IMG/VR virus record: IMGVR_UViG_3300046542_000248
Location: 1 to 64,000 of that record
From: a virus
DNA length: 64,000 nt
Strand: one strand, 5' to 3'
Every line of letters starts with the position of its first letter. Within the stretch, counting starts at the first letter, position 1. The position numbers and the translations under genes were made by a program. Below the pieces are notes generated by a model. That model was not told where the DNA came from. It saw nothing but the letters and a program-made list of their open reading frames with translations, and ran no database searches. Below, one piece after another: positions 1-64,000 of the stretch.

Positions 1-1
1 G

Positions 2-118
2 TCAGTAGTTAGTGCAATTATTTTGATGGCTTCATTGAGCGGACCAATAACAATTCCGGCGATTGAAGCTGAACGGTTGCGTATGCCTACAAATGAATAC
101 GCAAAGGAGATTTCATAA
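2..118 (+). CDS. C-terminal end of a gene that begins before the window
   Basis: An open frame enters from the left edge and ends at TAA 116-118, giving 38 residues. It begins with a short hydrophobic stretch and ends in a hydrophilic tail with Glu, Arg and Lys. The next gene starts at 120 and its ribosome binding site lies inside this tail, which fits an operon. Too little is present to name a product. Confidence 0.55.
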   Translation, partial: SVVSAIILMASLSGPITIPAIEAERLRMPTNEYAKEIS

Positions 119-119
119 G

Positions 120-1139
120 ATGGATATAGTATTTCTTTCACCATTAACTGAATCATACGGTATCGAGAATTTCGCTGAAACTACTAGAGAGATTCTCAGA
201 GAAACCGATCTACTATTTAGCATGGTATGTCTTCAGGAGAATTCTGTCGATAATCTATTGCTAACTGAGGCTGTTGAAAGTAACAAGAATTTTCTAGTCA
301 ATGCACTGGAAAAAATGATTGTTGCTATTAAAGCATTAGGACAAAGATTTTCTAATATTGCTACTCGTCTTGTTACAAGTAATAAGGCTTGGATTGCAAA
401 AGCAAAGTCTATGGATATTGCTGCTTCTGTATCTGATAGATTCACTTATGAAATTTTCCCATACTGGAAAGCTGAGGGTAAATTGAGAAATTATCAATTT
501 CCTGAATTTAAAGAAACGCCTGAATTCATTCAGGAACTTTCGAATATGGATGAGTTTAAAATGAAATATTTTAAAGATCTCCATATTACGACAGACGGCA
601 AAACTGAATTCAATCCTAAGGAATTCTTCCAAGGTGGTCACACCAAGATCAAAATGAATAAAGCTATCTTCATGAGTCAAGTTTCTAATATGATTAGTTT
701 CGTAGAGACTTATGATGAATTGGCTAAATCTATTAATGTCCGTAATAATAAAATTATGGAATTCATAAAATCAATTATCAATAAAATTCGTTCTGGTTCC
801 CTAAGAGAAAGTAATGAAATACTTACTACTATCAATACTCTTTTGGAACAAGGTGATGCACCATCTACAACGAATAATATTGATGATAAGCCTACTGATC
901 CTAATAAGCCTGATGGTCGTGAAGAAGGTAAAGATTCTAATAAAGCAGGTAAGGATGTTATTAAAGCAAGAGAAGCTTATAACAAACTTATCTACTCTAT
1001 TAACTCCGCTAGAATGGGAGTTGCTGAATCTTGCTACAATGCATATGCTAATGCAATTCATCAGGCTATCAATAATAAGCCTCAGACTGAGCCTGCTAAA
1101 CAAGCTCAACCACAGCCTACTAATAAACCAACTAAATAA
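120..1139 (+). CDS. Hypothetical helical protein with a low-complexity C-terminus
   Basis: The product is 339 aa and I do not recognise it. ATG 120 is chosen because AAAGGAG lies about ten bases upstream; an in-frame start at 63 has no ribosome binding site. Residues 1-240 look mainly helical, with many Lys, Glu and Ile. A Pro/Asp/Asn/Lys-rich linker covers about residues 255-285, a further helix follows, and the end is rich in Gln, Pro and Lys. There is no signal peptide or membrane segment. It is the last gene before a terminator at 1143-1190, separate from the RNA polymerase unit that follows. Such tails occur in phage structural or internal head proteins, but nothing here proves that role. 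Confidence 0.8.
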   Translation: MDIVFLSPLTESYGIENFAETTREILRETDLLFSMVCLQENSVDNLLLTEAVESNKNFLVNALEKMIVAIKALGQRFSNIATRLVTSNKAWIAKAKSMDIAASVSDRFTYEIFPYWKAEGKLRNYQFPEFKETPEFIQELSNMDEFKMKYFKDLHITTDGKTEFNPKEFFQGGHTKIKMNKAIFMSQVSNMISFVETYDELAKSINVRNNKIMEFIKSIINKIRSGSLRESNEILTTINTLLEQGDAPSTTNNIDDKPTDPNKPDGREEGKDSNKAGKDVIKAREAYNKLIYSINSARMGVAESCYNAYANAIHQAINNKPQTEPAKQAQPQPTNKPTK

Positions 1140-1142
1140 TTC

Positions 1143-1190
1143 AGCGATCCTAGCGGGAAATACTCCTGCTAGGATTTCTACTTACTTTTA
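1143..1190 (+). terminator. Rho-independent terminator
   Basis: An inverted repeat (ATCCTAGC pairing with GCTAGGAT) is followed by a T-rich stretch, directly after the stop at 1139. Confidence 0.75.
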
Positions 1191-1195
1191 TCTGC

Positions 1196-1214
1196 AAATT
1201 ATATATTATTATAC
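1196..1214 (+). promoter_or_regulatory. Putative phage promoter (AT-rich box)
   Basis: AAATTATATATTATTATAC matches the box that recurs at nine gene starts in the window. It ends 40 nt before ATG 1255 and is followed by AATATACTAT just before the ribosome binding site, as at the other sites. It would drive the gene pair containing the first RNA polymerase subunit. Confidence 0.6.
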
Positions 1215-1254
1215 TGAAGAAAGAATATAGAATATACTATGGGAGGAATTGAAC

Positions 1255-1812
1255 ATGAAAGATTTATCTGAAAAGATTCATCAAGTTGTAGCCAATCATT
1301 TTACGGCTTTTGAAGTGATCATTGACCCTGATCACGAGAACGATGTTATGTATAAACTAAAGCTTGATAAGCGAATGAACGTAACGGGGATTGCGATATT
1401 TCCTAAAATTATTGCAAATGTAATTAAGGAAAACTTCACAATCTTCGAACGAATACTCTACGGCAAAAAGATTCAAGATGCCGCTGTACTGGTATTATCT
1501 TCTACTATTTCTAATCTTACAAAATCCAGAGATTGTCTTGAATCGCTGGCAAATCATATCAGAACTGATATTCAAACTGAACTAGAGTACGAGCAATTGA
1601 AACCTCAGCTTGAAGCAACGCTTGCAAAACTTTCTAACTTGGTAATTCCCTATCAGGATAGAAATAAATATCTGATTCAACCTAACATTACAGTTAACTT
1701 AGAATCTAAGCTCCCTGTTATCTTTTCTAACATTGAGCTTAACAGCTTCATGAATGTAATTGGGTATAGACCAGAGAAAAATAGTAGAGGGAAGGTGTTA
1801 CCTTGGCAGTAG
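1255..1812 (+). CDS. Hypothetical protein, co-transcribed with an RNA polymerase subunit
   Basis: The product is 185 aa with no family I recognise. The start is ATG 1255, with GGGAGG eight bases upstream; a TTG at 1249 is too close to it. The protein is mixed alpha/beta, without cysteine clusters or membrane segments, and has a charged helical middle. Its 3' end overlaps the polymerase gene at 1803 by 10 nt, so the two are probably translationally coupled and could act in the same complex. That link is inferred from position only. Confidence 0.8.
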   Translation: MKDLSEKIHQVVANHFTAFEVIIDPDHENDVMYKLKLDKRMNVTGIAIFPKIIANVIKENFTIFERILYGKKIQDAAVLVLSSTISNLTKSRDCLESLANHIRTDIQTELEYEQLKPQLEATLAKLSNLVIPYQDRNKYLIQPNITVNLESKLPVIFSNIELNSFMNVIGYRPEKNSRGKVLPWQ

Positions 1813-3320
1813 CAACACTTGAAAAGATGTCGAACGGTGATGTCATTGACTTAGGAGATGTTAAGCAATTTAAACTTCCTAAGGTAGAAAGACATTTTGA
1901 AAAGTATGGAAAAGCTGTTACATCTGAACGGCTATTGAAACTTAATTTAGATGAAGAAGCCAAGCGGCGTATCAGGGATGAGAAAGATTTTCTCATCACT
2001 AATGCAGTTGCGGTTGAAAAGAACGGAACTAAAACCATGGACGGTATATTCTCTCCTAAGTTCGGTCATACACAATTCGATGATCAGCTTGGGACTAAAG
2101 ACATGTATCGCTGCCGTTGTGGTAATTTAGCAGGTGCAATTTACTTAGGAGAACTATGCCCTAAGTGTGATACTGATGTAGCATTTATTGATGCGGATCT
2201 ATCCGTTATGGGTTGGATTCCATTGAAAGAATATGCGATCATCAATGCAGGTATGTTTATCCATCTTCAAGATTTCATTGGTAAGACAGAAATTAGAAAC
2301 ATCCTGAAAGTGGATGTCTCTAAAATGGATTCCAATGGTAATTTGAAATATGAAAGAACAGCAAAATCTCCATACGCACATATTGGTATGTCAGAATTTA
2401 GAGAGAAGTTTGATGAGATTATCGACTTCTATCTTAAGCGATTCCCTAAGAAACGGGAATTGTACGATTTAATTCAGGAGTTTAAAGATTGTGTATTTAC
2501 ATCTCACATTCCTGTATACAGCTCAATCCTTCGTCCTCGTATTGAAGCTAATGAGAAGATTCGTTCATTCAAAGCGAATACTTATTACGATACGATCATG
2601 AAGCAATATGAATTAATCATGCTTGATGTAGGTAATATCTTAACAATCCTACCAGCTCTATTCGAGATTCAATATGAATACATGGAACTATATGAGTTCA
2701 TCGTTGAATCTTATACTGGTAAAGAAGGTTTATTCAGATCACAATTTGGTGGGATTCGAATCGACTATGGTGCACGGTCAGTTATCATCAATGGTAAAGA
2801 TCTTAAACCAGATGAAGTTGATATCCCTTATGTATCTGCAATTACCTTCCTTGAACTTGAAATCTTGTACTTATTACGGAAGCTTGATGACATTACCGAG
2901 AATGAAGCTTATATGATTCTCAATAAAGCAATGAGAGAATTTAATCCTAAGATTCATGCTCTATGTCAGAATATCATTAGTAAAAGTAAGACTCCGATGA
3001 ACGTATTGGTTAATAGACCACCATCCCTATCGGATAGATCATTCCGACTTCTGCGAGTTCGTAAGGTTAAGAATAACATCGACGATCTTACACTTAGCAT
3101 TAGCCCAAGTCTTTTGGATGGATTTGCAGGAGATTACGATGGTGACTCCTTGGCTTATATTCCACTCAAAGATTGGAGACTTATCAAGACATTCGAGCTT
3201 ACACTCGGACCAAGATACAACTATATCTCTAGAACCAATGGTAAGTACAGCGGACGTATGGCGTTCATTAAAGACTATGCTATCGTATTGTCTGAACTCT
3301 ATTCGCTTAGTGCTGCCTAG
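1803..3320 (+). CDS. Phage multisubunit RNA polymerase, beta-prime N-terminal subunit (zinc-binding type)
   Basis: The product is 505 aa and corresponds to the N-terminal part of cellular beta-prime. Near residues 100-123 a CRCG...CPKC arrangement matches the beta-prime zinc ribbon; it follows FSPKFG (cellular FxxxxFG) and precedes MGWIPLK (cellular MGHIELA). RIDYGARSVI around residues 320-330 matches the RxDxSGRSVI lid/switch region, and GDYDGD at 443-448 (Asp444, 446, 448) is the catalytic Mg2+ loop. The chain stops about 60 residues later, so the rest of beta-prime must be a separate gene outside the window, as in phiKZ/AR9-type phages. The start is TTG 1803, with AAGGTG five bases before it; ATG 1827 would remove eight residues. 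Whether it belongs to the virion or the non-virion enzyme cannot be decided here. Confidence 0.93.
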   Translation: MAVATLEKMSNGDVIDLGDVKQFKLPKVERHFEKYGKAVTSERLLKLNLDEEAKRRIRDEKDFLITNAVAVEKNGTKTMDGIFSPKFGHTQFDDQLGTKDMYRCRCGNLAGAIYLGELCPKCDTDVAFIDADLSVMGWIPLKEYAIINAGMFIHLQDFIGKTEIRNILKVDVSKMDSNGNLKYERTAKSPYAHIGMSEFREKFDEIIDFYLKRFPKKRELYDLIQEFKDCVFTSHIPVYSSILRPRIEANEKIRSFKANTYYDTIMKQYELIMLDVGNILTILPALFEIQYEYMELYEFIVESYTGKEGLFRSQFGGIRIDYGARSVIINGKDLKPDEVDIPYVSAITFLELEILYLLRKLDDITENEAYMILNKAMREFNPKIHALCQNIISKSKTPMNVLVNRPPSLSDRSFRLLRVRKVKNNIDDLTLSISPSLLDGFAGDYDGDSLAYIPLKDWRLIKTFELTLGPRYNYISRTNGKYSGRMAFIKDYAIVLSELYSLSAA

Positions 3321-3327
3321 AGTAAAG

Positions 3328-3370
3328 ATTGGAAGAGGGGTTAATTTCCCTCTTTCAGTTTTATTTTTAT
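3328..3370 (+). terminator. Rho-independent terminator
   Basis: GAAGAGGG and CCCTCTTTC form a stem, followed by TTTTATTTTTAT, after the polymerase gene. Confidence 0.75.
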
Positions 3371-3393
3371 TATGAAAATAGGAGGATTTAAAA

Positions 3394-3789
3394 ATGAAAG
3401 AACAAAAAGCTAAAGTAAGATGGTCAAAAGTATCAACTCAACCTCATGAAGTAACTGGTAAATATTATGCTTCTGAGGCTGATGGTACTTTGTATGAATC
3501 GGATAATGGTTATGAGTGGACTAAGATCAATACAGACCCACAAGCAACTATAACAACTGTTAGTTTGCAAATTACTAATATTGATGGTGAAGTGATTAAA
3601 GAAAAAATCCTTGAACTTACTGAGGGATCTACTCTTATTGCTAAAATTCCTTCAATTTATAGTACGCAAAATGTCGAAGAGATTTTTGATGCGTTAGCAT
3701 CAATTGGAGATTCTAAAGCAATAGCTATTCCTGATGATATTGAGCTGCAAATAATAACTATTAAAAACTCGAACTATAATAGGAGCTAA
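3394..3789 (+). CDS. Hypothetical protein
   Basis: The product is 131 aa with no recognised family. GGAGG lies eight bases before ATG 3394. The N-terminal third contains a short beta hairpin of the type DGTLYESDNGYEWTKI. This resembles one Asp-box (SxDGxxW) turn like those in the tail adhesins at the other end of the window, but occurs only once. The rest is mixed alpha/beta. It is followed after 3 nt by the next gene and shares its terminator at 4248. Confidence 0.8.
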   Translation: MKEQKAKVRWSKVSTQPHEVTGKYYASEADGTLYESDNGYEWTKINTDPQATITTVSLQITNIDGEVIKEKILELTEGSTLIAKIPSIYSTQNVEEIFDALASIGDSKAIAIPDDIELQIITIKNSNYNRS

Positions 3790-3792
3790 TAC

Positions 3793-4221
3793 ATGACAAA
3801 ACCTTTAGGCTTTACAACTTTTAAACCATTCATGGTGAAGTACAGTATCAATCAAATCGAATTCAAAGAATTGGTGGATAAGTATTTTAAAGAATACATT
3901 AAAATTGAGCTTGAAACTGAAGTTACTGTCATTCCTAATCCTAATACTAAATCTACAGATAAATATATTGGGCAATTGGTATTTGTTGATATCGAAAATA
4001 TTCCTGATCAAAGCTATCATTCATTATTGGCACATGGTATTAATGATGAAACTGAACCGTCCCGCAATTTTGACATAATGATGGATATATTATTTGCTCA
4101 ACCTGAATGGTATGTAATTGATAAATCATCAGACGAGGGTGAATGGCATATGTTTATTCACTGCATGTTCGGAGATTACATAACGTTCAAAGGACCAACT
4201 GCTGAGCGTGAATCACTATAA
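3793..4221 (+). CDS. Hypothetical protein
   Basis: The product is 142 aa with no recognised family. Its ribosome binding site (TAGGAG) lies at the end of the upstream gene. The protein is acidic, with a beta-rich N-terminus and a C-terminal part rich in Trp, His and Met. No metal or nucleotide motif is complete. It is the second gene of a two-gene unit bounded by terminators at 3328 and 4248. Confidence 0.8.
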   Translation: MTKPLGFTTFKPFMVKYSINQIEFKELVDKYFKEYIKIELETEVTVIPNPNTKSTDKYIGQLVFVDIENIPDQSYHSLLAHGINDETEPSRNFDIMMDILFAQPEWYVIDKSSDEGEWHMFIHCMFGDYITFKGPTAERESL

Positions 4222-4243
4222 TTAGTTATTAACTTTATTAAAA

Positions 4244-4303
4244 CACAGTATGGATGGGGTTAAAACCTCATCCATTATTTTTTAGTTAAAACTACATACT
4301 GTG
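4244..4303 (+). promoter_or_regulatory. Nested inverted repeats before gene 4318
   Basis: CACAGTATG at 4244-4252 is the exact reverse complement of CATACTGTG at 4295-4303. The pair encloses the terminator hairpin at 4248-4285, and its right arm runs into the GGAGG of the next gene. Forming the outer stem would compete with the left edge of the terminator stem and mask part of the Shine-Dalgarno region. A regulatory role is an inference. Confidence 0.4.
4248..4285 (+). terminator. Rho-independent terminator
   Basis: TGGATG-GGTT pairs with AACC-CATCCA (core 4251-4275), followed by TTATTTTTTAG. Confidence 0.75.
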
Positions 4304-4317
4304 GAGGAATAATAACT

Positions 4318-4773
4318 ATGACACAAACCGAAAGAGCTTTTAAACCAGGCATTTATACACACTTTAAAGAAGGTACTAAGTATCTTGCTTATGAATCTAC
4401 TACCGATGAAGAAACAAAACTTCCTCGTATTAGTTATCATTCACTTGAAAATCTTGATGAAAAATGGAACCGTAAACAAGAAGTATTTATGGCTCTTGCT
4501 GATCAGGATGAAACAAATAAAACTGGTCAAGAGTTTAAGTTTGAATTCCTGACTAATGAACATTGTCTGTATGACAGAACTATTGATCCGTCAACGTATA
4601 ACGTATTAGTAGGTTTACGTATGATAGATTTGGTTAAAATTGTATCGGTTGAAGGTACTTTTGCTGGACGGGTGCAAGCAATTAGTGTTGCAGGCGTGAT
4701 TATAGTTACTTTGGATAAAAATAAAATAACTATTTCATGGAACGATGTAAAGCGATTATATAAAATCTATTAA
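4318..4773 (+). CDS. DUF1653-like small protein
   Basis: The product is 151 aa. Residues 8-60 resemble the DUF1653 pattern, in which GxYxHFK is followed by a strand, then YxSLE, then a Trp and an Arg-containing turn before MF. Here KPGIYTHFKEGTKYLAYEST is followed by ISYHSLE and W-N-R-K-QEVFM. The function of DUF1653 is unknown. The C-terminal 60 residues form a beta-rich segment with IVSVEG and VIIVTLDKNKITISW. ATG 4318 has GGAGGAATAAT upstream. The family assignment is from memory of the pattern only. Confidence 0.75.
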   Translation: MTQTERAFKPGIYTHFKEGTKYLAYESTTDEETKLPRISYHSLENLDEKWNRKQEVFMALADQDETNKTGQEFKFEFLTNEHCLYDRTIDPSTYNVLVGLRMIDLVKIVSVEGTFAGRVQAISVAGVIIVTLDKNKITISWNDVKRLYKIY

Positions 4774-4783
4774 GAGGTGTCTA

Positions 4784-5122
4784 ATGGCAATTGATATTCA
4801 GTATACTTCTCTTGAAGCATCTAAATATGATGTAATCATAAAATTTCTAGAAGGTAAGAAATTTGTATGGGCATTTAAATCAATGTCTGTATGGATTGCA
4901 ATATACCCTATCATTATCAATGGTAAGGATACCTTTCTGATTCGATGCTCTAACAGTGATCAACTTGAAATTGCTGATTCGTTTAGAATAGTCAATACTA
5001 TTATTAAACGGGAAACATATCAAGCACAATGGTTGGACGATGGTGAGATTCTTAAAGTGCAAGAATTCTTAAAAGATACTGATAAAATTGATATGACTGA
5101 GGTGCTATTATGCGAAACGTAG
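4784..5122 (+). CDS. Hypothetical protein
   Basis: The product is 112 aa with no recognised family. The start is ATG 4784 after AAGAGGTG. The sequence is mixed alpha/beta with an aromatic stretch near residues 25-45. The gene overlaps the next one by 13 nt, and its 3' end supplies the GAGGTG ribosome binding site for it. Confidence 0.78.
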   Translation: MAIDIQYTSLEASKYDVIIKFLEGKKFVWAFKSMSVWIAIYPIIINGKDTFLIRCSNSDQLEIADSFRIVNTIIKRETYQAQWLDDGEILKVQEFLKDTDKIDMTEVLLCET

Positions 5123-5430
5123 AACGAATGCTTAATCATAAGAAACGTCGTATTCGCGATAAGTACTATAAGAAATATCGAAGAGAGTATTATTCAGATT
5201 TATACACTCTGAATAATACTTCTAGTATAGGTAGCGTTCTTTTAGATGCTACTGCCACAAGATTAGTAGAAGATGTTGATGCTGATATACATATGGATTT
5301 ATTAAAACTCGGTGTTCCGAATAAGAATCAACGTAGTTACAATCCCGAAGCTCTTAAACCTATGGTGATAGATAGTGGATTTCCATTGAAATCATTAGCT
5401 CGAAAGATTATTTCTTGGGTGAAACCATGA
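5110..5430 (+). CDS. Hypothetical basic protein
   Basis: The product is 106 aa. The first 25 residues are strongly basic, with many Arg, Lys and Tyr (for example HKKRRIRDKYYKKYRREYY), which could bind nucleic acid. The middle is acidic and the end neutral. GAGGTG lies five bases before ATG 5110, within the preceding gene. No family is recognised. Confidence 0.75.
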   Translation: MRNVERMLNHKKRRIRDKYYKKYRREYYSDLYTLNNTSSIGSVLLDATATRLVEDVDADIHMDLLKLGVPNKNQRSYNPEALKPMVIDSGFPLKSLARKIISWVKP

Positions 5431-5684
5431 CAGATCTTATCTATGCTACAATTCCAGCTCATCGTATGCATCATAAGAATAACAGGATTGGAAAGAAATG
5501 GCGTAAGAAATACATGAAAGTTCAAGCTATTTATACAAACGTTATGCCAATAAATGCACCTACTAATTGCGATGAATGTAACAGTCATGAAATCACCTTT
5601 AAAGGTTCACTTAGCAAAACTCCTGAACTGGAGAAAATGGCTGAGAAAATTGGATTTAGATTTAAGTTACCTAGATTCATGTAA
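5427..5684 (+). CDS. Hypothetical small basic protein
   Basis: The product is 85 aa. ATG 5427 overlaps the TGA stop of the previous gene (ATGA), a typical coupled start. The protein is basic, with one CDEC pair in the middle and HHKNNRIGKKWRKKYMK near the N-terminus. A single CxxC pair is not enough to call a zinc finger. It shares a short, basic character with the gene before it, and the two may be functionally linked. Confidence 0.72.
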   Translation: MTDLIYATIPAHRMHHKNNRIGKKWRKKYMKVQAIYTNVMPINAPTNCDECNSHEITFKGSLSKTPELEKMAEKIGFRFKLPRFM

Positions 5685-5722
5685 AAGCCTCTGAAGTCGT
5701 GTTTTAAATAATTATATGTAGA

Positions 5723-5767
5723 CCATGATATTAGAAGTATATTCCGAAGGGAGTTCTAATATCATGG
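5723..5767 (+). promoter_or_regulatory. Start-codon-sequestering inverted repeat
   Basis: CCATGATATTAGAA (5723-5736) and TTCTAATATCATGG (5754-5767) are perfect 14-bp complements separated by 17 nt. In RNA the right arm would hold ATG 5764 in a stem, while the Shine-Dalgarno AAGGGAG (5747-5753) lies at the 3' side of the loop. This is the layout expected of a translational operator or RNA switch. It could also be a DNA operator. Confidence 0.55.
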
Positions 5768-6288
5768 CTAAATCTACATTAGTTATTTCCGCTTTCCCAG
5801 GTGCTGGTAAGACTACATTGTATAATGCAATGGAAGAATTGAAAAAAGTTAATACTGTATTTGAGGGGCAGCTTGATATCCTAGATTCGGACTCGTCCCA
5901 ATTTTCCTGGATCGAACCAGGTGTAAGACACCCAGATTTCCCTAATAACTACATTGCTCATATTAAAGAGAATATCGGCAAAGTAGATGTTATCATGACT
6001 TCGACTCACAAAGTTGTGCGTGATGCTCTTAAAGAAGCTGGTATTAACTTTGTTATCGTATTCCCTCTTAGAAATTTGAAAGAGGAATATATTGAACGCT
6101 ATCTGTTACGTGGTAGCCCAGATGGGTTTATCAAGTTAATGAATGAGAAATGGGATGACTTCATCACAGAACTCAAAGAAGAAGAGTATGTGAACAAAAT
6201 CAATTTGATGCCGGGTCAATTCTTGGGAAGTATCTTAAATGATTCTAACTCAATGACTCAGCAGTTCTTAGCTCAATGCTCTAATTAA
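5764..6288 (+). CDS. P-loop nucleotide kinase-like protein
   Basis: The product is 174 aa. The N-terminus carries a Walker A loop, FPGAGKTT (residues 11-18), after a beta strand, as in nucleoside or nucleotide kinases. The sequence then has DILDSDSS, which may be the substrate-binding acidic segment, IGKVDVIMTSTHKVV as a Walker B-like strand, and FVIVFPLRNLKEEYIERYLLR, which resembles a lid region. The length is close to small kinases such as adenylate or thymidylate kinase. It most likely phosphorylates a nucleotide or another small molecule, but the substrate cannot be read. ATG 5764 is preferred to ATG 5725 because AAGGGAG precedes it by ten bases. The start lies inside a perfect inverted repeat. 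Confidence 0.75.
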   Translation: MAKSTLVISAFPGAGKTTLYNAMEELKKVNTVFEGQLDILDSDSSQFSWIEPGVRHPDFPNNYIAHIKENIGKVDVIMTSTHKVVRDALKEAGINFVIVFPLRNLKEEYIERYLLRGSPDGFIKLMNEKWDDFITELKEEEYVNKINLMPGQFLGSILNDSNSMTQQFLAQCSN

Positions 6289-6317
6289 TATTCTTACATT
6301 ATAAGGGGCTGTACAAA

Positions 6318-6551
6318 ATGCAAAAAAATAATACTATTATGATCGACGGGCAACCAGTTGAGATGAACGATCCTGGATTCCAACAAAGGTTAGTGCAAGC
6401 AAAACTTGATGCTGAAAGCGGTACGTCCAATGGATCTGCATCAAGTCCTCACATAAACAGGAAACTTCGTCGAGAGATCGACAGAATCACTAAAGCTGGT
6501 CCAGCAAAAACTACAAGCAACAAAACTAAATCTAAAAGACGCAAAAAATAA
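6318..6551 (+). CDS. Hypothetical small basic protein
   Basis: The product is 77 aa, with a polar Ser/Gly/Asn-rich middle and a strongly basic tail ending in KSKRRKK. It is probably partly disordered and may bind nucleic acid. AAGGGG precedes ATG 6318. It is followed directly by a terminator and shares a unit with the kinase-like gene. Confidence 0.72.
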   Translation: MQKNNTIMIDGQPVEMNDPGFQQRLVQAKLDAESGTSNGSASSPHINRKLRREIDRITKAGPAKTTSNKTKSKRRKK

Positions 6552-6587
6552 GAAGAGGAGAAATTCCTCTTCTTGCTTTATTTTTGA
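6550..6587 (+). terminator. Rho-independent terminator
   Basis: AAGAAGAGGA and TCCTCTTCTT form a tight stem with a short loop, followed by GCTTTATTTTT. Confidence 0.8.
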
Positions 6588-6608
6588 AAACTAAAGGAGA
6601 TGATTAGT

Positions 6609-7136
6609 ATGTCAACGGAAAGTAAATGTAATAATAAGTATAGTATTCATAATGAGAGTATTACAGATATGAAATTGCAATGGGTAACTGCACTAATGGA
6701 TTATATTCGTAATACATCAGTACCGTTATTTGATCATCCTGCGAATAATGATCTTCAAAAAATTGTTGGATATGTGTTATTGTATACTGGTACTTTTGGT
6801 GTGGTGATATATTGTGACACAACAAGAACGCATCAGGTTATATTTGCACATCATTATCTGGGTCAAGGTGCTTTTAACTTATTCATTTCATATAAAAATG
6901 AAGAAAGACATATTAAAAGTATGACTATACCAACAGGATCTGGTGATATACCTGATTTATATGCGTTAAATAATGAGCTTAAGAATCTCAAATTATCTTC
7001 AGTATATAAAGCTTATATAAATTCTGAAATTTGTAATGTGGCAGCTATACCTCCATCCAGCTTTGCCGGTTCTATAGATGAATGGGCTAGTAAAAATGGA
7101 TTTATTCGTCGTATACATATCAAATTGGAGGTGTAG
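6609..7136 (+). CDS. Hypothetical protein
   Basis: The product is 175 aa with no family recognised. ATG 6609 is chosen because AAAGGAG ends nine bases before it; ATG 6600 overlaps that site. The protein is mixed alpha/beta, with a hydrophobic strand pair near residues 52-70 and no metal motif. It begins a three-gene unit ending at 8214. Confidence 0.78.
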   Translation: MSTESKCNNKYSIHNESITDMKLQWVTALMDYIRNTSVPLFDHPANNDLQKIVGYVLLYTGTFGVVIYCDTTRTHQVIFAHHYLGQGAFNLFISYKNEERHIKSMTIPTGSGDIPDLYALNNELKNLKLSSVYKAYINSEICNVAAIPPSSFAGSIDEWASKNGFIRRIHIKLEV

Positions 7137-7138
7137 AT

Positions 7139-7519
7139 ATGAGCGTGTTTGATAAGATTGCCAAGTTTATCCGTTCAATAGCTTACAGAACGCCAACTCC
7201 GCAAGAAATTATTAAACAAGAACCTCCAAAACCAGTCATTAAAGATCCTTGTCCTATATGCGGTCAGCAAATGACTATTCTTGAGAATAGATTATTCTAC
7301 TCTTTAAAATGTCATACTGGCTGTAGAGCATTCTATTATAGATGTGATAGTGGTGGAACTATTTTAGCTTCCACAATTATATCTATTGCACCAGCTCGTT
7401 ATGTAGAATTTCAAGTTGTAAGATGGGGTAGAAAATATACACAAGAAGAATATGACGGAACTCTTAAAATTGCTCGTGACAATTGGATTGCATCTCAATC
7501 AAATACGGAGGTTATATAA
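7139..7519 (+). CDS. Hypothetical zinc-ribbon protein
   Basis: The product is 126 aa. A CPIC pair near residues 38-41 is followed about 20 residues later by CHTGC, and another Cys lies nine residues on, which together suggest a zinc-binding ribbon. The N-terminal 30 residues are helical and Pro-rich. GGAGGTG lies just upstream, inside the end of the preceding gene. No partner or function is evident. Confidence 0.75.
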   Translation: MSVFDKIAKFIRSIAYRTPTPQEIIKQEPPKPVIKDPCPICGQQMTILENRLFYSLKCHTGCRAFYYRCDSGGTILASTIISIAPARYVEFQVVRWGRKYTQEEYDGTLKIARDNWIASQSNTEVI

Positions 7520-7521
7520 AT

Positions 7522-8214
7522 ATGTCAACTATTAAAATCCATGGTGTTGAATGTGCAAACCCTAATGGCATTGATATGATCGGTCAGAATATGTGGTTTA
7601 AAACTAAATGTGGTCAAATACATCAAGTATCTTATATTGATGTACAGCATCCGAAGAGTGCTGATGTAAAATTCGCAATAGTATATTCTACCGATAGAAA
7701 AACTTGTTGGGGCTTAGATAAGATTGTTAAAACAGCTTTGACTTCTGGAGGGCTGGATGATCCAAATACCAATATCGAATTAATTAGAAAAGCATTTAAG
7801 TTTTGGACTGAGATTGTGGATGAGGAGATTACTACACTATTCTCGATACAAGATTGTAAGTATATCTTCTTATCAGAACAGATTTTAGGATTTGATACGT
7901 ACAGCAGAGATTTGGATCTTCAGTTTGGTCGAATGTTTCTTGAGGTGATGGTTGTTATTGAAACTAGAACTAATCATCAATACATTAAATCGGCTGTGGC
8001 TCATCATAAGAATTATGTTATGGCGTGTCATTTCCTCAAAAACTGTATCGAGTATGGTACAAGTCTTCGTGGTGCTTGGTTTGATTATAATGATGGTAAA
8101 ATCTATCCTGACTTCTGCTTATCTAATATTAGTGGACATACAGAAGACTTTATTAAAATTGACGAACCATTCATGAAGTGGTTTATTAATTTCATCCAAG
8201 GAAAAGAAGAATAA
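7522..8214 (+). CDS. Hypothetical protein
   Basis: The product is 230 aa with no recognised family. ATG 7522 has GGAGG about ten bases upstream; an in-frame TTG at 7483 lies inside the preceding gene and has no ribosome binding site. The first 100 residues are beta-rich and the remainder mostly helical with His, Tyr and Phe. It is the last gene before a strong terminator. Confidence 0.8.
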   Translation: MSTIKIHGVECANPNGIDMIGQNMWFKTKCGQIHQVSYIDVQHPKSADVKFAIVYSTDRKTCWGLDKIVKTALTSGGLDDPNTNIELIRKAFKFWTEIVDEEITTLFSIQDCKYIFLSEQILGFDTYSRDLDLQFGRMFLEVMVVIETRTNHQYIKSAVAHHKNYVMACHFLKNCIEYGTSLRGAWFDYNDGKIYPDFCLSNISGHTEDFIKIDEPFMKWFINFIQGKEE

Positions 8215-8215
8215 T

Positions 8216-8255
8216 AAGAGGAGTATGAGAAGAAATTCTCATACTTCTTTTTTTT
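8216..8255 (+). terminator. Rho-independent terminator
   Basis: GAGTATGAGAA and TTCTCATACTTC form a stem, followed by a run of nine T. Confidence 0.85.
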
Positions 8256-8302
8256 TCGTTCGAAGACATCTAATTAATAAGACTATTGTAGGAGGTTTAT
8301 AA

Positions 8303-9574
8303 ATGCATATAGAATCTAAACTTAAGTTAATTATGGAAGGTCACTATGAAGAACTTGGACCTATTCTGAATGAAGCATATTATGGTGGGAATCCACAACT
8401 TGTAAAATGTGAAGAACTCTTTGCTAAAGCATTAGAGTCTAAAAGTGGCAGGCATGAAATAAAAGAAATTCAAAATATTCTTCAAAAGTTATTTAATTTC
8501 AAGAAACTTGTAATCTCGACTATCCCACTTAGTTTAGGTGCTACAATTCCAATTACAGTTTATAAATTTAAATTCATTAAAGAAGGTATTAAACTGGAAC
8601 GTACTAAAACTGGTGTTGCATTTAAAACTGAGGATGAAGTTGAGGCTGCAATGTTCTTGGATTTAAACATGATCAAACTGTTTAACATTACTCCAAGAGA
8701 AGCAATAGCAATTATACTTCATGAAATTGGACATTCGATGCAAATGATTCTTCCATCAGAGCAACTTGGAAATGCAATCGGTGCAATGAATTTTGTAACA
8801 AAAATATTCCCAATGCTTTTATTAAACATGTCAAAGACTAAAGATGGTAAAACTTATGCCGATGCATATGAGGATATGGATACGTTATATAATGATTTGA
8901 AAGATAGATTTGTTAAATATGAAAGAGATGTTCAGATCCAAGTTAAGAAATCAATATTCGTTGTACTTTCATTGGGTAATACTGCAATGGCATTAAAAAG
9001 ACTATGGGATGCATTTAAGGGAGATGTTGTAAAAAATATCGTTAAATCTGTTTTTAGTGGTATTGATACTAAAATTAAAATGGGTCTAGGTGTATTACGA
9101 TTACCTGCGTCATATAAAGCAGAACTCTTTGCTGATCATTTTGCAACTATATATGGTTATGGTCAAGATTTAACATCTGGCTTGGGTAAAGTTGTTAATA
9201 CAGTTAATGGAAGTATATTAAACAACGTATTATTTCGTTTAGCTAAATTACCATATAATATCATTGGTAGAGTATTAGATCCACATCCAAATGATTTAAC
9301 ACGTTTTAAAAGCATTATTACAACCCTTGAAACTGAATTGCAGAAAGATATAAACGAAGATATGTATGAGATCATCAAGAAAGATATTGATGCAGCAAAA
9401 CAAAACTTAGATGATTTCATAACTGAGATGAATAAACATAAGTTTAGAAATGCTGATATCATTGTCTTTAAGAAGATTATGGGATTACTTATGGATGGTA
9501 ATGATGATGTAAAGCATTTATTCTTTAATCTTAAACCAGAAGAAATTGAATACTTGGATACCTTGGAAAAATAA
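8303..9574 (+). CDS. Zinc metallopeptidase-like protein (HExxH, M48-like layout)
   Basis: The product is 423 aa. ILHEIGHSMQ places His140, Glu141 and His144 as the HExxH zinc site. AELFADHFA at residues 273-281 supplies the third ligand (Glu274) and Asp278 in an ExxxD helix, and DPHPNDLTRF near residue 326 matches the HPxxxxR element that follows in M48-type gluzincins. Residues 70-85 are hydrophobic and could touch a membrane, but no clear multi-pass topology is seen. The gene stands alone between two terminators and faces the second RNA polymerase gene. It could process a phage or host protein; its substrate is unknown. GGAGG precedes ATG 8303. Confidence 0.8.
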   Translation: MHIESKLKLIMEGHYEELGPILNEAYYGGNPQLVKCEELFAKALESKSGRHEIKEIQNILQKLFNFKKLVISTIPLSLGATIPITVYKFKFIKEGIKLERTKTGVAFKTEDEVEAAMFLDLNMIKLFNITPREAIAIILHEIGHSMQMILPSEQLGNAIGAMNFVTKIFPMLLLNMSKTKDGKTYADAYEDMDTLYNDLKDRFVKYERDVQIQVKKSIFVVLSLGNTAMALKRLWDAFKGDVVKNIVKSVFSGIDTKIKMGLGVLRLPASYKAELFADHFATIYGYGQDLTSGLGKVVNTVNGSILNNVLFRLAKLPYNIIGRVLDPHPNDLTRFKSIITTLETELQKDINEDMYEIIKKDIDAAKQNLDDFITEMNKHKFRNADIIVFKKIMGLLMDGNDDVKHLFFNLKPEEIEYLDTLEK

Positions 9575-9576
9575 TA

Positions 9577-9617
9577 AGAAGACATGAGGGATTTTCTCCT
9601 CATGTCTCTTTTTTTTT
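9577..9617. terminator. Bidirectional terminator between convergent units
   Basis: GACATGAGG and CCTCATGTC form a stem, with a T-run on the + side and an A-rich flank that gives T on the - side. It lies between the converging genes 8303 and 9619. Confidence 0.8.
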
Positions 9618-9618
9618 G

Positions 9619-11199
9619 TTAAAATTTAGCAACTCTTGAAAGGTTTTGGAATACGGGGATTCCGTCGCCAGGCTTCGGTTGCTTCGTCATTTGGTAGACT
9701 GTTTGGACGAAGTCCCTCTGAATGATTCTAGAGTTCTGTCCAATGAGCGTCATGATGTACTTCTTATCATTCATATATCTAGCAGCATCTTCATTGGCTT
9801 CTTCTGTAAGAGCGGCAGCCAGTGTAAGCATATCACCATCATAATCTCCACCCAATCCTGGTAGATAACTATTATGAACGTGAAGAGTATCAATAAATGA
9901 AATACTACTATTCTTATTGATCTCAATGTCTGGATAATAATCATAGTACTTATCACCAATCAATACAGATATAGTTTTCTTAGTAGTAAGAATAGTAAAT
10001 TTAGAAGGATTTACACCAAAGTTATCTTCAATTGGATAACGAGTGAAGTAAACGTGCTTTTCAGATAATCTGTCGTTACACACAATGAATAGGATATCTG
10101 TCCAAGTCAATGGGCGTGTTACAGAAGTTTGAGCTTGACCAAATCTTCCTGTCAAATATAGATTACCTTTTCTTCCTTCTTCATTTTCAGGAAGTTCGAT
10201 AGCTTTGAATCTGGAAGAAGTACCGTAGATGAACTTTTTGATCATCTTAATGATATATTCTTCAGAAGTATAATATTCGGGATTTGTTAATGTGAGATAC
10301 TCAACCTCACCTTTTTCATTCCTATATGGGTATTTACCCGATAGTTGGAATTCATTTTCTAAAAACTCTTTTACACCATGAATTACAAATGGCATAAAGA
10401 TAGCACAGATACTGGCAAGAGGAACACCAATTCGTCCAAATCTAACTTGAACTTGATCGTAAGTTTCTCCTCTGATAATTGGTGCAGAGATTACTAGTCG
10501 AGCACCTAAGTCTGTATTCTTACCCATTACAAACTTTTTAAAAGTACCATTCTTTGCTCTAAGTTGAGAATCAATGATTTGGTCATGAATCTCATTCAGA
10601 GTAAATTGGATACGAGCTTTGGAGATATTGGATGTTAGACCATATTGCGCTTGTTGAGTTACGCTGTTAACCTGACGAATAATGAATAGATATTTATCGT
10701 TCAATTCATCGTAAGAAGGACGTCCCTCTTCATTATAGTTTACATCACGATAGAAAGCAGGTAGAACGATCCAAGAAGATACCCAGGAGTTCTCTCTATC
10801 TGCTAAGTTCTTAATTCTTTCAGTAGCGAAGACCGACTTACGTTCTTTGAACTCAAGTTTATCCCAGTTATCATATAGGAAATCAAGCCCTGTTTCACCA
10901 TTAGGATCAGGAGTTAATTTCCCATTTTTAATGGAAAATGTCTGTGTTCCTGTAGCACAACTCTCGAAATTCCTATCTAATCGACTAAGATTATAGAACG
11001 TAAGAGGATGTAGATAATGTCCTTTTAAATCAATAAATGCTGGAATGTTCTGACGCTCATAAGAGGTTTGACCGAAGATTCCATAAGAGAATAGAGAATC
11101 ATCCGTTGGCAATCCTTTATCAATAGGAATTGGTCCAGAAACAGGTCTTAGCCCGTTAATAGCAACAACTCTATCAACCCGTGCTTTATGAAGTTTCAA
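9619..11199 (-). CDS. Second phage RNA polymerase beta-prime N-terminal subunit (no zinc ribbon)
   Basis: The product is 526 aa. It carries the same landmarks as the gene at 1803 but is clearly a different protein. LFSYGIFGQTSYERQN near residue 36 corresponds to FxxxIFG, then comes a PAFIDLKGHYLHP segment equivalent to the MGHIELA region, with no CxC...CxxC ribbon between. LGARLVISAPI near residues 230-245 replaces the RxDxSGRSVI region. GDYDGD at 451-456 (Asp452, 454, 456) is the catalytic loop, and the chain ends 70 residues later. The start is TTG 11199, with GAGGTGAG upstream. Two distinct beta-prime N subunits in one genome fit paired virion and non-virion polymerases. It is the last gene of a leftward unit. 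Confidence 0.9.
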   Translation of the reverse strand: MKLHKARVDRVVAINGLRPVSGPIPIDKGLPTDDSLFSYGIFGQTSYERQNIPAFIDLKGHYLHPLTFYNLSRLDRNFESCATGTQTFSIKNGKLTPDPNGETGLDFLYDNWDKLEFKERKSVFATERIKNLADRENSWVSSWIVLPAFYRDVNYNEEGRPSYDELNDKYLFIIRQVNSVTQQAQYGLTSNISKARIQFTLNEIHDQIIDSQLRAKNGTFKKFVMGKNTDLGARLVISAPIIRGETYDQVQVRFGRIGVPLASICAIFMPFVIHGVKEFLENEFQLSGKYPYRNEKGEVEYLTLTNPEYYTSEEYIIKMIKKFIYGTSSRFKAIELPENEEGRKGNLYLTGRFGQAQTSVTRPLTWTDILFIVCNDRLSEKHVYFTRYPIEDNFGVNPSKFTILTTKKTISVLIGDKYYDYYPDIEINKNSSISFIDTLHVHNSYLPGLGGDYDGDMLTLAAALTEEANEDAARYMNDKKYIMTLIGQNSRIIQRDFVQTVYQMTKQPKPGDGIPVFQNLSRVAKF

Positions 11200-11215
11200 T
11201 TTAACTCACCTCGTA

Positions 11216-11464
11216 TTATGGTATAATTGCATCCTTACCCTCATCCTCTTCAATTGCACCAATACAATGATCTTTCTCAAAGAGGTTTAAAAATTTGCAA
11301 AGAAATCTACACATCCAACAGCTTGTATTATTACGTAAGTGTTTACCAAGTCTGCTACTAATAGTTTCATCAGGATCTCCACCCAAAATAGCGTTTGCTA
11401 ATTGGTCGATTCCAAATAATACATTCCAGATATACCGTATTAAAACTTGTTTGAATTTACTCAT
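11216..11464 (-). CDS. Small conserved phage-type protein with a GDPDET motif
   Basis: The product is 82 aa. It contains LFGIDQLANAILGGDPDETI, then SSRLGK, and ends with a Cys-containing hydrophobic helix and DHC. I recall this arrangement (small helical protein, GGDPDET(I/L)SSR, DPGHC-like end) from many unrelated phages, where it has no assigned function. Two Cys in CWMCRFLC and one in DHC could bind metal or form disulphides. Its start has AGGAG upstream, and the RNA polymerase gene follows 16 nt downstream, so the two are probably co-transcribed. Confidence 0.8.
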   Translation of the reverse strand: MSKFKQVLIRYIWNVLFGIDQLANAILGGDPDETISSRLGKHLRNNTSCWMCRFLCKFLNLFEKDHCIGAIEEDEGKDAIIP

Positions 11465-11522
11465 ATTATCCTGCTCCTTTCGACCAAGATTTAATTAATT
11501 ATCTGGGTGTTTCCATCATCAA

Positions 11523-11563
11523 AAGAAAAAAAAAATAAGATAGAGGATTTCTCCTCTATCTTG
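11523..11563 (-). terminator. Rho-independent terminator (leftward)
   Basis: On the - strand AAGATAGAGGA pairs with TCCTCTATCTT and is followed by a run of T. It separates the small-gene operon from the 11464-9619 pair. Confidence 0.8.
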
Positions 11564-11566
11564 CTC

Positions 11567-11668
11567 TTATTTGATCATATGTAGAATTACTGACATCAGG
11601 AATCCTATAGATACGTAGAATATTACAGAATTCACATGATCATTATCGTTACTATGTATTTCATCCAC
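11567..11668 (-). CDS. Possible 30-33 aa single-span membrane peptide
   Basis: A short frame reads from GTG 11668 to TAA at 11567. It has an acidic, polar N-terminus followed by a hydrophobic stretch (VNSVIFYVSIGFLMSVIL) long enough for one membrane span and a short basic end. A strong GGGAGG sits right at the GTG, which is too close. An ATA three codons later would have correct spacing. Another reading from the same site, ATG 11664, gives only ten residues. Treat as tentative. Confidence 0.3.
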   Translation of the reverse strand: MDEIHSNDNDHVNSVIFYVSIGFLMSVILHMIK

Positions 11669-11672
11669 CTCC

Positions 11673-12047
11673 CTATTTATCATAAAACTTAAGTCCTAGT
11701 TTTGCATATGGATATTTGCGACGCATCGCACCATACTCATCCATGTCAATAAATTTTACTTTAATATCTTTAAAGAATAACTCATTGTAATCATCTATTA
11801 GGATGCAAGCTTGATAGATTGCACCCATAATAGCTATTTGATTTTGGTCTAGATTTTTAATAGGGGTTGCATTAAATTCTCGAATCAACGTTCTAATCTT
11901 TTCAGTCCTTACAACTTGACTGAGTGTTATAAAGCGTTTCTTCTTTACACACAAATGCATTTCCTGTATAAACTTCTTAGGATGCTTATTAGGCTTCGTT
12001 AGATGCTTATACTTTCGCATCTTTTTTATCATATCTTTTGTATTCAC
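11673..12047 (-). CDS. Hypothetical basic protein
   Basis: The product is up to 124 aa. The start is uncertain: GTG 12047, ATG 12032 and ATG 12020 are in frame, and none has a clear ribosome binding site because the 5' end overlaps the preceding gene by 41 nt. The first 40 residues are strongly basic (many Lys) and the rest helical, followed by a basic C-terminus. Such an overlap suggests reinitiation after the upstream gene. No family is recognised. Confidence 0.65.
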   Translation of the reverse strand: MNTKDMIKKMRKYKHLTKPNKHPKKFIQEMHLCVKKKRFITLSQVVRTEKIRTLIREFNATPIKNLDQNQIAIMGAIYQACILIDDYNELFFKDIKVKFIDMDEYGAMRRKYPYAKLGLKFYDK

Positions 12048-12567
12048 GAATCATATCAAGCAGAATCTCTTCAACAATACCAGTCCAAGGAAGATCCTGG
12101 GTATTTTTACGTTTAATATCATACATAAATATTGTACTGGATAATCCCTTGTCAAAATCATAATGAGCAACACGGCGAATAATCTCCATGTTTTTAAGCT
12201 GCATTCCAGCGGATCTGATATTTATAACCTCGCCTAATGTGAACATCGGTAATGGTACCTCAGTAACAACTTCATCATCTGTCTTATTAGGATAGATAGT
12301 TGCACATGTACCAATAGCTTGTGGTGTACCGTACATTGCAATGTAATCTTGATCGCCCATACGTTTAGTCAATACATATCTTGCATCCATCCAACCAATT
12401 CTTTCATCCATAAATTGATCGGCAGAGATTACAATATCAGCTTCGGTTATTGCACCACCATAACCTTTACAAACATAGGTTTTTAATTGTTCCTCGTTCA
12501 CAAACTCCATAGCTTCTGCTAAGGAGTCTACTAGTGTAGCTCGGTTTGGTCTGAAGATAATTGCCAT
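12007..12567 (-). CDS. Hypothetical protein
   Basis: The product is 186 aa with no recognised family. GGAGGAAATTA precedes ATG 12567. The sequence is mixed alpha/beta and ends in a basic helix. It belongs to a run of closely packed leftward genes (14388 to 11567), with gaps of 1-30 nt or overlaps throughout. Confidence 0.8.
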   Translation of the reverse strand: MAIIFRPNRATLVDSLAEAMEFVNEEQLKTYVCKGYGGAITEADIVISADQFMDERIGWMDARYVLTKRMGDQDYIAMYGTPQAIGTCATIYPNKTDDEVVTEVPLPMFTLGEVINIRSAGMQLKNMEIIRRVAHYDFDKGLSSTIFMYDIKRKNTQDLPWTGIVEEILLDMIREYKRYDKKDAKV

Positions 12568-12569
12568 GA

Positions 12570-13025
12570 TTAATTTCCTCCTTGAATTGCTTCGAGTATT
12601 TTAATACCGGAGATAACATCATTAACGACATTATCAATTCGATCCATAAACGGTGATTCATAATACTTGATTTTATTATTTACAATATCCTCAGATTTTC
12701 TTTCTACGGGCATTGTTAATTTAGAATTATCTATTTCAAAATATGTATCAGTTGCCAATGCATATTCTTGTGGATTTATTTGATGTACTAATGCCAATTC
12801 AGCATCAGCCCACATCCATCCAATAATAACGCTTATAAAGTAGAATGAAGATTCACGATCTGCATTGCCAACTACTGTGAAAGCATCGTTAAACCCAGAT
12901 AACCGATGAGTTACTTTATAATGAGATAATCCATTCTGATCAAGATGTTCTTGTATCTTATTCATAATAACTTCTACAGTTTGTGATGATTTCTCAGCCC
13001 AACTATTTCCCATAATTTCGCTCAT
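12570..13025 (-). CDS. Hypothetical protein
   Basis: The product is 151 aa. Its start is ATG 13025 after GGAGGAAATT. It has an aromatic hydrophobic stretch near residues 60-75 (FYFISVIIGWMWADAELAL) and no recognised domain. It lies 2 nt from both neighbours, so it is clearly part of the operon. Confidence 0.78.
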   Translation of the reverse strand: MSEIMGNSWAEKSSQTVEVIMNKIQEHLDQNGLSHYKVTHRLSGFNDAFTVVGNADRESSFYFISVIIGWMWADAELALVHQINPQEYALATDTYFEIDNSKLTMPVERKSEDIVNNKIKYYESPFMDRIDNVVNDVISGIKILEAIQGGN

Positions 13026-13026
13026 T

Positions 13027-13596
13027 TTAATTTCCTCCTAATTGATATCTTAATACCCATTTTTCATCAAGGAACGCACGAAATTCTTCAATGAATTCTG
13101 GAGTTAATTTTTGATATTTAGAAATATACTTCCAAGCCACATTATCCTTAAATTCTCTGATAAATGATTCAGATAGTTTCTGATGCATTGATATTTGCAA
13201 CCAGTCAACTTTATATCTGTATTTACGAATAAATGCTTCCGACATAACCTGACATCTACTTGCTACAACCCAGCTGAGTTTATCTCTGTGCTTGGTCATC
13301 ATCTCTTCTGATAGTTTTTGGTGTCTGGATATTACATCCCAAACAGATGGTTTATCAGTTAGATCGTACATATCTTCTGAAAATACCTGATGTTTTGCTA
13401 AAACTCTTAGTGGGAATTTTTTAGTATGAAGATTTCTCTTCATAAATTCAGGACTAAGATCCATATAGGTCATTGCACCATTCCAGAGCATCCAGTCAAG
13501 AGGACCTCTCTTCTCTAGAATTTCTTCAGTTACATTCACATAATCTTTTCCACGGTAATTCATTTGCCATTCATTTAATCTTGGATTGGCAGCCAT
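13027..13596 (-). CDS. Short-repeat protein (about 25-residue Trp/Gln repeats)
   Basis: The product is 189 aa. From about residue 55 it consists of roughly five imperfect repeats of 22-27 residues built on the pattern W-x-x-I/V-S-x-x-Q-x-L/M-S-E-x-F/M-I, for example WLQISMHQKLSESFIREF. Similar short repeats occur in other phage and giant-virus proteins of unknown role and probably form a solenoid for protein binding. ATG 13596 is chosen because GAGGAGTG lies eight bases upstream; an in-frame start at 13614 overlaps that site. Confidence 0.78.
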   Translation of the reverse strand: MAANPRLNEWQMNYRGKDYVNVTEEILEKRGPLDWMLWNGAMTYMDLSPEFMKRNLHTKKFPLRVLAKHQVFSEDMYDLTDKPSVWDVISRHQKLSEEMMTKHRDKLSWVVASRCQVMSEAFIRKYRYKVDWLQISMHQKLSESFIREFKDNVAWKYISKYQKLTPEFIEEFRAFLDEKWVLRYQLGGN

Positions 13597-13626
13597 CAGG
13601 TAATCACTCCTCAATAAATTTAGTAG

Positions 13627-14388
13627 TTACTTCAATTTTATTCTCTTAGCAAATATAGGTTTAAACCTATCACATCCGCCAAGAATTTGTTCAATATCTT
13701 CATCGACTAATAAAAGTCTGTCGATTGTAGATCCCCAGAGAATAGATGCTGAAAATCCCCATCTATAATCTACGCCACTTAAATAACTTTTTGAATCTAT
13801 GTAGGTCCATAAGGAAAGATCCTCATCGACGTGCCATACAGGATTTGTAATACGAAGGTCTAACTTTCTTAACATATTTTTAATATTTCTTCCATAGCAT
13901 AGATCCAATATGGACATATTAACATTGCCCATAGAGAAGCAAGGAAGACGAGTTGTTGCACAGACATTTGGGCAATGGACCTTGATAGAATTAAAGGTCT
14001 TGCCACCGTAATAAGTTTCACCAATAATAACAATACCAGTATCGACGTTATAAGCTAATAATTGATAATCATTGCCGTAATCACTTTGGAACGGTCTTTC
14101 AAATCCAATCTTATAATTTAACAATTTTAGTACTTCTATAAATTCATCGTAACCAATATCATTATAATAATCATAAGCAATATTAATAGCTTCAACCATA
14201 ATAAACTTTTCACTTTCTTTAATAACATTTGTTACCTTTGCATATCCAATTTTAATGTCAGGACAATTAACAATAATAATTACTTTTCCAAATTCGGTAT
14301 AAGAAATAAAGGACTCATTTTTTCCAGGTTGGATAAGGATAATGTCGTCAAGTTTAATTTGACTTCTAACTTCAGTTACAAATGTCAT
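13627..14388 (-). CDS. Hypothetical protein, first gene of a leftward operon
   Basis: The product is 253 aa with no recognised family. GGAGGATC precedes ATG 14388, and the putative promoter box at 14425-14444 lies 36 nt further upstream. The protein is beta-rich, contains several Cys (CPNVCATTRLPC, LDLC) that are not arranged as a clear metal site, and ends with a basic tail. Confidence 0.8.
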   Translation of the reverse strand: MTFVTEVRSQIKLDDIILIQPGKNESFISYTEFGKVIIIVNCPDIKIGYAKVTNVIKESEKFIMVEAINIAYDYYNDIGYDEFIEVLKLLNYKIGFERPFQSDYGNDYQLLAYNVDTGIVIIGETYYGGKTFNSIKVHCPNVCATTRLPCFSMGNVNMSILDLCYGRNIKNMLRKLDLRITNPVWHVDEDLSLWTYIDSKSYLSGVDYRWGFSASILWGSTIDRLLLVDEDIEQILGGCDRFKPIFAKRIKLK

Positions 14389-14424
14389 CTGTAGATCCTC
14401 CGATGGTTTTAGTAGTATTATTCA

Positions 14425-14444
14425 CTATATAATAATATATATTT
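14425..14444 (-). promoter_or_regulatory. Putative phage promoter (AT-rich box, leftward)
   Basis: On the - strand the sequence is AAATATATATTATTATATAG, followed by AATAATACTACT. It ends 36 nt before ATG 14388, the same spacing as on the + strand sites. Confidence 0.62.
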
Positions 14445-14467
14445 TATTATCCTAGGTACTTCGGTTA

Positions 14468-14507
14468 CAAAAAAAAAGAGAAGTTCTGCTACTCAGCAGA
14501 ACCTCCG
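14468..14507 (-). terminator. Rho-independent terminator (leftward)
   Basis: GTTCTGCT and AGCAGAAC form a stem with a 4-nt loop, then TTCTCTTTTTTTTT on the - strand, after gene 14512. Confidence 0.85.
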
Positions 14508-14511
14508 TATA

Positions 14512-14949
14512 TTATTTATTACTGGTTAAGACATCCAACTTTTTAACCACCTGTAATCCATGTGTCCCCGTTGTAATCTGTACGGTAGATTGAGCAACTG
14601 CATAACCTTTCTTGAGTAGAAACTCAAATAAATCTTTTGCCATTTCAGGAGTTTTGCAGTATATAATATCTACCACGTTGGTTTGTTTCTGTCTTTCTGA
14701 AAATGGAACTGCACCCATAATCTTGTCTTTAAGTTTAATATATCCTTCAATGACTACTTCATTTTCACTATTGAAAATTTGTTCTTCACCTTCTGCACCG
14801 AATGCTTGCCAAACTTGTTGAACACACTCTTCTGCTTGGTCTAATGTTAATTGTTGACCTTGATCAATTGCATTGGTGATATTGTTAACTGCCATAAATC
14901 CTGTAAAGCATTTTATAATACGATCTGTTTCTTGGCGTTTTGTTTCCAT
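14512..14949 (-). CDS. Hypothetical protein, single-gene unit
   Basis: The product is 145 aa, helical with an acidic middle and a C-terminal alpha/beta part. No family is recognised. It has its own promoter box (14984-15004), GGAGGAATAG ribosome binding site and terminator, so it is transcribed alone. That suggests an early or separately timed protein. Confidence 0.8.
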   Translation of the reverse strand: METKRQETDRIIKCFTGFMAVNNITNAIDQGQQLTLDQAEECVQQVWQAFGAEGEEQIFNSENEVVIEGYIKLKDKIMGAVPFSERQKQTNVVDIIYCKTPEMAKDLFEFLLKKGYAVAQSTVQITTGTHGLQVVKKLDVLTSNK

Positions 14950-14983
14950 TTTCTATTCCTCCGATATAATTAATTTATCATTA

Positions 14984-15004
14984 CTAATCAATAATATATA
15001 TTTT
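14984..15004 (-). promoter_or_regulatory. Putative phage promoter (AT-rich box, leftward)
   Basis: On the - strand AAAATATATATTATTGATTAG lies 34 nt before ATG 14949. It matches the shared box except at its 3' end. Confidence 0.55.
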
Positions 15005-15009
15005 ACTTT

Positions 15010-15052
15010 GCAAGTAAAAAGAGCATAGGATTTCTCCTATACTCAGTCTATC
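15010..15052 (-). terminator. Rho-independent terminator (leftward)
   Basis: GAGTATAGGAG pairs with a CCTATGCTC arm (one mismatch), followed by TTTTTAC on the - strand, after gene 15056. Confidence 0.7.
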
Positions 15053-15055
15053 AAT

Positions 15056-15412
15056 TTATTCTTCTTCCACCTTAGTGAACTTAACCTTAATTCCACTAGA
15101 CGTTTCCACAATAGTCACTTTAAAATCGTCAGATTCAAGATACTTCACCCTAAATTTTTTGGTTTCAAGGTATTCCATAATCTTTTTAGACGCTTTTCCA
15201 GGAAGGGAAATAGGGAAGGTTAATTCATCATTAAACACTTCAGGATTTTTAAACTTACATTTGTCAAGTATACTAGCACGTTTCAATATGTTATACAGCG
15301 AATAGCATTCCGAGTAATACGTTGGGATGAGTAAATCGAATATTTCTTCACTGTAAGAATTATTCTTTTTGATTAATTCTAGCAGCATATCAACCCGTGT
15401 CATATCATCCAT
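15056..15412 (-). CDS. Hypothetical protein
   Basis: The product is 118 aa: a helical N-terminal half and a beta-rich, Lys/Glu-rich C-terminal half. AGGGAGGAG precedes ATG 15412. It follows the coiled-coil gene 15428 by 15 nt and ends the leftward unit. No family is recognised; the neighbourhood suggests, but does not prove, a virion assembly role. Confidence 0.75.
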   Translation of the reverse strand: MDDMTRVDMLLELIKKNNSYSEEIFDLLIPTYYSECYSLYNILKRASILDKCKFKNPEVFNDELTFPISLPGKASKKIMEYLETKKFRVKYLESDDFKVTIVETSSGIKVKFTKVEEE

Positions 15413-15427
15413 CTGCGCTCCTCCCTT

Positions 15428-15799
15428 CTATTTCCTATTCTGGTTAGAGCGCCTTTGCTCTTTCAGTTGCTCTTCCAGTTGCCTTTGTTCCATTTGTTTT
15501 CTATTTTTCTCGACGAATATGCGTCGTCGTTCAAGTTCAGATAGTAATTCCCGTAAAGGCATATTAGTTATCTTATCTTCAGAAAAGATGGCAGAGAGGA
15601 AATCGCGAGCGAAATCCAATAGCTTTTGATATTCCTCTATCCGCCTTGCTGCTACTTGCTTTCGTTTAAGGATTTCAGCTTTTCGCTGTTCTTGCGTTTC
15701 TCCAAGTTGTTCTTCATCCCCCTTATTCGGGACAAAGTAAAAAGCAAGTCGTCCATCTTTTGCCGTTGCTGTTTGTGAACACGTCCACAAGCAGGGCAA
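15428..15799 (-). CDS. Coiled-coil protein overlapping the end of the 534-aa gene (start unclear)
   Basis: The frame opens at TTG 15799 and ends at 15428, 123 codons. It overlaps the previous gene by 148 nt in the -1 frame. The first 30 residues look like an out-of-frame reading of the neighbour's zinc-ribbon end, whereas the rest is a long charged coiled coil rich in Glu, Arg, Gln and Lys. I find no convincing ATG, GTG or TTG with a ribosome binding site between 15660 and 15799. Production by ribosomal frameshifting from the larger gene or from an unusual start is possible. Confidence 0.55.
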   Translation of the reverse strand: MPCLWTCSQTATAKDGRLAFYFVPNKGDEEQLGETQEQRKAEILKRKQVAARRIEEYQKLLDFARDFLSAIFSEDKITNMPLRELLSELERRRIFVEKNRKQMEQRQLEEQLKEQRRSNQNRK

Positions 15800-17256
15800 G
15801 TGAACCCTTTAATCCCGTATTGGATCTCCTTGGAGTTATCATATTCTTCGATTTGATTATCAATTTCATTGTGAGTTTCAGGTTCCATACCGATAAGAAC
15901 TTCGATAAGTTCCTCGATAGTATCATATTTCAGATACTCGCCATCAGGAGTTGGTAGACCAATGTATTCGATGAACATGAGGTATCCAAATACTACATTC
16001 AAGTTCGTAGTGTCTTTATTGGATTTAGTAACCCAGTTCTCGATTTTACTCATAGTAGTCAAACGATCATACAGGGAAGGAATACGAATTCCGACTACTG
16101 TGTAATCACTAAGAGTAACTTGCTTGATTTTGGACAATTTAGTTTGTTTGATAACATCCTTAATGTCCATATTTTGATATAGAATCGTGTCGATCTCTTC
16201 TTTGAATTCATCGCTGTTCAGAACAAGGTCTGCGCTATGAACTTTCAAGTTAAGGTCGATCTTACATTTTTCGTTAGCGCAATTCATCGGATAGTCGTTT
16301 TCTTCAGGGAATGTGGATACAAACATATTGAAGTAAAGTGTTTGCTCATCTTTGTAGTGAATAACCTTCATGAGATCTTGAAGATTTACCACTTTACCAA
16401 AAGATGTATCAACCAAATGCTTCTTGATTACGCTGAGTTTCTTAAACTCAAGCTCAAGAATGGATCTAGGGTTTTCGATGTTTGCAATTGCAATGATTTC
16501 TGGAATTGCAGCACCGGAAAGTGTAAGATGGAAGCCAGAGTTAACCAATGGAGTAGTAACATGGTTATGGCGTTGTGTGTAAGTCTTAAGCAGCGCTTGC
16601 TTAAGGTTACCCTTTTTGCTTGTTTTGAATTTAACTTCATTGGTTTCAAGTACGCCTTTAACCGTTTCTTCATACGTCTTATTGCGTTTAATTTCTACAC
16701 GCAATGCAGATGAAGTACGATCAAATTCTTTCGTCGCACCAGTTAATTCAGTATCAATAGCGTCGGCAAATTTACGTTCAATTTCACGGAATGCCCGTTC
16801 TTGAACATCTTCATCATCTTCAGCAGAATCTTGACCTTCAGCATCACGAAGAAGTGCCATGAATTCGTTATCTTCTTCAGATATTTCTTCTTCTGTGCGT
16901 TCTTCGATATATTCTTGTGCTTTGATTGCATCAGAAGTAAGTTCAGTTTTACCTTCAAGTTCACGAACACGGTTGATTTCACGAACTGTTTCAAGCTGCT
17001 GTTGAACTAGACCTTTATCAAGATCGTCCATTACTTTATCAGGATTTCCGCCGTTTTTAACAAATTCTTTGTGTTCCGACGAAAGATCTTTATACCATTG
17101 CGTTTGCATAAGCTCATCCAACGCTTTACGAGCTTCGTCAGTCATTGCAGGCTGTGTTGGACCTGTAATAGTACCGTCACCGGTTTTCTCATTCATCAAT
17201 TCTGTCATTGCCGTCCGTAATGTGGAATCTTGTTCCTTTGGATTTTGATCGTTCAT
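15652..17256 (-). CDS. Large protein with two Cys-pair sites, possibly tail/baseplate assembly
   Basis: The product is 534 aa. The first 200 residues are charged, acidic and probably extended or coiled. The middle (about 215-450) looks globular and contains MNCANEKCKIDLNLK near residue 328. The end has CPACGRVHKQQ, so together there are CxxxxC and CxxC sites that could bind zinc. The layout recalls baseplate hub chaperones of the T4 gp26 type, which also carry Cys pairs, but that comparison is from memory and weak. The start is ATG 17256 with GAAGGAGATT upstream. The 3' end overlaps gene 15428 by 148 nt. Confidence 0.78.
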   Translation of the reverse strand: MNDQNPKEQDSTLRTAMTELMNEKTGDGTITGPTQPAMTDEARKALDELMQTQWYKDLSSEHKEFVKNGGNPDKVMDDLDKGLVQQQLETVREINRVRELEGKTELTSDAIKAQEYIEERTEEEISEEDNEFMALLRDAEGQDSAEDDEDVQERAFREIERKFADAIDTELTGATKEFDRTSSALRVEIKRNKTYEETVKGVLETNEVKFKTSKKGNLKQALLKTYTQRHNHVTTPLVNSGFHLTLSGAAIPEIIAIANIENPRSILELEFKKLSVIKKHLVDTSFGKVVNLQDLMKVIHYKDEQTLYFNMFVSTFPEENDYPMNCANEKCKIDLNLKVHSADLVLNSDEFKEEIDTILYQNMDIKDVIKQTKLSKIKQVTLSDYTVVGIRIPSLYDRLTTMSKIENWVTKSNKDTTNLNVVFGYLMFIEYIGLPTPDGEYLKYDTIEELIEVLIGMEPETHNEIDNQIEEYDNSKEIQYGIKGFTCPACGRVHKQQRQKMDDLLFTLSRIRGMKNNLEKRKNSEKLKSLNESK

Positions 17257-17324
17257 ATTGTCTCAATCTCCTTCTAATTGGAATTAATGTAGTTTTTAGA
17301 CTGTTTTTAAAATTATTTTCAATC

Positions 17325-17687
17325 TTACACCGTAGACACTGTTAGTAGCACATCATCGCCATTTGTATTGAACAGAACAATCTCGTTAAAGCTCGGAGAC
17401 TGTATTCCGATATATAATTCCGAATCTTTTAGTTCGATAATCATATCATTGATAGAGAAATCACAGTATTCTTCTACCTGCTTATTTATCACAACTTTAA
17501 GATCATTGGCTACATCTTCAGAGAATGATACACGATATTGACCTATATCTATTCCCTTTTCCAAATCATCAGAATGATCACCTGGTTTCATAACCAATAA
17601 AATATATAACTGCATAGCCATCGCAAATGCGCCAGTATATACTTTACCTTTTGAAAATTCATCAATTTCAAATCCAACGTCTTTCAT
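17325..17687 (-). CDS. Possible gp25-like baseplate wedge protein
   Basis: The product is 120 aa. A helix followed by YILLVMKPGDHSDDLEKGID near residues 27-46 resembles the start of T4 gp25/phage P2 W-like proteins, where a helix precedes LLTxxGExxxxPxxG. The C-terminal half alternates helix and strand as in that fold. Key residues of the family cannot be confirmed by eye. GAGGAATA precedes ATG 17687. It sits between two DUF6527-like genes and the 534-aa gene. Treat the name as a hypothesis. Confidence 0.7.
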   Translation of the reverse strand: MKDVGFEIDEFSKGKVYTGAFAMAMQLYILLVMKPGDHSDDLEKGIDIGQYRVSFSEDVANDLKVVINKQVEEYCDFSINDMIIELKDSELYIGIQSPSFNEIVLFNTNGDDVLLTVSTV

Positions 17688-17689
17688 GC

Positions 17690-17980
17690 TTATTCCTCCT
17701 CATCAAAACTATATTTATCTTTTGGAATTTCCGGTAAATCAACAGTGGTTCCTGATAATGAGTGTGTTGAATCTGATAGAAATTCTATTTTGCCATCTCT
17801 AATGAAAAGATGACAGGATGCGGGTTTGGTTGGAGTTGGACCTGTTAATAGTGAACCCTGCACATCAGGCTTATCAGTAAAATCCTTATTAAATCCCCAA
17901 CCTTCACCAAATGAGTGTAATGTTTCACAACCTGGGCAATACATAAGGTATGTGCTAGTACCTGCTTGTCTTATTTTCAT
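17690..17980 (-). CDS. DUF6527-like small Cys/His protein, copy A
   Basis: The product is 96 aa. It shows the pattern CPGCETLHSF, WGFN, a Pro-rich turn, CHLFIRDGKIEFLSDSTHSL and TVDLPEIP. I recognise this as the small phage family often labelled DUF6527: CxxCxxxH, WxFNGDxxxPTFSPS, CHSFIxxGxIxFLxDxTH. The Cys and His residues probably hold a metal ion; the function is unknown. It is a tandem paralogue of the next gene upstream, sharing a 4-nt overlap with it. Confidence 0.82.
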   Translation of the reverse strand: MKIRQAGTSTYLMYCPGCETLHSFGEGWGFNKDFTDKPDVQGSLLTGPTPTKPASCHLFIRDGKIEFLSDSTHSLSGTTVDLPEIPKDKYSFDEEE

Positions 17981-18282
17981 TCTATTTCCTCCTTATCTGT
18001 AAACCACTCATCTTCAGGGAGAAGATCAATAGTTTTATTTGCAAATTTATGAGTAGTATCTCCAAGATATTGAATCTTTCCATCATTAATGAAACTATGA
18101 CAATTGAACCTTTGCCCTCCTCTAACTCCATCTATTACATATGAAGGAGATATCGTTGGGAGTTCCATATTACCATTAAATTGCCAACGACTGTCTATAC
18201 CGTGCAAGAATTCACATCCCTGGCAATAGAATATATAATTAAAATTTGGATCATTATCAGGCATCTTTCTGAATCTTGACAT
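17977..18282 (-). CDS. DUF6527-like small Cys/His protein, copy B
   Basis: The product is 101 aa, with CQGCEFLHGI, WQFNGNMELPTISPSY, CHSFINDGKIQYLGDTTHKF and TIDLLP. It has the complete family pattern and is closer to the consensus than copy A. It is the first gene of the leftward operon, divergent from gene 18376, with AAAGGATGGT upstream of ATG 18282. Copies A and B are about one-third identical by eye, so the duplication is old. Confidence 0.84.
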   Translation of the reverse strand: MSRFRKMPDNDPNFNYIFYCQGCEFLHGIDSRWQFNGNMELPTISPSYVIDGVRGGQRFNCHSFINDGKIQYLGDTTHKFANKTIDLLPEDEWFTDKEEIE

Positions 18283-18375
18283 AGTATCACCATCCTTTTT
18301 ATTTGTACATTAATTTTGTGTTTTCTATATAGAAAACAGCCAATTAAAGTATATTAAACGAAAGGACTGAATCGA
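18283..18375. promoter_or_regulatory. Divergent intergenic region with a perfect 18-bp palindrome
   Basis: GTTTTCTATATAGAAAAC at 18320-18337 is perfectly self-complementary. It lies midway between the starts of two divergent operons (18282 leftward, 18376 rightward). It could be an operator or a two-way promoter element. The standard AT-rich box is absent here. Confidence 0.5.
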
Positions 18376-19737
18376 GTGAAATGTCCAATTTGCAGGAAAC
18401 CTATTCAATATAAAAAGGATATGATTCATCATCTCCATTTAAGACATGCAAGAGAACTTCCTGAGAATGTGAGTCCGGCAAAGTTTCTATTCTCTTCAAC
18501 CCATGGTGGAAGAACTGGTGGCTCTTGTCGAGTATGTAACAGTGAAACTTTATTCGATGAGAAAATCGGTAGACCTAGAGTATTTTGTACTAATCCTAAA
18601 TGTAAAGAGGCATTTGCCACTATTGCACAATCCAGGAACATAGAGAAATATGGAGTTCCACATCTATTAAACAACCAAAAACATCAGATGTTTATGCTTT
18701 CTAAAAGAAAGATCTCTGGTGAATATGATTGGTCTGATGGAAGAACTAAGATTCCATACGTTGGATCTTATGAAAGAAAATTTTTTGAGTTCTTAGATAA
18801 CTTCATGGATTTCGATCCATCGGTAATTCATTCCCCATGTCCTTTTGATATTCAATATGAATTTGAAGGTGAAATGCATACGTATACACCTGATGTTTAT
18901 ATTGATATCGTTGATCTCGTCGTTGAGATTAAACATGGTGGTGACAATCCTAATAATCATCATAAGATTCAAGCTGTTGATGTAGCTAAGGATAAAGCTA
19001 AGCAGGAAGCTATTAAAAAATCCACTAATCACAATTTCATTAAGATTGTGGATAATAAATTCGGACCTTTCCTCAAAGCAATGTTTAAATTAGTAGAAGA
19101 TGAAAAGTATGAAAGCAAACAAAGATTGTTTGTGATTAATGAATCTTCTCAAACTATAGCTGCTATAAGAGAAGCAGCCTCATCACCTCCACTTACTGGG
19201 ATTCCTGTTGCCCCTAAAGCTGATCCTGATTCTAGATATAATACACAGGTTTCTGTGAATATGTTCACTGCACTGGGTGGAGCTGCAAAATGTCCATCTA
19301 TGAAAGAAACTCAATCTCTTGCTAGTATTCATCCAATAGTCACTGGCTTTATTGGTCGAGAGATTGACGGTAATGAAAAGCCACTCTATATTACAGTATT
19401 TAATGATAGCAGTGATAATTACACAATTGGTGTAGCTATTGATCGCATGCGTGATCCTGCAATATATGAAAATAGTAAATTTATAACTTTTCTAGGTTCA
19501 GGTGATAGATTGGATGGTCAGGATTACTCAGTCTATAAGTATATTGGCAACGGTAATTATGATGAAAAACAATTCCTTAAAGCCTGTTATGAAACTACTG
19601 AACATCCATATGGTTCAGATGTAGAGGCATTTACTACTATATTAGAATCCGTATTCAAAAGACCTTTATATAATGTGGGTCAATTACTTATGAATCCAGA
19701 ATTCGTTAAAATTAAACAAGGAAGGGTTGAATACTAA
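18376..19737 (+). CDS. Zinc-finger / PD-(D/E)XK nuclease-like protein
   Basis: The product is 453 aa. The N-terminus has CPICRKPIQ followed by HHLHLRH (C2H2-like), then CRVC and CTNPKC as a second ribbon around residues 50-76. Near residues 170-190 TPDVYIDIVDLVVEIKHGG gives the PD...(E)xK core of PD-(D/E)XK nucleases, preceded by a short aromatic strand. Residues 250-453 form a separate domain of unknown type. The start is GTG 18376 with AAAGGA nine bases upstream. The next gene begins within its stop codon. A DNA-binding nuclease is the best guess; a homing or repair role cannot be told apart. Confidence 0.78.
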   Translation: MKCPICRKPIQYKKDMIHHLHLRHARELPENVSPAKFLFSSTHGGRTGGSCRVCNSETLFDEKIGRPRVFCTNPKCKEAFATIAQSRNIEKYGVPHLLNNQKHQMFMLSKRKISGEYDWSDGRTKIPYVGSYERKFFEFLDNFMDFDPSVIHSPCPFDIQYEFEGEMHTYTPDVYIDIVDLVVEIKHGGDNPNNHHKIQAVDVAKDKAKQEAIKKSTNHNFIKIVDNKFGPFLKAMFKLVEDEKYESKQRLFVINESSQTIAAIREAASSPPLTGIPVAPKADPDSRYNTQVSVNMFTALGGAAKCPSMKETQSLASIHPIVTGFIGREIDGNEKPLYITVFNDSSDNYTIGVAIDRMRDPAIYENSKFITFLGSGDRLDGQDYSVYKYIGNGNYDEKQFLKACYETTEHPYGSDVEAFTTILESVFKRPLYNVGQLLMNPEFVKIKQGRVEY

Positions 19738-20807
19738 TGAAGAAAGATCAGTTAACGAGTATCCCAGCTAATCAATTCGGTCTTCCAAAAGATCGTAAGT
19801 TTCCAATGCAAGATGAGAAACATCTTAAAGCTGCTATCGGTTATTTTTATACAGCTAAACCAGAGAAGCGTAAAGAGCTTGCAAAGAATATTATCCGCAG
19901 GCATGGTGAGCTTAAATCATCTATTAAGATCTCCAAGAAGAATCCTTTGTTCAAATTCATTCCAGAAGAGATGAAGAATCTTAATGAATCTTCTCTATTT
20001 GAGAATGTAAGTTCTGAACATTTTGGACAACTATTTGGACCTAGAGGAAGGGAGATCATCGAATCTCTTATAGCTAAAGATGGTGTATCATGCGTTGATG
20101 ATATCGACTCTCAAGTCCCAAATGATTACAGAAATAAGCAGCGATTTGTAAATACTGTTAAATCCTATATTCTTAATGAAATGGGAGATAACTACCCAGT
20201 AGTTTATATGGATTATCCAGTAACTAAACAAGATCTTCGAGGAAATAACGGCGGTATCAGAACTCTATCTGAAACTTCCATTGTACTTGATTATAGATCT
20301 TACTTGAATGAATCTACTAGTATTGATGTGATTACAGAAATGAGTCATATTCAATTTGGTGCTCTATTACGTGAATGGGATGAGAATTATAGAGCTGGTC
20401 ATCGTAATCATACTTATGACCGCTTAGTAATTGAATCGTGGAAGACACGAGTTCATGATTTACTCACTGAAGGTGTTGATGAGGTTGGTAGTGTTAAATA
20501 CAAGGCTCAGCATCATGCTGATATTGAAACTAAACAAAAGCTTATTGATCTTGGTATTAAAGATCCTGATGAATATAAGCGGAATCATATTGATGGAGAT
20601 ATCTATGAAAGATCTCCTATTCATAAATCTGCTGAAATTGGATTTGACATTACCAAAGATATTATTGACAAGCATCATAATGAAAGTCATGGCAGCAATG
20701 TTATTGACGGTTCATTAAGTTTGAAACTATACACATATAAAGATGATGTATACATCCATCAAAAGGGTGTAGATATTACTGTAGATGAACTATGGAGGAT
20801 GGACTAA
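19737..20807 (+). CDS. Phage protein with an N-terminal FGLPKDRKFP-type domain
   Basis: The product is 356 aa. Residues 8-55 (NQFGLPKDRKFPMQDEKHL, then a helix) match a short domain I know from many phage head and structural proteins, where (F)ALPxxRKYPIxDxxHxxxAL is common. The rest is mostly helical, with an unusual number of LNES-like motifs. ATG 19737 overlaps the preceding TAA (TAATG), and the next gene does the same, so all three are tightly coupled. A structural or assembly role is likely but unproven. Confidence 0.75.
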   Translation: MKKDQLTSIPANQFGLPKDRKFPMQDEKHLKAAIGYFYTAKPEKRKELAKNIIRRHGELKSSIKISKKNPLFKFIPEEMKNLNESSLFENVSSEHFGQLFGPRGREIIESLIAKDGVSCVDDIDSQVPNDYRNKQRFVNTVKSYILNEMGDNYPVVYMDYPVTKQDLRGNNGGIRTLSETSIVLDYRSYLNESTSIDVITEMSHIQFGALLREWDENYRAGHRNHTYDRLVIESWKTRVHDLLTEGVDEVGSVKYKAQHHADIETKQKLIDLGIKDPDEYKRNHIDGDIYERSPIHKSAEIGFDITKDIIDKHHNESHGSNVIDGSLSLKLYTYKDDVYIHQKGVDITVDELWRMD

Positions 20808-22135
20808 TGGAATTCTTTCCTTGCTTTATAGACATTGACAAACATCTTTCTACAGTTGCATTTGGATATAGTAATACAGAAGCTACTAAGTATGATATTG
20901 AAGAATACTTTAAATCTAGTCAGTTAAATACTATATTTGATAAGGATACAATCTTTCGTCTTGTGGATGATTATATGAATTACTATTATTTCATTAGGAG
21001 ACTTTTAAGATGGAGTAAGTGGTATATCTATGATAAGAATCCAGTTAACAAACCAGAAGGTAAAGAAACTGACGAGGATATGATTATCAAATGGAATACA
21101 ACTGTTAAGCAGCTATTCGAAAAACTTCGAATGTCTAATAGTTTCTATGAAAAAGTACTCTATACTCAATTGCTTAACGATCATCTTTGGAATCCTAAAT
21201 TCGATCCTATGAATCCTAAGATTCAGGAATATAACAGAGATAAATTATTAAGAGTATCTACTAAAGGTAGTGTAATAACTGAAGCTTCTGGGAAGGATGT
21301 TCACTTTAAACTTTACCATGTGAGTGAAGAAAACTTAAATGGTAAAGTATTAACTCCTAGAATTCCTGATAACTTCTTAACTAAGCATGGCTACGAAGAA
21401 AACAAAACTCCTAGAGTTAGTTTCAGTACATCTATAGATGGATGTTTAGTTGGACTTTCACAGAATATTAAGGATAAAGAATTCTTTGTATTCGAACCTG
21501 ATGATTACTCTAAAATTCAAGTTAAAGGTGTCAATGTAGCTTTGGTGCCTGACGCTCAATTAACTCATGAAAAATGGGTAACTACTTCTGTTAAGCTTAA
21601 GTTAGTTGGAAAGATAAAAGTGCATGATGCTAAAGATCCTGCATTAACTTATACGTATGGTCCTGATAATACTAAAGCAGAAATGTATGCTTGGAATTGG
21701 GAGCATGTAAAAGAAAAAATACATGAAGCCACACTGGAATATGATAGAGATTCTTACAAGCTCATGACTATGAAGTTAGAATCTAATATCATTGATATCT
21801 TTAATAATAGCACAGTTAAGTTACAAGCATTAACTGAAGCTGATGATATTGGAGGTATTAAACTTGAAACTGCTAAGCTTGAATTTATCAATACTTTGAT
21901 AGAAGCTAATTCTACTTTTTCGGATACTAAGCCTGATAGTAAGCTATTCAGTATTCGTGGAACTATACGAAAAGAGCTTCATAAGTTAATTAATAAATCT
22001 GTGGGCGTTGTAACACTCAAAGAATCTAGTTTTGATCTTAATAGTTTCTATGAGTCTACTGCATTCTATACTGCTGCTATTAATGAGTATAGACATCTAC
22101 AGAATTACAAGGAATTCATTAAAGTTAGTTTATAA
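20807..22135 (+). CDS. Phage protein with a YHVS/TPRIP domain
   Basis: The product is 442 aa. ATG 20807 overlaps the stop of the previous gene and has GGAGG eight bases upstream; ATG 20792 overlaps that site. Residues 160-310 hold a domain with LYHVSEENLNG, LTPRIPDNF, PRVSFSTSIDGCL and VALVP. This pattern recurs in proteins of other Firmicutes phages. Its layout (HxS, R, then a late E) faintly recalls ADP-ribosyltransferase or phosphotransferase folds, but no catalytic set can be fixed. The N- and C-terminal regions are helical. Confidence 0.75.
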   Translation: MEFFPCFIDIDKHLSTVAFGYSNTEATKYDIEEYFKSSQLNTIFDKDTIFRLVDDYMNYYYFIRRLLRWSKWYIYDKNPVNKPEGKETDEDMIIKWNTTVKQLFEKLRMSNSFYEKVLYTQLLNDHLWNPKFDPMNPKIQEYNRDKLLRVSTKGSVITEASGKDVHFKLYHVSEENLNGKVLTPRIPDNFLTKHGYEENKTPRVSFSTSIDGCLVGLSQNIKDKEFFVFEPDDYSKIQVKGVNVALVPDAQLTHEKWVTTSVKLKLVGKIKVHDAKDPALTYTYGPDNTKAEMYAWNWEHVKEKIHEATLEYDRDSYKLMTMKLESNIIDIFNNSTVKLQALTEADDIGGIKLETAKLEFINTLIEANSTFSDTKPDSKLFSIRGTIRKELHKLINKSVGVVTLKESSFDLNSFYESTAFYTAAINEYRHLQNYKEFIKVSL

Positions 22136-22138
22136 ATA

Positions 22139-22176
22139 AAACCCGGTATAGGACTTAGATCCTATACCGGTTTATT
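22139..22176. terminator. Bidirectional terminator between convergent genes
   Basis: ACCCGGTATAGG pairs with CCTATACCGG(T), with A-rich and T-rich flanks, between genes 20807 (+) and 22175 (-). Confidence 0.8.
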
Positions 22177-23095
22177 ATGCAACTGATTTTTTGATTCGCA
22201 GCAAGAAGGACTCACTGCATCCAAATTCACCAATGATATCAATATTTCTAATACCTTCTATGATTCTGGATTTTATAGCATCAATAGTTTCAGTGTTATA
22301 TCTATTATTCTCTTTGACTGGATTTTTAATATCAAATCTACTAGAGATTCCTTTATATTTCTTACCCAAATATACGGAAGATAGAATCTTTTTGAATGAT
22401 CGTCTGTAGGACATCTCTATTTGTAATGAGATACAAATTCCTTCATAACTCCAATTATCTTCTTCCATAAGTTTACAGGATCTTTCTATAATGTCTTTAC
22501 TAGCAATATTATCTCTGAATTTGATAGGTTCAGAGTTTTTAGCAACTCTTTTATATTTAGTCAGGATAGAACTATACTTAATATTCTTATCCACAGACAT
22601 TAGAATTTCAAATTTCTTATAGTCGGTATCTTTATCATATCCCAATTCTCTTAGGATGGTATGATAATTCCACGGTTTCATCATTAACGACCCAATCTTG
22701 TGAACTTCACCTTCTGTAAATCCTGCTTTATTTCTTTTAGATAATGCAGCATAGGTCACATCAGAATCTGACGCCCATTTAAGATTATGAGAGAAGTTAT
22801 TAGATTTATCACCATCAATATGAAGGACTTGATTAAAATTGTTTGGGTTTTTAATAAATGCCAAGGCAACTAATCTATGGAGTCCTCTATACGTCTTATT
22901 GAATAAACCTTTCTCCTCTAGTTGGACTCTCTCATATCCTCGATCATTTCTGTTGGATTGAATATATTTATCAGAATCTTTATCCAAGATTCGTCCGTAA
23001 GTAGAGATTACATAACGAGCACTTTTAACTAATATTCCATCAATATCCAAGATTAATGGTTTAACACATTCTTTACGCCTAAAAACTTTTATCAT
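22175..23095 (-). CDS. Free-standing HNH endonuclease
   Basis: The product is 306 aa. Around residues 73-110 HRLVALAFI is followed by VLHIDGDKSNNFSHNLKW, the HNH core of NUMOD4/HNH_3-type phage endonucleases (HxIDGxxxNN...NLxW). The remaining 190 residues include helix-turn-helix-like segments (for example LGYDKDTDYKKF and GEFGCSESFLLR), typical DNA-binding tails. It is a probable mobile homing endonuclease placed between two rightward units on the opposite strand. AAGGAGTG precedes ATG 23095. Confidence 0.85.
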   Translation of the reverse strand: MIKVFRRKECVKPLILDIDGILVKSARYVISTYGRILDKDSDKYIQSNRNDRGYERVQLEEKGLFNKTYRGLHRLVALAFIKNPNNFNQVLHIDGDKSNNFSHNLKWASDSDVTYAALSKRNKAGFTEGEVHKIGSLMMKPWNYHTILRELGYDKDTDYKKFEILMSVDKNIKYSSILTKYKRVAKNSEPIKFRDNIASKDIIERSCKLMEEDNWSYEGICISLQIEMSYRRSFKKILSSVYLGKKYKGISSRFDIKNPVKENNRYNTETIDAIKSRIIEGIRNIDIIGEFGCSESFLLRIKKSVA

Positions 23096-23181
23096 GATGA
23101 TATCACTCCTTATGACGAGATTTATTCTGCGTTTAGAGTATCTAGAGTAATCCTTGCGACTAAGAGGCGTATAAAAAATAA

Positions 23182-23220
23182 TATATCACAACCAAATATA
23201 TATTATTAAAATGTGATATA
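23182..23220. promoter_or_regulatory. Inverted repeat around the promoter between genes 23095 and 23248
   Basis: TATATCACA (23182-23190) and TGTGATATA (23212-23220) are exact complements that flank the AT-rich box at 23194-23210. The left arm read on the - strand also begins a box-like GATATATTATTTTTTATA, a possible promoter for the HNH gene. An operator is another option. Confidence 0.4.
23194..23210 (+). promoter_or_regulatory. Putative phage promoter (AT-rich box)
   Basis: AAATATATATTATTAAA followed by GATATACATACTACT lies 37 nt before TTG 23248, matching the box seen elsewhere. Confidence 0.6.
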
Positions 23221-23247
23221 CATACTACTAGAAAGGAATTGATTTAA

Positions 23248-23877
23248 TTGAGTACTGAGCTTCTGGACAGATTACTAGCCGATAAAGAAAAGTTCTATCA
23301 ATCAGTTACTAAAGAACTAGATCAGTACTATTATGATTTGCAAGACATGGTTTGTGTTAAATTCATTAAAACTAAATCTAATGATTATGTTATTGAATTC
23401 CATGTCGCCAATGATGATTTCGATACCCCAATACGTTTAATGGGTATTGCAATTGAAGCTGCTAATGATTTAATGACTGAAATTATTCATAACATTAATA
23501 GGTTACCGGCTGTATTGAGAGCTTATAATATCGACATGTCTAAGTCTGGTGCAAATCAAACTACTATAGAATATGTCGCTAAAATGACTAAGATCTGTAT
23601 TACATTTATTGAGAAATATGAAGTATGCTTTTTAGCATATGATGATTTGAATAAACCAGAACGGCAGATTAACTTTGTTCTTATTGGTAATTTATCAGCA
23701 AAGCCAATTAAGAGAGGTTATCCGTTATCTAGATTAGCATTGCGTCATACTATACGCAAGTTATTTCGAGACGCAGGTAAAACAAGTGTTCTCGATGTAA
23801 TGATGAGAAGATATTCAGAAATATTTATGGAACTGTGTATTGTAAGAAATGAAGATAATATTCCGCTATATCATTAA
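23248..23877 (+). CDS. Hypothetical protein
   Basis: The product is 209 aa with no recognised family. The start is TTG 23248, ten bases after AAAGGA; the nearest ATG in frame is much further on. The protein is mainly helical with a basic, Arg-rich stretch near residues 145-185. It stands between two promoter boxes, so it is probably a single-gene unit. Confidence 0.75.
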   Translation: MSTELLDRLLADKEKFYQSVTKELDQYYYDLQDMVCVKFIKTKSNDYVIEFHVANDDFDTPIRLMGIAIEAANDLMTEIIHNINRLPAVLRAYNIDMSKSGANQTTIEYVAKMTKICITFIEKYEVCFLAYDDLNKPERQINFVLIGNLSAKPIKRGYPLSRLALRHTIRKLFRDAGKTSVLDVMMRRYSEIFMELCIVRNEDNIPLYH

Positions 23878-23901
23878 TGACTGCATGTTCAAGTACCTAG
23901 C

Positions 23902-23920
23902 AATTATATATTATTATAGT
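23902..23920 (+). promoter_or_regulatory. Putative phage promoter with a longer leader
   Basis: AATTATATATTATTATAGT matches the shared box but lies 72 nt before ATG 23993, about twice the usual distance. That leaves a 5' leader of AT-rich sequence before an unusually strong TAAGGAGG site. Confidence 0.55.
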
Positions 23921-23992
23921 GAATAATAGAGAGAATAGTTAATTATTATCAACTAGACTTTCTATAAATACTCTTAAGGAGGAAAAAAAGCA

Positions 23993-24646
23993 ATGTCAAA
24001 AAATCTAGCAGCAGTAAAAGGTTTAGTAACTCAACCGGATCAAGAGGTATTTAAAGTTGGTCCAGATGTGATTCAAGATTTCATCGGTAAAGTTATTATT
24101 ATCATGGGCGGCTCTCCGGACGATATCGAAAATATTCAAGTAGCTCAAGACAAAAAGCGCCTGCGCATTTTGGCAATGATTGATAAAGAATCCAATATCT
24201 TTGCATGTGACGAAGACAATCGTCAAACACATGGCGGCCTAACGTTAATGGGCGCTTCAGAAGTACAAGACAATACCGAACTTACAGCTACTGCAAAAGC
24301 AGCTCTGGAAGACATCGGTTATTCGTACCGCGATGCTGATGATCGTCGTGTTTCGCTGGTAACAGTAGTCGAGTACAAAAAAGGTATTGAGCTTGAATTT
24401 GATTCTCAAATCACAATGGCCATTATCACTGATACTGATTACAGCGATAAGAACTTCATCGTTGACGCAGTGGAAGAAGTGTTTAAGAAAAAGAAACACA
24501 ACTCCCACAAATTCAAAGACAAGAAGAAGACAATCGTATTTGCAAAAGTTTATCGTGCAGTTGGCGATGACAAAGTTGGATTCGATCCAGAGCAAGTTGC
24601 TGACTGGAAAGAAAACAGCAATGAAGATGATGATGATGACTGCTAA
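23993..24646 (+). CDS. Abundant-looking acidic-tail protein
   Basis: The product is 217 aa and I do not recognise the fold. It is alpha/beta with a Lys-rich segment (EEVFKKKKHNSHKFKDKKK) near residues 160-178 and a C-terminal tail NEDDDDDC. Acidic tails of this kind occur on ssDNA-binding proteins, but no OB-fold signature is visible. Its codons end in G or C more often than those of its neighbours (CGC, CTG, GGC), and its ribosome binding site (TAAGGAGG) is among the best in the window, so it is probably made in large amounts. Confidence 0.8.
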   Translation: MSKNLAAVKGLVTQPDQEVFKVGPDVIQDFIGKVIIIMGGSPDDIENIQVAQDKKRLRILAMIDKESNIFACDEDNRQTHGGLTLMGASEVQDNTELTATAKAALEDIGYSYRDADDRRVSLVTVVEYKKGIELEFDSQITMAIITDTDYSDKNFIVDAVEEVFKKKKHNSHKFKDKKKTIVFAKVYRAVGDDKVGFDPEQVADWKENSNEDDDDDC

Positions 24647-24659
24647 TATTAGCAGTAGT

Positions 24660-24702
24660 AAACGGGTGGTATGAGGAAACTCATACCATCCTTTATTTTT
24701 TG
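24660..24702 (+). terminator. Rho-independent terminator
   Basis: GGTATGAG and CTCATACC form a 4-nt-loop stem, then a T-rich run (TTTATTTTTTG). Confidence 0.8.
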
Positions 24703-24734
24703 AAAACTATAAAACGTAGAGGAATGATCTGCTA

Positions 24735-25322
24735 ATGGAAACTAATAACTTAACACTTACTAATGAAGAATTTAGTAATTTTACTACTTATACTAAAAAA
24801 GTTCTTGCGCTCCTGAATGGAATTGCATACACAAAAACTATCTCGGCAATCAGTACTGAATTGGAAACTCCTGCTCTTGATTGGGCTGCATTAATATTGA
24901 AACATCATCACAATTTAAACCACAGTCATATTTCGCTGCTAATATCGGAATTAATTCGTGTGAAAAATTCAGACCTATATGATGATGAATCAATCACGGA
25001 AATTCCATTCAATGCTATGCCACAAGAAATAAAAGCATTGAAACAAGTTGTTCATGATTTCTCCAACCTTGCTAATCTAATCTTAATAGGATTGGCTGAT
25101 CATAAACGTAAGCATAAAGAAGATGTTGATGCTGTTAGAGCACTCTACAAAGAAGTAAGTGCTAAGTATGGTATTTATGTTCCTAAAGAAATCAATGAGG
25201 AAGCTTTTATGGATGATTCTATATGGATGCATACTTATCAAGTTTGCAAATATATTCACGATCACTATATCGAGTTTGTAGATATTATTACTAGAATTCA
25301 AGCTCAGTATCCTACTAAGTAA
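24735..25322 (+). CDS. Hypothetical helical protein
   Basis: The product is 195 aa, almost entirely helical, with no recognised family. Several His residues lie in HHHNLNHSH near residue 57 and again near the C-terminus. GAGGAATG lies upstream of ATG 24735. It has its own terminator immediately after the stop. Confidence 0.78.
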   Translation: METNNLTLTNEEFSNFTTYTKKVLALLNGIAYTKTISAISTELETPALDWAALILKHHHNLNHSHISLLISELIRVKNSDLYDDESITEIPFNAMPQEIKALKQVVHDFSNLANLILIGLADHKRKHKEDVDAVRALYKEVSAKYGIYVPKEINEEAFMDDSIWMHTYQVCKYIHDHYIEFVDIITRIQAQYPTK

Positions 25323-25324
25323 TA

Positions 25325-25362
25325 CAGGAGTCCAGGTAGAAATATCTGGACTTATTTTTTTT
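25325..25362 (+). terminator. Rho-independent terminator
   Basis: AGTCCAG and CTGGACT form a stem, followed by TATTTTTTTTT. Confidence 0.82.
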
Positions 25363-25383
25363 TCTGTCTTTCGAGCCTTGTGG

Positions 25384-25400
25384 AAATATATATTATTATA
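25384..25400 (+). promoter_or_regulatory. Putative phage promoter (AT-rich box)
   Basis: AAATATATATTATTATA, then GAGTAATATACAAACTACT, 40 nt before ATG 25441. This is one of the best matches to the shared element. Confidence 0.65.
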
Positions 25401-25440
25401 GAGTAATATACAAACTACTATGGACTCTGGAGGAATTAAA

Positions 25441-26031
25441 ATGGTTGAACATGAAGAAAGCTACACGTTAGGTGAACTTGCAAAAAGAACTGGTCAAACT
25501 ACTGATGTATTGCGTGCTTATGTACTTGCTGATAAGCTGGAAGCTACAAAGGTAACTAGAGGTTATCGAGTAGCTAAAAGTGAAGCAGATAGATTCATGA
25601 AAGAGATTAACAGTGGTGAAGTGATGCAGTTCGAAGATGTTACAATTAAGAAACCTATCGAGTATGGTTTCGATGGAACTGTAAGTACGATCTTCGGAAT
25701 CTCCACTGGCGAAATCTTTCAGTTTATGATGAAGGTATTGGAATCTATTAAGGATTACAATTCTGGTGGTTCACGTGATGAACAAATTAAAGTTACAAGT
25801 GAAGATGTTCGTCTTCTTCATCACTTAATCAAAGAAGGTAAGATTGATGTGGTACCAAGAGAAAATAGGGTTGTAGTTATGGATTCAGATCCAACAACTG
25901 CATTCCTAGTGAAAGCAATGGCTACGGGAATTTCCTGTACATTTACTGAGCTTGCAACTCAACAGAACTTTTCAGTTGAGTCCGATAAGATCAAAGCAGC
26001 ATCTGATTATATTGTACAGATGCTTGAGTAG
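25441..26031 (+). CDS. Helix-turn-helix (MerR/excisionase-like) protein
   Basis: The product is 196 aa. Residues 8-50 read YTLGELAKRTGQTTDVLRAY, then LEATKVTRGYRVAKSEADRF. This is the usual form of a MerR- or excisionase-type winged HTH: LxxxAxxxGxxxxxLRxY followed by a wing ending in YRxxxxD. The remaining 140 residues are an unknown domain that may bind a ligand or mediate oligomers. ATG 25441 has TGGAGGAATT upstream; ATG 25420 precedes that site. It is transcribed alone from its own promoter box and is a good candidate regulator of phage transcription. Confidence 0.75.
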   Translation: MVEHEESYTLGELAKRTGQTTDVLRAYVLADKLEATKVTRGYRVAKSEADRFMKEINSGEVMQFEDVTIKKPIEYGFDGTVSTIFGISTGEIFQFMMKVLESIKDYNSGGSRDEQIKVTSEDVRLLHHLIKEGKIDVVPRENRVVVMDSDPTTAFLVKAMATGISCTFTELATQQNFSVESDKIKAASDYIVQMLE

Positions 26032-26039
26032 TTAAATGG

Positions 26040-26078
26040 ATAGGCTGGAATGCTTCTATGTTCCAGCTTATTTTTTCT
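26040..26078 (+). terminator. Rho-independent terminator
   Basis: GGCTGGAA(T) and (G)TTCCAGCTT form a stem, followed by ATTTTTTC. Confidence 0.75.
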
Positions 26079-26100
26079 AATCAAATGAATAACTTTAAAG

Positions 26101-26117
26101 AAATATATATTATTAAT
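26101..26117 (+). promoter_or_regulatory. Putative phage promoter (AT-rich box)
   Basis: AAATATATATTATTAAT, then CGTAATAATATA, 38 nt before ATG 26156. Confidence 0.6.
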
Positions 26118-26155
26118 ACGTAATAATATAAATCTATATGAAAAGGAATGATACT

Positions 26156-26734
26156 ATGTACGTTGGAGAGAAGACACATCTATTCTCATTTGATGTGGAA
26201 ACTGATGATCTCTATGGAGAGACATTCGCAGTTGGAGTTTCTATATGGGACTTGAAAACAAAAGAAATTATTAGCACTTTAGGTTTATACGCAGAACTTA
26301 GTGCGGTTAAATCCCAATGGTGTCAAGACAATATTGTAAAAACTCTACTTACAGTTGAGCATAATGCTCAATTTGTACAGCTACCATGTCGTAAAGATAT
26401 GCGTGAAATCTTTTGGAATTTCTACATGGCATGGAGGGATAAAGCTATCATCTTAGGCGATTTCCAATCTCCATGTGAAAGCGGATTCATGCGTCAATGT
26501 GTTATGGATAATCTGAAGAAACGGGAATGGCTTGGCCCATATCCTATGCATGAATTAGGTACAATGTTAGCTATGGTAAATCTTGATCCTGATTTGGATC
26601 GGTTCATATTTAGCGGCTGCAATAATCTTGTAAAGCATAATCCGATTCATGATTCAATCACCGCAGGAAAAACTTATTTTATGGTCAACGATATTATGTA
26701 CAATATGGTAGAAGCAAATAACTTGAAAGCATAG
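26156..26734 (+). CDS. DnaQ-like 3'-5' exonuclease
   Basis: The product is 192 aa. FSFDVETDD at residues 10-18 gives the DxE pair (Asp13, Glu15) of DEDD exonucleases, LGDFQSPCESGFM near residue 100 offers the second acidic site, and KHNPIHDSITAG near residue 162 supplies the HxxxxD motif of the DEDDh class. The length fits a stand-alone domain of the DnaQ/RNase T type. ATG 26156 has AAAAGGA eight bases upstream, and the earlier in-frame ATG 26138 lies before that site. It probably trims DNA or RNA ends during replication or repair. Confidence 0.78.
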   Translation: MYVGEKTHLFSFDVETDDLYGETFAVGVSIWDLKTKEIISTLGLYAELSAVKSQWCQDNIVKTLLTVEHNAQFVQLPCRKDMREIFWNFYMAWRDKAIILGDFQSPCESGFMRQCVMDNLKKREWLGPYPMHELGTMLAMVNLDPDLDRFIFSGCNNLVKHNPIHDSITAGKTYFMVNDIMYNMVEANNLKA

Positions 26735-26794
26735 TTACATCCTGCCACTGGCAGTTGTATATAAAAATCAAAATAAACCTTGGAGGTTATAACC

Positions 26795-27286
26795 ATGGCA
26801 AAAGATATTGATTGTGAAATTAAATCTATTATCGGCGAAATCACTGAAGTTAATTCAAAGAACGAGCAGAAAGTTGTCGCTCTAGCATCGTGGAACGGCC
26901 GTGAAGAAAAAATTGAAATTCGTAATTACAATGTATCTGCTGAAATGCTGCTTAAAGGAATTGGTTTTACACCAGAAGAAGCTGGTGAATTACTATATAT
27001 TCTTTTAGCTTCGACAGATGTTAAATATGATCCAGACCGTGTTCGTGAAATTCTTCAAGAACAAGAAGATCGTGACGTGGATGTACAAAAGCTGGTTTCA
27101 GATCTTCCACCGGAACAAGAAGTAGTTGACGTTGCTGCGCTTATCGCGGCAGAAGAATACGATCCTATTAATAACGCTGACGCTTATGAGACTGCATCGT
27201 ATGGTAATCGCCGTCCTTCTAATAAAACTGGTTTACACCGCATTACACCGAAGAAAAATGGGCTATTCGCCCACATGTATCAATAA
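26795..27286 (+). CDS. PC4/YdbC-like single-stranded DNA-binding protein
   Basis: The product is 163 aa. Residues 7-70 match the PC4/Sub1/YdbC fold: strands CEIKSIIGEITEV and VVALASWNGREEKIEIRNY, followed by MLLKGIGFTPEEAGELLYIL, which is the KGixLTxxE helix of the family. Such proteins bind ssDNA and, in some hosts, help RNA polymerase. The C-terminal 90 residues are acidic and then basic (NRRPSNKTGLHRITPKK). ATG 26795 has TGGAGG upstream. Codon usage is GC-richer than the surroundings, like gene 27322 behind it. Confidence 0.8.
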   Translation: MAKDIDCEIKSIIGEITEVNSKNEQKVVALASWNGREEKIEIRNYNVSAEMLLKGIGFTPEEAGELLYILLASTDVKYDPDRVREILQEQEDRDVDVQKLVSDLPPEQEVVDVAALIAAEEYDPINNADAYETASYGNRRPSNKTGLHRITPKKNGLFAHMYQ

Positions 27287-27321
27287 TACTAAATTCGAAT
27301 TAAAGGGAGACTACTAAAACC

Positions 27322-27849
27322 ATGGAAACTAATAACACTACAGAACAACAACCACAAATCGAACCACAACAGGTTGCAATGCACGCGCTGTTTGCACGCT
27401 TCATGCGCTATGCTGAAGCTAATATTCTTAACGCTAAAGCAGCCGATGAAACGTTGAGTCTTGATCAATTCAAGCAAATTGAAAAAGACAAAACTGAACA
27501 AACTGAAATGGAAAGATATCTTGATGCAGTTGCAATCAATGCATGTTCCGGTATCTTAGATATCATCGTAACAAAAGTACGTATTGTAACTGGTGAAGAT
27601 ATTTCGGAAGCTGATTCAGACGTTGTATTTGAGCAAACGTATACATGCTTTAGAGATGCTGTTGCACATGCGGAAAATGTGTATAACGGTGAGAATAACA
27701 GCTTGTATGAAATGCCGCTATTTACAATCATTGACGTGGTTAGCTCGGTAGCAGCACAAAACGTTGTTGAGCGCTATTTTGTCAATGATCCTGGGGCTGC
27801 TGAAGATGCTGAGGAGCAAGAGTCCGAAGAAACATCGGAGGAAGCGTAA
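27322..27849 (+). CDS. Hypothetical helical protein with an acidic tail
   Basis: The product is 175 aa, mostly helical, ending in an Asp/Glu-rich tail (about 15 acidic residues in the last 25). AAGGGAGA precedes ATG 27322. Codon choice is GC-richer (CGC, GCG, CTG), as in genes 23993 and 26795. No family is recognised. The 38-residue gene that follows is one stop codon away. Confidence 0.78.
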   Translation: METNNTTEQQPQIEPQQVAMHALFARFMRYAEANILNAKAADETLSLDQFKQIEKDKTEQTEMERYLDAVAINACSGILDIIVTKVRIVTGEDISEADSDVVFEQTYTCFRDAVAHAENVYNGENNSLYEMPLFTIIDVVSSVAAQNVVERYFVNDPGAAEDAEEQESEETSEEA

Positions 27850-27966
27850 ATGCTACAAGAATATCATGAACGTCTTCTTGCCGAAAAAGAAGCAGCAATT
27901 GCAGCTGGCGATCATATTCGCCTAGCTGAGATTGAAAAATCTCTTGAAGCTTTAAATGAATTTTAA
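27850..27966 (+). CDS. Small 38-aa helical protein
   Basis: ATG 27850 follows directly on the TAA of the previous gene, with GGAGG (27838-27842) seven bases upstream, and the frame ends at TAA 27964. The peptide is a single charged amphipathic helix (for example HERLLAEKEAAIAAGDHI). The stop is followed by a terminator. It may be a subunit or partner of the preceding protein. Confidence 0.7.
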   Translation: MLQEYHERLLAEKEAAIAAGDHIRLAEIEKSLEALNEF

Positions 27967-27971
27967 ATAAA

Positions 27972-28018
27972 CTTACCGGTTATGGGAGCAATTCCATAAC
28001 CGGATTTTAATTTTTTCG
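27972..28018 (+). terminator. Rho-independent terminator
   Basis: CCGGTTATGG and CCATAACCGG form a 10-bp stem, followed by ATTTTAATTTTTT. Confidence 0.85.
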
Positions 28019-28052
28019 TCTACATATTATTAGATGAAAGGATGGGATATAG

Positions 28053-29132
28053 TTGATTGAGAAAATTATTAACATGAACAGGATTAAGTTCGCCGTACTG
28101 GATGAGCTTTTCAAAGATAAGTTCGAGAAGAAGCATAAAGAAGTTTCAATCCATATAGATCTTCATACTATATTGGAACCGCTATACGATTCAAAGAATT
28201 ATGAAGAAACCAATTGGTTGAATGATAAGACCAATACTGTAATGACCGCTTGTATCATCAATCTATGTGCTCACTATAGATTATATTTCGGAAAGAATAA
28301 ATTGGCTACAAAAATCTACCTATATTTTGGTAGTGAGAAACCAAGAAACAATTCCGAATACTATAATGAGTATGGATATAAATTCTTCGATAAATCTTCT
28401 AAAGATAACGAAGACTACAAGCCTATTAATAAAGAAGTATATTTCTCTTTAAACCTTATTAAAACTATAGCTACGTATATACCTGGCGTATACTATATTG
28501 ACTGTAAGAATACTGAGCCGATGAATTCAGCTTCTTACATGATCACTAAAGACCCAAGTGATTTTAATTTGGTTCTTTCCAAAGATCCATTATGGTATCA
28601 ATGTATCGCTTTAACTAATACAGAAATTCTCCGTCTTAAACGTGATGAAAGTATGTTAATTACTAGAGAGAATATTCTGGAGTTTCTATTAAAAGGTGCT
28701 GCATATGAGAATCAATTTGTTTCATATGAGCAACTATCTATCCTGTATTCATTTGCAGGTCTTAAATCTAGAGATATCAAAGGATTATCCGGTTATGGAT
28801 ATACAAAGATTGTAAAGATCCTTGATCTAGCTATTGAACGAGGATTACTTCGATCTAAGTATACTCATATCAAAAATATCATTGATGAGATCTATAACGG
28901 CAATCAAGAAGATTACCTAGTCAATGTATTTAGAGCAATTGATCTGACGTTCCAGCTTAATAATATGACTACTGCACAAAAAACTAGTTTAACCGACTGC
29001 ATTAAGGATAAGTACAATAAGCGTGATATGCTTAAATTAAATCAGTTAGTATTCACTGGAGAGAATTCTCTTATGCTCGATGAGCTTTTCAAATATGCAG
29101 AACAACCTAAGTCAACTAATCTAAAATGGTAA
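28053..29132 (+). CDS. FEN/5'-3' exonuclease-like protein (divergent)
   Basis: The product is 359 aa. VSIHIDLHTIL near residue 36 resembles the first strand and Asp of 5'-3' exonucleases, DFNLVLSKDPLWYQCI near residue 190 resembles their xxSxDxDxxQL element, and LKSRDIKGLSGYGYTKIVKI near residue 236 matches the helix-three-turn motif (GDxSDNIPGxxGxGxKTA). Several expected Asp residues are absent, so it may be an altered nuclease like those of other large phages. The start is TTG 28053 with AAAGGATG upstream; ATG 28074 would drop seven residues. It likely removes RNA primers or flaps. Confidence 0.62.
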   Translation: MIEKIINMNRIKFAVLDELFKDKFEKKHKEVSIHIDLHTILEPLYDSKNYEETNWLNDKTNTVMTACIINLCAHYRLYFGKNKLATKIYLYFGSEKPRNNSEYYNEYGYKFFDKSSKDNEDYKPINKEVYFSLNLIKTIATYIPGVYYIDCKNTEPMNSASYMITKDPSDFNLVLSKDPLWYQCIALTNTEILRLKRDESMLITRENILEFLLKGAAYENQFVSYEQLSILYSFAGLKSRDIKGLSGYGYTKIVKILDLAIERGLLRSKYTHIKNIIDEIYNGNQEDYLVNVFRAIDLTFQLNNMTTAQKTSLTDCIKDKYNKRDMLKLNQLVFTGENSLMLDELFKYAEQPKSTNLKW

Positions 29133-29144
29133 GGAGATTAATAC

Positions 29145-29372
29145 ATGTCAGTGATAAATGTTAAATTTGTTAGTGAGTGGAATCATGAAACGAAAGTTAT
29201 AACTGATGCTAAATATGATAAAGAATCAAAAAAGGTATTTGATATTGAACCGTCATCCCAAGAAATAGAGGGTGTGGTTACACGAGAATATATAATCTTA
29301 CCAGATGGTTCTGAAAAAGAAGTTGAGTATGATCATTCCGACCCCGAATCGGATGTACACACAATAGATTAA
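29145..29372 (+). CDS. Hypothetical small acidic protein
   Basis: The product is 75 aa, acidic, mostly beta. AAGGAG lies upstream of ATG 29145. No family is recognised. It is part of a closely spaced set that runs from 28053 to 30975. Confidence 0.7.
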   Translation: MSVINVKFVSEWNHETKVITDAKYDKESKKVFDIEPSSQEIEGVVTREYIILPDGSEKEVEYDHSDPESDVHTID

Positions 29373-29392
29373 AATGGTAAAGGAGTTTTAAT

Positions 29393-29845
29393 ATGCACGA
29401 ATTTACAGAAAAAGAACAGGAAGCGATTATTAATTATATTAAATACGAGTCAGGGTTTACACTCCCTGACTGGTTTATGAAAGGTAATATTAAACTTGAT
29501 CCTATTAAAGTACCCGATCCAGATATGTGGTATGGTGTGTGTACATTTTATTTCTCATGTGATACCATGCCATCTGATGGAGAACCTTATTGGGTTTCAA
29601 TTCTTAAACACGAAGTTATTAGAATCTTACGAGATGCAAACAGACCACCTATTATTATTTGGGATGTGAAGAATAATAAACCATGTGAAGATGATAAGGT
29701 CTTTATTAATCGTCGTGGTGAAATCTGTCGAATACTCCCACTTTATGCAAATTTCTTTCACGAACAACCACTCGGTTCAGAAGAATTTGTTATCAAATAT
29801 AGAAAGGAAAATGAATCGAATGAATCTAACTCTATTCTCAAATAA
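29393..29845 (+). CDS. Hypothetical protein
   Basis: The product is 150 aa with no recognised family. AAAGGAG precedes ATG 29393. The sequence is alpha/beta, with Pro- and Asp-rich turns and a Cys-rich patch near residues 44-50. The last codons overlap the start of the macrodomain gene by 26 nt and supply its ribosome binding site. Confidence 0.75.
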   Translation: MHEFTEKEQEAIINYIKYESGFTLPDWFMKGNIKLDPIKVPDPDMWYGVCTFYFSCDTMPSDGEPYWVSILKHEVIRILRDANRPPIIIWDVKNNKPCEDDKVFINRRGEICRILPLYANFFHEQPLGSEEFVIKYRKENESNESNSILK

Positions 29846-30434
29846 TAGTGATTTATGTTTAGCATGGGAATGCGAATTTCAAGGTACAAAAGTAGATATC
29901 GTATATGGTGATTTTAGAGATGATTATAATAGAATGAATATCAGTGCTCTTGTAAGTCCTGCAAATTCTTTCGGTCTTATGGATGGAGGATTCGATCAAG
30001 TTATCATTGATATCGTTGGTCCAAAGGTAATGGAAAGTGTACAAAGACGTATTAATCTTGATTATGGTGGGGAGCAACCTGTTGGGACTGCTTTTGCAGT
30101 TAAAACAGATCATTTTTCAATCCCATTAGTAATCCATTCACCAACTATGAGAACACCAATGAATATAGTTGGTACAAATAACTGCTTCCATTCTACTAGA
30201 GCAGCATTACTTGTGGGTAGAAGATTGTCCGCAAGTGATCCAAATTTTAGAAATGTTGCAATGACTGGAATGGGAACACTTACTGGTGGTCTTGATTTCA
30301 ATTTTGCCGCAAGACAAATGAGATTGGCGTATGATGTCACTATGAATTTCAATGTCACTGAACTACCAACGTGGAGTGGTGTGGATAATCTTGGTACATT
30401 ACTCCTTCAAACTCATATTGGAAGGAGGTTATAA
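29820..30434 (+). CDS. Macrodomain protein (ADP-ribose binding or hydrolysing)
   Basis: The product is about 204 aa. VDIVYGDF, then ISALVSPANSFGLMDGGFDQ and IIDIVGP match the first strands and the NAAN/GGG-like loop of macrodomains. VGTAFAV followed by VIHSPTMRTP, and a later GMGTLTGGLDFNFAARQM, fit the phosphate-binding loop (G-x-G-x-x-x-G). It is expected to bind or remove ADP-ribose groups. In a phage this could counter host ADP-ribosylation or process nucleotide metabolites. ATG 29820 is preferred; ATG 29811 is only two bases from AAGGA. Confidence 0.8.
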   Translation: MNLTLFSNNSDLCLAWECEFQGTKVDIVYGDFRDDYNRMNISALVSPANSFGLMDGGFDQVIIDIVGPKVMESVQRRINLDYGGEQPVGTAFAVKTDHFSIPLVIHSPTMRTPMNIVGTNNCFHSTRAALLVGRRLSASDPNFRNVAMTGMGTLTGGLDFNFAARQMRLAYDVTMNFNVTELPTWSGVDNLGTLLLQTHIGRRL

Positions 30435-30437
30435 ACT

Positions 30438-30644
30438 ATGGCAATTGATCCTATGAAAGTTGGTACAGTTTATCTCCATGTATTTCATGATGATATTTAC
30501 GATCATATAAAAGAAGAAACGGATTTTAATGAAACTAAACCTAAAGGAGATGTTGGCTATGTTAACTTGGCTACAGGACTTTCTATCTTCACATCCCCTA
30601 GTCCCATTTTGTATCCTCAATCTTATCTTTTACATCGTCGCTAA
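30438..30644 (+). CDS. Hypothetical small protein
   Basis: The product is 68 aa. A very strong GGAGG lies upstream of ATG 30438. The first half is acidic and the end basic. It overlaps the next gene by 86 nt in another frame, and the membrane-protein ribosome binding site lies inside it. I do not recognise it; the good initiation site is the main support. Confidence 0.6.
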   Translation: MAIDPMKVGTVYLHVFHDDIYDHIKEETDFNETKPKGDVGYVNLATGLSIFTSPSPILYPQSYLLHRR

Positions 30645-30975
30645 TATTTACAGAGTGAGATACTATGATAAAACTACGAAATCATACTTTCCAATAGTTA
30701 AACATAATAAAGTTGCCACAATCCATTTAGCAACTCTTAAATTGTCGGTATTGCTTGCTACATTAGTGGCAGCGATAGGAATTCAATTTATTAGGTTACT
30801 AACGTTTGGTAAGTTTATTATACCTAGATATAGACACATTCATGGCCCTTATACGGTATTGGTCTATTTTCCAGTGATGATACTCATATTCTTTCCAGTC
30901 TTAGCTTTGATGTCATTGATCGGATTATTCGTCCAGTTTGACCTCAGGGATTTGCAATTAGATCCGCCAAAATAA
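30559..30975 (+). CDS. Membrane protein, three predicted spans
   Basis: The product is 138 aa. Hydrophobic segments lie near residues 14-31, 57-79 and 97-125, separated by basic loops (YRVRYYDK, RYRHIHG), so it is very likely integral to the membrane. ATG 30559 has AAGGAG nine bases upstream; ATG 30529 and 30550 are before or directly at that site. It could be a holin-like or host-membrane-altering protein, but no family can be named. Tandem terminators follow. Confidence 0.75.
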   Translation: MLTWLQDFLSSHPLVPFCILNLIFYIVANIYRVRYYDKTTKSYFPIVKHNKVATIHLATLKLSVLLATLVAAIGIQFIRLLTFGKFIIPRYRHIHGPYTVLVYFPVMILIFFPVLALMSLIGLFVQFDLRDLQLDPPK

Positions 30976-31007
30976 AAATTTATGTTATTTTTAGAAATGT
31001 ACTCAGG

Positions 31008-31100
31008 AGTGGCTTATGATTAAAAAATAAGCCTCTTTTGAACATTTTTATAAGCCAGATTATTAACCCTCGGTTTCGTTGGGTTAATAATTTTTTTTAT
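31008..31100 (+). terminator. Two tandem stem-loops before nrdI
   Basis: GGCTTAT/ATAAGCC at 31011-31033 is followed by CTCTTTTG, and the stronger ATTATTAACCC/GGGTTAATAAT at 31059-31091 is followed by TTTTTTTT. Both sit in the gap between the membrane protein and nrdI. The second is a clear terminator. Confidence 0.75.
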
Positions 31101-31128
31101 AAATTTACCACGAAAGTGATGTGATACA

Positions 31129-31527
31129 TTGAGTAGCCCGCTTATAGTGTTCGATACTCGATTCGGAAACGTGAGAAGATTTGTTAAGAAGCTAGGGATG
31201 AGAGCTGTCTTCCTTAGAGAAGTTGAGAAAGTGGAAGAACCGTATATACTTATTACTTATACTGATACGTTTGGAACTGTTCCAATTACAACTCAGAATT
31301 TTTTACATAATAACAGCCAACTTCTTCTTGGTGTAGCATCAAGTGGTAATAGAAGATGGCATGAAACATACTGCAAAGCAGCAGATGTAATTTCAGATGA
31401 ATACGGAATACCTGTCATTTCCAAGTTTGAATTATCAGGGAATGTCGATACAATAAAATCATTTATCGAAAGGGTTGGTCAAATTGACTACAGCGTCATT
31501 AGAAAACATGAATTACTACGAGCTTAA
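31129..31527 (+). CDS. nrdI: NrdI, flavodoxin-like activator of class Ib ribonucleotide reductase
   Basis: The product is 132 aa, the family's usual size. It begins IVFDTRFGNVRRFV (the FMN phosphate loop), then YILITYTDTFGTVP and LLGVASSGNRRWHETYCKAA, the GSGNRNW-like loop of NrdI, and ends with the VPVISKFELSGN strand pattern. NrdI supplies the oxidant that assembles the di-manganese tyrosyl radical in NrdF. The start is TTG 31129 with a weak AAAGTGATG upstream. It overlaps nrdE by 44 nt. Confidence 0.9.
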   Translation: MSSPLIVFDTRFGNVRRFVKKLGMRAVFLREVEKVEEPYILITYTDTFGTVPITTQNFLHNNSQLLLGVASSGNRRWHETYCKAADVISDEYGIPVISKFELSGNVDTIKSFIERVGQIDYSVIRKHELLRA

Positions 31528-33805
31528 TAATAGTATTATGCTCAAAGATGAGGATGGCTTCTTGCGTCTTGATAATGACAAGCTTGCCATTGTAAAATAT
31601 CTTGAATACGTGGATGAAAACCGTTTGAAGTTTACAAACGTTGTTCAACGTATGAAATACCTTGTTGAGCAGCATTCAGTCGTTAAAAAGACGATGGATG
31701 TAGAAAAAATCATCGGCTATCTTGAAAAGATAAAAGTGGATATATCAGATCCATACTATTCTAAAATACTTGATGATGTTATGGCTAATCTTCCTGAAGA
31801 ATGTTTTATGGAAGAAACCACTCTTCCATTCTATGATAAAAATATTATTGCTAAGTATACCGATGAGCAGATCGTCGAGTTACATACATTAGCTTCCGAT
31901 TATCAATTCAATTATAAAACTTTTATGCAAGCATACAAATTCTATGAAGATTATGCCCTTAAGAGTGATGACAAAAAAACATTCTTGGAAACTTTTGAAG
32001 AGCACAATGTTATCGTTTCTATGTATCTTGGAAATGGTGATTATGAAAAAGCAAAAGAATTCTTAGCTTCTTTTATGGAGCAACGAGTACAACCTGCAAC
32101 TCCAACATATCTAAATGCTGGTAGAGCACGTCGTGGTGAAATGGTAAGTTGTTTCTTACTTGCACTTGATGATTCTACTGAATCTATTCAACACAATCTT
32201 ACTAACATGGCTAATCTTAGTCGTATTGGTGGTGGGGTTGCATTTGATGTAAGTAACCTTCGTGCATTCGGCGATCCAATCATGGGTGTTGAAGAAGCAG
32301 CAAAAGGTCCTTTACATGTATTGCTTATTGCTGAAAGAATCTTCTCTTTCTATGATCAACTCGGTCAACGTTCTGGTAGTGGAGCAGGTTATATTAACGT
32401 ATTCCATCCAGATGTAAATATGGTAATTGACTCCAAGAAAGAAAATGCTGATGATGCTACTCGTCTGAAATCATTGTCTCTTGGATTAACTGTACCACAG
32501 AAGTTCTACGATCTTGCAGAAGCAGATCTAGACTTCTACGGATTCAGTCCTTACGATGTGAAGAAATACTACGGTATGGCATTCACAGAAGTTGATTTCG
32601 ATATCTTCTATGATCTATTCATGATGGATGATCGTATTAGAAAAACTAAGATTATGAGTGCTCGTGCATTCCTTAACAAGATTGCTCAAGTTCAACTCGA
32701 ATCTGGTTATCCTTATATCTTCAATATCACTAATGCTAATAAACAGCATGCTCTTAAAAACGAAGGTCGAATTTTGATGACTAATCTTTGTACTGAAATT
32801 ATGCAGTTGCAAGAAGTTTCAAAAATCGGCAGATACTTCGAGCAAGATGATATTCGACGTGATATTTCTTGTAACCTTGATTCAATCAATATTACTAACA
32901 CAATGCTAAGCAGAGATATTGCTGGTACTGTATATACTGCAATGGATGTAGTTACAGCAGTATCAGATTTTACAAGAATCAGTACAGTTCCAGGTGTACT
33001 TAAAGCCAATGATGAAATGCATTCAGTTGGCGTTGGGGCAATGGATCTTAATGGTTATCTTGCTAAAAATATGATCAAGTATGAATCATTCGAAGCTCGT
33101 GACTTTGCAAGAACTTTCTTCATGATGATGAACTTCTACAGTTTGAAGCGTTCATGTGAAATTGCAAAAGAACGTGGTATTACATTCAAAGGATTCAAAG
33201 GTTCTGAATATGATACAGGTGTATATTTCACTAAGTATCGTAACAAAAACTATGCTCCTTTATCTGCTAAAGCAATTGCACTATTTGAAGGAATCTACAT
33301 TCCTACTCCTCAAGATTGGATCGAACTTGAAGCAGATATCAAAGAACATGGTTTATACCATGCTTATCGCTTAACAATCGCTCCTACTCAAAGTATTAGC
33401 TATGTACAGAATGCTACGAGTTCTGTAATGCCGATTATCGACGTTGTCGAAATTCGTTCGTACAAAAAAGGTAAGATCTTCTATCCAGTACCTCATTATT
33501 CCCGTGAGAATAAATGGTATTATAAATCTGCTTATCAAATGGATCAAAGAGCAGTTATTGATATGATTGCTGTAATCCAAGAGCATATTGATCAAGGCAT
33601 TAGCTGTATCTTACATGTAAACAAAGATGTAGCTACTGGTGATCTTGCAGGTCATTACCTTTATGCCAATTATAGAGGTTTGAAATCTCTTTACTACACT
33701 AGGACTAACCGTCCTAAGCAAGAAAAAATTAAAACAGGCATTCGCAGAGTTATGAGACAGGTTGAATCGGATAACGAACCTGGCTGCGTATCCTGTAGCG
33801 TATAA
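31484..33805 (+). CDS. nrdE: NrdE, class Ib ribonucleoside-diphosphate reductase large subunit
   Basis: The product is 773 aa, near the usual 700-720 plus a longer N-terminus. It reduces ribonucleoside diphosphates to deoxy forms. TPTYLNAGRARRGEMVSC provides the substrate-binding segment and the first redox Cys, NLCTEI is the radical Cys/Glu motif (NxCxE), SCNLDSINI carries the second redox Cys, APTQSIS is the phosphate loop, and the C-terminal CVSC (Cys768, Cys771) is the thioredoxin-type relay. TTG 31484 is preferred, nine bases after AAAGGG, over TTG 31475, which is adjacent to it. It is coupled with nrdI and nrdF. Confidence 0.95.
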   Translation: MTTASLENMNYYELNNSIMLKDEDGFLRLDNDKLAIVKYLEYVDENRLKFTNVVQRMKYLVEQHSVVKKTMDVEKIIGYLEKIKVDISDPYYSKILDDVMANLPEECFMEETTLPFYDKNIIAKYTDEQIVELHTLASDYQFNYKTFMQAYKFYEDYALKSDDKKTFLETFEEHNVIVSMYLGNGDYEKAKEFLASFMEQRVQPATPTYLNAGRARRGEMVSCFLLALDDSTESIQHNLTNMANLSRIGGGVAFDVSNLRAFGDPIMGVEEAAKGPLHVLLIAERIFSFYDQLGQRSGSGAGYINVFHPDVNMVIDSKKENADDATRLKSLSLGLTVPQKFYDLAEADLDFYGFSPYDVKKYYGMAFTEVDFDIFYDLFMMDDRIRKTKIMSARAFLNKIAQVQLESGYPYIFNITNANKQHALKNEGRILMTNLCTEIMQLQEVSKIGRYFEQDDIRRDISCNLDSINITNTMLSRDIAGTVYTAMDVVTAVSDFTRISTVPGVLKANDEMHSVGVGAMDLNGYLAKNMIKYESFEARDFARTFFMMMNFYSLKRSCEIAKERGITFKGFKGSEYDTGVYFTKYRNKNYAPLSAKAIALFEGIYIPTPQDWIELEADIKEHGLYHAYRLTIAPTQSISYVQNATSSVMPIIDVVEIRSYKKGKIFYPVPHYSRENKWYYKSAYQMDQRAVIDMIAVIQEHIDQGISCILHVNKDVATGDLAGHYLYANYRGLKSLYYTRTNRPKQEKIKTGIRRVMRQVESDNEPGCVSCSV

Positions 33806-33816
33806 GGAGATAAACA

Positions 33817-34983
33817 ATGACAACCACAACTGATTCAATTATCTTAAACGCCCAAGGTGTTCTACAATATACCGAAGAAAATCCATTCGCTGCTGTAAAC
33901 TGGAACGAACCAGATGATGATTATACCAAAGATATTATCGACACTTCACTATCTGCTTTCTGGCATGACCAACGTCTAATCTTCAGTGATGATGCATTGG
34001 ATTGGAAAAACATGACTGATGATCAGCGTGGAACTTACATGCATGTATTCGGTGGATTAACCCTACTTGATACTAAACAATCCTCTATCGGTATGACTAC
34101 TATTTCTATTCTTGCAGGAAATGAACAACGTCGGATGGCGTTTAATAACTTCGCATTTATGGAAAGTATTCATGCTAAGATGTACAGTTCAGTATTTACA
34201 ACACTTCTTTCCCGTGAGCAAATTAAAGATGTATTTGCTTGGATCAAAGAAAATCCTTATCTTCAAAAGAAAGTATCTATTATTGAAGCTTACTATAGAA
34301 GGGCGTTGCAAGTATATGTCTCAAATTTTAAATTCGATGCGCGGTCTTTTTATCTCTGCTTGGCTTGCTCAGTCATGCTTGAGAGTTTCCTCTTCTATTC
34401 AGGATTCTTCTATCCGTTATACCTTTCCGGACAAAAAACAATGCGGGCAAGCGGAGAAGGAATCGGCTTAATCTGTCGTGATGAAGCAATCCACGGATTG
34501 TATACAGGAGCAGTAGCTCAAGAAGTATTTGAGTTGATTCCTGAAGAGGAGCAGCAAGATGTACTTGATGAGGTAATGAGAATCTTTACGGTATTGATGG
34601 ATAACGAGGTTGAATATACTACAGATTTGTACACTAAACTTGGTCTAGTTGACGAGGTAGTTACATTCCTTAAGTATAATGCAAACTTGGCTTTCCAAAA
34701 CTTGGGACTTGAAGATCCATATCCTGAGATCACTGAGAATAGTGTAAACCCTGTAGTCCTGAATGGATTAAGTCAAGCGACTGTTCAACAAGACTTCTTC
34801 TCTGGTGGTGCAGGTGGTATCGGTAATGGTTACTCTATTGCAATGAACGTTAGTCCAGTAACTGATGAGCATTTCAAATTTAACAAAGTTGATGAATTTG
34901 CTGAGTATGAGAAATCCTTCAAACCAGATCCTGAAGCTGATGAGGCTCTCAGAACTTTAAATGCACTGTTACCTGATGCTTAA
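33817..34983 (+). CDS. nrdF: NrdF, class Ib ribonucleotide reductase small subunit
   Basis: The product is 388 aa. It has FWHDQRLIF, LTLLDTKQSSIGM (first Asp ligand), FMESIHAKMYS (Glu and His ligands), SVMLESFLFYSGF (Glu) and LICRDEAIHG (Glu and His), the full metal-ligand set of the R2F family. FFSGGAGGI in the C-terminal region is shared with NrdF proteins. It builds the tyrosyl radical that NrdE needs. AAGGAG lies upstream of ATG 33817, 11 nt after the nrdE stop, and a strong terminator follows. Confidence 0.95.
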   Translation: MTTTTDSIILNAQGVLQYTEENPFAAVNWNEPDDDYTKDIIDTSLSAFWHDQRLIFSDDALDWKNMTDDQRGTYMHVFGGLTLLDTKQSSIGMTTISILAGNEQRRMAFNNFAFMESIHAKMYSSVFTTLLSREQIKDVFAWIKENPYLQKKVSIIEAYYRRALQVYVSNFKFDARSFYLCLACSVMLESFLFYSGFFYPLYLSGQKTMRASGEGIGLICRDEAIHGLYTGAVAQEVFELIPEEEQQDVLDEVMRIFTVLMDNEVEYTTDLYTKLGLVDEVVTFLKYNANLAFQNLGLEDPYPEITENSVNPVVLNGLSQATVQQDFFSGGAGGIGNGYSIAMNVSPVTDEHFKFNKVDEFAEYEKSFKPDPEADEALRTLNALLPDA

Positions 34984-34984
34984 A

Positions 34985-35031
34985 TAATAAGAAGATCCAA
35001 TCCCACTTTAGGGATTGGATTTCTTTTTTGC
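34985..35031 (+). terminator. Rho-independent terminator
   Basis: ATCCAATCCC and GGGATTGGAT form a 10-bp stem with a 6-nt loop, then TTCTTTTTT. It ends the nrd operon. Confidence 0.9.
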
Positions 35032-35050
35032 TGCAAGTTTGAATCTTCTA

Positions 35051-35067
35051 AAATATATATTATTCTA
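35051..35067 (+). promoter_or_regulatory. Putative phage promoter (AT-rich box)
   Basis: AAATATATATTATTCTA, then TTGGAATATACTACT, 38 nt before ATG 35106. Confidence 0.6.
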
Positions 35068-35105
35068 TTGGAATATACTACTCAATTACTGAAAGGATTG
35101 ATTAA

Positions 35106-36065
35106 ATGCCTGTAATTAATTTTGAACGTCCGATTATAATTCAAAAGTGTCAAAAGAACTATCCGTTTGAAGTTGATGAATACAGAGTTGAAATACATGG
35201 ATTCAATACGGATACAGATAATTTTATCTTTAGATTCTATGCGCCAAGTATGGTTGATGGTAAGATTGTATCTGGTTTTAAAGAATTAGAAGATGAACGA
35301 AGTATTATTGTTCTTGGTGATGTAGTACTTGATCCAGAGTACTATACTTCTGATTTAAAAGTTTTACAGCTCCTACAATCAGTTGGTGCAATAAATAAAG
35401 TTATTGGTATTCCACTCAGTATTAGGTTACAGTTGGATATAGAGTATATTAAAGATGATGATAACAGAAAAAGATTAAATGATCTTAGTGAATCTTTACT
35501 AAAAATTGAAAATGAGGAGTCTGACAAAATGCAAGAAAAACTACAATCTCAATTTATTAAACAAAAGCTTGAAGAAAAAGGTGTGAATCTTGAAATGTAT
35601 AAAAACTCAGCCCTTGAATTGATTCAACCATCAGGACAATCTGCGATTGGTGGTCTTACAGCTAAAAAACCAGGTGAGTATGTTGCCACTAAAACATGGC
35701 AGGATGCTTTCAAAGAAACTACTATTAATGATCTTCATGAATTTATTGAATTCTTGGATCAGATTAATGGTGGTATGTATATCGTTGAAAGTACAAAGAT
35801 TGTGGATAATGATTATAATAACGATCCAGAAGAAGGAAACCTGTCTCCTAATTTAAATGGTCAATCATCTATTACAGATCCGGATGATCATCTTGGTTCA
35901 TTGGCAAGTGGATTTCTAATTGGTGACGAAGGTAGACCACATTGGGCAAATATTAGAATTATGAAGAATCATAAATTTGATGTATTCGCTGGTGAATCTG
36001 ATAGCTTCGGCTGGTTAACTGGTGTGGTGAGATTACCTAGAGGATTACTAATCTTCTTCGGCTAG
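35106..36065 (+). CDS. Hypothetical protein
   Basis: The product is 319 aa with no recognised family. The N-terminal 115 residues are beta-rich, a long charged helix (about 120-165, rich in Lys and Glu) follows, then an acidic region and a beta-rich end with GWLTGVVRLP. AAAGGATTG lies upstream of ATG 35106. It has its own promoter box and terminator. Confidence 0.78.
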   Translation: MPVINFERPIIIQKCQKNYPFEVDEYRVEIHGFNTDTDNFIFRFYAPSMVDGKIVSGFKELEDERSIIVLGDVVLDPEYYTSDLKVLQLLQSVGAINKVIGIPLSIRLQLDIEYIKDDDNRKRLNDLSESLLKIENEESDKMQEKLQSQFIKQKLEEKGVNLEMYKNSALELIQPSGQSAIGGLTAKKPGEYVATKTWQDAFKETTINDLHEFIEFLDQINGGMYIVESTKIVDNDYNNDPEEGNLSPNLNGQSSITDPDDHLGSLASGFLIGDEGRPHWANIRIMKNHKFDVFAGESDSFGWLTGVVRLPRGLLIFFG

Positions 36066-36095
36066 ACGTATCAATATTTAAAAACTTATAATTAA

Positions 36096-36138
36096 ATGAA
36101 CTAGGGATTAAGATAAATTCCTAGTTCATATTTTTTTC
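36096..36138 (+). terminator. Rho-independent terminator
   Basis: TGAACTAGG and CCTAGTTCA form a stem with a 14-nt loop, followed by TATTTTTTT. Confidence 0.78.
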
Positions 36139-36154
36139 CAAGGGAGAGATACTT

Positions 36155-36688
36155 ATTAACATCAATGATATCACATTCAAGGTAATTGAACATGGTAAGT
36201 TTAAAAACTTTCCAATTACTTATGCTTCCTACAGTTGCCCATTTGAAGTAATCGAAATTAGCCCAACTGTACTGCTAGTAACAATTAGAGCTGTATACGA
36301 CATTGTTATGACACCCGGTGAAAGTAAATGTATTGACACAGGTCTGAAGATTGCTATCGGTGATAAGTCAACGTTAATTGCACAATCAACCGATACTATG
36401 TATTTCAAAACTAAATTGGAAGTAAAGCATCATGCTTTCTTCAAAGAAGGTACCGAATCTACTCATAATACAGAAACGTTCAAATTCATATTACATAATT
36501 ATGAGATGCCTATTATGTTTCCTGTAAAAAGTCCAGGTGATAGACCAGTGCACATGCAGTCTAATAAGGTTAAACTTATTAACGGTGAAGAAGCGACTAT
36601 CCCTGCACAATTAGTTCCAGTAAACAGTTATTTTATTAAGAAGAATGATATCATAGCGAGTATTATAATCGCAAAATTGGAGGAATAG
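36155..36688 (+). CDS. dUTPase-like paralogue with an apparent ATT start
   Basis: The product would be 177 aa. The region MTPGESKCIDTGLKIAIG matches the strand after motif 1 in dUTPases (LxPGExxLxPTGLxIxIP). The conserved motifs 1, 3 and 5 are not recognisable, so it is probably a diverged, non-catalytic relative. ATG 36308 would remove the first 51 residues of a coherent beta-rich reading. Upstream the frame stays open to AGGGAG at 36141, and the only near-cognate codon with correct spacing is ATT 36155; no ATG, GTG or TTG is available. It lies 3 nt before the true dUTPase gene. Confidence 0.65.
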   Translation: MNINDITFKVIEHGKFKNFPITYASYSCPFEVIEISPTVLLVTIRAVYDIVMTPGESKCIDTGLKIAIGDKSTLIAQSTDTMYFKTKLEVKHHAFFKEGTESTHNTETFKFILHNYEMPIMFPVKSPGDRPVHMQSNKVKLINGEEATIPAQLVPVNSYFIKKNDIIASIIIAKLEE

Positions 36689-36691
36689 ACA

Positions 36692-37432
36692 ATGAAAGAA
36701 AATGAAAAATATATAGGTTATAAACCACCACAAATATTAGATGAGGGTGCTAGAGCAGTTGCACATGGTACACAAGGTGGTGTAATTTTTACAGGTAATC
36801 CTGAAGCAGATCCACTATTCAATAAAACTATCTATGATCCGTATCCATTTACAGTTCCTGTTGGTATAAAAAGAATCAATCCTGAAGCTGAAATTCCTGT
36901 CTATAATAAGCGGGGAGATTCAGGATATGATCTTGTCGCTATGGAAGATGTGATTATTCTTCCTGGTGAAACTGCTTTAATTCCAACTGGATTAGCATTT
37001 GAAACTCCACTAGGATTAGAAGTTCAAATTCGTCCTAGATCTGGATTAAGTGCTAAGACTAAATCTCGTGTAACTTTAGGTACTGGTGATTCTAATTATC
37101 GTGGTGAACTTAAAGTTAACATGGATAATATCACTCAGATACGATGGGAATTTAATCAAAAGGAGCAATCAGTTGTGATGCAAACTAGTGATGAACTAGT
37201 AACTTTGGAGAATTATCCTGTCAGCATTCATGATATTGATCCTTTAACTAAGGGTCTTATTTATGAAGATGGCGATCTTCAGGAAATTCCTGTAGGTTCA
37301 ATCATTGTATTTAAAGGACAACGTGTTGCTCAAGGTGTACTTGCTTCTGTGTGGAAAGGTATTTTCACTGAGAAAGAAGTTCTATCTGAAACAGAACGTG
37401 GTACTACAGGATTTGGTCATACTGGCGTTTAA
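36692..37432 (+). CDS. dut: dUTPase (dUTP diphosphatase)
   Basis: The product is 246 aa and hydrolyses dUTP to dUMP, keeping uracil out of DNA and feeding thymidylate synthesis. All five motifs are readable: DSGYDLVA (76-83), RPRSGLS (114-120), TGDSNYRGEL (131-140), GQRVAQG (209-215) and RGTTGFGHTG (236-245). Unlike the usual 140-160-residue enzyme, it has a 65-residue N-terminal extension and an insertion of about 60 residues between motifs 3 and 4. The neighbouring paralogue may share its fold. GAGGAATAGAC lies upstream of ATG 36692. A dUTPase argues against the uracil-DNA chemistry of PBS1/AR9 relatives. Confidence 0.92.
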   Translation: MKENEKYIGYKPPQILDEGARAVAHGTQGGVIFTGNPEADPLFNKTIYDPYPFTVPVGIKRINPEAEIPVYNKRGDSGYDLVAMEDVIILPGETALIPTGLAFETPLGLEVQIRPRSGLSAKTKSRVTLGTGDSNYRGELKVNMDNITQIRWEFNQKEQSVVMQTSDELVTLENYPVSIHDIDPLTKGLIYEDGDLQEIPVGSIIVFKGQRVAQGVLASVWKGIFTEKEVLSETERGTTGFGHTGV

Positions 37433-37443
37433 TATATAAATTA

Positions 37444-37484
37444 TATCACGAACCTTTAAATAATAGGGTTCGTGATTTTTTTAT
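37444..37484 (+). terminator. Rho-independent terminator
   Basis: ATCACGAACC and GGGTTCGTGAT form a stem, followed by TTTTTTTATTTT. Confidence 0.85.
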
Positions 37485-37508
37485 TTTAATTATAAAGGAT
37501 GTGTGACA

Positions 37509-38732
37509 ATGTTAAGATCTGTTGGAGATTTGGATGAATACAAATATGTGTTAAACGATATCATAATCTCGAAAAAAGGTAGCAATGATCAGTTAATCAT
37601 TAAATCAGCATTTATTAAAAGTATTACTATTGTCAATAAGTATGATGAAAATATCATACCTATTATTCAAGTTATTGCTTCAGTTACTAAAGATGTATAT
37701 AAAGCACTTACAATTGATGAAGCGGATTTAAAAGCTCTTGTTATCATGTATAAGAATATTGTTAATACTGACGTTAAAGCTCGTGAGTTAGTATTCAATA
37801 AATCATTCTCTATTAGAAATGAATACGACTTTCAACCTGAAGAACTTCGTACAATGACTGGTGAGAAGGATAATGGTGATGAGATTGATGCTAATAGTCC
37901 TAATGCTTTAGTAGATGCATCATTCTATTTACTAGATAATATGAATATTACAATGTATAGAAAAGTTAAATCATTAAGTGTGGTCGATTCATTGACGAAT
38001 GCATTAGCAGCAGCGTTTGCATCAAGAGGATTCACTTCAATATTAATGAATGCTATTCCGTATGACAAAGTTTCTAATATCATTGTACCGACAGGTAATC
38101 TTTTAGCTACCTTGGATTATATCAATAAGAATAATGGATTATTTGTTACCCCTTATACATTCTATATGGGTTTAACTCATAACTATATGCTAGATAGAAT
38201 AAATCTTGGAAAAGCAGTTGAAGAGGATACACCTTCAAATGTTGCTATGTTCCTGGAAGAAGATGGGTCTAATGAGCAATCTGATGTGGGATGTTCCAAA
38301 GAAGGTAATGCTTATATTGCCAATATGACAGAGCCTCCTAAGATTGTGAAACTAGACAATTACTCAGAACTTATTGACGGTTCAAGTATTATGAGTATAG
38401 ATTCTTTACAAACTGTCACAACTTTTGACGGTGGTGATGATGCATTAGTAAAACCTGTATATGTATCAAGTCATAAAATATCTAGACAATTAAGACACAG
38501 ATCTAAAGAAATGAAATCTGCTTTAATGGTAAATTTAATAGATATTGATTATGAAATGATTGGACCAAATCTTCTATACAAAGTGACAGCTCATAAGAAA
38601 TTTGAAGAGCTTAATCCTGTGAATGGAGATTACCGTCTATCTACTTCTGTAATAAATATTACTAAAGCTACCGATACTGATTTTTCTCTTACTGCGAGTC
38701 TAACACTCAAGAAGATAGTCCAAGACGAATAA
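37509..38732 (+). CDS. Probable tail/baseplate hub-like structural protein
   Basis: The product is 407 aa. It alternates beta strands in a way typical of tail hub proteins; the segment IIVPTGNLLATLDYINKNNG followed by LFVTPYTFYMGLTHNYMLDR resembles a hub domain of tail needle/baseplate proteins in Firmicutes myophages. ATG 37509 is preferred to GTG 37503 because AAAGGATG lies nine bases upstream. The next gene is 46 nt downstream. The structural role is inferred from composition and context. Confidence 0.75.
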   Translation: MLRSVGDLDEYKYVLNDIIISKKGSNDQLIIKSAFIKSITIVNKYDENIIPIIQVIASVTKDVYKALTIDEADLKALVIMYKNIVNTDVKARELVFNKSFSIRNEYDFQPEELRTMTGEKDNGDEIDANSPNALVDASFYLLDNMNITMYRKVKSLSVVDSLTNALAAAFASRGFTSILMNAIPYDKVSNIIVPTGNLLATLDYINKNNGLFVTPYTFYMGLTHNYMLDRINLGKAVEEDTPSNVAMFLEEDGSNEQSDVGCSKEGNAYIANMTEPPKIVKLDNYSELIDGSSIMSIDSLQTVTTFDGGDDALVKPVYVSSHKISRQLRHRSKEMKSALMVNLIDIDYEMIGPNLLYKVTAHKKFEELNPVNGDYRLSTSVINITKATDTDFSLTASLTLKKIVQDE

Positions 38733-38777
38733 AACAAAACAGCTTATTAAGACCAACAATTGGAGGATGATAAACAA

Positions 38778-39737
38778 ATGGCAAAATTAACCCCACTTAA
38801 TCTTACATCTGTTTTTGCCTATGCTGAAGAAGCATCGGACTCTAACCTGACTAAGACAGTCATGGCATATAGTCTAGGTAAAAACGGAACTATCACGCTT
38901 GATTATGATGCAGTAGCGGATGCTATGATGGATGTGACTAATAGAACATCCCCATTCCCATCTAAATACGTTATCGACCGATTAGTAAAAAGTGGTCAAC
39001 TTGAACTGGTCTATAATGATCAGCAGCGTTTGACTACCGCAGTTCCTTTTTTTAGAAGAGTAGTTAATGAGAAACCTGTTATGGTTATCAATGTAACTAA
39101 CTTCGGTAAATTGGGTCAGGATAATATTCTTAGGATCTCTCCTAATATCTTGTACGCATCTTTACTTTCAGCAGCATTCTCTACAATTATTGATCAAACG
39201 ATCATTACATTTGCTAGAGATATTGCTCCTATCTATGCTCGTTTATTCTCTAACGTGGTGTCCAATCTTGGATTCATGGATAATATTAAGAAAGAGAAGT
39301 TTAACTTCTTGATTACTAACTTCTTCTATTATCAAATCTATGGACATGACCAAATGTTTACTAATCCAATGTACGATCAGCTTCGTTACAATAGTAAAGA
39401 AGTTATCAAAGCATTGGATTCTAAGATTCCTATGTATACAGATGATTCTGGTTACAAGAATCTTAAGATCTTTATTGATAATCTTGCTAGAGTATTCCCT
39501 GAGATGAAGAAATTGAATTATAAGAACTTCATTGACAGATGGGTCACGTCTTATGGCTCCTCTACTCTATTTGCAACTGAATACATTCCTTACTTTTTCT
39601 ATATGATTATTAGCGCTGCTGTGATGTCCCCTACTGTCAACCTTAACAAGATTTCTATTGAGGTTGGTGATCAATTGACCTCATTATACAGAAAGATCGA
39701 ACAAAAAGTAAGTGACAAGTATTCAACCGTTCGTTAA
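38778..39737 (+). CDS. Probable structural protein
   Basis: The product is 319 aa, largely helical with aromatic-rich helices (NFFYYQIYGHDQMF; YIPYFFYMIISAAVM) but no clear membrane protein topology. ATG 38778 has GGAGG upstream; TTG 38760 precedes that site. It forms a unit with gene 37509 and ends at a convergent terminator. I do not recognise the family; the neighbourhood suggests a virion part. Confidence 0.72.
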   Translation: MAKLTPLNLTSVFAYAEEASDSNLTKTVMAYSLGKNGTITLDYDAVADAMMDVTNRTSPFPSKYVIDRLVKSGQLELVYNDQQRLTTAVPFFRRVVNEKPVMVINVTNFGKLGQDNILRISPNILYASLLSAAFSTIIDQTIITFARDIAPIYARLFSNVVSNLGFMDNIKKEKFNFLITNFFYYQIYGHDQMFTNPMYDQLRYNSKEVIKALDSKIPMYTDDSGYKNLKIFIDNLARVFPEMKKLNYKNFIDRWVTSYGSSTLFATEYIPYFFYMIISAAVMSPTVNLNKISIEVGDQLTSLYRKIEQKVSDKYSTVR

Positions 39738-39738
39738 C

Positions 39739-39780
39739 AAAAAAAAAGCTCTAGAAGGGACAGTTTCCTTCTAGAGTCAG
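39739..39780. terminator. Bidirectional terminator between convergent genes
   Basis: CTCTAGAAGG and CCTTCTAGAG form a stem, with A9 on the left and T-rich sequence on the right. It sits between 38778 (+) and 39777 (-). Confidence 0.82.
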
Positions 39781-40481
39781 TTTTGTATTTTCATTTTAAA
39801 ATTATTGTATGATGCCATAGTATTAAACACCGAGAGATTAATCGACATATCTTTATTCATACTTAATATGCCGCCTATAGTATCAGCAGTTGTGTCATTA
39901 GCAATAGCCGATAGCGTGTATATCATTTTCTTTCTATTTACAACGAAGTTTTTAAATCCGGTGTATGGTTCTACAGTAAATTTATTCCCGATCATTTTCT
40001 CAATCCGAGCGACATCCTGATAGATATATTCTCGTTCAGGAAATTCCGTTGTTCCTGTTTTATTTTGCATGTACTTGTAGGTTAAACCCACAATCTTTTT
40101 ATCCTGCTCATATAGAGTTAAATAGTTAACTCCGTAAATATCATATATCTTATAGATACCTGATTTTACATAATGATCAATTTGACCAAAGTTATAATCA
40201 GAGATCTTTTCATAAGACATTGTTTTATTGATAAAACTCTTAGCCGCATGATAGGTTAACGGATTATCGTCTATCACAATATGTTCAAAGTTTGACGCTG
40301 GATAGACTCTAACGATTTCCTGATTTTGATCAACAATCGTTACAAAAGGAAAGTCATATTTATTTTCTTTTGTAAAATTTGTAAATATCACTATGCCGAT
40401 AGTGATTGCAAGCAATACTGAAATTAGAATGAACCTGGAATAGTATTTGAATGGTATCACATTCTTTTTCTCTTCACCCAT
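39777..40481 (-). CDS. Membrane-anchored protein with an extracellular domain
   Basis: The product is 234 aa. After a basic start (MGEEKKNVIPFKYYSR), residues 17-36 form one hydrophobic span, and the remaining 195 residues are hydrophilic alpha/beta. With positive charges before the span, the rest should lie outside the membrane. The layout is like VirB8/TcpC-type or single-pass anchored proteins, but no motif confirms either. GGAGGGAAG precedes ATG 40481. It is alone and leftward. Confidence 0.75.
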   Translation of the reverse strand: MGEEKKNVIPFKYYSRFILISVLLAITIGIVIFTNFTKENKYDFPFVTIVDQNQEIVRVYPASNFEHIVIDDNPLTYHAAKSFINKTMSYEKISDYNFGQIDHYVKSGIYKIYDIYGVNYLTLYEQDKKIVGLTYKYMQNKTGTTEFPEREYIYQDVARIEKMIGNKFTVEPYTGFKNFVVNRKKMIYTLSAIANDTTADTIGGILSMNKDMSINLSVFNTMASYNNFKMKIQN

Positions 40482-40784
40482 TAATTGCTTCCCTCCTTCT
40501 TTAATAGAAAAAAAATATATACGGTGGTGTTTTGACCCGAAGACAAAATGTCTTCGAGTCTAATCCATTTTTAATTAGTAGTTTAAATTATTATATTAAA
40601 TTAAATGATTATTTATTATGTATAACCATGTAGTTATCTGTGTTAGGTCTTATATTGTGTATGGTTTTTAATTAAATAAATTTTTTATATGATATATAGT
40701 ATATGGTTTAAATTCTTAATAAATCGCAGATAGAATGGTCAATTCTATCTCACTTCCACGTGTCGTCGAAAACTAATAGTTAGT
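40482..40784. other. AT-rich gap with two inverted repeats, no gene seen
   Basis: About 300 nt with no supported coding frame and very high A+T. It holds a 12-bp inverted repeat with a 3-nt loop (GACCCGAAGACA / TGTCTTCGAGTC, one mismatch, 40534-40560) and a second (GATAGAAT / ATTCTATC, 40729-40749). Between them is a run of TA-rich sequence including TATATGATATATAGTATATG. The second repeat may end the leftward transcript of 40785. No origin signature is certain. Confidence 0.5.
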
Positions 40785-41783
40785 TTATAGTTTAAGTTTT
40801 CGTCCACGCTTCTTGTATCTTTTCTTCTCTTCCCATCTGCTCTTCTCGTATTTTGGGAGAGCATCTCTTTTTTTGTTTTCTTCTTCCTTTAATTTAGATA
40901 CGATTGCAGAATCCGTTAAGATATGATTATCTTTCAAGACTATACGAATTGTTCTTCTTCGAAGTTCATTTGCATATTCCACTTTATCAATCTTTGGCTC
41001 TTTACAATAAATAACTTCGCGATTGTCCAGATAGTCAAATTGCTCAAGCTCTTTTGTCTTATCTTCAATAAGTTTTTTAAGTTCAAGTCTAATCCTTTCT
41101 CTTTTAGATAGCAATGTGAATATTTCTTTATCATGTAATTCAATTTCACGCATTTTACTGATATCATACGATTCACAACTAGGGCATCTATGCATTTGAT
41201 ATTTCTTGTAAAAGTTCTTTACAGAAATCTGGCACTTGCAATAGTTACATTTATAGAACGGATGACTTCTAGTAGTTTTCTTATTATTGGATCGAAAGAA
41301 TTTAATAAATTCGTCTTCAGATTTAAAGAAGTTTGTTATTAACTTACCTTCAGGATTATCTGAGCAGGTATGGCAGAATACATTTACGCCATTCTCATGA
41401 TCAGTAATTTCACATCGTAGATGATGATGTATGTGCTCTTGCCAATTTTGGCGATCATCAACTTTAACTTCAGGTTCAAATAATTCAGGAAATAGATCTT
41501 TGGGCATTTGTGCAATGCCAATTTCACCACATTTGAATCTACGGATATAAGTTTCCTTTAAACGCAGATCAAGTTTTTCTTTAATTCTCCGATTCTTCTC
41601 CTTATTAGATTTAGATTCCTTGTAAGTAAATCCTGTTGCTTCAAGCCGCTTTAAGCGTTTCAGCATGCGTTTTGTGTCTCGATCAACCTTTTCGTCGAGA
41701 CTAAGTTCTTTCTTAGAGCTTGCTTTAGGCTCGTTCATCTTCCTCCATTCGGAGTAGGTCGATGGATACTCTGCAATTGACAT
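40785..41783 (-). CDS. Basic zinc-finger protein
   Basis: The product is 332 aa, highly charged. Three Cys pairs, CHTC, CNYCKC and CPSC, lie in residues 135-225 and could hold two zinc ions. Long charged helices flank them (KRMLKRLKRL near residue 45; a Glu/Lys helix near 230-250), and the end is basic (KKRYKKRGRKLKL). It probably binds nucleic acid. ATG 41783 has GGGGAG eight bases upstream; GTG 41792 overlaps that site. The putative promoter lies about 80 nt further upstream. Confidence 0.75.
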   Translation of the reverse strand: MSIAEYPSTYSEWRKMNEPKASSKKELSLDEKVDRDTKRMLKRLKRLEATGFTYKESKSNKEKNRRIKEKLDLRLKETYIRRFKCGEIGIAQMPKDLFPELFEPEVKVDDRQNWQEHIHHHLRCEITDHENGVNVFCHTCSDNPEGKLITNFFKSEDEFIKFFRSNNKKTTRSHPFYKCNYCKCQISVKNFYKKYQMHRCPSCESYDISKMREIELHDKEIFTLLSKRERIRLELKKLIEDKTKELEQFDYLDNREVIYCKEPKIDKVEYANELRRRTIRIVLKDNHILTDSAIVSKLKEEENKKRDALPKYEKSRWEEKKRYKKRGRKLKL

Positions 41784-41864
41784 GCGAAACACTCCCCGTT
41801 TAGTTATTTATATATTGGAGACAAATAGTGTGAATCAATTTAGTACAATAGTAATCCAATATAT

Positions 41865-41886
41865 ACTATAATAATAATATATAACT
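41865..41886 (-). promoter_or_regulatory. Putative phage promoter (AT-rich box, leftward)
   Basis: On the - strand AGTTATATATTATTATTATA, then GTATATATTGG. It matches the shared box with one extra ATT unit and sits about 80 nt before ATG 41783. Confidence 0.5.
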
Positions 41887-41921
41887 GCCTTTTATTTCAA
41901 ATATGACTGGATCGCAAATAA

Positions 41922-41957
41922 ATTAAGATACTGAACCTTGATTCAGTATCTTTTTTG
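41922..41957 (+). terminator. Orphan rightward terminator
   Basis: AAGATACTGAA and TTCAGTATCTT form an 11-bp stem with a 6-nt loop, then TTTT. No annotated + strand gene precedes it: the nearest + gene ends at 39737, before two leftward genes. Confidence 0.75.
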
Positions 41958-42029
41958 AGGTCTAAAATGACGTCTGGAACACACAGATAATTAAATTTAT
42001 GCATCCAAAATAGGAGGTTAAATAAACCA

Positions 42030-45000
42030 ATGAGAGCTAATGAAGATATTTATAAACGAATATACACTAAAACTCTAGTACGGAAAAATGAACTAAGTAA
42101 AATCAATAATCTCAGAACAAACGTGTTTCCCTCTAGTGTAATTGAGACAGATTCATATCTCGATTTCGGTAAATCTAAAAAGAATCTTCTACCTAGTAAT
42201 AGTGCTGTAGTATATCTCTATGAGGATGTACTAAATGATAAGGCATTACTAGATAGAAAGTCCATTGTACCACACACTGTGTATAAACTTACTGATTTTG
42301 GAGTAAGAACTAAAGTAGGTATGATAATATCTGATGAAACTGGATTAATTGATCCAGATCTTGTTAGCGTATACGTTACTGATATGAATACACTGGTATT
42401 TATGATCAATAAAGACACATCTGTTTATATTTCAATTATCTATTTAAAGGGTGTATTGATGTATGCCAGATATAATAACAACGTGGATGTTCCTATTCCA
42501 GCGAGTTATAAAAACTCATTTGTCGTATGGACTAAACTTGACAATTCTCCTAGTGGAGCAGTTGAATGGATTGATCCGGTTCTTAATAATGGTCAATATT
42601 ATATTCCCATCAGAGCACAAGGTAAGTTCTCATTACTAATGCTTTCTGATACTTTCAAATTCTATAACATCATTCCCCAAACTAATAGCCAATATAGTTA
42701 TATTAAATTCCCTGATGAAATTGGTTATACTGATTTAAATAACGTGTTTATGTGGAGAAATAGAAGCATTGGATTTAGCCAGCCGATTGGTCATACTCCA
42801 CTATATGATGGATTTAAAGTAGAAGGTGTTACAAGAACATCTCTTACTCTTAATGGTACTACCGGTTATGTTTCCTTTGGATCATATCCTTCTCGCAGTG
42901 AGCTAACAATTCATATCAAATTTAAGATCAATGCATTTGGTGATCTCGCTCGTGTTATTCAACGGGGTAATTCTGATGGATTTGGATGGTGTCTTCGTAC
43001 CACTACAGATAATCGAATAGCATTCCAATTTAAGAAATATGATATTCTTAAGAATATCACTTCTAATCCTTTAACTGCTAATACATGGTATAGCATGACT
43101 ATAACTGCTGCTACTGGCGAAGTACCTACAATGTACGTCAATAGTATTCAGCAACCTAGTAATTTTATTGATAATAGTGCAAGTGATAGTGGTACTGATT
43201 TCCTTGTCTTAGGTAGACGTGCAAATGCTAGTCAAGACTACACATCTATAGATATTGATTTTGTCCGTATTTATAATAGGAAATTGAAATTCTCTGAGGT
43301 ATTGGATGGATATAATTCTATTTATCCTTCTACTGGAATGGTAAATGAATGGCTATTTGATGAGAATACTGGAGCCACTCTTAATGATACTAAAGGATCA
43401 AACCCTGGAACTATTTCTGGCGGAACTACATGGGTTAATGGTCCAGATAATACAGTTGGAAGACTTGTAGGTTTCTCCAAACGTATTGAATATACTTCAA
43501 AGTATGCTGATCTTCGTCATCAGTATAATAAATTTAATGACTACATGACTCAGTATTTAGCTAATACACTACCTGTATTCATTAAGAATTACACTCCTTA
43601 TGTGCCTAATATTACTTTAGATACTCTTACATCTGATTTTCAGGATAGAATGGTATTGGCTTCCAAAGACTATCCTAATATTGTGAAAGAATATCTCGAA
43701 GAAACTGAAAGTATTAAGTTTACTGACTATGTTACTACAGATATAAATCCTATTTATACCCGAGCTAATACAGCTACAAGTGTAGATGGTACTTATTCTG
43801 TAATTGCTACTGATACTCCTAGATATGTTAAAGATAGTAATCCTATGAAAAAAGGTATTATTATTGAAGATATTGTCAATAATAAAATGCCTGATCCGTT
43901 ATTCAATACACCAGTTGCATTAATAGCTGCTGGTATATCGAATCCAACTGTTTGGACTGTGAATTATACTGCCACTGTTCAAACTACAGTAGTTGTAGCA
44001 AATAATGTATTGCGACACACTGGATTTAATAATAACAGTAACTCAATCAGATTGACTTCTCCTTCATTCACTGTGGATAAGACTAAACCTCTTACTATCC
44101 AATTCAAAGTGAAATATATTAAAAACACAGGTACTAATCAGCTATATGGATTTGGAACTGTTACCAATGGTGTAGAAGTTTTATTAGATAGCTTCTTATT
44201 CACATCATATGTAGATGCTGACGGATTTACCTATAAAGAATATCGAATTCCTGCAAATACATTCACAGGATCTGGAACTTCAATTAATATTGGATTCTGG
44301 GGTGGATGGAATACTTACGAGGAAAAAGATTATTATCTTAAAGAAGTTCAAGTTACTGAACTTGGTTATGGTGGATTAACATTTACTGCCGTAAATAAAG
44401 CTGCCGATTTTCTTAGAGTACCATCTCCAAATGTTTTAAATCCAACGGTAGGGACTCTTGAAATTTGGTATACTCCAAAAGTAGTTACTGATCGTGCACT
44501 ACTTCAAACTAATGATTCAAACGTTGCTACAAAGTTTGCTGTTAGAATACAAGCTGATGGTTCTGTGATGTTCTCTAATGCAGGAAATGATACTGCCGCT
44601 AAACGCATAGTATCTGCTGCTGGTTTAATTACTGCTAGAAATGTACATTACATCGTAATGGCATGGGAAAATAAAACTCTATATGCGTATATTAATGGGG
44701 TATTAATTGGGTCATTAGTGACTGTTTCTGATGCTATTATTAAAGATCTCTTACACATTGGTGCTGATGTCAGTGCTAACTATGTAAATGGTATTATCCA
44801 TGATTTTAGAGCCTCCAATACTAGAAGATCTCTTGCTGAGATTCAAGCTGCTTATACTGCAAAAACAGCATTAGCTGTGGATGCAAATACTACAATGAAG
44901 TTAAACTTCGATGAAACTATTAAACCTCCTAATACCGTGATACACTCACTTAAACTTGTGACAAATCACGATTTAAGAAAACGTTTATTATTCATAAACG

Positions 45001-46136
45001 GTCTAAACATTTCTCCAGCATCAGCTACTTATAATGTCCCTACTAGAAAATGGACATCTTCATTTAGAGCTAATGATGTTAAAGGATCTAAAATTACTGA
45101 AGTTGACACTGGAATGACGAAAACTCCATACTATGATAGTAAAATTATCAGTCAACAAGCTACAGTATTTGGGCCATCTACTAAAATTACATCTGAACTA
45201 TTATTCGATGTATTTGAACTTGATACTCCAGCAGATTCACTTGGTACTATTACTATAATGGACCCAAGTAAATATACTTACACAATAGCTGAGAATATTA
45301 TTAAGTTTAATTTCAATTCTGATAGAATTGGCAAATCTATTTATGTCTGCGAGAAACGCTACAATCAATTTATCTTTGAAGGTTATAGCAATGATGGCTT
45401 ACTTCAAAAACTACCTACATGGATAAGCTTCCTTCCTAAAGAGAAGATGTTAATATTCTTAAATGGTAGACTTCTTGAAAAAGAAAGATACTATCTATTT
45501 GATCCTTTTAGATATCAAGTTCTTAAAGGTGATACAGTATTAGTCACAGATTTGGATACCAATACCATAGATGGTGAAATATTCAATGGGTATTTTACAT
45601 CTAGACTTGAATTGGCTGAATATAATGTGACACTAACTGATGGTGCTCAAATTGTCGCACTTAATGATAAGAGTTTCCCATTCTCTAAGAAATACAATCT
45701 TGTATTTGTAGATGGTAAACTTATTCATCCTGATGATATTAAAGAGATTGACAACTACAGATTCTCTGTTAAAACCACATCTACTAATAATATGTGTGTA
45801 TTTAGAAGACGTATGGATCTTGCTGGAAGAGAGAAATTCTCTGGAGTAAAAGATAAATGGACTGAATATCTTGAAACTTTAACAACTCCTCAAATAGCTA
45901 CACTACTTGGGACTCTTAACACCGTTGTTACTGGTGAAAATAATTCAAGATCAGTCTTTTTAGCTGAACGTCATTTATTTGAAGTATTGTATTATTATTG
46001 CTTAAAGGGAAGAGATCATTTGACTGATAATGATAATATTCGAATCCCTATTGAACTTCCTGGAACTATGTTATCTGATGGTCGTATTCCTATTTCAACT
46101 ATGAGAGCTGGGTTATATCCTCGTTATCAGTTATAG
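42030..46136 (+). CDS. Large LamG-domain tail/baseplate protein
   Basis: The product is 1368 aa. Residues 1-270 are a beta-rich N-terminal part. About 270-470 form a concanavalin A/LamG-like domain (LTLNGTTGYVSFGSYPSRSE, NTWYSMTITA, IDFVRIYNRKLKFSEV). About 640-780 look like a carbohydrate-binding jelly-roll. A second LamG-like domain follows at about 790-960 (GTLEIWYTP, HYIVMAWENKTLYAYINGVL). The last 380 residues are another unknown region. The protein probably sits on the baseplate or fibre base and touches cell-surface glycans. TAGGAGG precedes ATG 42030. Confidence 0.82.
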   Translation: MRANEDIYKRIYTKTLVRKNELSKINNLRTNVFPSSVIETDSYLDFGKSKKNLLPSNSAVVYLYEDVLNDKALLDRKSIVPHTVYKLTDFGVRTKVGMIISDETGLIDPDLVSVYVTDMNTLVFMINKDTSVYISIIYLKGVLMYARYNNNVDVPIPASYKNSFVVWTKLDNSPSGAVEWIDPVLNNGQYYIPIRAQGKFSLLMLSDTFKFYNIIPQTNSQYSYIKFPDEIGYTDLNNVFMWRNRSIGFSQPIGHTPLYDGFKVEGVTRTSLTLNGTTGYVSFGSYPSRSELTIHIKFKINAFGDLARVIQRGNSDGFGWCLRTTTDNRIAFQFKKYDILKNITSNPLTANTWYSMTITAATGEVPTMYVNSIQQPSNFIDNSASDSGTDFLVLGRRANASQDYTSIDIDFVRIYNRKLKFSEVLDGYNSIYPSTGMVNEWLFDENTGATLNDTKGSNPGTISGGTTWVNGPDNTVGRLVGFSKRIEYTSKYADLRHQYNKFNDYMTQYLANTLPVFIKNYTPYVPNITLDTLTSDFQDRMVLASKDYPNIVKEYLEETESIKFTDYVTTDINPIYTRANTATSVDGTYSVIATDTPRYVKDSNPMKKGIIIEDIVNNKMPDPLFNTPVALIAAGISNPTVWTVNYTATVQTTVVVANNVLRHTGFNNNSNSIRLTSPSFTVDKTKPLTIQFKVKYIKNTGTNQLYGFGTVTNGVEVLLDSFLFTSYVDADGFTYKEYRIPANTFTGSGTSINIGFWGGWNTYEEKDYYLKEVQVTELGYGGLTFTAVNKAADFLRVPSPNVLNPTVGTLEIWYTPKVVTDRALLQTNDSNVATKFAVRIQADGSVMFSNAGNDTAAKRIVSAAGLITARNVHYIVMAWENKTLYAYINGVLIGSLVTVSDAIIKDLLHIGADVSANYVNGIIHDFRASNTRRSLAEIQAAYTAKTALAVDANTTMKLNFDETIKPPNTVIHSLKLVTNHDLRKRLLFINGLNISPASATYNVPTRKWTSSFRANDVKGSKITEVDTGMTKTPYYDSKIISQQATVFGPSTKITSELLFDVFELDTPADSLGTITIMDPSKYTYTIAENIIKFNFNSDRIGKSIYVCEKRYNQFIFEGYSNDGLLQKLPTWISFLPKEKMLIFLNGRLLEKERYYLFDPFRYQVLKGDTVLVTDLDTNTIDGEIFNGYFTSRLELAEYNVTLTDGAQIVALNDKSFPFSKKYNLVFVDGKLIHPDDIKEIDNYRFSVKTTSTNNMCVFRRRMDLAGREKFSGVKDKWTEYLETLTTPQIATLLGTLNTVVTGENNSRSVFLAERHLFEVLYYYCLKGRDHLTDNDNIRIPIELPGTMLSDGRIPISTMRAGLYPRYQL

Positions 46137-46154
46137 GGAACAAATTATTAGAAT

Positions 46155-46188
46155 ATGGAGAAGATCTAGTTCGGATCTTCTCCTTTAA
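46155..46188 (+). terminator. Rho-independent terminator
   Basis: GGAGAAGATC and GATCTTCTCC pair around a short loop, followed by TTTAACTCC. The T-run is weak. Confidence 0.65.
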
Positions 46189-46215
46189 CTCCAATGAGGG
46201 ACGGTGAAAGATAAT

Positions 46216-49200
46216 ATGCCACCAGATGTAACGAAGATTAGCTTTGCTAACTTTTTTAATGTATTCACGGATACATCTAAGATGCAAAATAATGAGTTAG
46301 CGTTTGATTCCAGCTATCGGCTAGTATATAAAGATAATACTGGCGTACTACGAAATATCGTAAGTGTAAACGACTATGCAAATATTTATGCTCCAAATTC
46401 TGTAAATATTACACAAATTGTAAAATCTGCTAAAGTTGGTGTTGGTACTGAGGGCGATTTTTCAGCTAAAGTAACCAAATCAATGCCGTTAAGTAATATT
46501 GTCACAGCAACTGGTATTCATAATAGACTTATGCTAGTTCAGTATGACAATAATAACAATCTTAAAGATACCATTCTATTCCCTGAATATTTCTGTAAAC
46601 TTGGTACTTATGCTGATACAATGGATATCAATAAAGGTATTATTACCGAGATTATTAGAAAAGTAAAGATTGATGCTAATTTGGGAGTAACTACTCTTAC
46701 AAATAACAAAATCTTTAAAATCTATTTAACTGAAACTACGGATGTTGCAACTACTTTAAATCTTCCTCTAACAGTTGAAGCTAATAAAGATGTGATTGCA
46801 AATCGTAACCAAATGTATATTGGTGCTGACGGATATCTTTATATTATCAAAGATAAGGCTGTATCTGACCTGACGTATTCATTCTGGGTATTTAATAGAC
46901 GTACTACTAGTGTTAAGGTTAAAGTTAATACTACGATTCCTTTGCTAGAAAAAAATGATAATTTTGTTTTTGAATCTTACAGATACGTGTCTGATAACAT
47001 CGTTGGTACATCATACCAATTTGTGGGTTCAGGTGAAACTGTACAGATCACTAAGATATTATCAGCAATTAAAACAAGCAGTCTTGGTAAAGAGGATGTT
47101 ACTCTTACTATCTCTGGTGATAAAAAGAGTGTTAATGGCATTCAAAATGGTGCATATTATACAATCAATGTAATCACCGATGAAACTCCTGTTATCCCAT
47201 CTTTAGTATATCAATTCTTGGATGTTCAAGATGGTTTCTTTGGTTATTTATATACCATTCTTAAAAGTATCAATGATAATGAACATCAAACTCCTATTGA
47301 TATTGATGCTATCGTTGAAACAGTTCGACTTGCTTTATTATCATATATGGATGATAAACTTCTTCCTAAAGCTGATTTGGATTCTCCTAACTTTATTGGA
47401 GTTCCTAAAGTTCCTACAGCCGCTGTTAATACTAATACTACTCAAGCAGCATCAACTGCATGGGTTATTGGTCAAGCCAGTTCAGCTTCACCGTTAATGG
47501 ATGGTGCTGCGACAATTGGTGTTTCTCTTAAATATTCTAGAGAAGATCACGTGCATCCTATTGACACAAGTAGAGCGCCTGCGGCTTCTCCTACATTTAC
47601 TGGAACTGTAACTATTCCTACCGCTGGTGTTAACACTAATACTACTCAAGCAGCATCTACTGCATTCGTTATTGGTCAAGCAGCAACAGCAACTCCTCTT
47701 ATGGCTGGTGTTGCAGCTGTTGGTACTGCTACTAGATTTGCTAGAGAAGATCATAAGCATCCCATTGATACATCTAGAGCAGCAGTGGATTCACCTACAT
47801 TTACTACAATAGTAAAAACTCCTGATATTGATATGCTTGGCAATGAACTTTGGAACTCTGCAAATCTACCTATAATAAATATGATACCAGATTCTGGTAG
47901 ATTTATGGGCAATCAGCAAGATCCATATGCAATTCAATCAGGCATTGCATTTACTATTAATAATGAATTTTTTGCCCCATATAATGGAGGAAATAATTCT
48001 ACTGGTGGTAAATTTATTCATAATAATACAGATAATGGTGGTTCTGCTGGAAGCATGACTGCTGATGCGATTGCACTTGTGAATGCGATGAATACTATTG
48101 CTGGAGCAGATAAAAGATATGGAGCAGAATTTCATATTCTTGATATTACTCAAGGTTCTGGTACATCACTTCCGCATGCAACTAACACATCGCATTATCT
48201 TTTAACTACAAATAACTCTAAAAATATAGCAGGTGGCGGTGATTATTTCACATTCAGCTTCTGGGTTAGACTTAAAACCGGATCTGGTGCCACAATTAGT
48301 AGAAGTATAAAATTGGCTAAAAATGGTATTGATGTCACTGCATCATTTTTAAACATTTCAACGGCTGATGGTTGGATGCATATTCAATCCGTTTATAAAC
48401 CATCGACAGGGTATGATAATACCGCTCCTCAAATTTATGCACCTAGTGGTGCTGTTATCGAAATTGCAATACCTGTTATAGCTTCTGGTGGATCTGGTAC
48501 TGGTATTCATACGTCACCAATTCCAAGACTGGATCTCGGGTTTACTGCTGCATCTACGGCTTCACCTACATTTACTGGAACTGTAACATTACCAGCTACG
48601 ACGTCCATTGGACCAGTAACTGCTACTGAACTTGGATATATTTCTGGAGTAACTAGTTCTATTCAAACACAGTTAAATGCTAGAGCAACATCTGCTTCTC
48701 CTACATTTACTGGAACTGTAACTATTCCTACCGCTGCTGTTAATACTAATACTACTCAAGCTGCTTCTACTGCTTTCGTGTTAGGTCAAGCAGCAACTGC
48801 TTCTCCATTAATGGCTGGTGTTGCAACTGTTGGTACAGCTACTAAATTTGCTAGAGAAGATCATGTACATCCTAGTGACACTTCTAGAGCACCTACGGCT
48901 TCTCCTACATTTACTGGAACTGTAACTATTCCTACAGCTGCTGTTAATACTAATACTACTCAAGCTGCTTCTACTGCTTTCGTATTAGGTCAAGCTGGCT
49001 CTGCTTCTCCTGTTATGAATGGCACTGCAACTGTTGGTGTTGCAACTAAATTTGCTAGAGAAGATCATGTACATCCTAGTGATACAGCTAAAGCAGATAC
49101 TGCTTCTCCTACATTTACTGGGACTGTAACTATTCCTACTGCCGCTGTTAATACTAATACTACTCAAGCAGCTTCTACTGCATTCGTTATTGGTCAAGCT

Positions 49201-51183
49201 GGCTCTGCGGCACCATTGATGTCTGGTACTGCAACTGTTGGTACAGCTACTAAATTTTCTAGGGAAGATCATATTCACCCTAGTGACACAAGTAGAGCAC
49301 CTGCGGCTTCTCCTACTTTTACTGGGACTGTAACTATTCCTACGGCAACTGTTAATACTAATACGACTCAAGCTGCTTCTACTGCATTCGTTATTGGTCA
49401 AGCAGCAACTGCTTCTCCTCTTATGGCAGGCACTGCAACTGTTGGTGTTGCAACTAGATTTGCTAGAGAAGATCATATTCATCCTAGTGATACGTCTAGA
49501 GCACCTACGGCTTCTCCTACATTTACTGGGATTGTAACTGTTCCTACACCAGCAAATGGTGATAATTCAACAAAAGCTGCAACAACTGCCTTTATTAATA
49601 ACTTATTGTCAGGGAATAGTATTTCTGATGGTATTACTTGGACAGCACGAACAAGTGCTGCTGATAATCAATGGCAGTCAATCTGTTATGGTAATGGATT
49701 ATATGTAGCAGTTGCTGGAACTGGTACGGGTAACAGGGTCATGACTTCCCCTGACGGTATTACTTGGACAACAAGAACAAGTGCTGCTGATAATAGCTGG
49801 GTTTCTGTTTGTTATGGTAATGGATTATTTGTAGCAGTTGCTTATGGTAGTTCCCCAAATACTGTTATGACATCAACTGATGGTATTACTTGGACAATAA
49901 GAAGTTCTGGTAGTTGGTTAAGAGCAGTTTGTTATGGTAATGGATTATTTGTGGCTGTAACTGATACTACTAGTGTTATGACATCTCCTGATGGTATTAC
50001 TTGGTCAACAAGAACGGGTGCCAATGCTAATCAATGGAATTCAGTTATTTATGCTGCTGGATTATTTGTAGCCGTAGCGTCTACTGGTACTGGTAATAGA
50101 GTTATGACATCACCTGATGGTATCACCTGGACAGCACGAACAAGTGCTGCTGATAATGGTTGGTATTCAATTTGTTATGGTGCTGGTTTATTTGTAGCCG
50201 TTGCGATTGATGGTACAGGTAACCGTGTAATGACATCTCCTGATGCTATCACTTGGACAATAAGAACAAGTGCTGCTGATGTTGTTTGGAGATCAGTTGC
50301 TTATGGTGGTGGAATATTTGTAGCTGTTGCACAATCATCTACATTAATGACATCTCCTGATGGTATCACTTGGACCGCAAGAACGGCTTCTTCTGGTAAT
50401 AACTGGTTTTCAGTCTGTTATAATAACGGTTTATTTGTAGCTGTAGCAACTTCAGGTACAGGTAATAGAGTTATGACAAATAGTGGAACCCCGGCAGCAC
50501 CACTATCAGTTACTACTGCCGCTGTTAATACTAATACAAATCAAATAGCATCTACAGCGTTTGTATTAGGTCAAGCAGCAACTGCTTCCCCATTAATGGA
50601 TGGAGTTGCAACTGTCGGTACTTCTACTAAATTTGCTAGAGAAGATCATGTTCATGCTAGTGACACTTCTAGAGCACCTACGGCTTCACCTACATTTACT
50701 GGAACTGTAGTATTACCTTCAACTACTAGTATCGGTTCTGTAACTGCAACTGAACTTGGATACTTATCCGGTGTAACTAGCTCTATTCAAACACAATTAA
50801 ATGCTAGAGCAACATCTGCTTCTCCTACATTTACTGGAACTGTGATCGCTCCTACACCAGCAGTTGATAATAGTTCTACTCAAGTATCAACAACTGCATG
50901 GTATATGGGTCAACGTGCACCAAGTGTACCTGTTATGAATGGAGCTGCTGCAATAGGGTCATCTTTAAAATGGGCAGCTTCTGACCATGTTCATCCAAGT
51001 GATACAAGCAGAGCGGCTGCGGCTTCTCCTACTATTACAGGAGTTCTTACAGCAAGTGGTTCTATCGTAACTCCTTTAATCACTGCAAATGCTGTTGAGG
51101 TAAAATCTAGTGCTACCACTAAGAAATTTACTTTAGATTATAATGAAACTGAAGATTCACTTGATTTTATCTATACACCGTAA
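46216..51183 (+). CDS. Tail fibre / adhesin with HxH fibre repeats and one seven-repeat propeller
   Basis: The product is 1655 aa. ATG 46216 has GGTGA upstream; GTG 46204 is too close to it. Residues 1-395 are an N-terminal attachment part. From about residue 395 it contains eight copies of a fibre repeat of about 67 residues with ASPTFTGTV, AAVNTNTTQAASTAFV and REDHVHPSDTS; the HxH core is like metal-binding needles of T4-type fibres. A separate lectin-like insert covers about 540-780. At about 1142-1423 seven blade repeats (W...CYGNGLFVAVA...MTSPDGIT) form one block. Two further fibre repeats and a short C-terminal domain follow. It is expected to recognise the host surface. Confidence 0.88.
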   Translation: MPPDVTKISFANFFNVFTDTSKMQNNELAFDSSYRLVYKDNTGVLRNIVSVNDYANIYAPNSVNITQIVKSAKVGVGTEGDFSAKVTKSMPLSNIVTATGIHNRLMLVQYDNNNNLKDTILFPEYFCKLGTYADTMDINKGIITEIIRKVKIDANLGVTTLTNNKIFKIYLTETTDVATTLNLPLTVEANKDVIANRNQMYIGADGYLYIIKDKAVSDLTYSFWVFNRRTTSVKVKVNTTIPLLEKNDNFVFESYRYVSDNIVGTSYQFVGSGETVQITKILSAIKTSSLGKEDVTLTISGDKKSVNGIQNGAYYTINVITDETPVIPSLVYQFLDVQDGFFGYLYTILKSINDNEHQTPIDIDAIVETVRLALLSYMDDKLLPKADLDSPNFIGVPKVPTAAVNTNTTQAASTAWVIGQASSASPLMDGAATIGVSLKYSREDHVHPIDTSRAPAASPTFTGTVTIPTAGVNTNTTQAASTAFVIGQAATATPLMAGVAAVGTATRFAREDHKHPIDTSRAAVDSPTFTTIVKTPDIDMLGNELWNSANLPIINMIPDSGRFMGNQQDPYAIQSGIAFTINNEFFAPYNGGNNSTGGKFIHNNTDNGGSAGSMTADAIALVNAMNTIAGADKRYGAEFHILDITQGSGTSLPHATNTSHYLLTTNNSKNIAGGGDYFTFSFWVRLKTGSGATISRSIKLAKNGIDVTASFLNISTADGWMHIQSVYKPSTGYDNTAPQIYAPSGAVIEIAIPVIASGGSGTGIHTSPIPRLDLGFTAASTASPTFTGTVTLPATTSIGPVTATELGYISGVTSSIQTQLNARATSASPTFTGTVTIPTAAVNTNTTQAASTAFVLGQAATASPLMAGVATVGTATKFAREDHVHPSDTSRAPTASPTFTGTVTIPTAAVNTNTTQAASTAFVLGQAGSASPVMNGTATVGVATKFAREDHVHPSDTAKADTASPTFTGTVTIPTAAVNTNTTQAASTAFVIGQAGSAAPLMSGTATVGTATKFSREDHIHPSDTSRAPAASPTFTGTVTIPTATVNTNTTQAASTAFVIGQAATASPLMAGTATVGVATRFAREDHIHPSDTSRAPTASPTFTGIVTVPTPANGDNSTKAATTAFINNLLSGNSISDGITWTARTSAADNQWQSICYGNGLYVAVAGTGTGNRVMTSPDGITWTTRTSAADNSWVSVCYGNGLFVAVAYGSSPNTVMTSTDGITWTIRSSGSWLRAVCYGNGLFVAVTDTTSVMTSPDGITWSTRTGANANQWNSVIYAAGLFVAVASTGTGNRVMTSPDGITWTARTSAADNGWYSICYGAGLFVAVAIDGTGNRVMTSPDAITWTIRTSAADVVWRSVAYGGGIFVAVAQSSTLMTSPDGITWTARTASSGNNWFSVCYNNGLFVAVATSGTGNRVMTNSGTPAAPLSVTTAAVNTNTNQIASTAFVLGQAATASPLMDGVATVGTSTKFAREDHVHASDTSRAPTASPTFTGTVVLPSTTSIGSVTATELGYLSGVTSSIQTQLNARATSASPTFTGTVIAPTPAVDNSSTQVSTTAWYMGQRAPSVPVMNGAAAIGSSLKWAASDHVHPSDTSRAAAASPTITGVLTASGSIVTPLITANAVEVKSSATTKKFTLDYNETEDSLDFIYTP
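47393..49530 (+). repeat. Tandem fibre repeats (about 67 residues each)
   Basis: Six copies of the ASPTFTGTV ... REDHxHP unit are encoded here, interrupted by the lectin-like insert; two more follow after 50510. The DNA of neighbouring copies is nearly identical over long stretches. Confidence 0.8.
49638..50482 (+). repeat. Seven-copy propeller-blade repeat block
   Basis: Seven consecutive copies of a unit of about 37-42 residues start with W-T-x-R-T and a second Trp, then a VCYGNGLFVAVA strand and MTSPDGIT. The third copy is short and the seventh ends in VMTNSG before fibre sequence resumes. Confidence 0.8.
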
Positions 51184-51187
51184 CAAA

Positions 51188-51228
51188 AAGACTGGATGGC
51201 TCCCTATTTGGGACCATCCAGTTTTATC
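51188..51228 (+). terminator. Rho-independent terminator
   Basis: ACTGGATGG and CCATCCAGT form a stem, followed by TTTATCTG. Confidence 0.72.
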
Positions 51229-51275
51229 TGTTAAACCATATATAAATCTAATAACGTGAAAGGTGTGAAATATAA

Positions 51276-54200
51276 ATGCCTACAATTGGTAGACTTAAAT
51301 TTGGTGATTTAATGGTTGCTGGGAAAATAAATGAAAGAACACAAGCTATTACTAATGGATTAATAGCACATTACCCATTCGATAATACTGCTATTGGTGA
51401 GGATTGGAATAAGAAAAGAAATTTGGTAGATTACAGTCAATGGAAGTTAGGAACTTCCGGTTCTCAAGGAAGTTTCAATCAAAATGGTACTACTAGTGAG
51501 AATCAGATTGTCAGATATCCAAATCCATGGGGTATAGATGATACGATATGGGGATGTTTAAATAATGATGTAACTAGTGATGCAGATGGTGGATGGAATT
51601 ATAATTCTGCACCTGTAGATAATACAAAAACTTATAGATTTTCTGTTTGGGTTAGACGTGAAGATGTTGGTGATGGGTACACATACTTTGGCCCTCAAAC
51701 AAGTACTGTGTCGCCATTAGGTTCGACCACTGCTGATAGTAATCCATATTTTACAAGTAAAAATGCTTCAAATCTTCCACAATCTGTAAATCAATGGTTA
51801 TTGTGGGTTGCACATGTTAGACCGTATGATTATGCAGGAGTAACTGCTCATAATGATTCTGGTATATATGATATTACCGGTAAAAAGGTAATGAATACTA
51901 TGATTGATTGGAAATGGCTAAATACAACTACCAGTAGTGGTCATAGAGCATATCTATACTATTCAACAGTTACTACAGAAAAACAATACATGTATCACCC
52001 AAGAATGGAAATGCTCGATGGCTATGAAAATACAGTACAAGAATTAATAATGGGTATTGAAGATAAAATCGACCCAGCTATTAATACTAACACCACTCTT
52101 AGAACTACTGGTTTATCTGTAGATTCTGCTACTGTTAATCTAGCAGATGGTGTATCATATGGAGCCTATGCTAGTGCTACACAGATTGGTGATTATTATG
52201 CATTACCAAACCCTGAAGATAAAACTTCTCAAAAATATGTAGTAAATGGAGTCGGATCTGTTGCAAGAGGTAGAAAAAATTTACCAGCAGTTACTGGAAA
52301 AACATATATCATGTCAATAGTAATGAAAATTACTGGAGCTGGTAGTATGTATGTAAGTCCATCTAAACCAAATCCTGAAGCATCGAATACGATAAATGTA
52401 ACAACTGTTCGATTAGCAACTATAGATCTTGGTGGTGGATGGTTTAAAATTATTGAATTATATACGATTGTATCTAACACCGTGGCATCTTGCATCTTCT
52501 GCTTTGGTATCTCTGGCGGAGCTGTAAATGATGAATTTTACGTGTATGATCTTCAATGGGAAGATAAAGCTTATCCTACAAGCTACGTTGCCGGAACTCG
52601 TGCCAGTAATAGTGTTTTCTCAATACCGAAATCAATGGTTCCTTCTACTGGTACATTCGTATTTGAATTTATGCCTAGAGCTTTTAGTGCTAATATGCCA
52701 ATTTTTTCTACTGGTGTAGATGGCTCTTCTGGCGGATTTGATTTGTTAATGCCAACTGCCGCAGGTTCAGGCGACACACTGTTTAGATGCTACAATGCTT
52801 CAAATTATTTTCAAGCATCAGGATCATCATCATGGTTCCCTACCTTATTTGCATGGTATGAAGTTGCTATTGCTTATACAAATAACGGAAGTGTCACGAT
52901 GTATATAAATGGAGATCCAGTTATAACTGTACCAAGTATAGGTGACTGGTTTGCAGCATTTACAGCATCTGGAACTGGTTTATATTTAGGAAGTGGCATA
53001 AGATCAGCAACCTCAATGGAATTTAGAAATGTATCTCTATATAACAGAGTCTTAACTGCTGCTGAGGTTTTAGAGAATTATTCTCCTACAAAATTTAAAT
53101 TATCTATTGATGGTAATATAAATATGCCAGTTGTAGAAAAACCTATTGGGATTCCTTCTGATGCATATTATTGGCCTCTTGGTGAAACTACACTTGATAC
53201 CACTTTCAAGTTTGATGCGATTGTTAAGGATGCTCTTACTTATAGGGACGGATATGCATGGGTACATTCAACTACTCAAGCAAATTTATTTCCAACTTAT
53301 CAAGATACATCAAATTTTGGGGTTAAAGGTGCTAGTAATTTTAAAACAATACAATTTGATGATTCAAATGTTATTTATAGATATGACTATTTTGGAGAAG
53401 GTACAAACTATAAAGGTCATGATATTGCTGTAACTTCTGGTACTAGTTACTTTTTTAGTATTGATGTTTTTGTATCTTCTGACTTTAATGGTAATACTAC
53501 GATGGTTGCCGGAATAGAAAATATCGTTGCTAATTATTTTAATTATAATATGAACAGAAAAGGAGTATGGCAACGGTTTACTTATACATTTACTGCACCT
53601 TCTTCTGGGATTGCTAGATTATTAATGTACCCTTGTGCTAATAATTCATCTGGTACTAAAGGTTATGTTTTGTATAGAAATCCTATGTTTACAGCTAGTG
53701 CTTATGAAGTTCCATTTTATAAAACAACTCGCATGAAAGGAAATCTTCAATTCAATCTGTATAATACAATAGGTCTTGACTGGAATAGTAACTGGTCAAT
53801 TGTTTATACAAAAATTCCTAAAGGTACAAGTAGTATTGGTAACTTAACAAATTACAATATTGATACTCTTGGTGCAAACTCGAACAGTGTTGGTGGAGGA
53901 TATAAATACTGGGGCAAAACAACTGGTGCTGATACTTTGAATATCACTAATGGTGGTATAATTGCAACTCTTACACCATCAGATTATTTTAACAGACCTC
54001 ATATGATTTCCATAGTAAAGAATGGGACTAATATTACATGGAAATTCTATGGAATCAATGGAACAATTACTTCACATACTCAGTCTATAGGAACAATCGC
54101 ATCTAATTATTTCGTAAATCAGTATGGTTATGACTTAAAGCTTGGTGGATGGGATAATACTAATGATTGTGGATCAATGTTTAAAGATCTATTCGTTGTA

Positions 54201-54311
54201 AAACGAGCAATGCTTGATGCTGATCTTGATCTTATGTGGAAAAGACAAATGAGAGTTAAGAATGGTAGACTCGAAGTTCAGGGCGGCATTTCTGATGGTT
54301 ACGTATTCTAA
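51276..54311 (+). CDS. LamG-domain tail adhesin
   Basis: The product is 1011 aa. After a short N-terminal attachment segment (GRLKFGDLMVAGKINERT, followed by NGLIAHYPFDNT), two jelly-roll domains follow: one at about 40-250 with DTIWGCLNND, YRFSVWVRRE and YMYHPRMEM, and a second at about 330-600 with LamG features (GTFVFEFMPRAFS, VAIAYTNNGSVTMYINGDP, FRNVSLYNRVLTAAEV). The C-terminal half repeats the pattern with another jelly-roll (TSYFFSIDVFVSS) and a LamG-like end (IVKNGTNITWKFYG). It probably binds glycans on the cell wall. AAAGGTG lies upstream of ATG 51276. Confidence 0.83.
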   Translation: MPTIGRLKFGDLMVAGKINERTQAITNGLIAHYPFDNTAIGEDWNKKRNLVDYSQWKLGTSGSQGSFNQNGTTSENQIVRYPNPWGIDDTIWGCLNNDVTSDADGGWNYNSAPVDNTKTYRFSVWVRREDVGDGYTYFGPQTSTVSPLGSTTADSNPYFTSKNASNLPQSVNQWLLWVAHVRPYDYAGVTAHNDSGIYDITGKKVMNTMIDWKWLNTTTSSGHRAYLYYSTVTTEKQYMYHPRMEMLDGYENTVQELIMGIEDKIDPAINTNTTLRTTGLSVDSATVNLADGVSYGAYASATQIGDYYALPNPEDKTSQKYVVNGVGSVARGRKNLPAVTGKTYIMSIVMKITGAGSMYVSPSKPNPEASNTINVTTVRLATIDLGGGWFKIIELYTIVSNTVASCIFCFGISGGAVNDEFYVYDLQWEDKAYPTSYVAGTRASNSVFSIPKSMVPSTGTFVFEFMPRAFSANMPIFSTGVDGSSGGFDLLMPTAAGSGDTLFRCYNASNYFQASGSSSWFPTLFAWYEVAIAYTNNGSVTMYINGDPVITVPSIGDWFAAFTASGTGLYLGSGIRSATSMEFRNVSLYNRVLTAAEVLENYSPTKFKLSIDGNINMPVVEKPIGIPSDAYYWPLGETTLDTTFKFDAIVKDALTYRDGYAWVHSTTQANLFPTYQDTSNFGVKGASNFKTIQFDDSNVIYRYDYFGEGTNYKGHDIAVTSGTSYFFSIDVFVSSDFNGNTTMVAGIENIVANYFNYNMNRKGVWQRFTYTFTAPSSGIARLLMYPCANNSSGTKGYVLYRNPMFTASAYEVPFYKTTRMKGNLQFNLYNTIGLDWNSNWSIVYTKIPKGTSSIGNLTNYNIDTLGANSNSVGGGYKYWGKTTGADTLNITNGGIIATLTPSDYFNRPHMISIVKNGTNITWKFYGINGTITSHTQSIGTIASNYFVNQYGYDLKLGGWDNTNDCGSMFKDLFVVKRAMLDADLDLMWKRQMRVKNGRLEVQGGISDGYVF

Positions 54312-54370
54312 ATTATTACGTATTTAACTATCTATAAATCCCATCCCATAAACGAGGAGTTGTTATTTTC

Positions 54371-54748
54371 ATGAGTCATAATCATCACTTTTTCACGAAT
54401 CAAAGTATTCACACTTTAAACGATTGTATTGATACTGCAATGCGTCAAAATGGTATTGATGTTCTGCAAGATATTAATGCAGTATTGTATGAATTTACAA
54501 ATAACGTGGCTTCGGTTGAAGCTAACCACGACAAAGTTATTGCTCTTACACCGGCAGTTGCCGAAGTGGTTAAATCATTTGCAGATCTACACTTGAAAGT
54601 TAAAGGTGCTGCGGTAATCAAAGCAGTCGGGGTTATTCTTGATACAATTGATAATCCTCTTGCACCACCGCAACCGCAAGAACCGGTAGAAGAAGCTGCC
54701 CAAGAAGAAGTTGTTGAAGCAGCTGCTAGTCCCGAATCACAACAATAA
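54371..54748 (+). CDS. Hypothetical helical protein with an acidic Pro/Gln tail
   Basis: The product is 125 aa. Residues 1-100 look helical, beginning with MSHNHHFFTNQSIHTLNDCI, and the last 30 residues are Pro, Gln, Glu and Ala-rich. Its codons are GC-richer than those of the fibre genes around it, resembling genes 23993 and 27322. AGGAGTTG precedes ATG 54371. It is set between two adhesin genes and may be a chaperone or accessory of fibre assembly; that is a guess. Confidence 0.75.
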   Translation: MSHNHHFFTNQSIHTLNDCIDTAMRQNGIDVLQDINAVLYEFTNNVASVEANHDKVIALTPAVAEVVKSFADLHLKVKGAAVIKAVGVILDTIDNPLAPPQPQEPVEEAAQEEVVEAAASPESQQ

Positions 54749-54754
54749 ACCAAT

Positions 54755-54797
54755 TAATCAGGAAGAGTCTAAAAAGGCTCTTCCTGGTTTTTTGTTT
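54755..54797 (+). terminator. Rho-independent terminator
   Basis: CAGGAAGAG and CTCTTCCTG form a stem, followed by GTTTTTTG. Confidence 0.8.
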
Positions 54798-54866
54798 GTC
54801 AACTTTATATTATGAAACATCAAAATAAGATACTTTATAATGGAAATGTGATAAGGAGGCTTATAT

Positions 54867-57800
54867 ATGGGCGAGTGGCATGGTGGGTCTACATTAGGTG
54901 GATATCCACTTGTAGTTAAAGCTGGTACTGACAATTATTTACCCAGATTTTCTGGGAGACTTTTAGTAAATAGTTCCATCACTGATGATGGGACAACTGC
55001 AACTTTAGGAAATGCTAATATTACTGGGACAGTTTCTTTTTCTGGTCCAGTTACTTTTTCAGGAACAACTTCTTTTAGTAGTGGTCTTACTGCGACTACT
55101 GCCGCAGTTAATACGAATACTACTCAACTCGCTACAACCGCATTCGTTATTGGTCAAGCAGCAACAGCAACTCCTCTTATGGATGGTACAGCTACAATTG
55201 GTGTAGCTACTAGATTTGCTAGAGAAGATCATATTCATCCTACTGATACAAGTAGAGCGCCAACAGCATCTCCTACGTTTACGGGAACTGTAACTATTCC
55301 GACAGCAGCTGCTAATACCAATACAACTCAAGCTGCGTCTACTGCATTCGTTATTGGTCAAGCTTCAAATGCTTTACCAGTAATAAACGGTACTATTACG
55401 GCTGGTGTTTCGAGTAAATTTTCAAGGGACGACCATGTACATCCTGTGGATATAAGTAGAGCGCCTATAACCTCACCGGCTTTTTTAGGAACGCCAACAG
55501 CTCAGATCCAACCACCAGGTACAAATTCAACAGCACTTGCTAATACTCAATTCGTTCAAGCTGCAATTACAACACCTAGTGTTTGGGCTACAAGAACAAG
55601 TGCTGCTGATAATCAATGGATGACAGTTTGTTATGGTAATGGAACATTTGTAGCTGTGGCAAATACAGGTACAGGTAATAGAGTTATGACATCAACTGAT
55701 GGTATTACTTGGACAATAAGAACAACCCCTGCCGATAATGGATGGAGATTTGTTTGTTATGGTAATGGTTTATTTGTAGCTGTAGCAGAAACTACAGGTA
55801 CAGGGAATCGTGTAATGACTTCTCCTGATGGTACTACTTGGACCATAAGAACAAGTGCTGCTGATAATGACTGGAAAGCAGTTTGCTTTGGTAATGGATT
55901 ATTCGTTGCAGTAGCAGCTACAGGTACAGGGAATCGTGTAATGACTTCTCCTGATGGTATCACTTGGACAATAAGAACAAGTGCTGCTGATAATAGCTGG
56001 GTTTCAGTTTGTTATGGTGCTGGATTATTTGTAGCTGTGGCAAATACAGGCACAGGTAATAGAGTAATGACATCTCCTGACGGTATTACTTGGACAATAA
56101 GAACAAGTGCTGCCAATAATACTTGGAGATCAATATGTTATGGTAATGGTATATTTGTAGTAATTTCATTTGATACACCGTCTAATAGAGTTATGACATC
56201 AACGGATGGTATTAACTGGACTTTAAGATCAAGCTATGTTGATAATACATGGATTTCAGTTTGTTATGGTGGTGGATTATTTGTAGCTGTAGGTAACAGT
56301 GGTACAGGTAATAGAGTTATGACATCAACTGATGGTATTACTTGGGCAGCAAAAGCAAGTGCTGCCGATTATGCATGGAACTCGGTTTGTTATGGTAATG
56401 GATTATTTGTAGCTATATCATATGATGGTACAGGTAATAGAGTTATGACAATGACTCGTTCAGTCGATGTTGTTGATCAAATACAGTCTGTTATTTCATC
56501 ATATAAAAGTGATATTAACAATCTTGCAGGAGTATTTGATACTTGGACTGCAAGAACAACTCCTATTGATAATGCATGGCTTGGTATCTGCTATGGTAAT
56601 GGTTTATTTGTAGCTATTGCTAATAGTGGTACAGGAAATCGTGTAATGACTTCTCCTGATGGTATCACTTGGACAATAAGAACAAGTGCTGCCGATAATA
56701 ACTGGGCTAAAGTATGCTATGGTGCTGGATTATTTGTAGCTGTTGCAACCACTGGTACTGGTAACCGTGTAATGACTTCTCCTGATGGTATCACTTGGAC
56801 AATACGAACAAGTGCTGCTGATAATAACTGGGCTGGTATATGCTATGATAATGGATTATTTGTAGCAGTTGCAACTTCTGGTACTGGCAATAGAGTAATG
56901 ACTTCTCCTGATGGTATCACTTGGACAATACGAACAAGCGCTGCTGATAATAACTGGTCTTCAGTATGTTATGGTAATGGATTATATGTGGCAATTGCAG
57001 GATCTGGTACAGGTAACCGTGTTATGACTTCTCCTAATGGTATTACTTGGACAATAAGAACATCCCCCGCTGATAATAACTGGTATACAGTTTGTTTCGG
57101 TAATGGATTATTCGTATCTGTGGCTTGGAGTGGTACAGGTAACCGTGTTATGACTTCTCCTGATGGTATTACTTGGACTTTAAGAGTATCTCCTGCCGAT
57201 ATTTGGTGGATGGCACTTTGTTATGGTAATGGAGTATTTATATCTTTGGCACAAACTGGTACTGGTAACCGTGTTATGACTTCACCAGATGGTATTAACT
57301 GGACGCAACGATTAACACCTGTTGATAACCAGTGGACTGCAATATGTTATGGTAACGGATTATTTGTAGGTGTATCACTTGATGGTGCAGGTAATAGAGT
57401 TATGACTAGTGCTGGGCCTATTACAGTTGCAACTAGATTAAGTAATCTAGATACAATTGATGTTACTAGTAAAAAGAATTTAGATTCTGTAACTCAACAT
57501 ACGTGGGTAAATAGAACAAGTGCTGCTGATAACCAATGGGTTTCAGTTTGTTATGCTATTGGTTTATTTGTAGCTGTGGCTCAATCGGGTACAGGTAACC
57601 GTGTTATGACTTCTCCTGATGGTATTAACTGGACAATAAGAACAAGCGCCGCTGATAATAACTGGCAAGCAGTTTGTTATGGTGCTGGATTATTTGTAGC
57701 TGTTGCATCTACTGGTACTGGTAATAGAGTTATGACTTCTCCTGATGGTATCACTTGGACAATACGAACAAGTGCTGCTGATAATAGCTGGACTGCTGTT

Positions 57801-58658
57801 TGCTATGCTATTGGTTTATTTGTAGCTGTAGGGTTGAGTGGTACTGGTAACAGGGTTATGACTTCTCCTGATGGTATTACTTGGACTATTAGAACAAGTT
57901 CTGTTGATAATGCCTGGAGATCAGTTGTCTATGGTAATGGTTTATTTGTAGCGATATCTAATAGTGGTTTCCCTTCTATGGTTATGACTTCTCCTGATGG
58001 TATTACTTGGACTACAAGATCTGCTTCTGCTAATAATAACTGGCTCGCAGTTTGTTTTTCTAATGGTTTATTTGTAGCCGTAGGCGCTGCAGGTACTGGT
58101 AATAGAGTTATGACTTCTCCTGATGGTATCACTTGGACTACTAGAACAAGTGCTGCTGATAATAGCTGGACTACAATTTGTTATGCTAATGGTTTATTTG
58201 TAGCTATTGCATCGGATGGTCCAGGTAATAGAGTTATGACTTCTCCAGATGGTATCACTTGGACTATTAGATCAAGTGTCGCCGATAACGGCTGGGATTC
58301 AGTTTGTTATGGTAATGGATTATTTGTAGCTGTCGCACAATCGGGTACAGGTAACCGTGTTATGACAATGTATCGTTCAGATGAAGCAACTGATCAGATC
58401 TTACAAACTGTAACTAAACTTGCAACTAATTACAATACGGTTAGAAGTAGTAAAGATTCTAATGGAATATTTACTACTATTACAGTAAAAAGACCTGATA
58501 ACACCGTGTATCAAACATCTGTACTTTCTGGTGGAACAAGTCCAACTTATACTACTAGAACCATTACAACGTATGATACAAATGGTACTACAGTTTTAAG
58601 TACTAAATCATATGCATTAACTTACGACTCTGATGGAGATCTGGTAAGTGAGCTTTAA
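54867..58658 (+). CDS. Tail adhesin with three seven-repeat propellers
   Basis: The product is 1263 aa. Residues 1-240 hold an attachment region (MGEWHGGSTLGGYP, with GNANITGTVSFSGPVTFSGT) and two HxH fibre repeats (REDHIHPTDTS; RDDHVHPVDIS). Then come three blocks of seven blade repeats, at about 240-530, 560-848 and 880-1168, separated by helical linkers (DQIQSVISSYKSDINN; RLSNLDTIDVTSKKNLDS; TDQILQTVTKLATNYNTV). The last 90 residues are a beta-rich end. AAGGAGG precedes ATG 54867. It is likely a receptor-binding protein or a fibre distal part. Confidence 0.87.
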   Translation: MGEWHGGSTLGGYPLVVKAGTDNYLPRFSGRLLVNSSITDDGTTATLGNANITGTVSFSGPVTFSGTTSFSSGLTATTAAVNTNTTQLATTAFVIGQAATATPLMDGTATIGVATRFAREDHIHPTDTSRAPTASPTFTGTVTIPTAAANTNTTQAASTAFVIGQASNALPVINGTITAGVSSKFSRDDHVHPVDISRAPITSPAFLGTPTAQIQPPGTNSTALANTQFVQAAITTPSVWATRTSAADNQWMTVCYGNGTFVAVANTGTGNRVMTSTDGITWTIRTTPADNGWRFVCYGNGLFVAVAETTGTGNRVMTSPDGTTWTIRTSAADNDWKAVCFGNGLFVAVAATGTGNRVMTSPDGITWTIRTSAADNSWVSVCYGAGLFVAVANTGTGNRVMTSPDGITWTIRTSAANNTWRSICYGNGIFVVISFDTPSNRVMTSTDGINWTLRSSYVDNTWISVCYGGGLFVAVGNSGTGNRVMTSTDGITWAAKASAADYAWNSVCYGNGLFVAISYDGTGNRVMTMTRSVDVVDQIQSVISSYKSDINNLAGVFDTWTARTTPIDNAWLGICYGNGLFVAIANSGTGNRVMTSPDGITWTIRTSAADNNWAKVCYGAGLFVAVATTGTGNRVMTSPDGITWTIRTSAADNNWAGICYDNGLFVAVATSGTGNRVMTSPDGITWTIRTSAADNNWSSVCYGNGLYVAIAGSGTGNRVMTSPNGITWTIRTSPADNNWYTVCFGNGLFVSVAWSGTGNRVMTSPDGITWTLRVSPADIWWMALCYGNGVFISLAQTGTGNRVMTSPDGINWTQRLTPVDNQWTAICYGNGLFVGVSLDGAGNRVMTSAGPITVATRLSNLDTIDVTSKKNLDSVTQHTWVNRTSAADNQWVSVCYAIGLFVAVAQSGTGNRVMTSPDGINWTIRTSAADNNWQAVCYGAGLFVAVASTGTGNRVMTSPDGITWTIRTSAADNSWTAVCYAIGLFVAVGLSGTGNRVMTSPDGITWTIRTSSVDNAWRSVVYGNGLFVAISNSGFPSMVMTSPDGITWTTRSASANNNWLAVCFSNGLFVAVGAAGTGNRVMTSPDGITWTTRTSAADNSWTTICYANGLFVAIASDGPGNRVMTSPDGITWTIRSSVADNGWDSVCYGNGLFVAVAQSGTGNRVMTMYRSDEATDQILQTVTKLATNYNTVRSSKDSNGIFTTITVKRPDNTVYQTSVLSGGTSPTYTTRTITTYDTNGTTVLSTKSYALTYDSDGDLVSEL
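55584..58370 (+). repeat. Three blocks of seven propeller-blade repeats
   Basis: Blocks run at about 55584-56453, 56543-57410 and 57503-58370. Each has exactly seven copies counted by the W-x-x-R/x-x-x-x-DNxW start. Copies are nearly identical in DNA around MTSPDGIT and the CYGNGLFVAVA strand, and variable beside the second Trp. Confidence 0.82.
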
Positions 58659-58685
58659 GAATTTTATCATAGCTATTAAACAGTA

Positions 58686-58727
58686 AAACATAAAGATAGG
58701 GAGGACAATTTCTCCCTATCTTTATTA
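58686..58727 (+). terminator. Rho-independent terminator
   Basis: AAAGATAGGGAG and CTCCCTATCTTT form a long stem, followed by ATTAGTTAT. Confidence 0.75.
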
Positions 58728-58777
58728 GTTATATTTAAACTATATAAAATTTATAATATTAAAAAGGAGGTTTCCTT

Positions 58778-61700
58778 ATGTTAGATATATTTCAACATGG
58801 TGTAGGTCAAACAAAAAAAACATTAGCCCCAGCTAGTAAATGGGATATAAGAACGGGTGCTGTAGATAATTTCTGGAAAGGTATTTGTTATGGTAATGGT
58901 TTATTTGTGGCTGTAGCTTATGCTGGTACAAATAGAATAATGACTTCTCCTGATGGTATTACTTGGACATCACGGACAAGTACTTATGAAAATGCATGGA
59001 ATTCAATCTGTTATGGTAATGGTTTATTTGTAGCTGTAGCTTATGCTGGTCAAGTTGGAACGCTTATATTGACTTCTCCTGATGGTATTACTTGGACACA
59101 TAGAACAAACCCTAATGCTAATCAATGGTGGGCAGTCTGTTATGGTAATGGAGTATTTGTAGCTGTCGCACAAACTGGTACTGGTAATAGAGCAATGACC
59201 TCTCCTGATGGGGTTAACTGGACAGCAAGAACAACTCCCGCTGATAATCAATGGCGTGGACTTACTTATGGTAATGGTTTATTTGTAGCAGTTTCAAATG
59301 ATGGTACAGGTAATAGAGTCATGACTTCCCCTGATGGTATTACCTGGACTATTAGAACAAGTTCCTCCGATGATGGGTGGATTTCAGTCTGTTATGGTAA
59401 TGCATTATTTGTGGCCGTTTCAAATTCAAGCAAAAAAGTAATGACTTCCCCTGATGGTATTAACTGGACAACAAGAACTGGAGGCATTACCAATGGAGCT
59501 ATATTAGTCACATATGATAACGGTATATTTGTAGCGGTATCATATGATGCAGCAGGTAGCAATGTAATGACTTCTCCTGATGGTGTTACCTGGATTACAA
59601 GAACTACATCTACTACCAATACTTGGCAAGCAGTTTGTTATGGTAATGGATTATTTGTAGCTGTAGCGTCTACTGGCACAGGTAATAGAGTAATGACAAG
59701 CGGTAGCATAAATATTCCCACACTTAGTAAAAATGTTGGAACTACGTGGCAAGTACAATCAAGCGCTGCTGATAATACATGGAGATCTGTATGTTATGGT
59801 AATGGATTATTTGTAGCAGTATCTGATTCGGGTACTGCCGGATATCGTATAATGACATCTCCTGATGGTATTAACTGGACTTTAAGAGCTACTCCTGGCG
59901 ATTATGCATACTATTCAGTATGCTATGGTAATGGTATATTTGTGGCACTTGCAGTTTCTGGTGGTGTATATATGACATCATTCGATGGTATTAACTGGAC
60001 ATTAAGAACACCTCCTATTGCTCTTGCATGGAGGTGGGCTTGTTATGGTAATGGATTATTTGTAGCAGTTGCACAAGGTGGTACAAATAACCAAGTTATG
60101 ACCTCCCCAGATGGGATTACCTGGACTGTAAGAACAACTCCTGGCGCTAATCAATGGAATTCAGTTGTTTATGGCAATGGACTATTTGTAGCTGTTGCAT
60201 CGCTTGGTACGAATAATAGGGTTATGACTTCTCCTGATGGTATTACTTGGACATTAAGAACTACAGGTATTAGTGGTAGCGGTACTACTACAATAGTAAA
60301 TTCAGGTGGAGTGTTTGTACAAGTTTCATTAGCCTATGCACCTGACACATTAAACTTAACATCTGGAGCACACACTATTTCATACACATCAGCAACTCCT
60401 GACAGATATGTTATAGATGGTGTAACGAAATTATTCTCCTCTGAGGGTGGATATGTAAATTCTACAGGATTCAAACTCTGGTTAACACCTTGGGGATTAA
60501 GTGCGGGAGCATCAGTAAACTGGTCTAGCACTGCGGATAATGGATGGTTTTCAGTCTGTTACGGTGCTGGTTTATTTGTAGCTACTGCAATGACAGGTAC
60601 AGGAAATCGTATAATGACATCTCCTGATGGTATCACATGGACATCACAAATAAGTCCTGCTGATAATGATTGGTATTGTGTTTGTTATGCTAATGGATTA
60701 TTTGTATCTGTGGGTGCTACTGGTACTGGAGATAGAATTATGACCTCTAAAGATGGTATTACTTGGGTTACACGAGCAAGTATTGATAATACTTGGAGAG
60801 GTGTTTGTTTTGGTAATGGTATATTTGTAGCTGTTGGTATTGATGGGGTAGGTAATAGGGCAATGAATTCTGGCACCGTAATTGATAATACTCTTTCTGC
60901 TGAATTTGCTATAAGAAAACCTGAACTCGGATCTACATGGCAAATAAGGTCAACCCCTGTTGATAATCAATGGCTTTCAGTTTGTTATGGTGGTGGTATA
61001 TTTGTAGCTGTAGCAATTTCTGGTACTGGGAATCGTATCATGGCTTCTGCAGATGGAGTTAACTGGACAACACAAACAAGCCCTTCTGATAATATGTGGT
61101 ATTCAATCTGCTACGGTAACGGAATGTTTGTAGCTGTGGCTGCTGGTGGGTATATAATGTATTCTTCAGATGGAGTTGTCTGGGCTTCAAAACAAGTTCC
61201 ATGGAATCATGCATGGTATAGTATTTGTTATGGTAATGGGACATTTGTAGCTGTATCAGCTAATAGTGTAGGTGGTAACACCGCAGCAATGACTTCTAAA
61301 GATGCTATTAACTGGACTTTAAGATCAACCCCTGCCGATAATCAATGGTACGGTCTTGCGTATGGTAATGGATTATTTGTAGCCGTAGCAATCTCTGGTA
61401 CAGGTAATAGAGTTATGACTTCTCCTGATGGTATTACATGGACAATAAGAACAACACCCATGGATAATGCTTGGATTGCAGTTTGTTATGGTGCTGGTTT
61501 ATTTGTAGCTGTAGGTTTTGATGGCACTATAAATAACTGTGTAATGACTTCTCCTGATGGTATTACTTGGACAATAAGAACTGCCGCATCTAATAATAAA
61601 TGGGTTAGTATAGCATACGGTAGTGGATTATTTGTAGCTATTTCCTTTGATGCTACCGGTAATAAAGTTATGGTATCTTCAAATGGTATTAATTGGTCAT

Positions 61701-63646
61701 TAAAACCGAGTGCAGGAAATAATCTATGGAGAGGTATTTGTTATGGTAACGGTATATTTGTAGCTGTAGCATATACTGGAAGTACCGGTAATCTGGTAAT
61801 GACAAGCTCAGGTGGTGCTAATACTGATACTAGCCTAGCTAAATCATACTCAGATACAATAGTTAAAGCGGGTATAAAATGGTCAGCAAAAAACGCATTA
61901 CCTAGTTTTGGTGCTAATAATTTGTGCTATGGTAATGGTTTATTTGTGGCTGTAATGTACACAGGTACAGATAGAGTTGCAATTTCTCAAGATGGTGTCA
62001 ATTGGACCTCAATAAATAGCCCTCTTGGTAATAACTGGTCTGCTGTTTGTTATGGTAACGGTGTATTTGTAGCAGTTTCAAATGGTGGTGTAGGTACTAG
62101 AGCCATGTCTTCTTTTGACGGGGTTACATGGACTCAACGAACAAGTGCTGCTGATAATAACTGGGCTGCTGTTTGTTACGGTAATGGATTATTTGTAGCT
62201 GTTGCAGTTACTGGTACAGGTAACCGTGTTATGACTTCACCTGATGGTGCTACTTGGACAGCAAGAACTACACCTGCTGATAATAACTGGAGTTCAGTTT
62301 GTTACGGTGCTGGTATATTTGTAGCTGTAGCAACTACAGGTACGGGTAATAGAGTTATGTCTTCTCCTGATGGAATTACTTGGACACTAAGAACAAGTGT
62401 TGCTGATAATAGTTGGTATGATGTTTGTTATGGTAACGGTATATTTGTAGCTGTAGCATATAACGGCACCACAGCTAATCAAATTATGACTTCTCCTGAT
62501 GGTATTACGTGGACAGCAAGAACTAGCCCATCAGCCAATGGATGGTATCTAACATGTTTTGGTAATGGTGTATTTGTATCTATTGGGGATACAGGCACTA
62601 GTAAAATTATGATTTCTGTAGATGGAGTTAACTGGACCTTAAGAACTGGAACAATTACTGGTAGTTCTTGGATGGGCTTCGTCTATGGCAATGGTATATA
62701 TTTAGTAGTCTCAGATAGTAATGGTAAATCAATGGTATCAAATGATGGTATAAAATGGTCGGCACCATATTTTACTGTAGATAATAACTGGAGTTCAGTA
62801 TGCTACGGTAATGGATTATTTGTAGCTGTTGGTACATCAGGAACTGGAAATCGCGTTATGACGTCACCTGATGGTCTTACTTGGACTACTAGAACAAGCG
62901 CTGCTGATAATAGCTGGACTGCTGTTTGTTATGGTAATGGATTATTTGTAGCGGTGGCGCTTAGTGGTACTGCATCGACTAGAGTTATGACCTCGCCTGA
63001 TGGTATTACTTGGACAACTAGATCAGCCACTACTACCAATTTTTGGAGATCTGTTTGTTATGGTAATGGATTATTTGTAGCCATCGCATCTACCGGTTCA
63101 CCTTCTCAAATTATGACTTCTCCTGATGGTATTACTTGGACCGCAAGAACTACTCCTCTTGATAACAGTTGGCAGTCAGTTTGTTATGGTGCTGGATTAT
63201 TTGTGGCTGTAGGACCCCTCACTGCATCAGTGGATGGAGTTATGACTTCTCCTGATGGAATTACTTGGACTGTTAGGTTAGGAGCTTCTCTTAATTACTG
63301 GTGTTCAGTTTGTTATGGTAATGGTTTATATGTAGCAGTTTCAAACGCTACTGGTACAGGTAATCGTGTAATGACTTCTTCTGATGGTCTTACTTGGACA
63401 TCAAGAACAACTCCTGCTGATAATGGATGGAATTCAGTATGCTACGGTAATGGATTATTTGTAGCTACTGCAATGTCAGGCACTGGTAATAGAGTAATGA
63501 CATCACCTGATGGTATCACTTGGACTTTACGAGCAACCAATGTTGATAATCAATGGGGTTCGGTATGTTATGGTATTGGCACATTTGTATCTGTATCAGT
63601 CGATGGTACAGGTAACAGAGCCATGACTTCATCTCTACAATATTAA
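58778..63646 (+). CDS. Giant propeller-repeat tail adhesin
   Basis: The product is 1622 aa. A 20-residue N-terminus (MLDIFQHGVGQTKKT) is followed almost at once by blade repeats that fill the whole protein. By counting repeat starts I read blocks of 7, about 8, 7 and 14. The second block includes a repeat opened by an insert of about 50 residues (VIDGVTKLFSSEGG region, about 525-585). Linkers between blocks are short (GSINIPTLSKNVG; TVIDNTLSAEFAIRK; GANTDTSLAKSYSDTI). AAAGGAGG precedes ATG 58778. There is no fibre repeat and no chaperone-like tail, so it is close to a pure repeat array. Confidence 0.87.
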   Translation: MLDIFQHGVGQTKKTLAPASKWDIRTGAVDNFWKGICYGNGLFVAVAYAGTNRIMTSPDGITWTSRTSTYENAWNSICYGNGLFVAVAYAGQVGTLILTSPDGITWTHRTNPNANQWWAVCYGNGVFVAVAQTGTGNRAMTSPDGVNWTARTTPADNQWRGLTYGNGLFVAVSNDGTGNRVMTSPDGITWTIRTSSSDDGWISVCYGNALFVAVSNSSKKVMTSPDGINWTTRTGGITNGAILVTYDNGIFVAVSYDAAGSNVMTSPDGVTWITRTTSTTNTWQAVCYGNGLFVAVASTGTGNRVMTSGSINIPTLSKNVGTTWQVQSSAADNTWRSVCYGNGLFVAVSDSGTAGYRIMTSPDGINWTLRATPGDYAYYSVCYGNGIFVALAVSGGVYMTSFDGINWTLRTPPIALAWRWACYGNGLFVAVAQGGTNNQVMTSPDGITWTVRTTPGANQWNSVVYGNGLFVAVASLGTNNRVMTSPDGITWTLRTTGISGSGTTTIVNSGGVFVQVSLAYAPDTLNLTSGAHTISYTSATPDRYVIDGVTKLFSSEGGYVNSTGFKLWLTPWGLSAGASVNWSSTADNGWFSVCYGAGLFVATAMTGTGNRIMTSPDGITWTSQISPADNDWYCVCYANGLFVSVGATGTGDRIMTSKDGITWVTRASIDNTWRGVCFGNGIFVAVGIDGVGNRAMNSGTVIDNTLSAEFAIRKPELGSTWQIRSTPVDNQWLSVCYGGGIFVAVAISGTGNRIMASADGVNWTTQTSPSDNMWYSICYGNGMFVAVAAGGYIMYSSDGVVWASKQVPWNHAWYSICYGNGTFVAVSANSVGGNTAAMTSKDAINWTLRSTPADNQWYGLAYGNGLFVAVAISGTGNRVMTSPDGITWTIRTTPMDNAWIAVCYGAGLFVAVGFDGTINNCVMTSPDGITWTIRTAASNNKWVSIAYGSGLFVAISFDATGNKVMVSSNGINWSLKPSAGNNLWRGICYGNGIFVAVAYTGSTGNLVMTSSGGANTDTSLAKSYSDTIVKAGIKWSAKNALPSFGANNLCYGNGLFVAVMYTGTDRVAISQDGVNWTSINSPLGNNWSAVCYGNGVFVAVSNGGVGTRAMSSFDGVTWTQRTSAADNNWAAVCYGNGLFVAVAVTGTGNRVMTSPDGATWTARTTPADNNWSSVCYGAGIFVAVATTGTGNRVMSSPDGITWTLRTSVADNSWYDVCYGNGIFVAVAYNGTTANQIMTSPDGITWTARTSPSANGWYLTCFGNGVFVSIGDTGTSKIMISVDGVNWTLRTGTITGSSWMGFVYGNGIYLVVSDSNGKSMVSNDGIKWSAPYFTVDNNWSSVCYGNGLFVAVGTSGTGNRVMTSPDGLTWTTRTSAADNSWTAVCYGNGLFVAVALSGTASTRVMTSPDGITWTTRSATTTNFWRSVCYGNGLFVAIASTGSPSQIMTSPDGITWTARTTPLDNSWQSVCYGAGLFVAVGPLTASVDGVMTSPDGITWTVRLGASLNYWCSVCYGNGLYVAVSNATGTGNRVMTSSDGLTWTSRTTPADNGWNSVCYGNGLFVATAMSGTGNRVMTSPDGITWTLRATNVDNQWGSVCYGIGTFVSVSVDGTGNRAMTSSLQY
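58841..63630 (+). repeat. Propeller-blade repeats in four blocks
   Basis: Blocks at about 58841-59700 (7), 59746-60870 (7 intact plus one broken), 60936-61806 (7) and 61879-63630 (14, without an internal linker). The consensus is the same as in the other adhesins. Confidence 0.8.
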
Positions 63647-63681
63647 AGATAGGAATTGTTAATATTTTCATGGCTAAACAA

Positions 63682-63724
63682 TAAAAATAAGGAATGTGTT
63701 CTTTACACATTCCTTATTTAATAA
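63682..63724 (+). terminator. Rho-independent terminator
   Basis: AATAAGGAATGTGT and ACACATTCCTTATT form a 14-bp stem with a 5-nt loop and T-rich flank. Confidence 0.85.
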
Positions 63725-63766
63725 ATTTATTAATTAAATTTATAATAGATGGGAGAGAATATGAAC

Positions 63767-64000
63767 ATGATAGAATCATATGTACATGGATTAGGAAGTA
63801 AAAGTAGTACTAGTAGTGATCCAGGTGTTAAATGGACTCCAAGAGTAACTCCTGCCGATAATGATTGGAGAGGCATCTGTTATGGTGCTGGTTTGTTTGT
63901 AGCTGTAGGGGCTTCAGGTACGGGTAATAGAGTAATGACTTCCCCTGATGGTATTAACTGGACTGCAAGAACAACTCCTATTGATAATAACTGGTTTGCG
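63767..64000 (+). CDS. Propeller-repeat tail adhesin, 5' end only
   Basis: The frame is open to the window edge, 78 codons. GGGAGAG lies about ten bases before ATG 63767; an in-frame ATG at 63761 is closer. The N-terminus has the layout of gene 58778: a short hydrophobic start, then HGLG and a Ser/Lys-rich spacer, then the first blade (WTPRVTPADNDWRGICYGAG). The rest lies beyond the window, so its length and number of blocks cannot be given. Confidence 0.85.
   Translation, partial: MIESYVHGLGSKSSTSSDPGVKWTPRVTPADNDWRGICYGAGLFVAVGASGTGNRVMTSPDGINWTARTTPIDNNWFA

Follow-up and report, generated by a model that had tools for sequence, protein, structure and literature searches.

A strong leader hairpin over the start of a phage kinase-like gene, and its possible role as a lineage-specific silencer of read-through transcripts

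Introduction

How might a phage gene be expressed if its ribosome-binding site and start codon are held within a long hairpin in its own leader, and is such a hairpin a regulatory element or an accident of mutation? This question arises from the leader of a kinase-like gene in the window, which is the whole stretch of DNA analysed here, positions 1 to 64,000 of a virus record that is 246,901 bases long. The initial annotation had described an exact 14-bp inverted repeat at 5723-5767, with a 17-nt loop and an ATG in its right arm, and suggested it could act on translation as an operator, an RNA thermometer or a protein-binding switch. Both the coordinates and the sequence of the repeat proved exact: CCATGATATTAGAA (5723-5736) and TTCTAATATCATGG (5754-5767) are perfect complements separated by 17 nt, and the ATG of the kinase-like gene (5764-5766) lies within the right arm.

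The host of this structure is a large, AR9-like bacterial virus. The window contains split multisubunit RNA polymerase genes, and the phage has two promoter classes, both resembling the classes of Bacillus phage AR9. The early class is AAATATATATTATT, followed by a G start, and the late class is AACA-N6-TA, corresponding to the consensus AACA-N6-TA/G (PMC5312081).

Results

The gene and its neighbourhood

The leader separates two genes:

5427..5684, + strand: gene directly before the kinase-like gene and co-directional with it, with no terminator-like site between this gene and the kinase start
5764..6288, + strand: kinase-like gene, encoding 174 aa with a P-loop NMP-kinase-like fold (PHROG 4182), the homologues of which share the N-terminus

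PHROG 4182 is a family of unknown function, and the label "kinase-like" is a fair one for a product with such a predicted fold. The AlphaFold model has a pLDDT of 88.6, and its best matches among solved structures are P-loop nucleotide kinases (of the CINAP/Fap7, guanylate and thymidylate kinase kinds), with modest TM-scores of ~0.5. Homologues are present in AR9, PBS1, BpSp, Herelleviridae and many other phages, and a scan of bacterial genomes for the gene identified no relative. The start codon at 5764 is supported by these homologues, which align from M5764; an in-frame upstream ATG at 5725 was rejected as the true start, as no Shine-Dalgarno (SD) sequence precedes it and the alignment of homologues begins at 5764. 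The genes between 3394 and 6551 all run in the same direction, and no terminator-like site was found in the interval 4275-5764.

A separate structure is found further upstream, at 4235-4318. Here an intrinsic terminator (4250-4275) lies within an inverted repeat (4235-4252/4295-4312) whose end is beside the SD of gene 4318; the left arm of this repeat includes AACACAGTATG, a late-promoter variant that differs in spacing.

Structure of the hairpin

The 14-bp repeat is the core of a larger quasi-palindrome, in which 5706-5736 pairs with 5754-5788. The repeat originally described is therefore real, but its extent was understated, as the stem runs across 5706-5788:

5706..5736, + strand: left arm, comprising 5706-5714, a bulge at 5715, 5716-5722 and 5723-5736, as defined by the fold, the pair table and local alignment of the reverse complement with the right arm
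5737..5753, + strand: 17-nt loop of the 14-bp repeat, holding an apical mini-hairpin (5741-5745/5750-5754) that closes a GAAG tetraloop
5747..5753, + strand: SD sequence AAGGGAG, of which 5750-5753 are paired in the apical mini-hairpin
5754..5788, + strand: right arm, comprising 5754-5767, a 5-nt bulge at 5768-5772 (CTAAA) and 5773-5788, holding the start codon and codons 2-9

Folding of the 90-nt leader predicts a hairpin of 34 pairs at -32.9 kcal/mol. Its inner stem pairs 5723-5735 with 5755-5767, and its outer stem pairs 5706-5714 with 5780-5788, and 5716-5722 with 5773-5779, interrupted only by the bulged base at 5715 and the 5-nt bulge; the inner 14-bp hairpin alone has an energy of -20.7 kcal/mol. 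The SD does lie in the loop, where the initial annotation had placed it, but this location does not leave it entirely free. As the right arm extends through codon 9, the left arm mirrors nearly all of the gene start as an inverted copy.

Both RNA thermometers and protein-bound operators likewise enclose a start site within a hairpin, and the pairing of both the SD and the AUG would suit the former. However, the kinase hairpin is far too stable to be an RNA thermometer: even at 70 C the minimum-energy prediction retains the full stem (-9.7 kcal/mol), which hence would not open in the physiological range. Nor does any thermometer family match, and this part of the original suggestion can be given next to no credence. 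An Rfam search of the hairpin site returned no match even at E-values up to 1, and so recognised no riboswitch or other known RNA family there, and an intrinsic terminator was rejected because 5706-5788 lacks a GC-rich hairpin with a T run, and coding sequence follows the right arm.

Exceptionality within and between genomes

The hairpin is a real and extreme structure. In the 246.9-kb record, the kinase leader holds the only inverted repeat with a loop of 9-30 nt and perfect arms of at least 14 bp, against a mean of 0.08 per dinucleotide-shuffled genome, which bears out the view that such a repeat is unlikely to arise by chance. The folding z-score of the 90-nt leader is -6.8. Accessibility was quantified as the opening cost, the energy needed to clear positions -14 to +3 of a gene start, and genome-wide statistics were based on genes called with a simple ORF and SD script, rather than on curated annotation. 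The opening cost of the kinase leader, 23.7 kcal/mol, ranks first of the 228 genes in the genome (next highest 13.8, median 5.2), and second among 926 ATG genes with an SD from five related or compared genomes, behind AR9 gp047. Among 1311 genes in five genomes, the kinase leader also has the strongest gapped self-complementarity over a gene start. The proposal that the start codon is buried, and translation hindered, is thus well supported by the folding predictions.

The coding side of the stem contributes to this cost. When codons 2-10 were synonymously recoded 400 times with the left arm fixed, the mean opening cost was 20.0 and none of the 400 recodings reached the observed value; hence the coding side fits the left arm to the full, although this result does not indicate which arm is the copy and which the original.

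Absence from relatives

Fold and exceptionality were computed directly from the sequence, as were the absence of the hairpin in relatives, and the terminator and promoter that one relative has instead. The hairpin is missing from all 58 other kinase-homologue loci sampled, at which the opening cost never exceeds 9.4 kcal/mol, compared with 23.7 kcal/mol in the kinase leader. When the viral collection was searched for exact copies of the right arm, and of both arms, no match was obtained, and no recurrence of the hairpin was found at another gene or in relatives.

The most informative comparison is with the closest relative found (the L021 record), in which the polymerase is 81% identical, and the kinase, at the corresponding place, is 49% identical. 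Its kinase leader has no hairpin (z ~0). Instead, a strong terminator (L021 11766-11788) comes after the homologue of window gene 3394, and between that terminator and the kinase lies GACA-N6-TAA, a high-scoring late-promoter-like site 45 nt upstream of the kinase ATG. Window genes 3793-5684 sit between the two neighbours that are adjacent in this relative.

As relatives keep the kinase gene without the pairing, the hairpin is not a conserved regulatory element of the gene, and a conserved cis-regulatory RNA of the gene family was rejected. By these sequence comparisons it is lineage-specific, and known from one virus only. The initial annotation had held that relatives retaining the gene without the pairing would count against regulation; such relatives exist, and the finding removes the conserved element, yet a function peculiar to this lineage may still be compatible with it.

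The same observations bear on the main rival to a regulatory function, which is that the quasi-palindrome is a scar left by recent mutation; a template switch during replication, for instance, could have copied the gene start inverted into the leader. Such a scar would lower expression without being a selected switch, and might be mildly harmful or neutral. This would account for a hairpin found in this genome only, next to a gene whose homologues manage without one. It would also explain why the left arm is an inverted copy of 5754-5788 that includes coding sequence and differs by two indels and one substitution, as in a decaying duplicate. Against this, access to the ribosome site is extremely costly here, in a gene whose SD is otherwise good and whose frame is intact and conserved. 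The pairing that encloses the start codon is also perfect over 14 pairs, with decay seen in the outer part, although this pattern is not significant alone. A scar is therefore a possible explanation, if on balance an unlikely one.

Promoters in the leader

Transcription starting within the left arm had been regarded as evidence against regulation. It would not remove it, however: by analogy with T4 (PMC3014915), such a start would be the most plausible means of relief. No consensus early or late promoter was found in the kinase leader, and the best promoter-like site, ACCATGATATTAG, is one base off consensus:

5722..5734, + strand: weak, one-mismatch late-promoter-like site ACCA-N6-TAG (consensus AACA-N6-TA/G), implying a transcript start at 5733, inside the left arm

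The site is 42 nt from the kinase start, within the favoured 40-49 band. Yet ACCA variants at promoter distance are not enriched in this genome (0.66x), and are only ~2x enriched across three pooled genomes (11 near, 19 far), such that ACCA is unsupported as an accepted late-promoter variant in this genome, and weakly supported in the pool. Additionally, the AR9 polymerase requires a template-strand uracil at -10, which is specifically recognised (PMC9209446); if the enzyme of this phage resembles that of AR9, ACCA would alter this position. With no consensus site, no enrichment of ACCA in this genome, and specific recognition of the AR9 base, a promoter starting transcription at 5733 is a possible candidate.

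Other promoters and hairpins in the record were also noted. A perfect 14-bp hairpin lies between two genes at window positions 58687-58725; its left arm is overlapped by AACATAAAGATAG, a consensus late promoter, and hence this hairpin would form only on transcripts coming from upstream. A 23-nt inverted repeat (83%) at window 18306-18351 consists merely of two divergent late promoters back to back. Several early transcripts (record positions 136651, 142416, 185392, 186296, 77093, 23905 and 137408, + strand) would carry a strong hairpin at their 5' end, with the ribosome site still accessible; the neighbours 185392 and 186296 have nearly the same 5'-terminal hairpin, perhaps for mRNA stability.

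Comparable leaders in AR9

Three leaders in AR9 (NC_031039) are comparable. In each, a long near-perfect stem covers the SD and/or AUG, and the left arm or loop holds an annotated early promoter:

NC_031039.1 39456-39510: gp047 leader, with a stem over the SD and AUG, the left arm of which is the promoter itself
NC_031039.1 85574-85635: gp107 leader, with the same anatomy as gp047
NC_031039.1 222013-222096: leader of the homing endonuclease gp264, with an 18-bp perfect stem over the AUG, and the early promoter in the loop

Read-through RNA across these leaders would be silenced. They share their stem architecture and the same two promoter classes with the kinase leader, but the kinase leader has no early promoter, and the genes are unrelated to the kinase-like gene. 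The gp264 leader has no match in the near-identical phage Goe21, and so gp264 may be a recent insertion; the comparison of leaders across AR9, PBS1 and Goe21 involves near-identical records only, with no informative changes. In the AR9 transcription paper, translational control by 5' UTRs is raised as a possibility, and the main text refers neither to gp047, gp107 and gp264 nor to secondary structure.

Striking though these three cases are, no statistical support was found for a wider rule by which genes of AR9-like phages with buried starts would carry promoters. Across four genomes, promoters were not commoner at buried starts than elsewhere (three of eight at an opening cost of at least 16; Fisher p 0.54), and complementarity between promoters and ribosome-binding sites was not raised on average; two of 89 early leaders reached -20 kcal/mol or below by this measure, against 0.27 expected. 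Hence the AR9 leaders are individual cases, rather than instances of a rule.

Discussion

The most likely reading of the kinase hairpin, albeit a tentative one, is that it is a lineage-specific, cis-acting silencer of the kinase-like gene on read-through transcripts. Transcripts would run into the gene from those upstream, and on this long RNA the 34-pair hairpin (5706-5788) would lock the SD and AUG, such that ribosomes could not start. Translation would occur only from RNA lacking the left arm, generated either by a phage polymerase promoter starting in the left arm (the candidate ACCA-N6-TAG, start 5733), or by cleavage of the stem. The hairpin would thereby act as a translational insulator, replacing the terminator used by the closest relative. 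Folding is consistent with such a change of state, as the opening cost is 20.4 kcal/mol for RNA with the whole stem, which should be translationally silent, and 7.7 kcal/mol for RNA starting at 5733, which would be open for ribosomes. We infer that read-through RNA exists, that it is silent and how it would be relieved; the last of these steps is an inference because the sole candidate promoter is one base off consensus, and promoters are not generally enriched at buried starts.

The second route of relief is the basis of another explanation, that the stem is primarily an RNase III-type processing site, with cleavage of the ~30-bp duplex separating the upstream message from that of the kinase and freeing the ribosome site. 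RNase III sites are found in phage messages, where this double-strand-specific nuclease cuts long duplexes. A long, near-continuous duplex of 34 pairs suits such an enzyme, and its action would explain kinase expression without a promoter in the leader, but if the cut fell in the outer stem only, the inner 14-bp hairpin would stay closed. Processing is an improbable primary function. Binding by a phage or host protein, possibly the kinase itself under autogenous control, would make the hairpin a translational operator, and phage RNA operators over ribosome sites are established, as with T4 gp43 and gp32 (PMC3014915). Yet this stem is so stable on its own that a repressor would be superfluous, and it has neither a known repressor nor a conserved binding motif in its loop, nor does it recur at another gene or in relatives; it is very improbable that protein binding is its purpose.

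The silencer reading instead has its experimental precedent in the control of T4 genes e, soc, 49 and I-TevI, the ribosome sites of which are sequestered on read-through RNA, whereas transcripts initiated at a late promoter within the left arm leave them accessible (PMC3014915). Firstly, in the kinase leader too, a helix with upstream leader RNA buries the SD and AUG of a gene in an operon-like run. Secondly, kinase transcripts without the left arm are likewise predicted to be open. Thirdly, relatives without the structure exist in both cases, as some T4-like phages carry gene e without it (PMC3014915). However, the T4 leaders have a consensus late promoter in the left arm, whereas the kinase leader has only a one-mismatch site of an unrelated polymerase; the kinase stem is longer than the T4 stems; and its gene is nucleotide-kinase-like, unlike the T4 cases, with silencing predicted here from folding. 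Hence, while one feature of the T4 type, burial of the SD and/or AUG by pairing with leader RNA from upstream, is present, membership of the e/soc/49/I-TevI class is not claimed. Rather, phage ribosome sites sequestered by their own leaders are a known kind of structure, of which the kinase hairpin is a case not reported before.

A broader and more speculative idea, which is rather unlikely as it stands, is that AR9-like jumbo phages, which have their own two multisubunit polymerases, independently evolved T4-type silencing by mirroring the gene start in the promoter or leader, with the kinase (through a variant promoter in the left arm), gp047, gp107 and gp264 as cases. As AR9 grows in laboratory Bacillus subtilis and its transcript starts are mapped, the general idea can be tested directly on gp047, gp107 and gp264. 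If the kinase hairpin does act as a silencer, translational control would insulate a phage gene from its neighbours in a place where a relative relies on a transcription terminator, and the T4 mechanism would extend to phages with their own multisubunit RNA polymerases.

Follow-up and report, generated by a model that had tools for sequence, protein, structure and literature searches.

Four adjacent genes of a probable large tailed phage encode strings of predicted seven-bladed beta-propellers, probable pads for host-surface binding

We found blocks of a 42-residue repeat in the products of four neighbouring genes (A, C, D and E; Table 1) in a virus record of 246,901 bases. Each block would fold into a closed beta-propeller with seven blades and about 290 residues. 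The window, the stretch of DNA that was analysed, comprises bases 1-64000 of this record. In the proposed structure, the four strands of a blade would be formed by W-T-x-R (d), x-S-V-C-Y-G (a), L-F-V-A-V (b) and R-V-M-T-S (c), and the first d-strand of a domain would pair with the a, b and c strands of its last blade, closing the ring. The resulting discs, joined by short linkers or by none, would be strung as one, three, five and four propellers on proteins A, C, D and E, respectively. The carrier would be a large tailed phage and the discs most likely serve as multivalent pads that bind the host surface, a role in which we infer both the ligand binding and the multivalency. Taken as a whole, we consider this reading quite probable.

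Table 1. Features of the predicted propeller locus and of the matching site in the nearest relative (window coordinates unless stated; propellers are predicted)
Feature	Coordinates	Strand	Description
Upstream gene	42030..46136	+	1368 aa; concanavalin/laminin-G-like domain, PF13385 1.1e-29
Gene A	46204 (GTG) or 46216 (ATG)..51183	+	1659 aa; conserved N-terminus, tail-fibre repeats, one propeller
Propeller A1	49636..50478	+	7 blades, residues 1145-1425; profile matches
Gene inside cluster	51276..54311	+	1011 aa; between gene A and gene C
Gene C	54867..58658	+	1263 aa; tail-fibre N-terminus, three propellers, tail-fibre-like C-terminal 75 aa
Propeller C1	55584..56450	+	7 blades; profile
Propeller C2	56541..57413	+	7 blades; profile
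Propeller C3	57501..58367	+	7 blades; profile
Gene D	58778..63646	+	1622 aa; N-terminal stretch of about 20 residues, propellers almost to the end
Propeller D1	58838..59701	+	7 blades; profile matches
Block D2	59744..60871	+	4 + 3 clear blades, odd stretch about 60245-60523
Propeller D3	60935..61816	+	7 blades; profile and AlphaFold2
Propeller D4a	61877..62752	+	Blades 1-7 of the 14-blade block; profile and AlphaFold2
Propeller D4b	62753..63631	+	Blades 8-14 of the 14-blade block; no linker before
Gene E	63749..64000 in window, to 67435 in record	+	1228 aa, 28 blades; L011:5150-8836
4003-aa repeat protein	L181:14320-19899 onward into L182 (G019:C1:124319-136330)		Nearest relative

Blades were counted by motif first and then with a profile that was derived from the units of the window itself; the repeat is present in three open reading frames of the window and in gene E. 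Both counts give seven blades in gene A and three sets of seven in gene C, the numbers that an earlier note on this DNA had reported for these genes. By profile, gene E (read beyond the window end) has blocks of 7, 7 and 14 blades, and gene D has a block of 7, the block D2 with four plus three clear blades, and blocks of 7 and 14. The earlier count for gene D (7, about 8, 7 and 14) holds for the 7, 7 and 14, while its "about 8" is made up of seven canonical blades and about 94 further residues. The earlier note had also placed helical linkers or unrelated sequence at the block ends: some linkers are helical, others are not, and both 14-blade blocks lack any linker between their two sevens. With the odd stretch of D2 left aside, the four genes hold 91 canonical blades (13 x 7), and 12 of the 13 units of seven are clean.

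Block D2 is the sole block of the four genes whose multiple of seven is insecure. Its four clear blades are followed by about 94 unusual residues (490-582) and then by three clear blades. At the start of the odd stretch, 28 residues take in an ordinary d-strand and score 11.6 bits against the blade profile, which about one in 500 shuffles equals, and the last 58 or so score no better than shuffles. The AlphaFold2 model of D2 and D3 has a mean pLDDT of 80.6, with almost all of the odd stretch below 50. Based on the profile scores, D2 may comprise seven blades and an insertion, eight blades or possibly nine; an eighth blade would be degenerate.

Relatives of the blocks were taken from viral contigs (76 loci) and bacterial genomes (79 loci), and clustering at 90% identity left 186 complete blocks, the window's own included. 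Seven units are present in 155 of these blocks, 14 units in 11, and other numbers in 20. The earlier note had staked the propeller reading on repeat numbers that are multiples of seven, and among the blocks of five or more units, 180 in all from 136 loci, such multiples account for 166 (92%); 122 of the 136 loci have no other kind of block. A binomial calculation at a chance of one in seven gives about 1e-121, a value that ignores kinship among the sequences and therefore shows only that the excess of sevens is enormous. Among the off-seven blocks (5, 6, 8 or 9 units), some are made of near-identical blades, a kind of repeat that can be collapsed in short-read assemblies. Two alike proteins (L019 and L041) have seven and six blades, respectively, and differ by 42 residues in length; this one-blade difference could be real or an assembly collapse.

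The blocks also keep a fixed phase. The start lies at model position 1-2, the tryptophan of the d-strand, in 171 of 180 blocks, and the end lies at position 37-39, beyond the c-strand and ahead of SPDGITW and the following d-strand, in 156 of 180; the D/N-G-x-x-W motif is found at the block end in only two. A block thus begins with an orphan d-strand and lacks one at its end, which argues for the 1+3 closure of a propeller ring. We read this putative pairing of first and last strands from the sequence and from structural matches rather than from coordinates, the observations being the fixed phase and the superposition on single-domain proteins described below.

In Synechococcus phage B23 (L170:6001-6888), seven blades are encoded on the plus strand, at a site whose annotation shows two small genes in the opposite direction; the seven-blade frame is probably a missed gene. 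In a 210-kb virus record, one frame of 4452 aa (L176, G002:C1:106379-126000) contains nine sevens, arranged as four and five propellers that flank a long collagen-like rod. Searches of this record for a large terminase and a giant-virus capsid gave no classification.

AlphaFold2 was run on the 14-blade block D4 and on D2 with D3, using an alignment of homologues from the fetched loci that itself contained 7+7 homologues. The D4 model is regular, with four strands per blade and a mean pLDDT of 86, and the predicted secondary structure of D3 likewise consists of four-stranded blades. The pTM values of 0.59 (D4) and 0.51 make the relative orientations of the propellers unreliable. In the BFVD, half of D4 superposes on the viral protein M1PQ47 (315 aa) over 292 columns at 1.3 A (TM 0.87, normalised to the target length); for a phage protein with DUF6242 the values are 1.9 A and TM 0.88. 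Structure prediction, which the earlier note had proposed as a check, returned four-stranded blades, and half of D4 matches phage proteins of about 300 aa. Against the PDB, the lowest E-values belong to LRP2 and LRP6 chains, but at about 20 A and a TM of about 0.35; Utp21 (4nsx, a tandem WD40 protein) matches D4 better than the two-propeller LRP6 chains do (TM 0.50-0.52). A PDB sequence search found no solved relative of the blades, and its weak matches to designed beta-trefoils were set aside as matches of composition and repeat. The giant virus Hokovirus HKV1 encodes a protein named collagen repeat protein (A0A1V0SF56, BFVD) whose propeller shares 56% identity with D4, a hint that transfer may have reached far outside phages.

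The blades belong to a recognised sequence type. Gene D matches DUF6242 (PF19755; 4e-27, 95.9 bits against a cut-off of 29) and EPTP (PF03736; 6.6e-15, 55.3 bits against a cut-off of 21). Genes C and E also match both families over the curated Pfam cut-offs, and gene A falls under both. Work on the LGI family treats EPTP repeats as repeats of a beta-propeller (PMC2949613). Proteins with DUF6242/EPTP repeats share their blade sequence with genes C, D and E; unlike them, the proteins described here have one to five whole propellers in series, in a phage and partly fused to tail-fibre repeats. Given the sevens in relatives, the fixed end phase, the AlphaFold2 models and the structural matches, the prediction that the blocks are closed seven-bladed propellers of DUF6242/EPTP type is close to certain, and all these lines agree with the propellers in series that the earlier note had proposed. 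That note had also compared SPDGITW with the Asp-box turn. The resemblance stands and the turn may be called Asp-box-like, but it is one residue short: the four genes have the canonical spacing S-x-D-x-G-x-T-W once and the shortened S-x-D-G-x-x-W 79 times (14 against 1365 in relatives). We therefore do not file these propellers under the Asp-box type.

The sequence context points to tail fibres. Gene A matches PHROG tail fiber families (up to 1e-37), and its propeller sits among 204-bp tandem tail-fibre repeats. The N-terminus of gene C matches a PHROG tail fiber family at 1.8e-8, and its residues 1189-1263 are 64% identical to an annotated tail fiber protein of phage D6E. Judged by these matches, the products of genes A and C are tail-fibre proteins. 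In the PHROG scans, which covered genes A, C and D, no tail-fibre sequence was found in gene D. Genes D and E consist almost only of propellers and follow genes A and C on the same strand; their products are probably accessory fibre proteins or proteins of the virion surface, a location that we infer. Both genes have a short N-terminal H-G-x-G motif (window 58778-58840 and 63749-63830), alike linkers and C-termini that end in Q-Y; the shared end motifs are possibly docking peptides.

The nearest relative found is a 246,689-base record whose polymerase subunit is 53% identical to that of the window. At the same site it encodes a 740-aa homologue of the upstream gene, the conserved left flank of the adhesin locus, and a 706-aa protein about 50% identical to the N-terminus of gene A. 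The propeller genes are replaced by a 4003-aa repetitive protein without similarity to the window, and a search of the record, run without a positive control, gave no propeller match. The first 1860 aa of this protein have weak matches only, one of them to a carbohydrate-binding family. Further on, the relative encodes a homologue of the gene just past gene E. The adhesin locus is exchanged between related phages, as expected of host-recognition cassettes. The gene between A and C had no family match in Pfam or PHROG and no homologue at the matching site of this relative.

Variation between blades is concentrated in two loops. In the window, the mean entropy is 2.24 bits in the d-a loop and 1.94 bits in the b-c loop, compared with 0.69 and 0.59 bits in the a-b and c-d turns. 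The trend is the same in relatives (2.18 and 1.99 bits against 1.25 and 0.47), and the position-wise entropies of window and relatives correlate at 0.85. Tyr, Arg, Asn and Gln are frequent among the variable residues around the two loops, whereas Glu and Lys are almost absent. Variation in the window peaks at position 14, where 21% of residues are aromatic, 14% are Arg and none is Glu. In propellers, the d-a and b-c loops share one face. The binding face would lie around these loops; on the opposite face, the turns hardly vary. Such variability suits a binding face; it could partly reflect folding constraints, to which the constant face may also be partly due.

Two origins for the blades and their diversity were set aside. 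No match to reverse transcriptase PF00078 was found in the virus record, which may be incomplete, and diversification by a retroelement was dismissed on that ground. In-register duplication of whole blocks found no support as the sole origin: of 78 block pairs, no more than 16 have their best match in register, and the nearest neighbours of blades lie mostly in other blocks and positions: 17 of 91 blades have theirs in the same block (about 6 expected) and 15 of 91 in the same position (about 12 expected). Mean DNA identity is 0.686 within a block, 0.680 for the same position and 0.675 otherwise. These values point to a certain amount of local amplification, and not to a simple doubling of entire blocks.

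Several other readings of the repeats were weighed. Tandem repeats alone would be compatible with an open solenoid, as would the 14-blade blocks without a linker. Nothing in an open array would call for a fixed end phase, and the blocks of seven or 14 speak for closed rings, as does the superposition on phage proteins that consist of a single domain and are about 300 aa long; we rejected the solenoid on blade counts and block phase and give it almost no likelihood. A role of the propellers as enzymes that cleave glycans, in the manner of sialidase/BNR proteins, is very unlikely. SPDGITW does resemble an Asp-box and phage endosialidases with propellers are known (PMC4901313), yet no glycosidase family was matched in Pfam and the Asp-box spacing is, with that one exception, the shortened one.

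The propellers might instead be spacers or surface decoration that lengthen or stiffen the fibres or coat the virion and bind no receptor, which would suit the absence of a recognised tip or attachment domain from genes D and E and the nine propellers that flank a collagen-like rod in the 4452-aa protein of another virus. We judge this improbable, because recognition better fits both the clustering of variable, Tyr/Arg/Asn/Gln-rich residues at two loops and the exchange of the locus between relatives. Less probable still is that the products of genes D and E act outside the virion as intracellular or secreted protein-binding scaffolds: in both, the first propeller lies almost at the very start, and gene D has no tail-fibre sequence, whereas their position behind A and C on one strand, their paralogous propellers and the exchanged locus favour the virion. 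Binding of the host surface by the propellers thus appears likely, given the tail-fibre sequence, the locus exchange and the variable loops on one expected face. A further and more tentative reading, which we regard as possible and would not favour, is that the 13 propellers share a constant scaffold and together offer a repertoire of diversified binding faces, with pads or strings exchanged between phages.

Window positions 1803-3320 and 9619-11199 encode, on opposite strands, RNA polymerase beta-subunit families (PHROG) that also occur in phiKZ-like jumbo phages. phiKZ gp131C (PDB 4GBF), at the baseplate periphery of that jumbo phage and suspected of receptor binding, is a seven-bladed phage propeller like those described here (PMC4901313). 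It is one domain of one protein, compared with 13 propellers here, and is absent from the PDB sequence matches of the blades. The receptor-binding protein gp45 of phage phi11 (PDB 5EFV) has one five-bladed propeller per chain and is trimeric (PMC4901313, PMC6115969). It resembles the present proposal in bringing several propellers together and in an N-terminal strand that closes the last blade, but groups them by trimerisation and not in series on one chain. Jumbo phage CBB also has several propeller proteins, of another family (Kelch-type, described as six-bladed), one of which, CBB_552, was found in the virion (PMC5259590). Outside this setting, highly repetitive propellers have been amplified from single blades, and long blade runs can be predicted to split into separate propellers, as in a 15-blade example (PMC9218822). 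Those propellers have near-identical blades, as here, but are of WD40 type, in contrast to the DUF6242/EPTP type on phage fibres. The same difference in type holds for the tandem propellers 1NR0, 2YMU and 4NSX, and tandem structures rank among the fold matches. Our few literature searches returned no report of a comparable propeller series in a phage.

The fold itself is already known; what is unusual is its elaboration into 13 propellers spread over four adjacent genes, of which two encode almost only propellers. Phage fibres are known to bear propellers one at a time or in trimers; 13 in series would, if the reading is true, be an unusual host-recognition architecture, with specificity expected to be set by the residues around the d-a and b-c loops. 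If the repertoire reading is also true, four to six variable positions per blade over 91 blades would give one phage many different pads. The sevens in relatives from phages and many bacterial phyla provide a clean natural test of how blade number is controlled.
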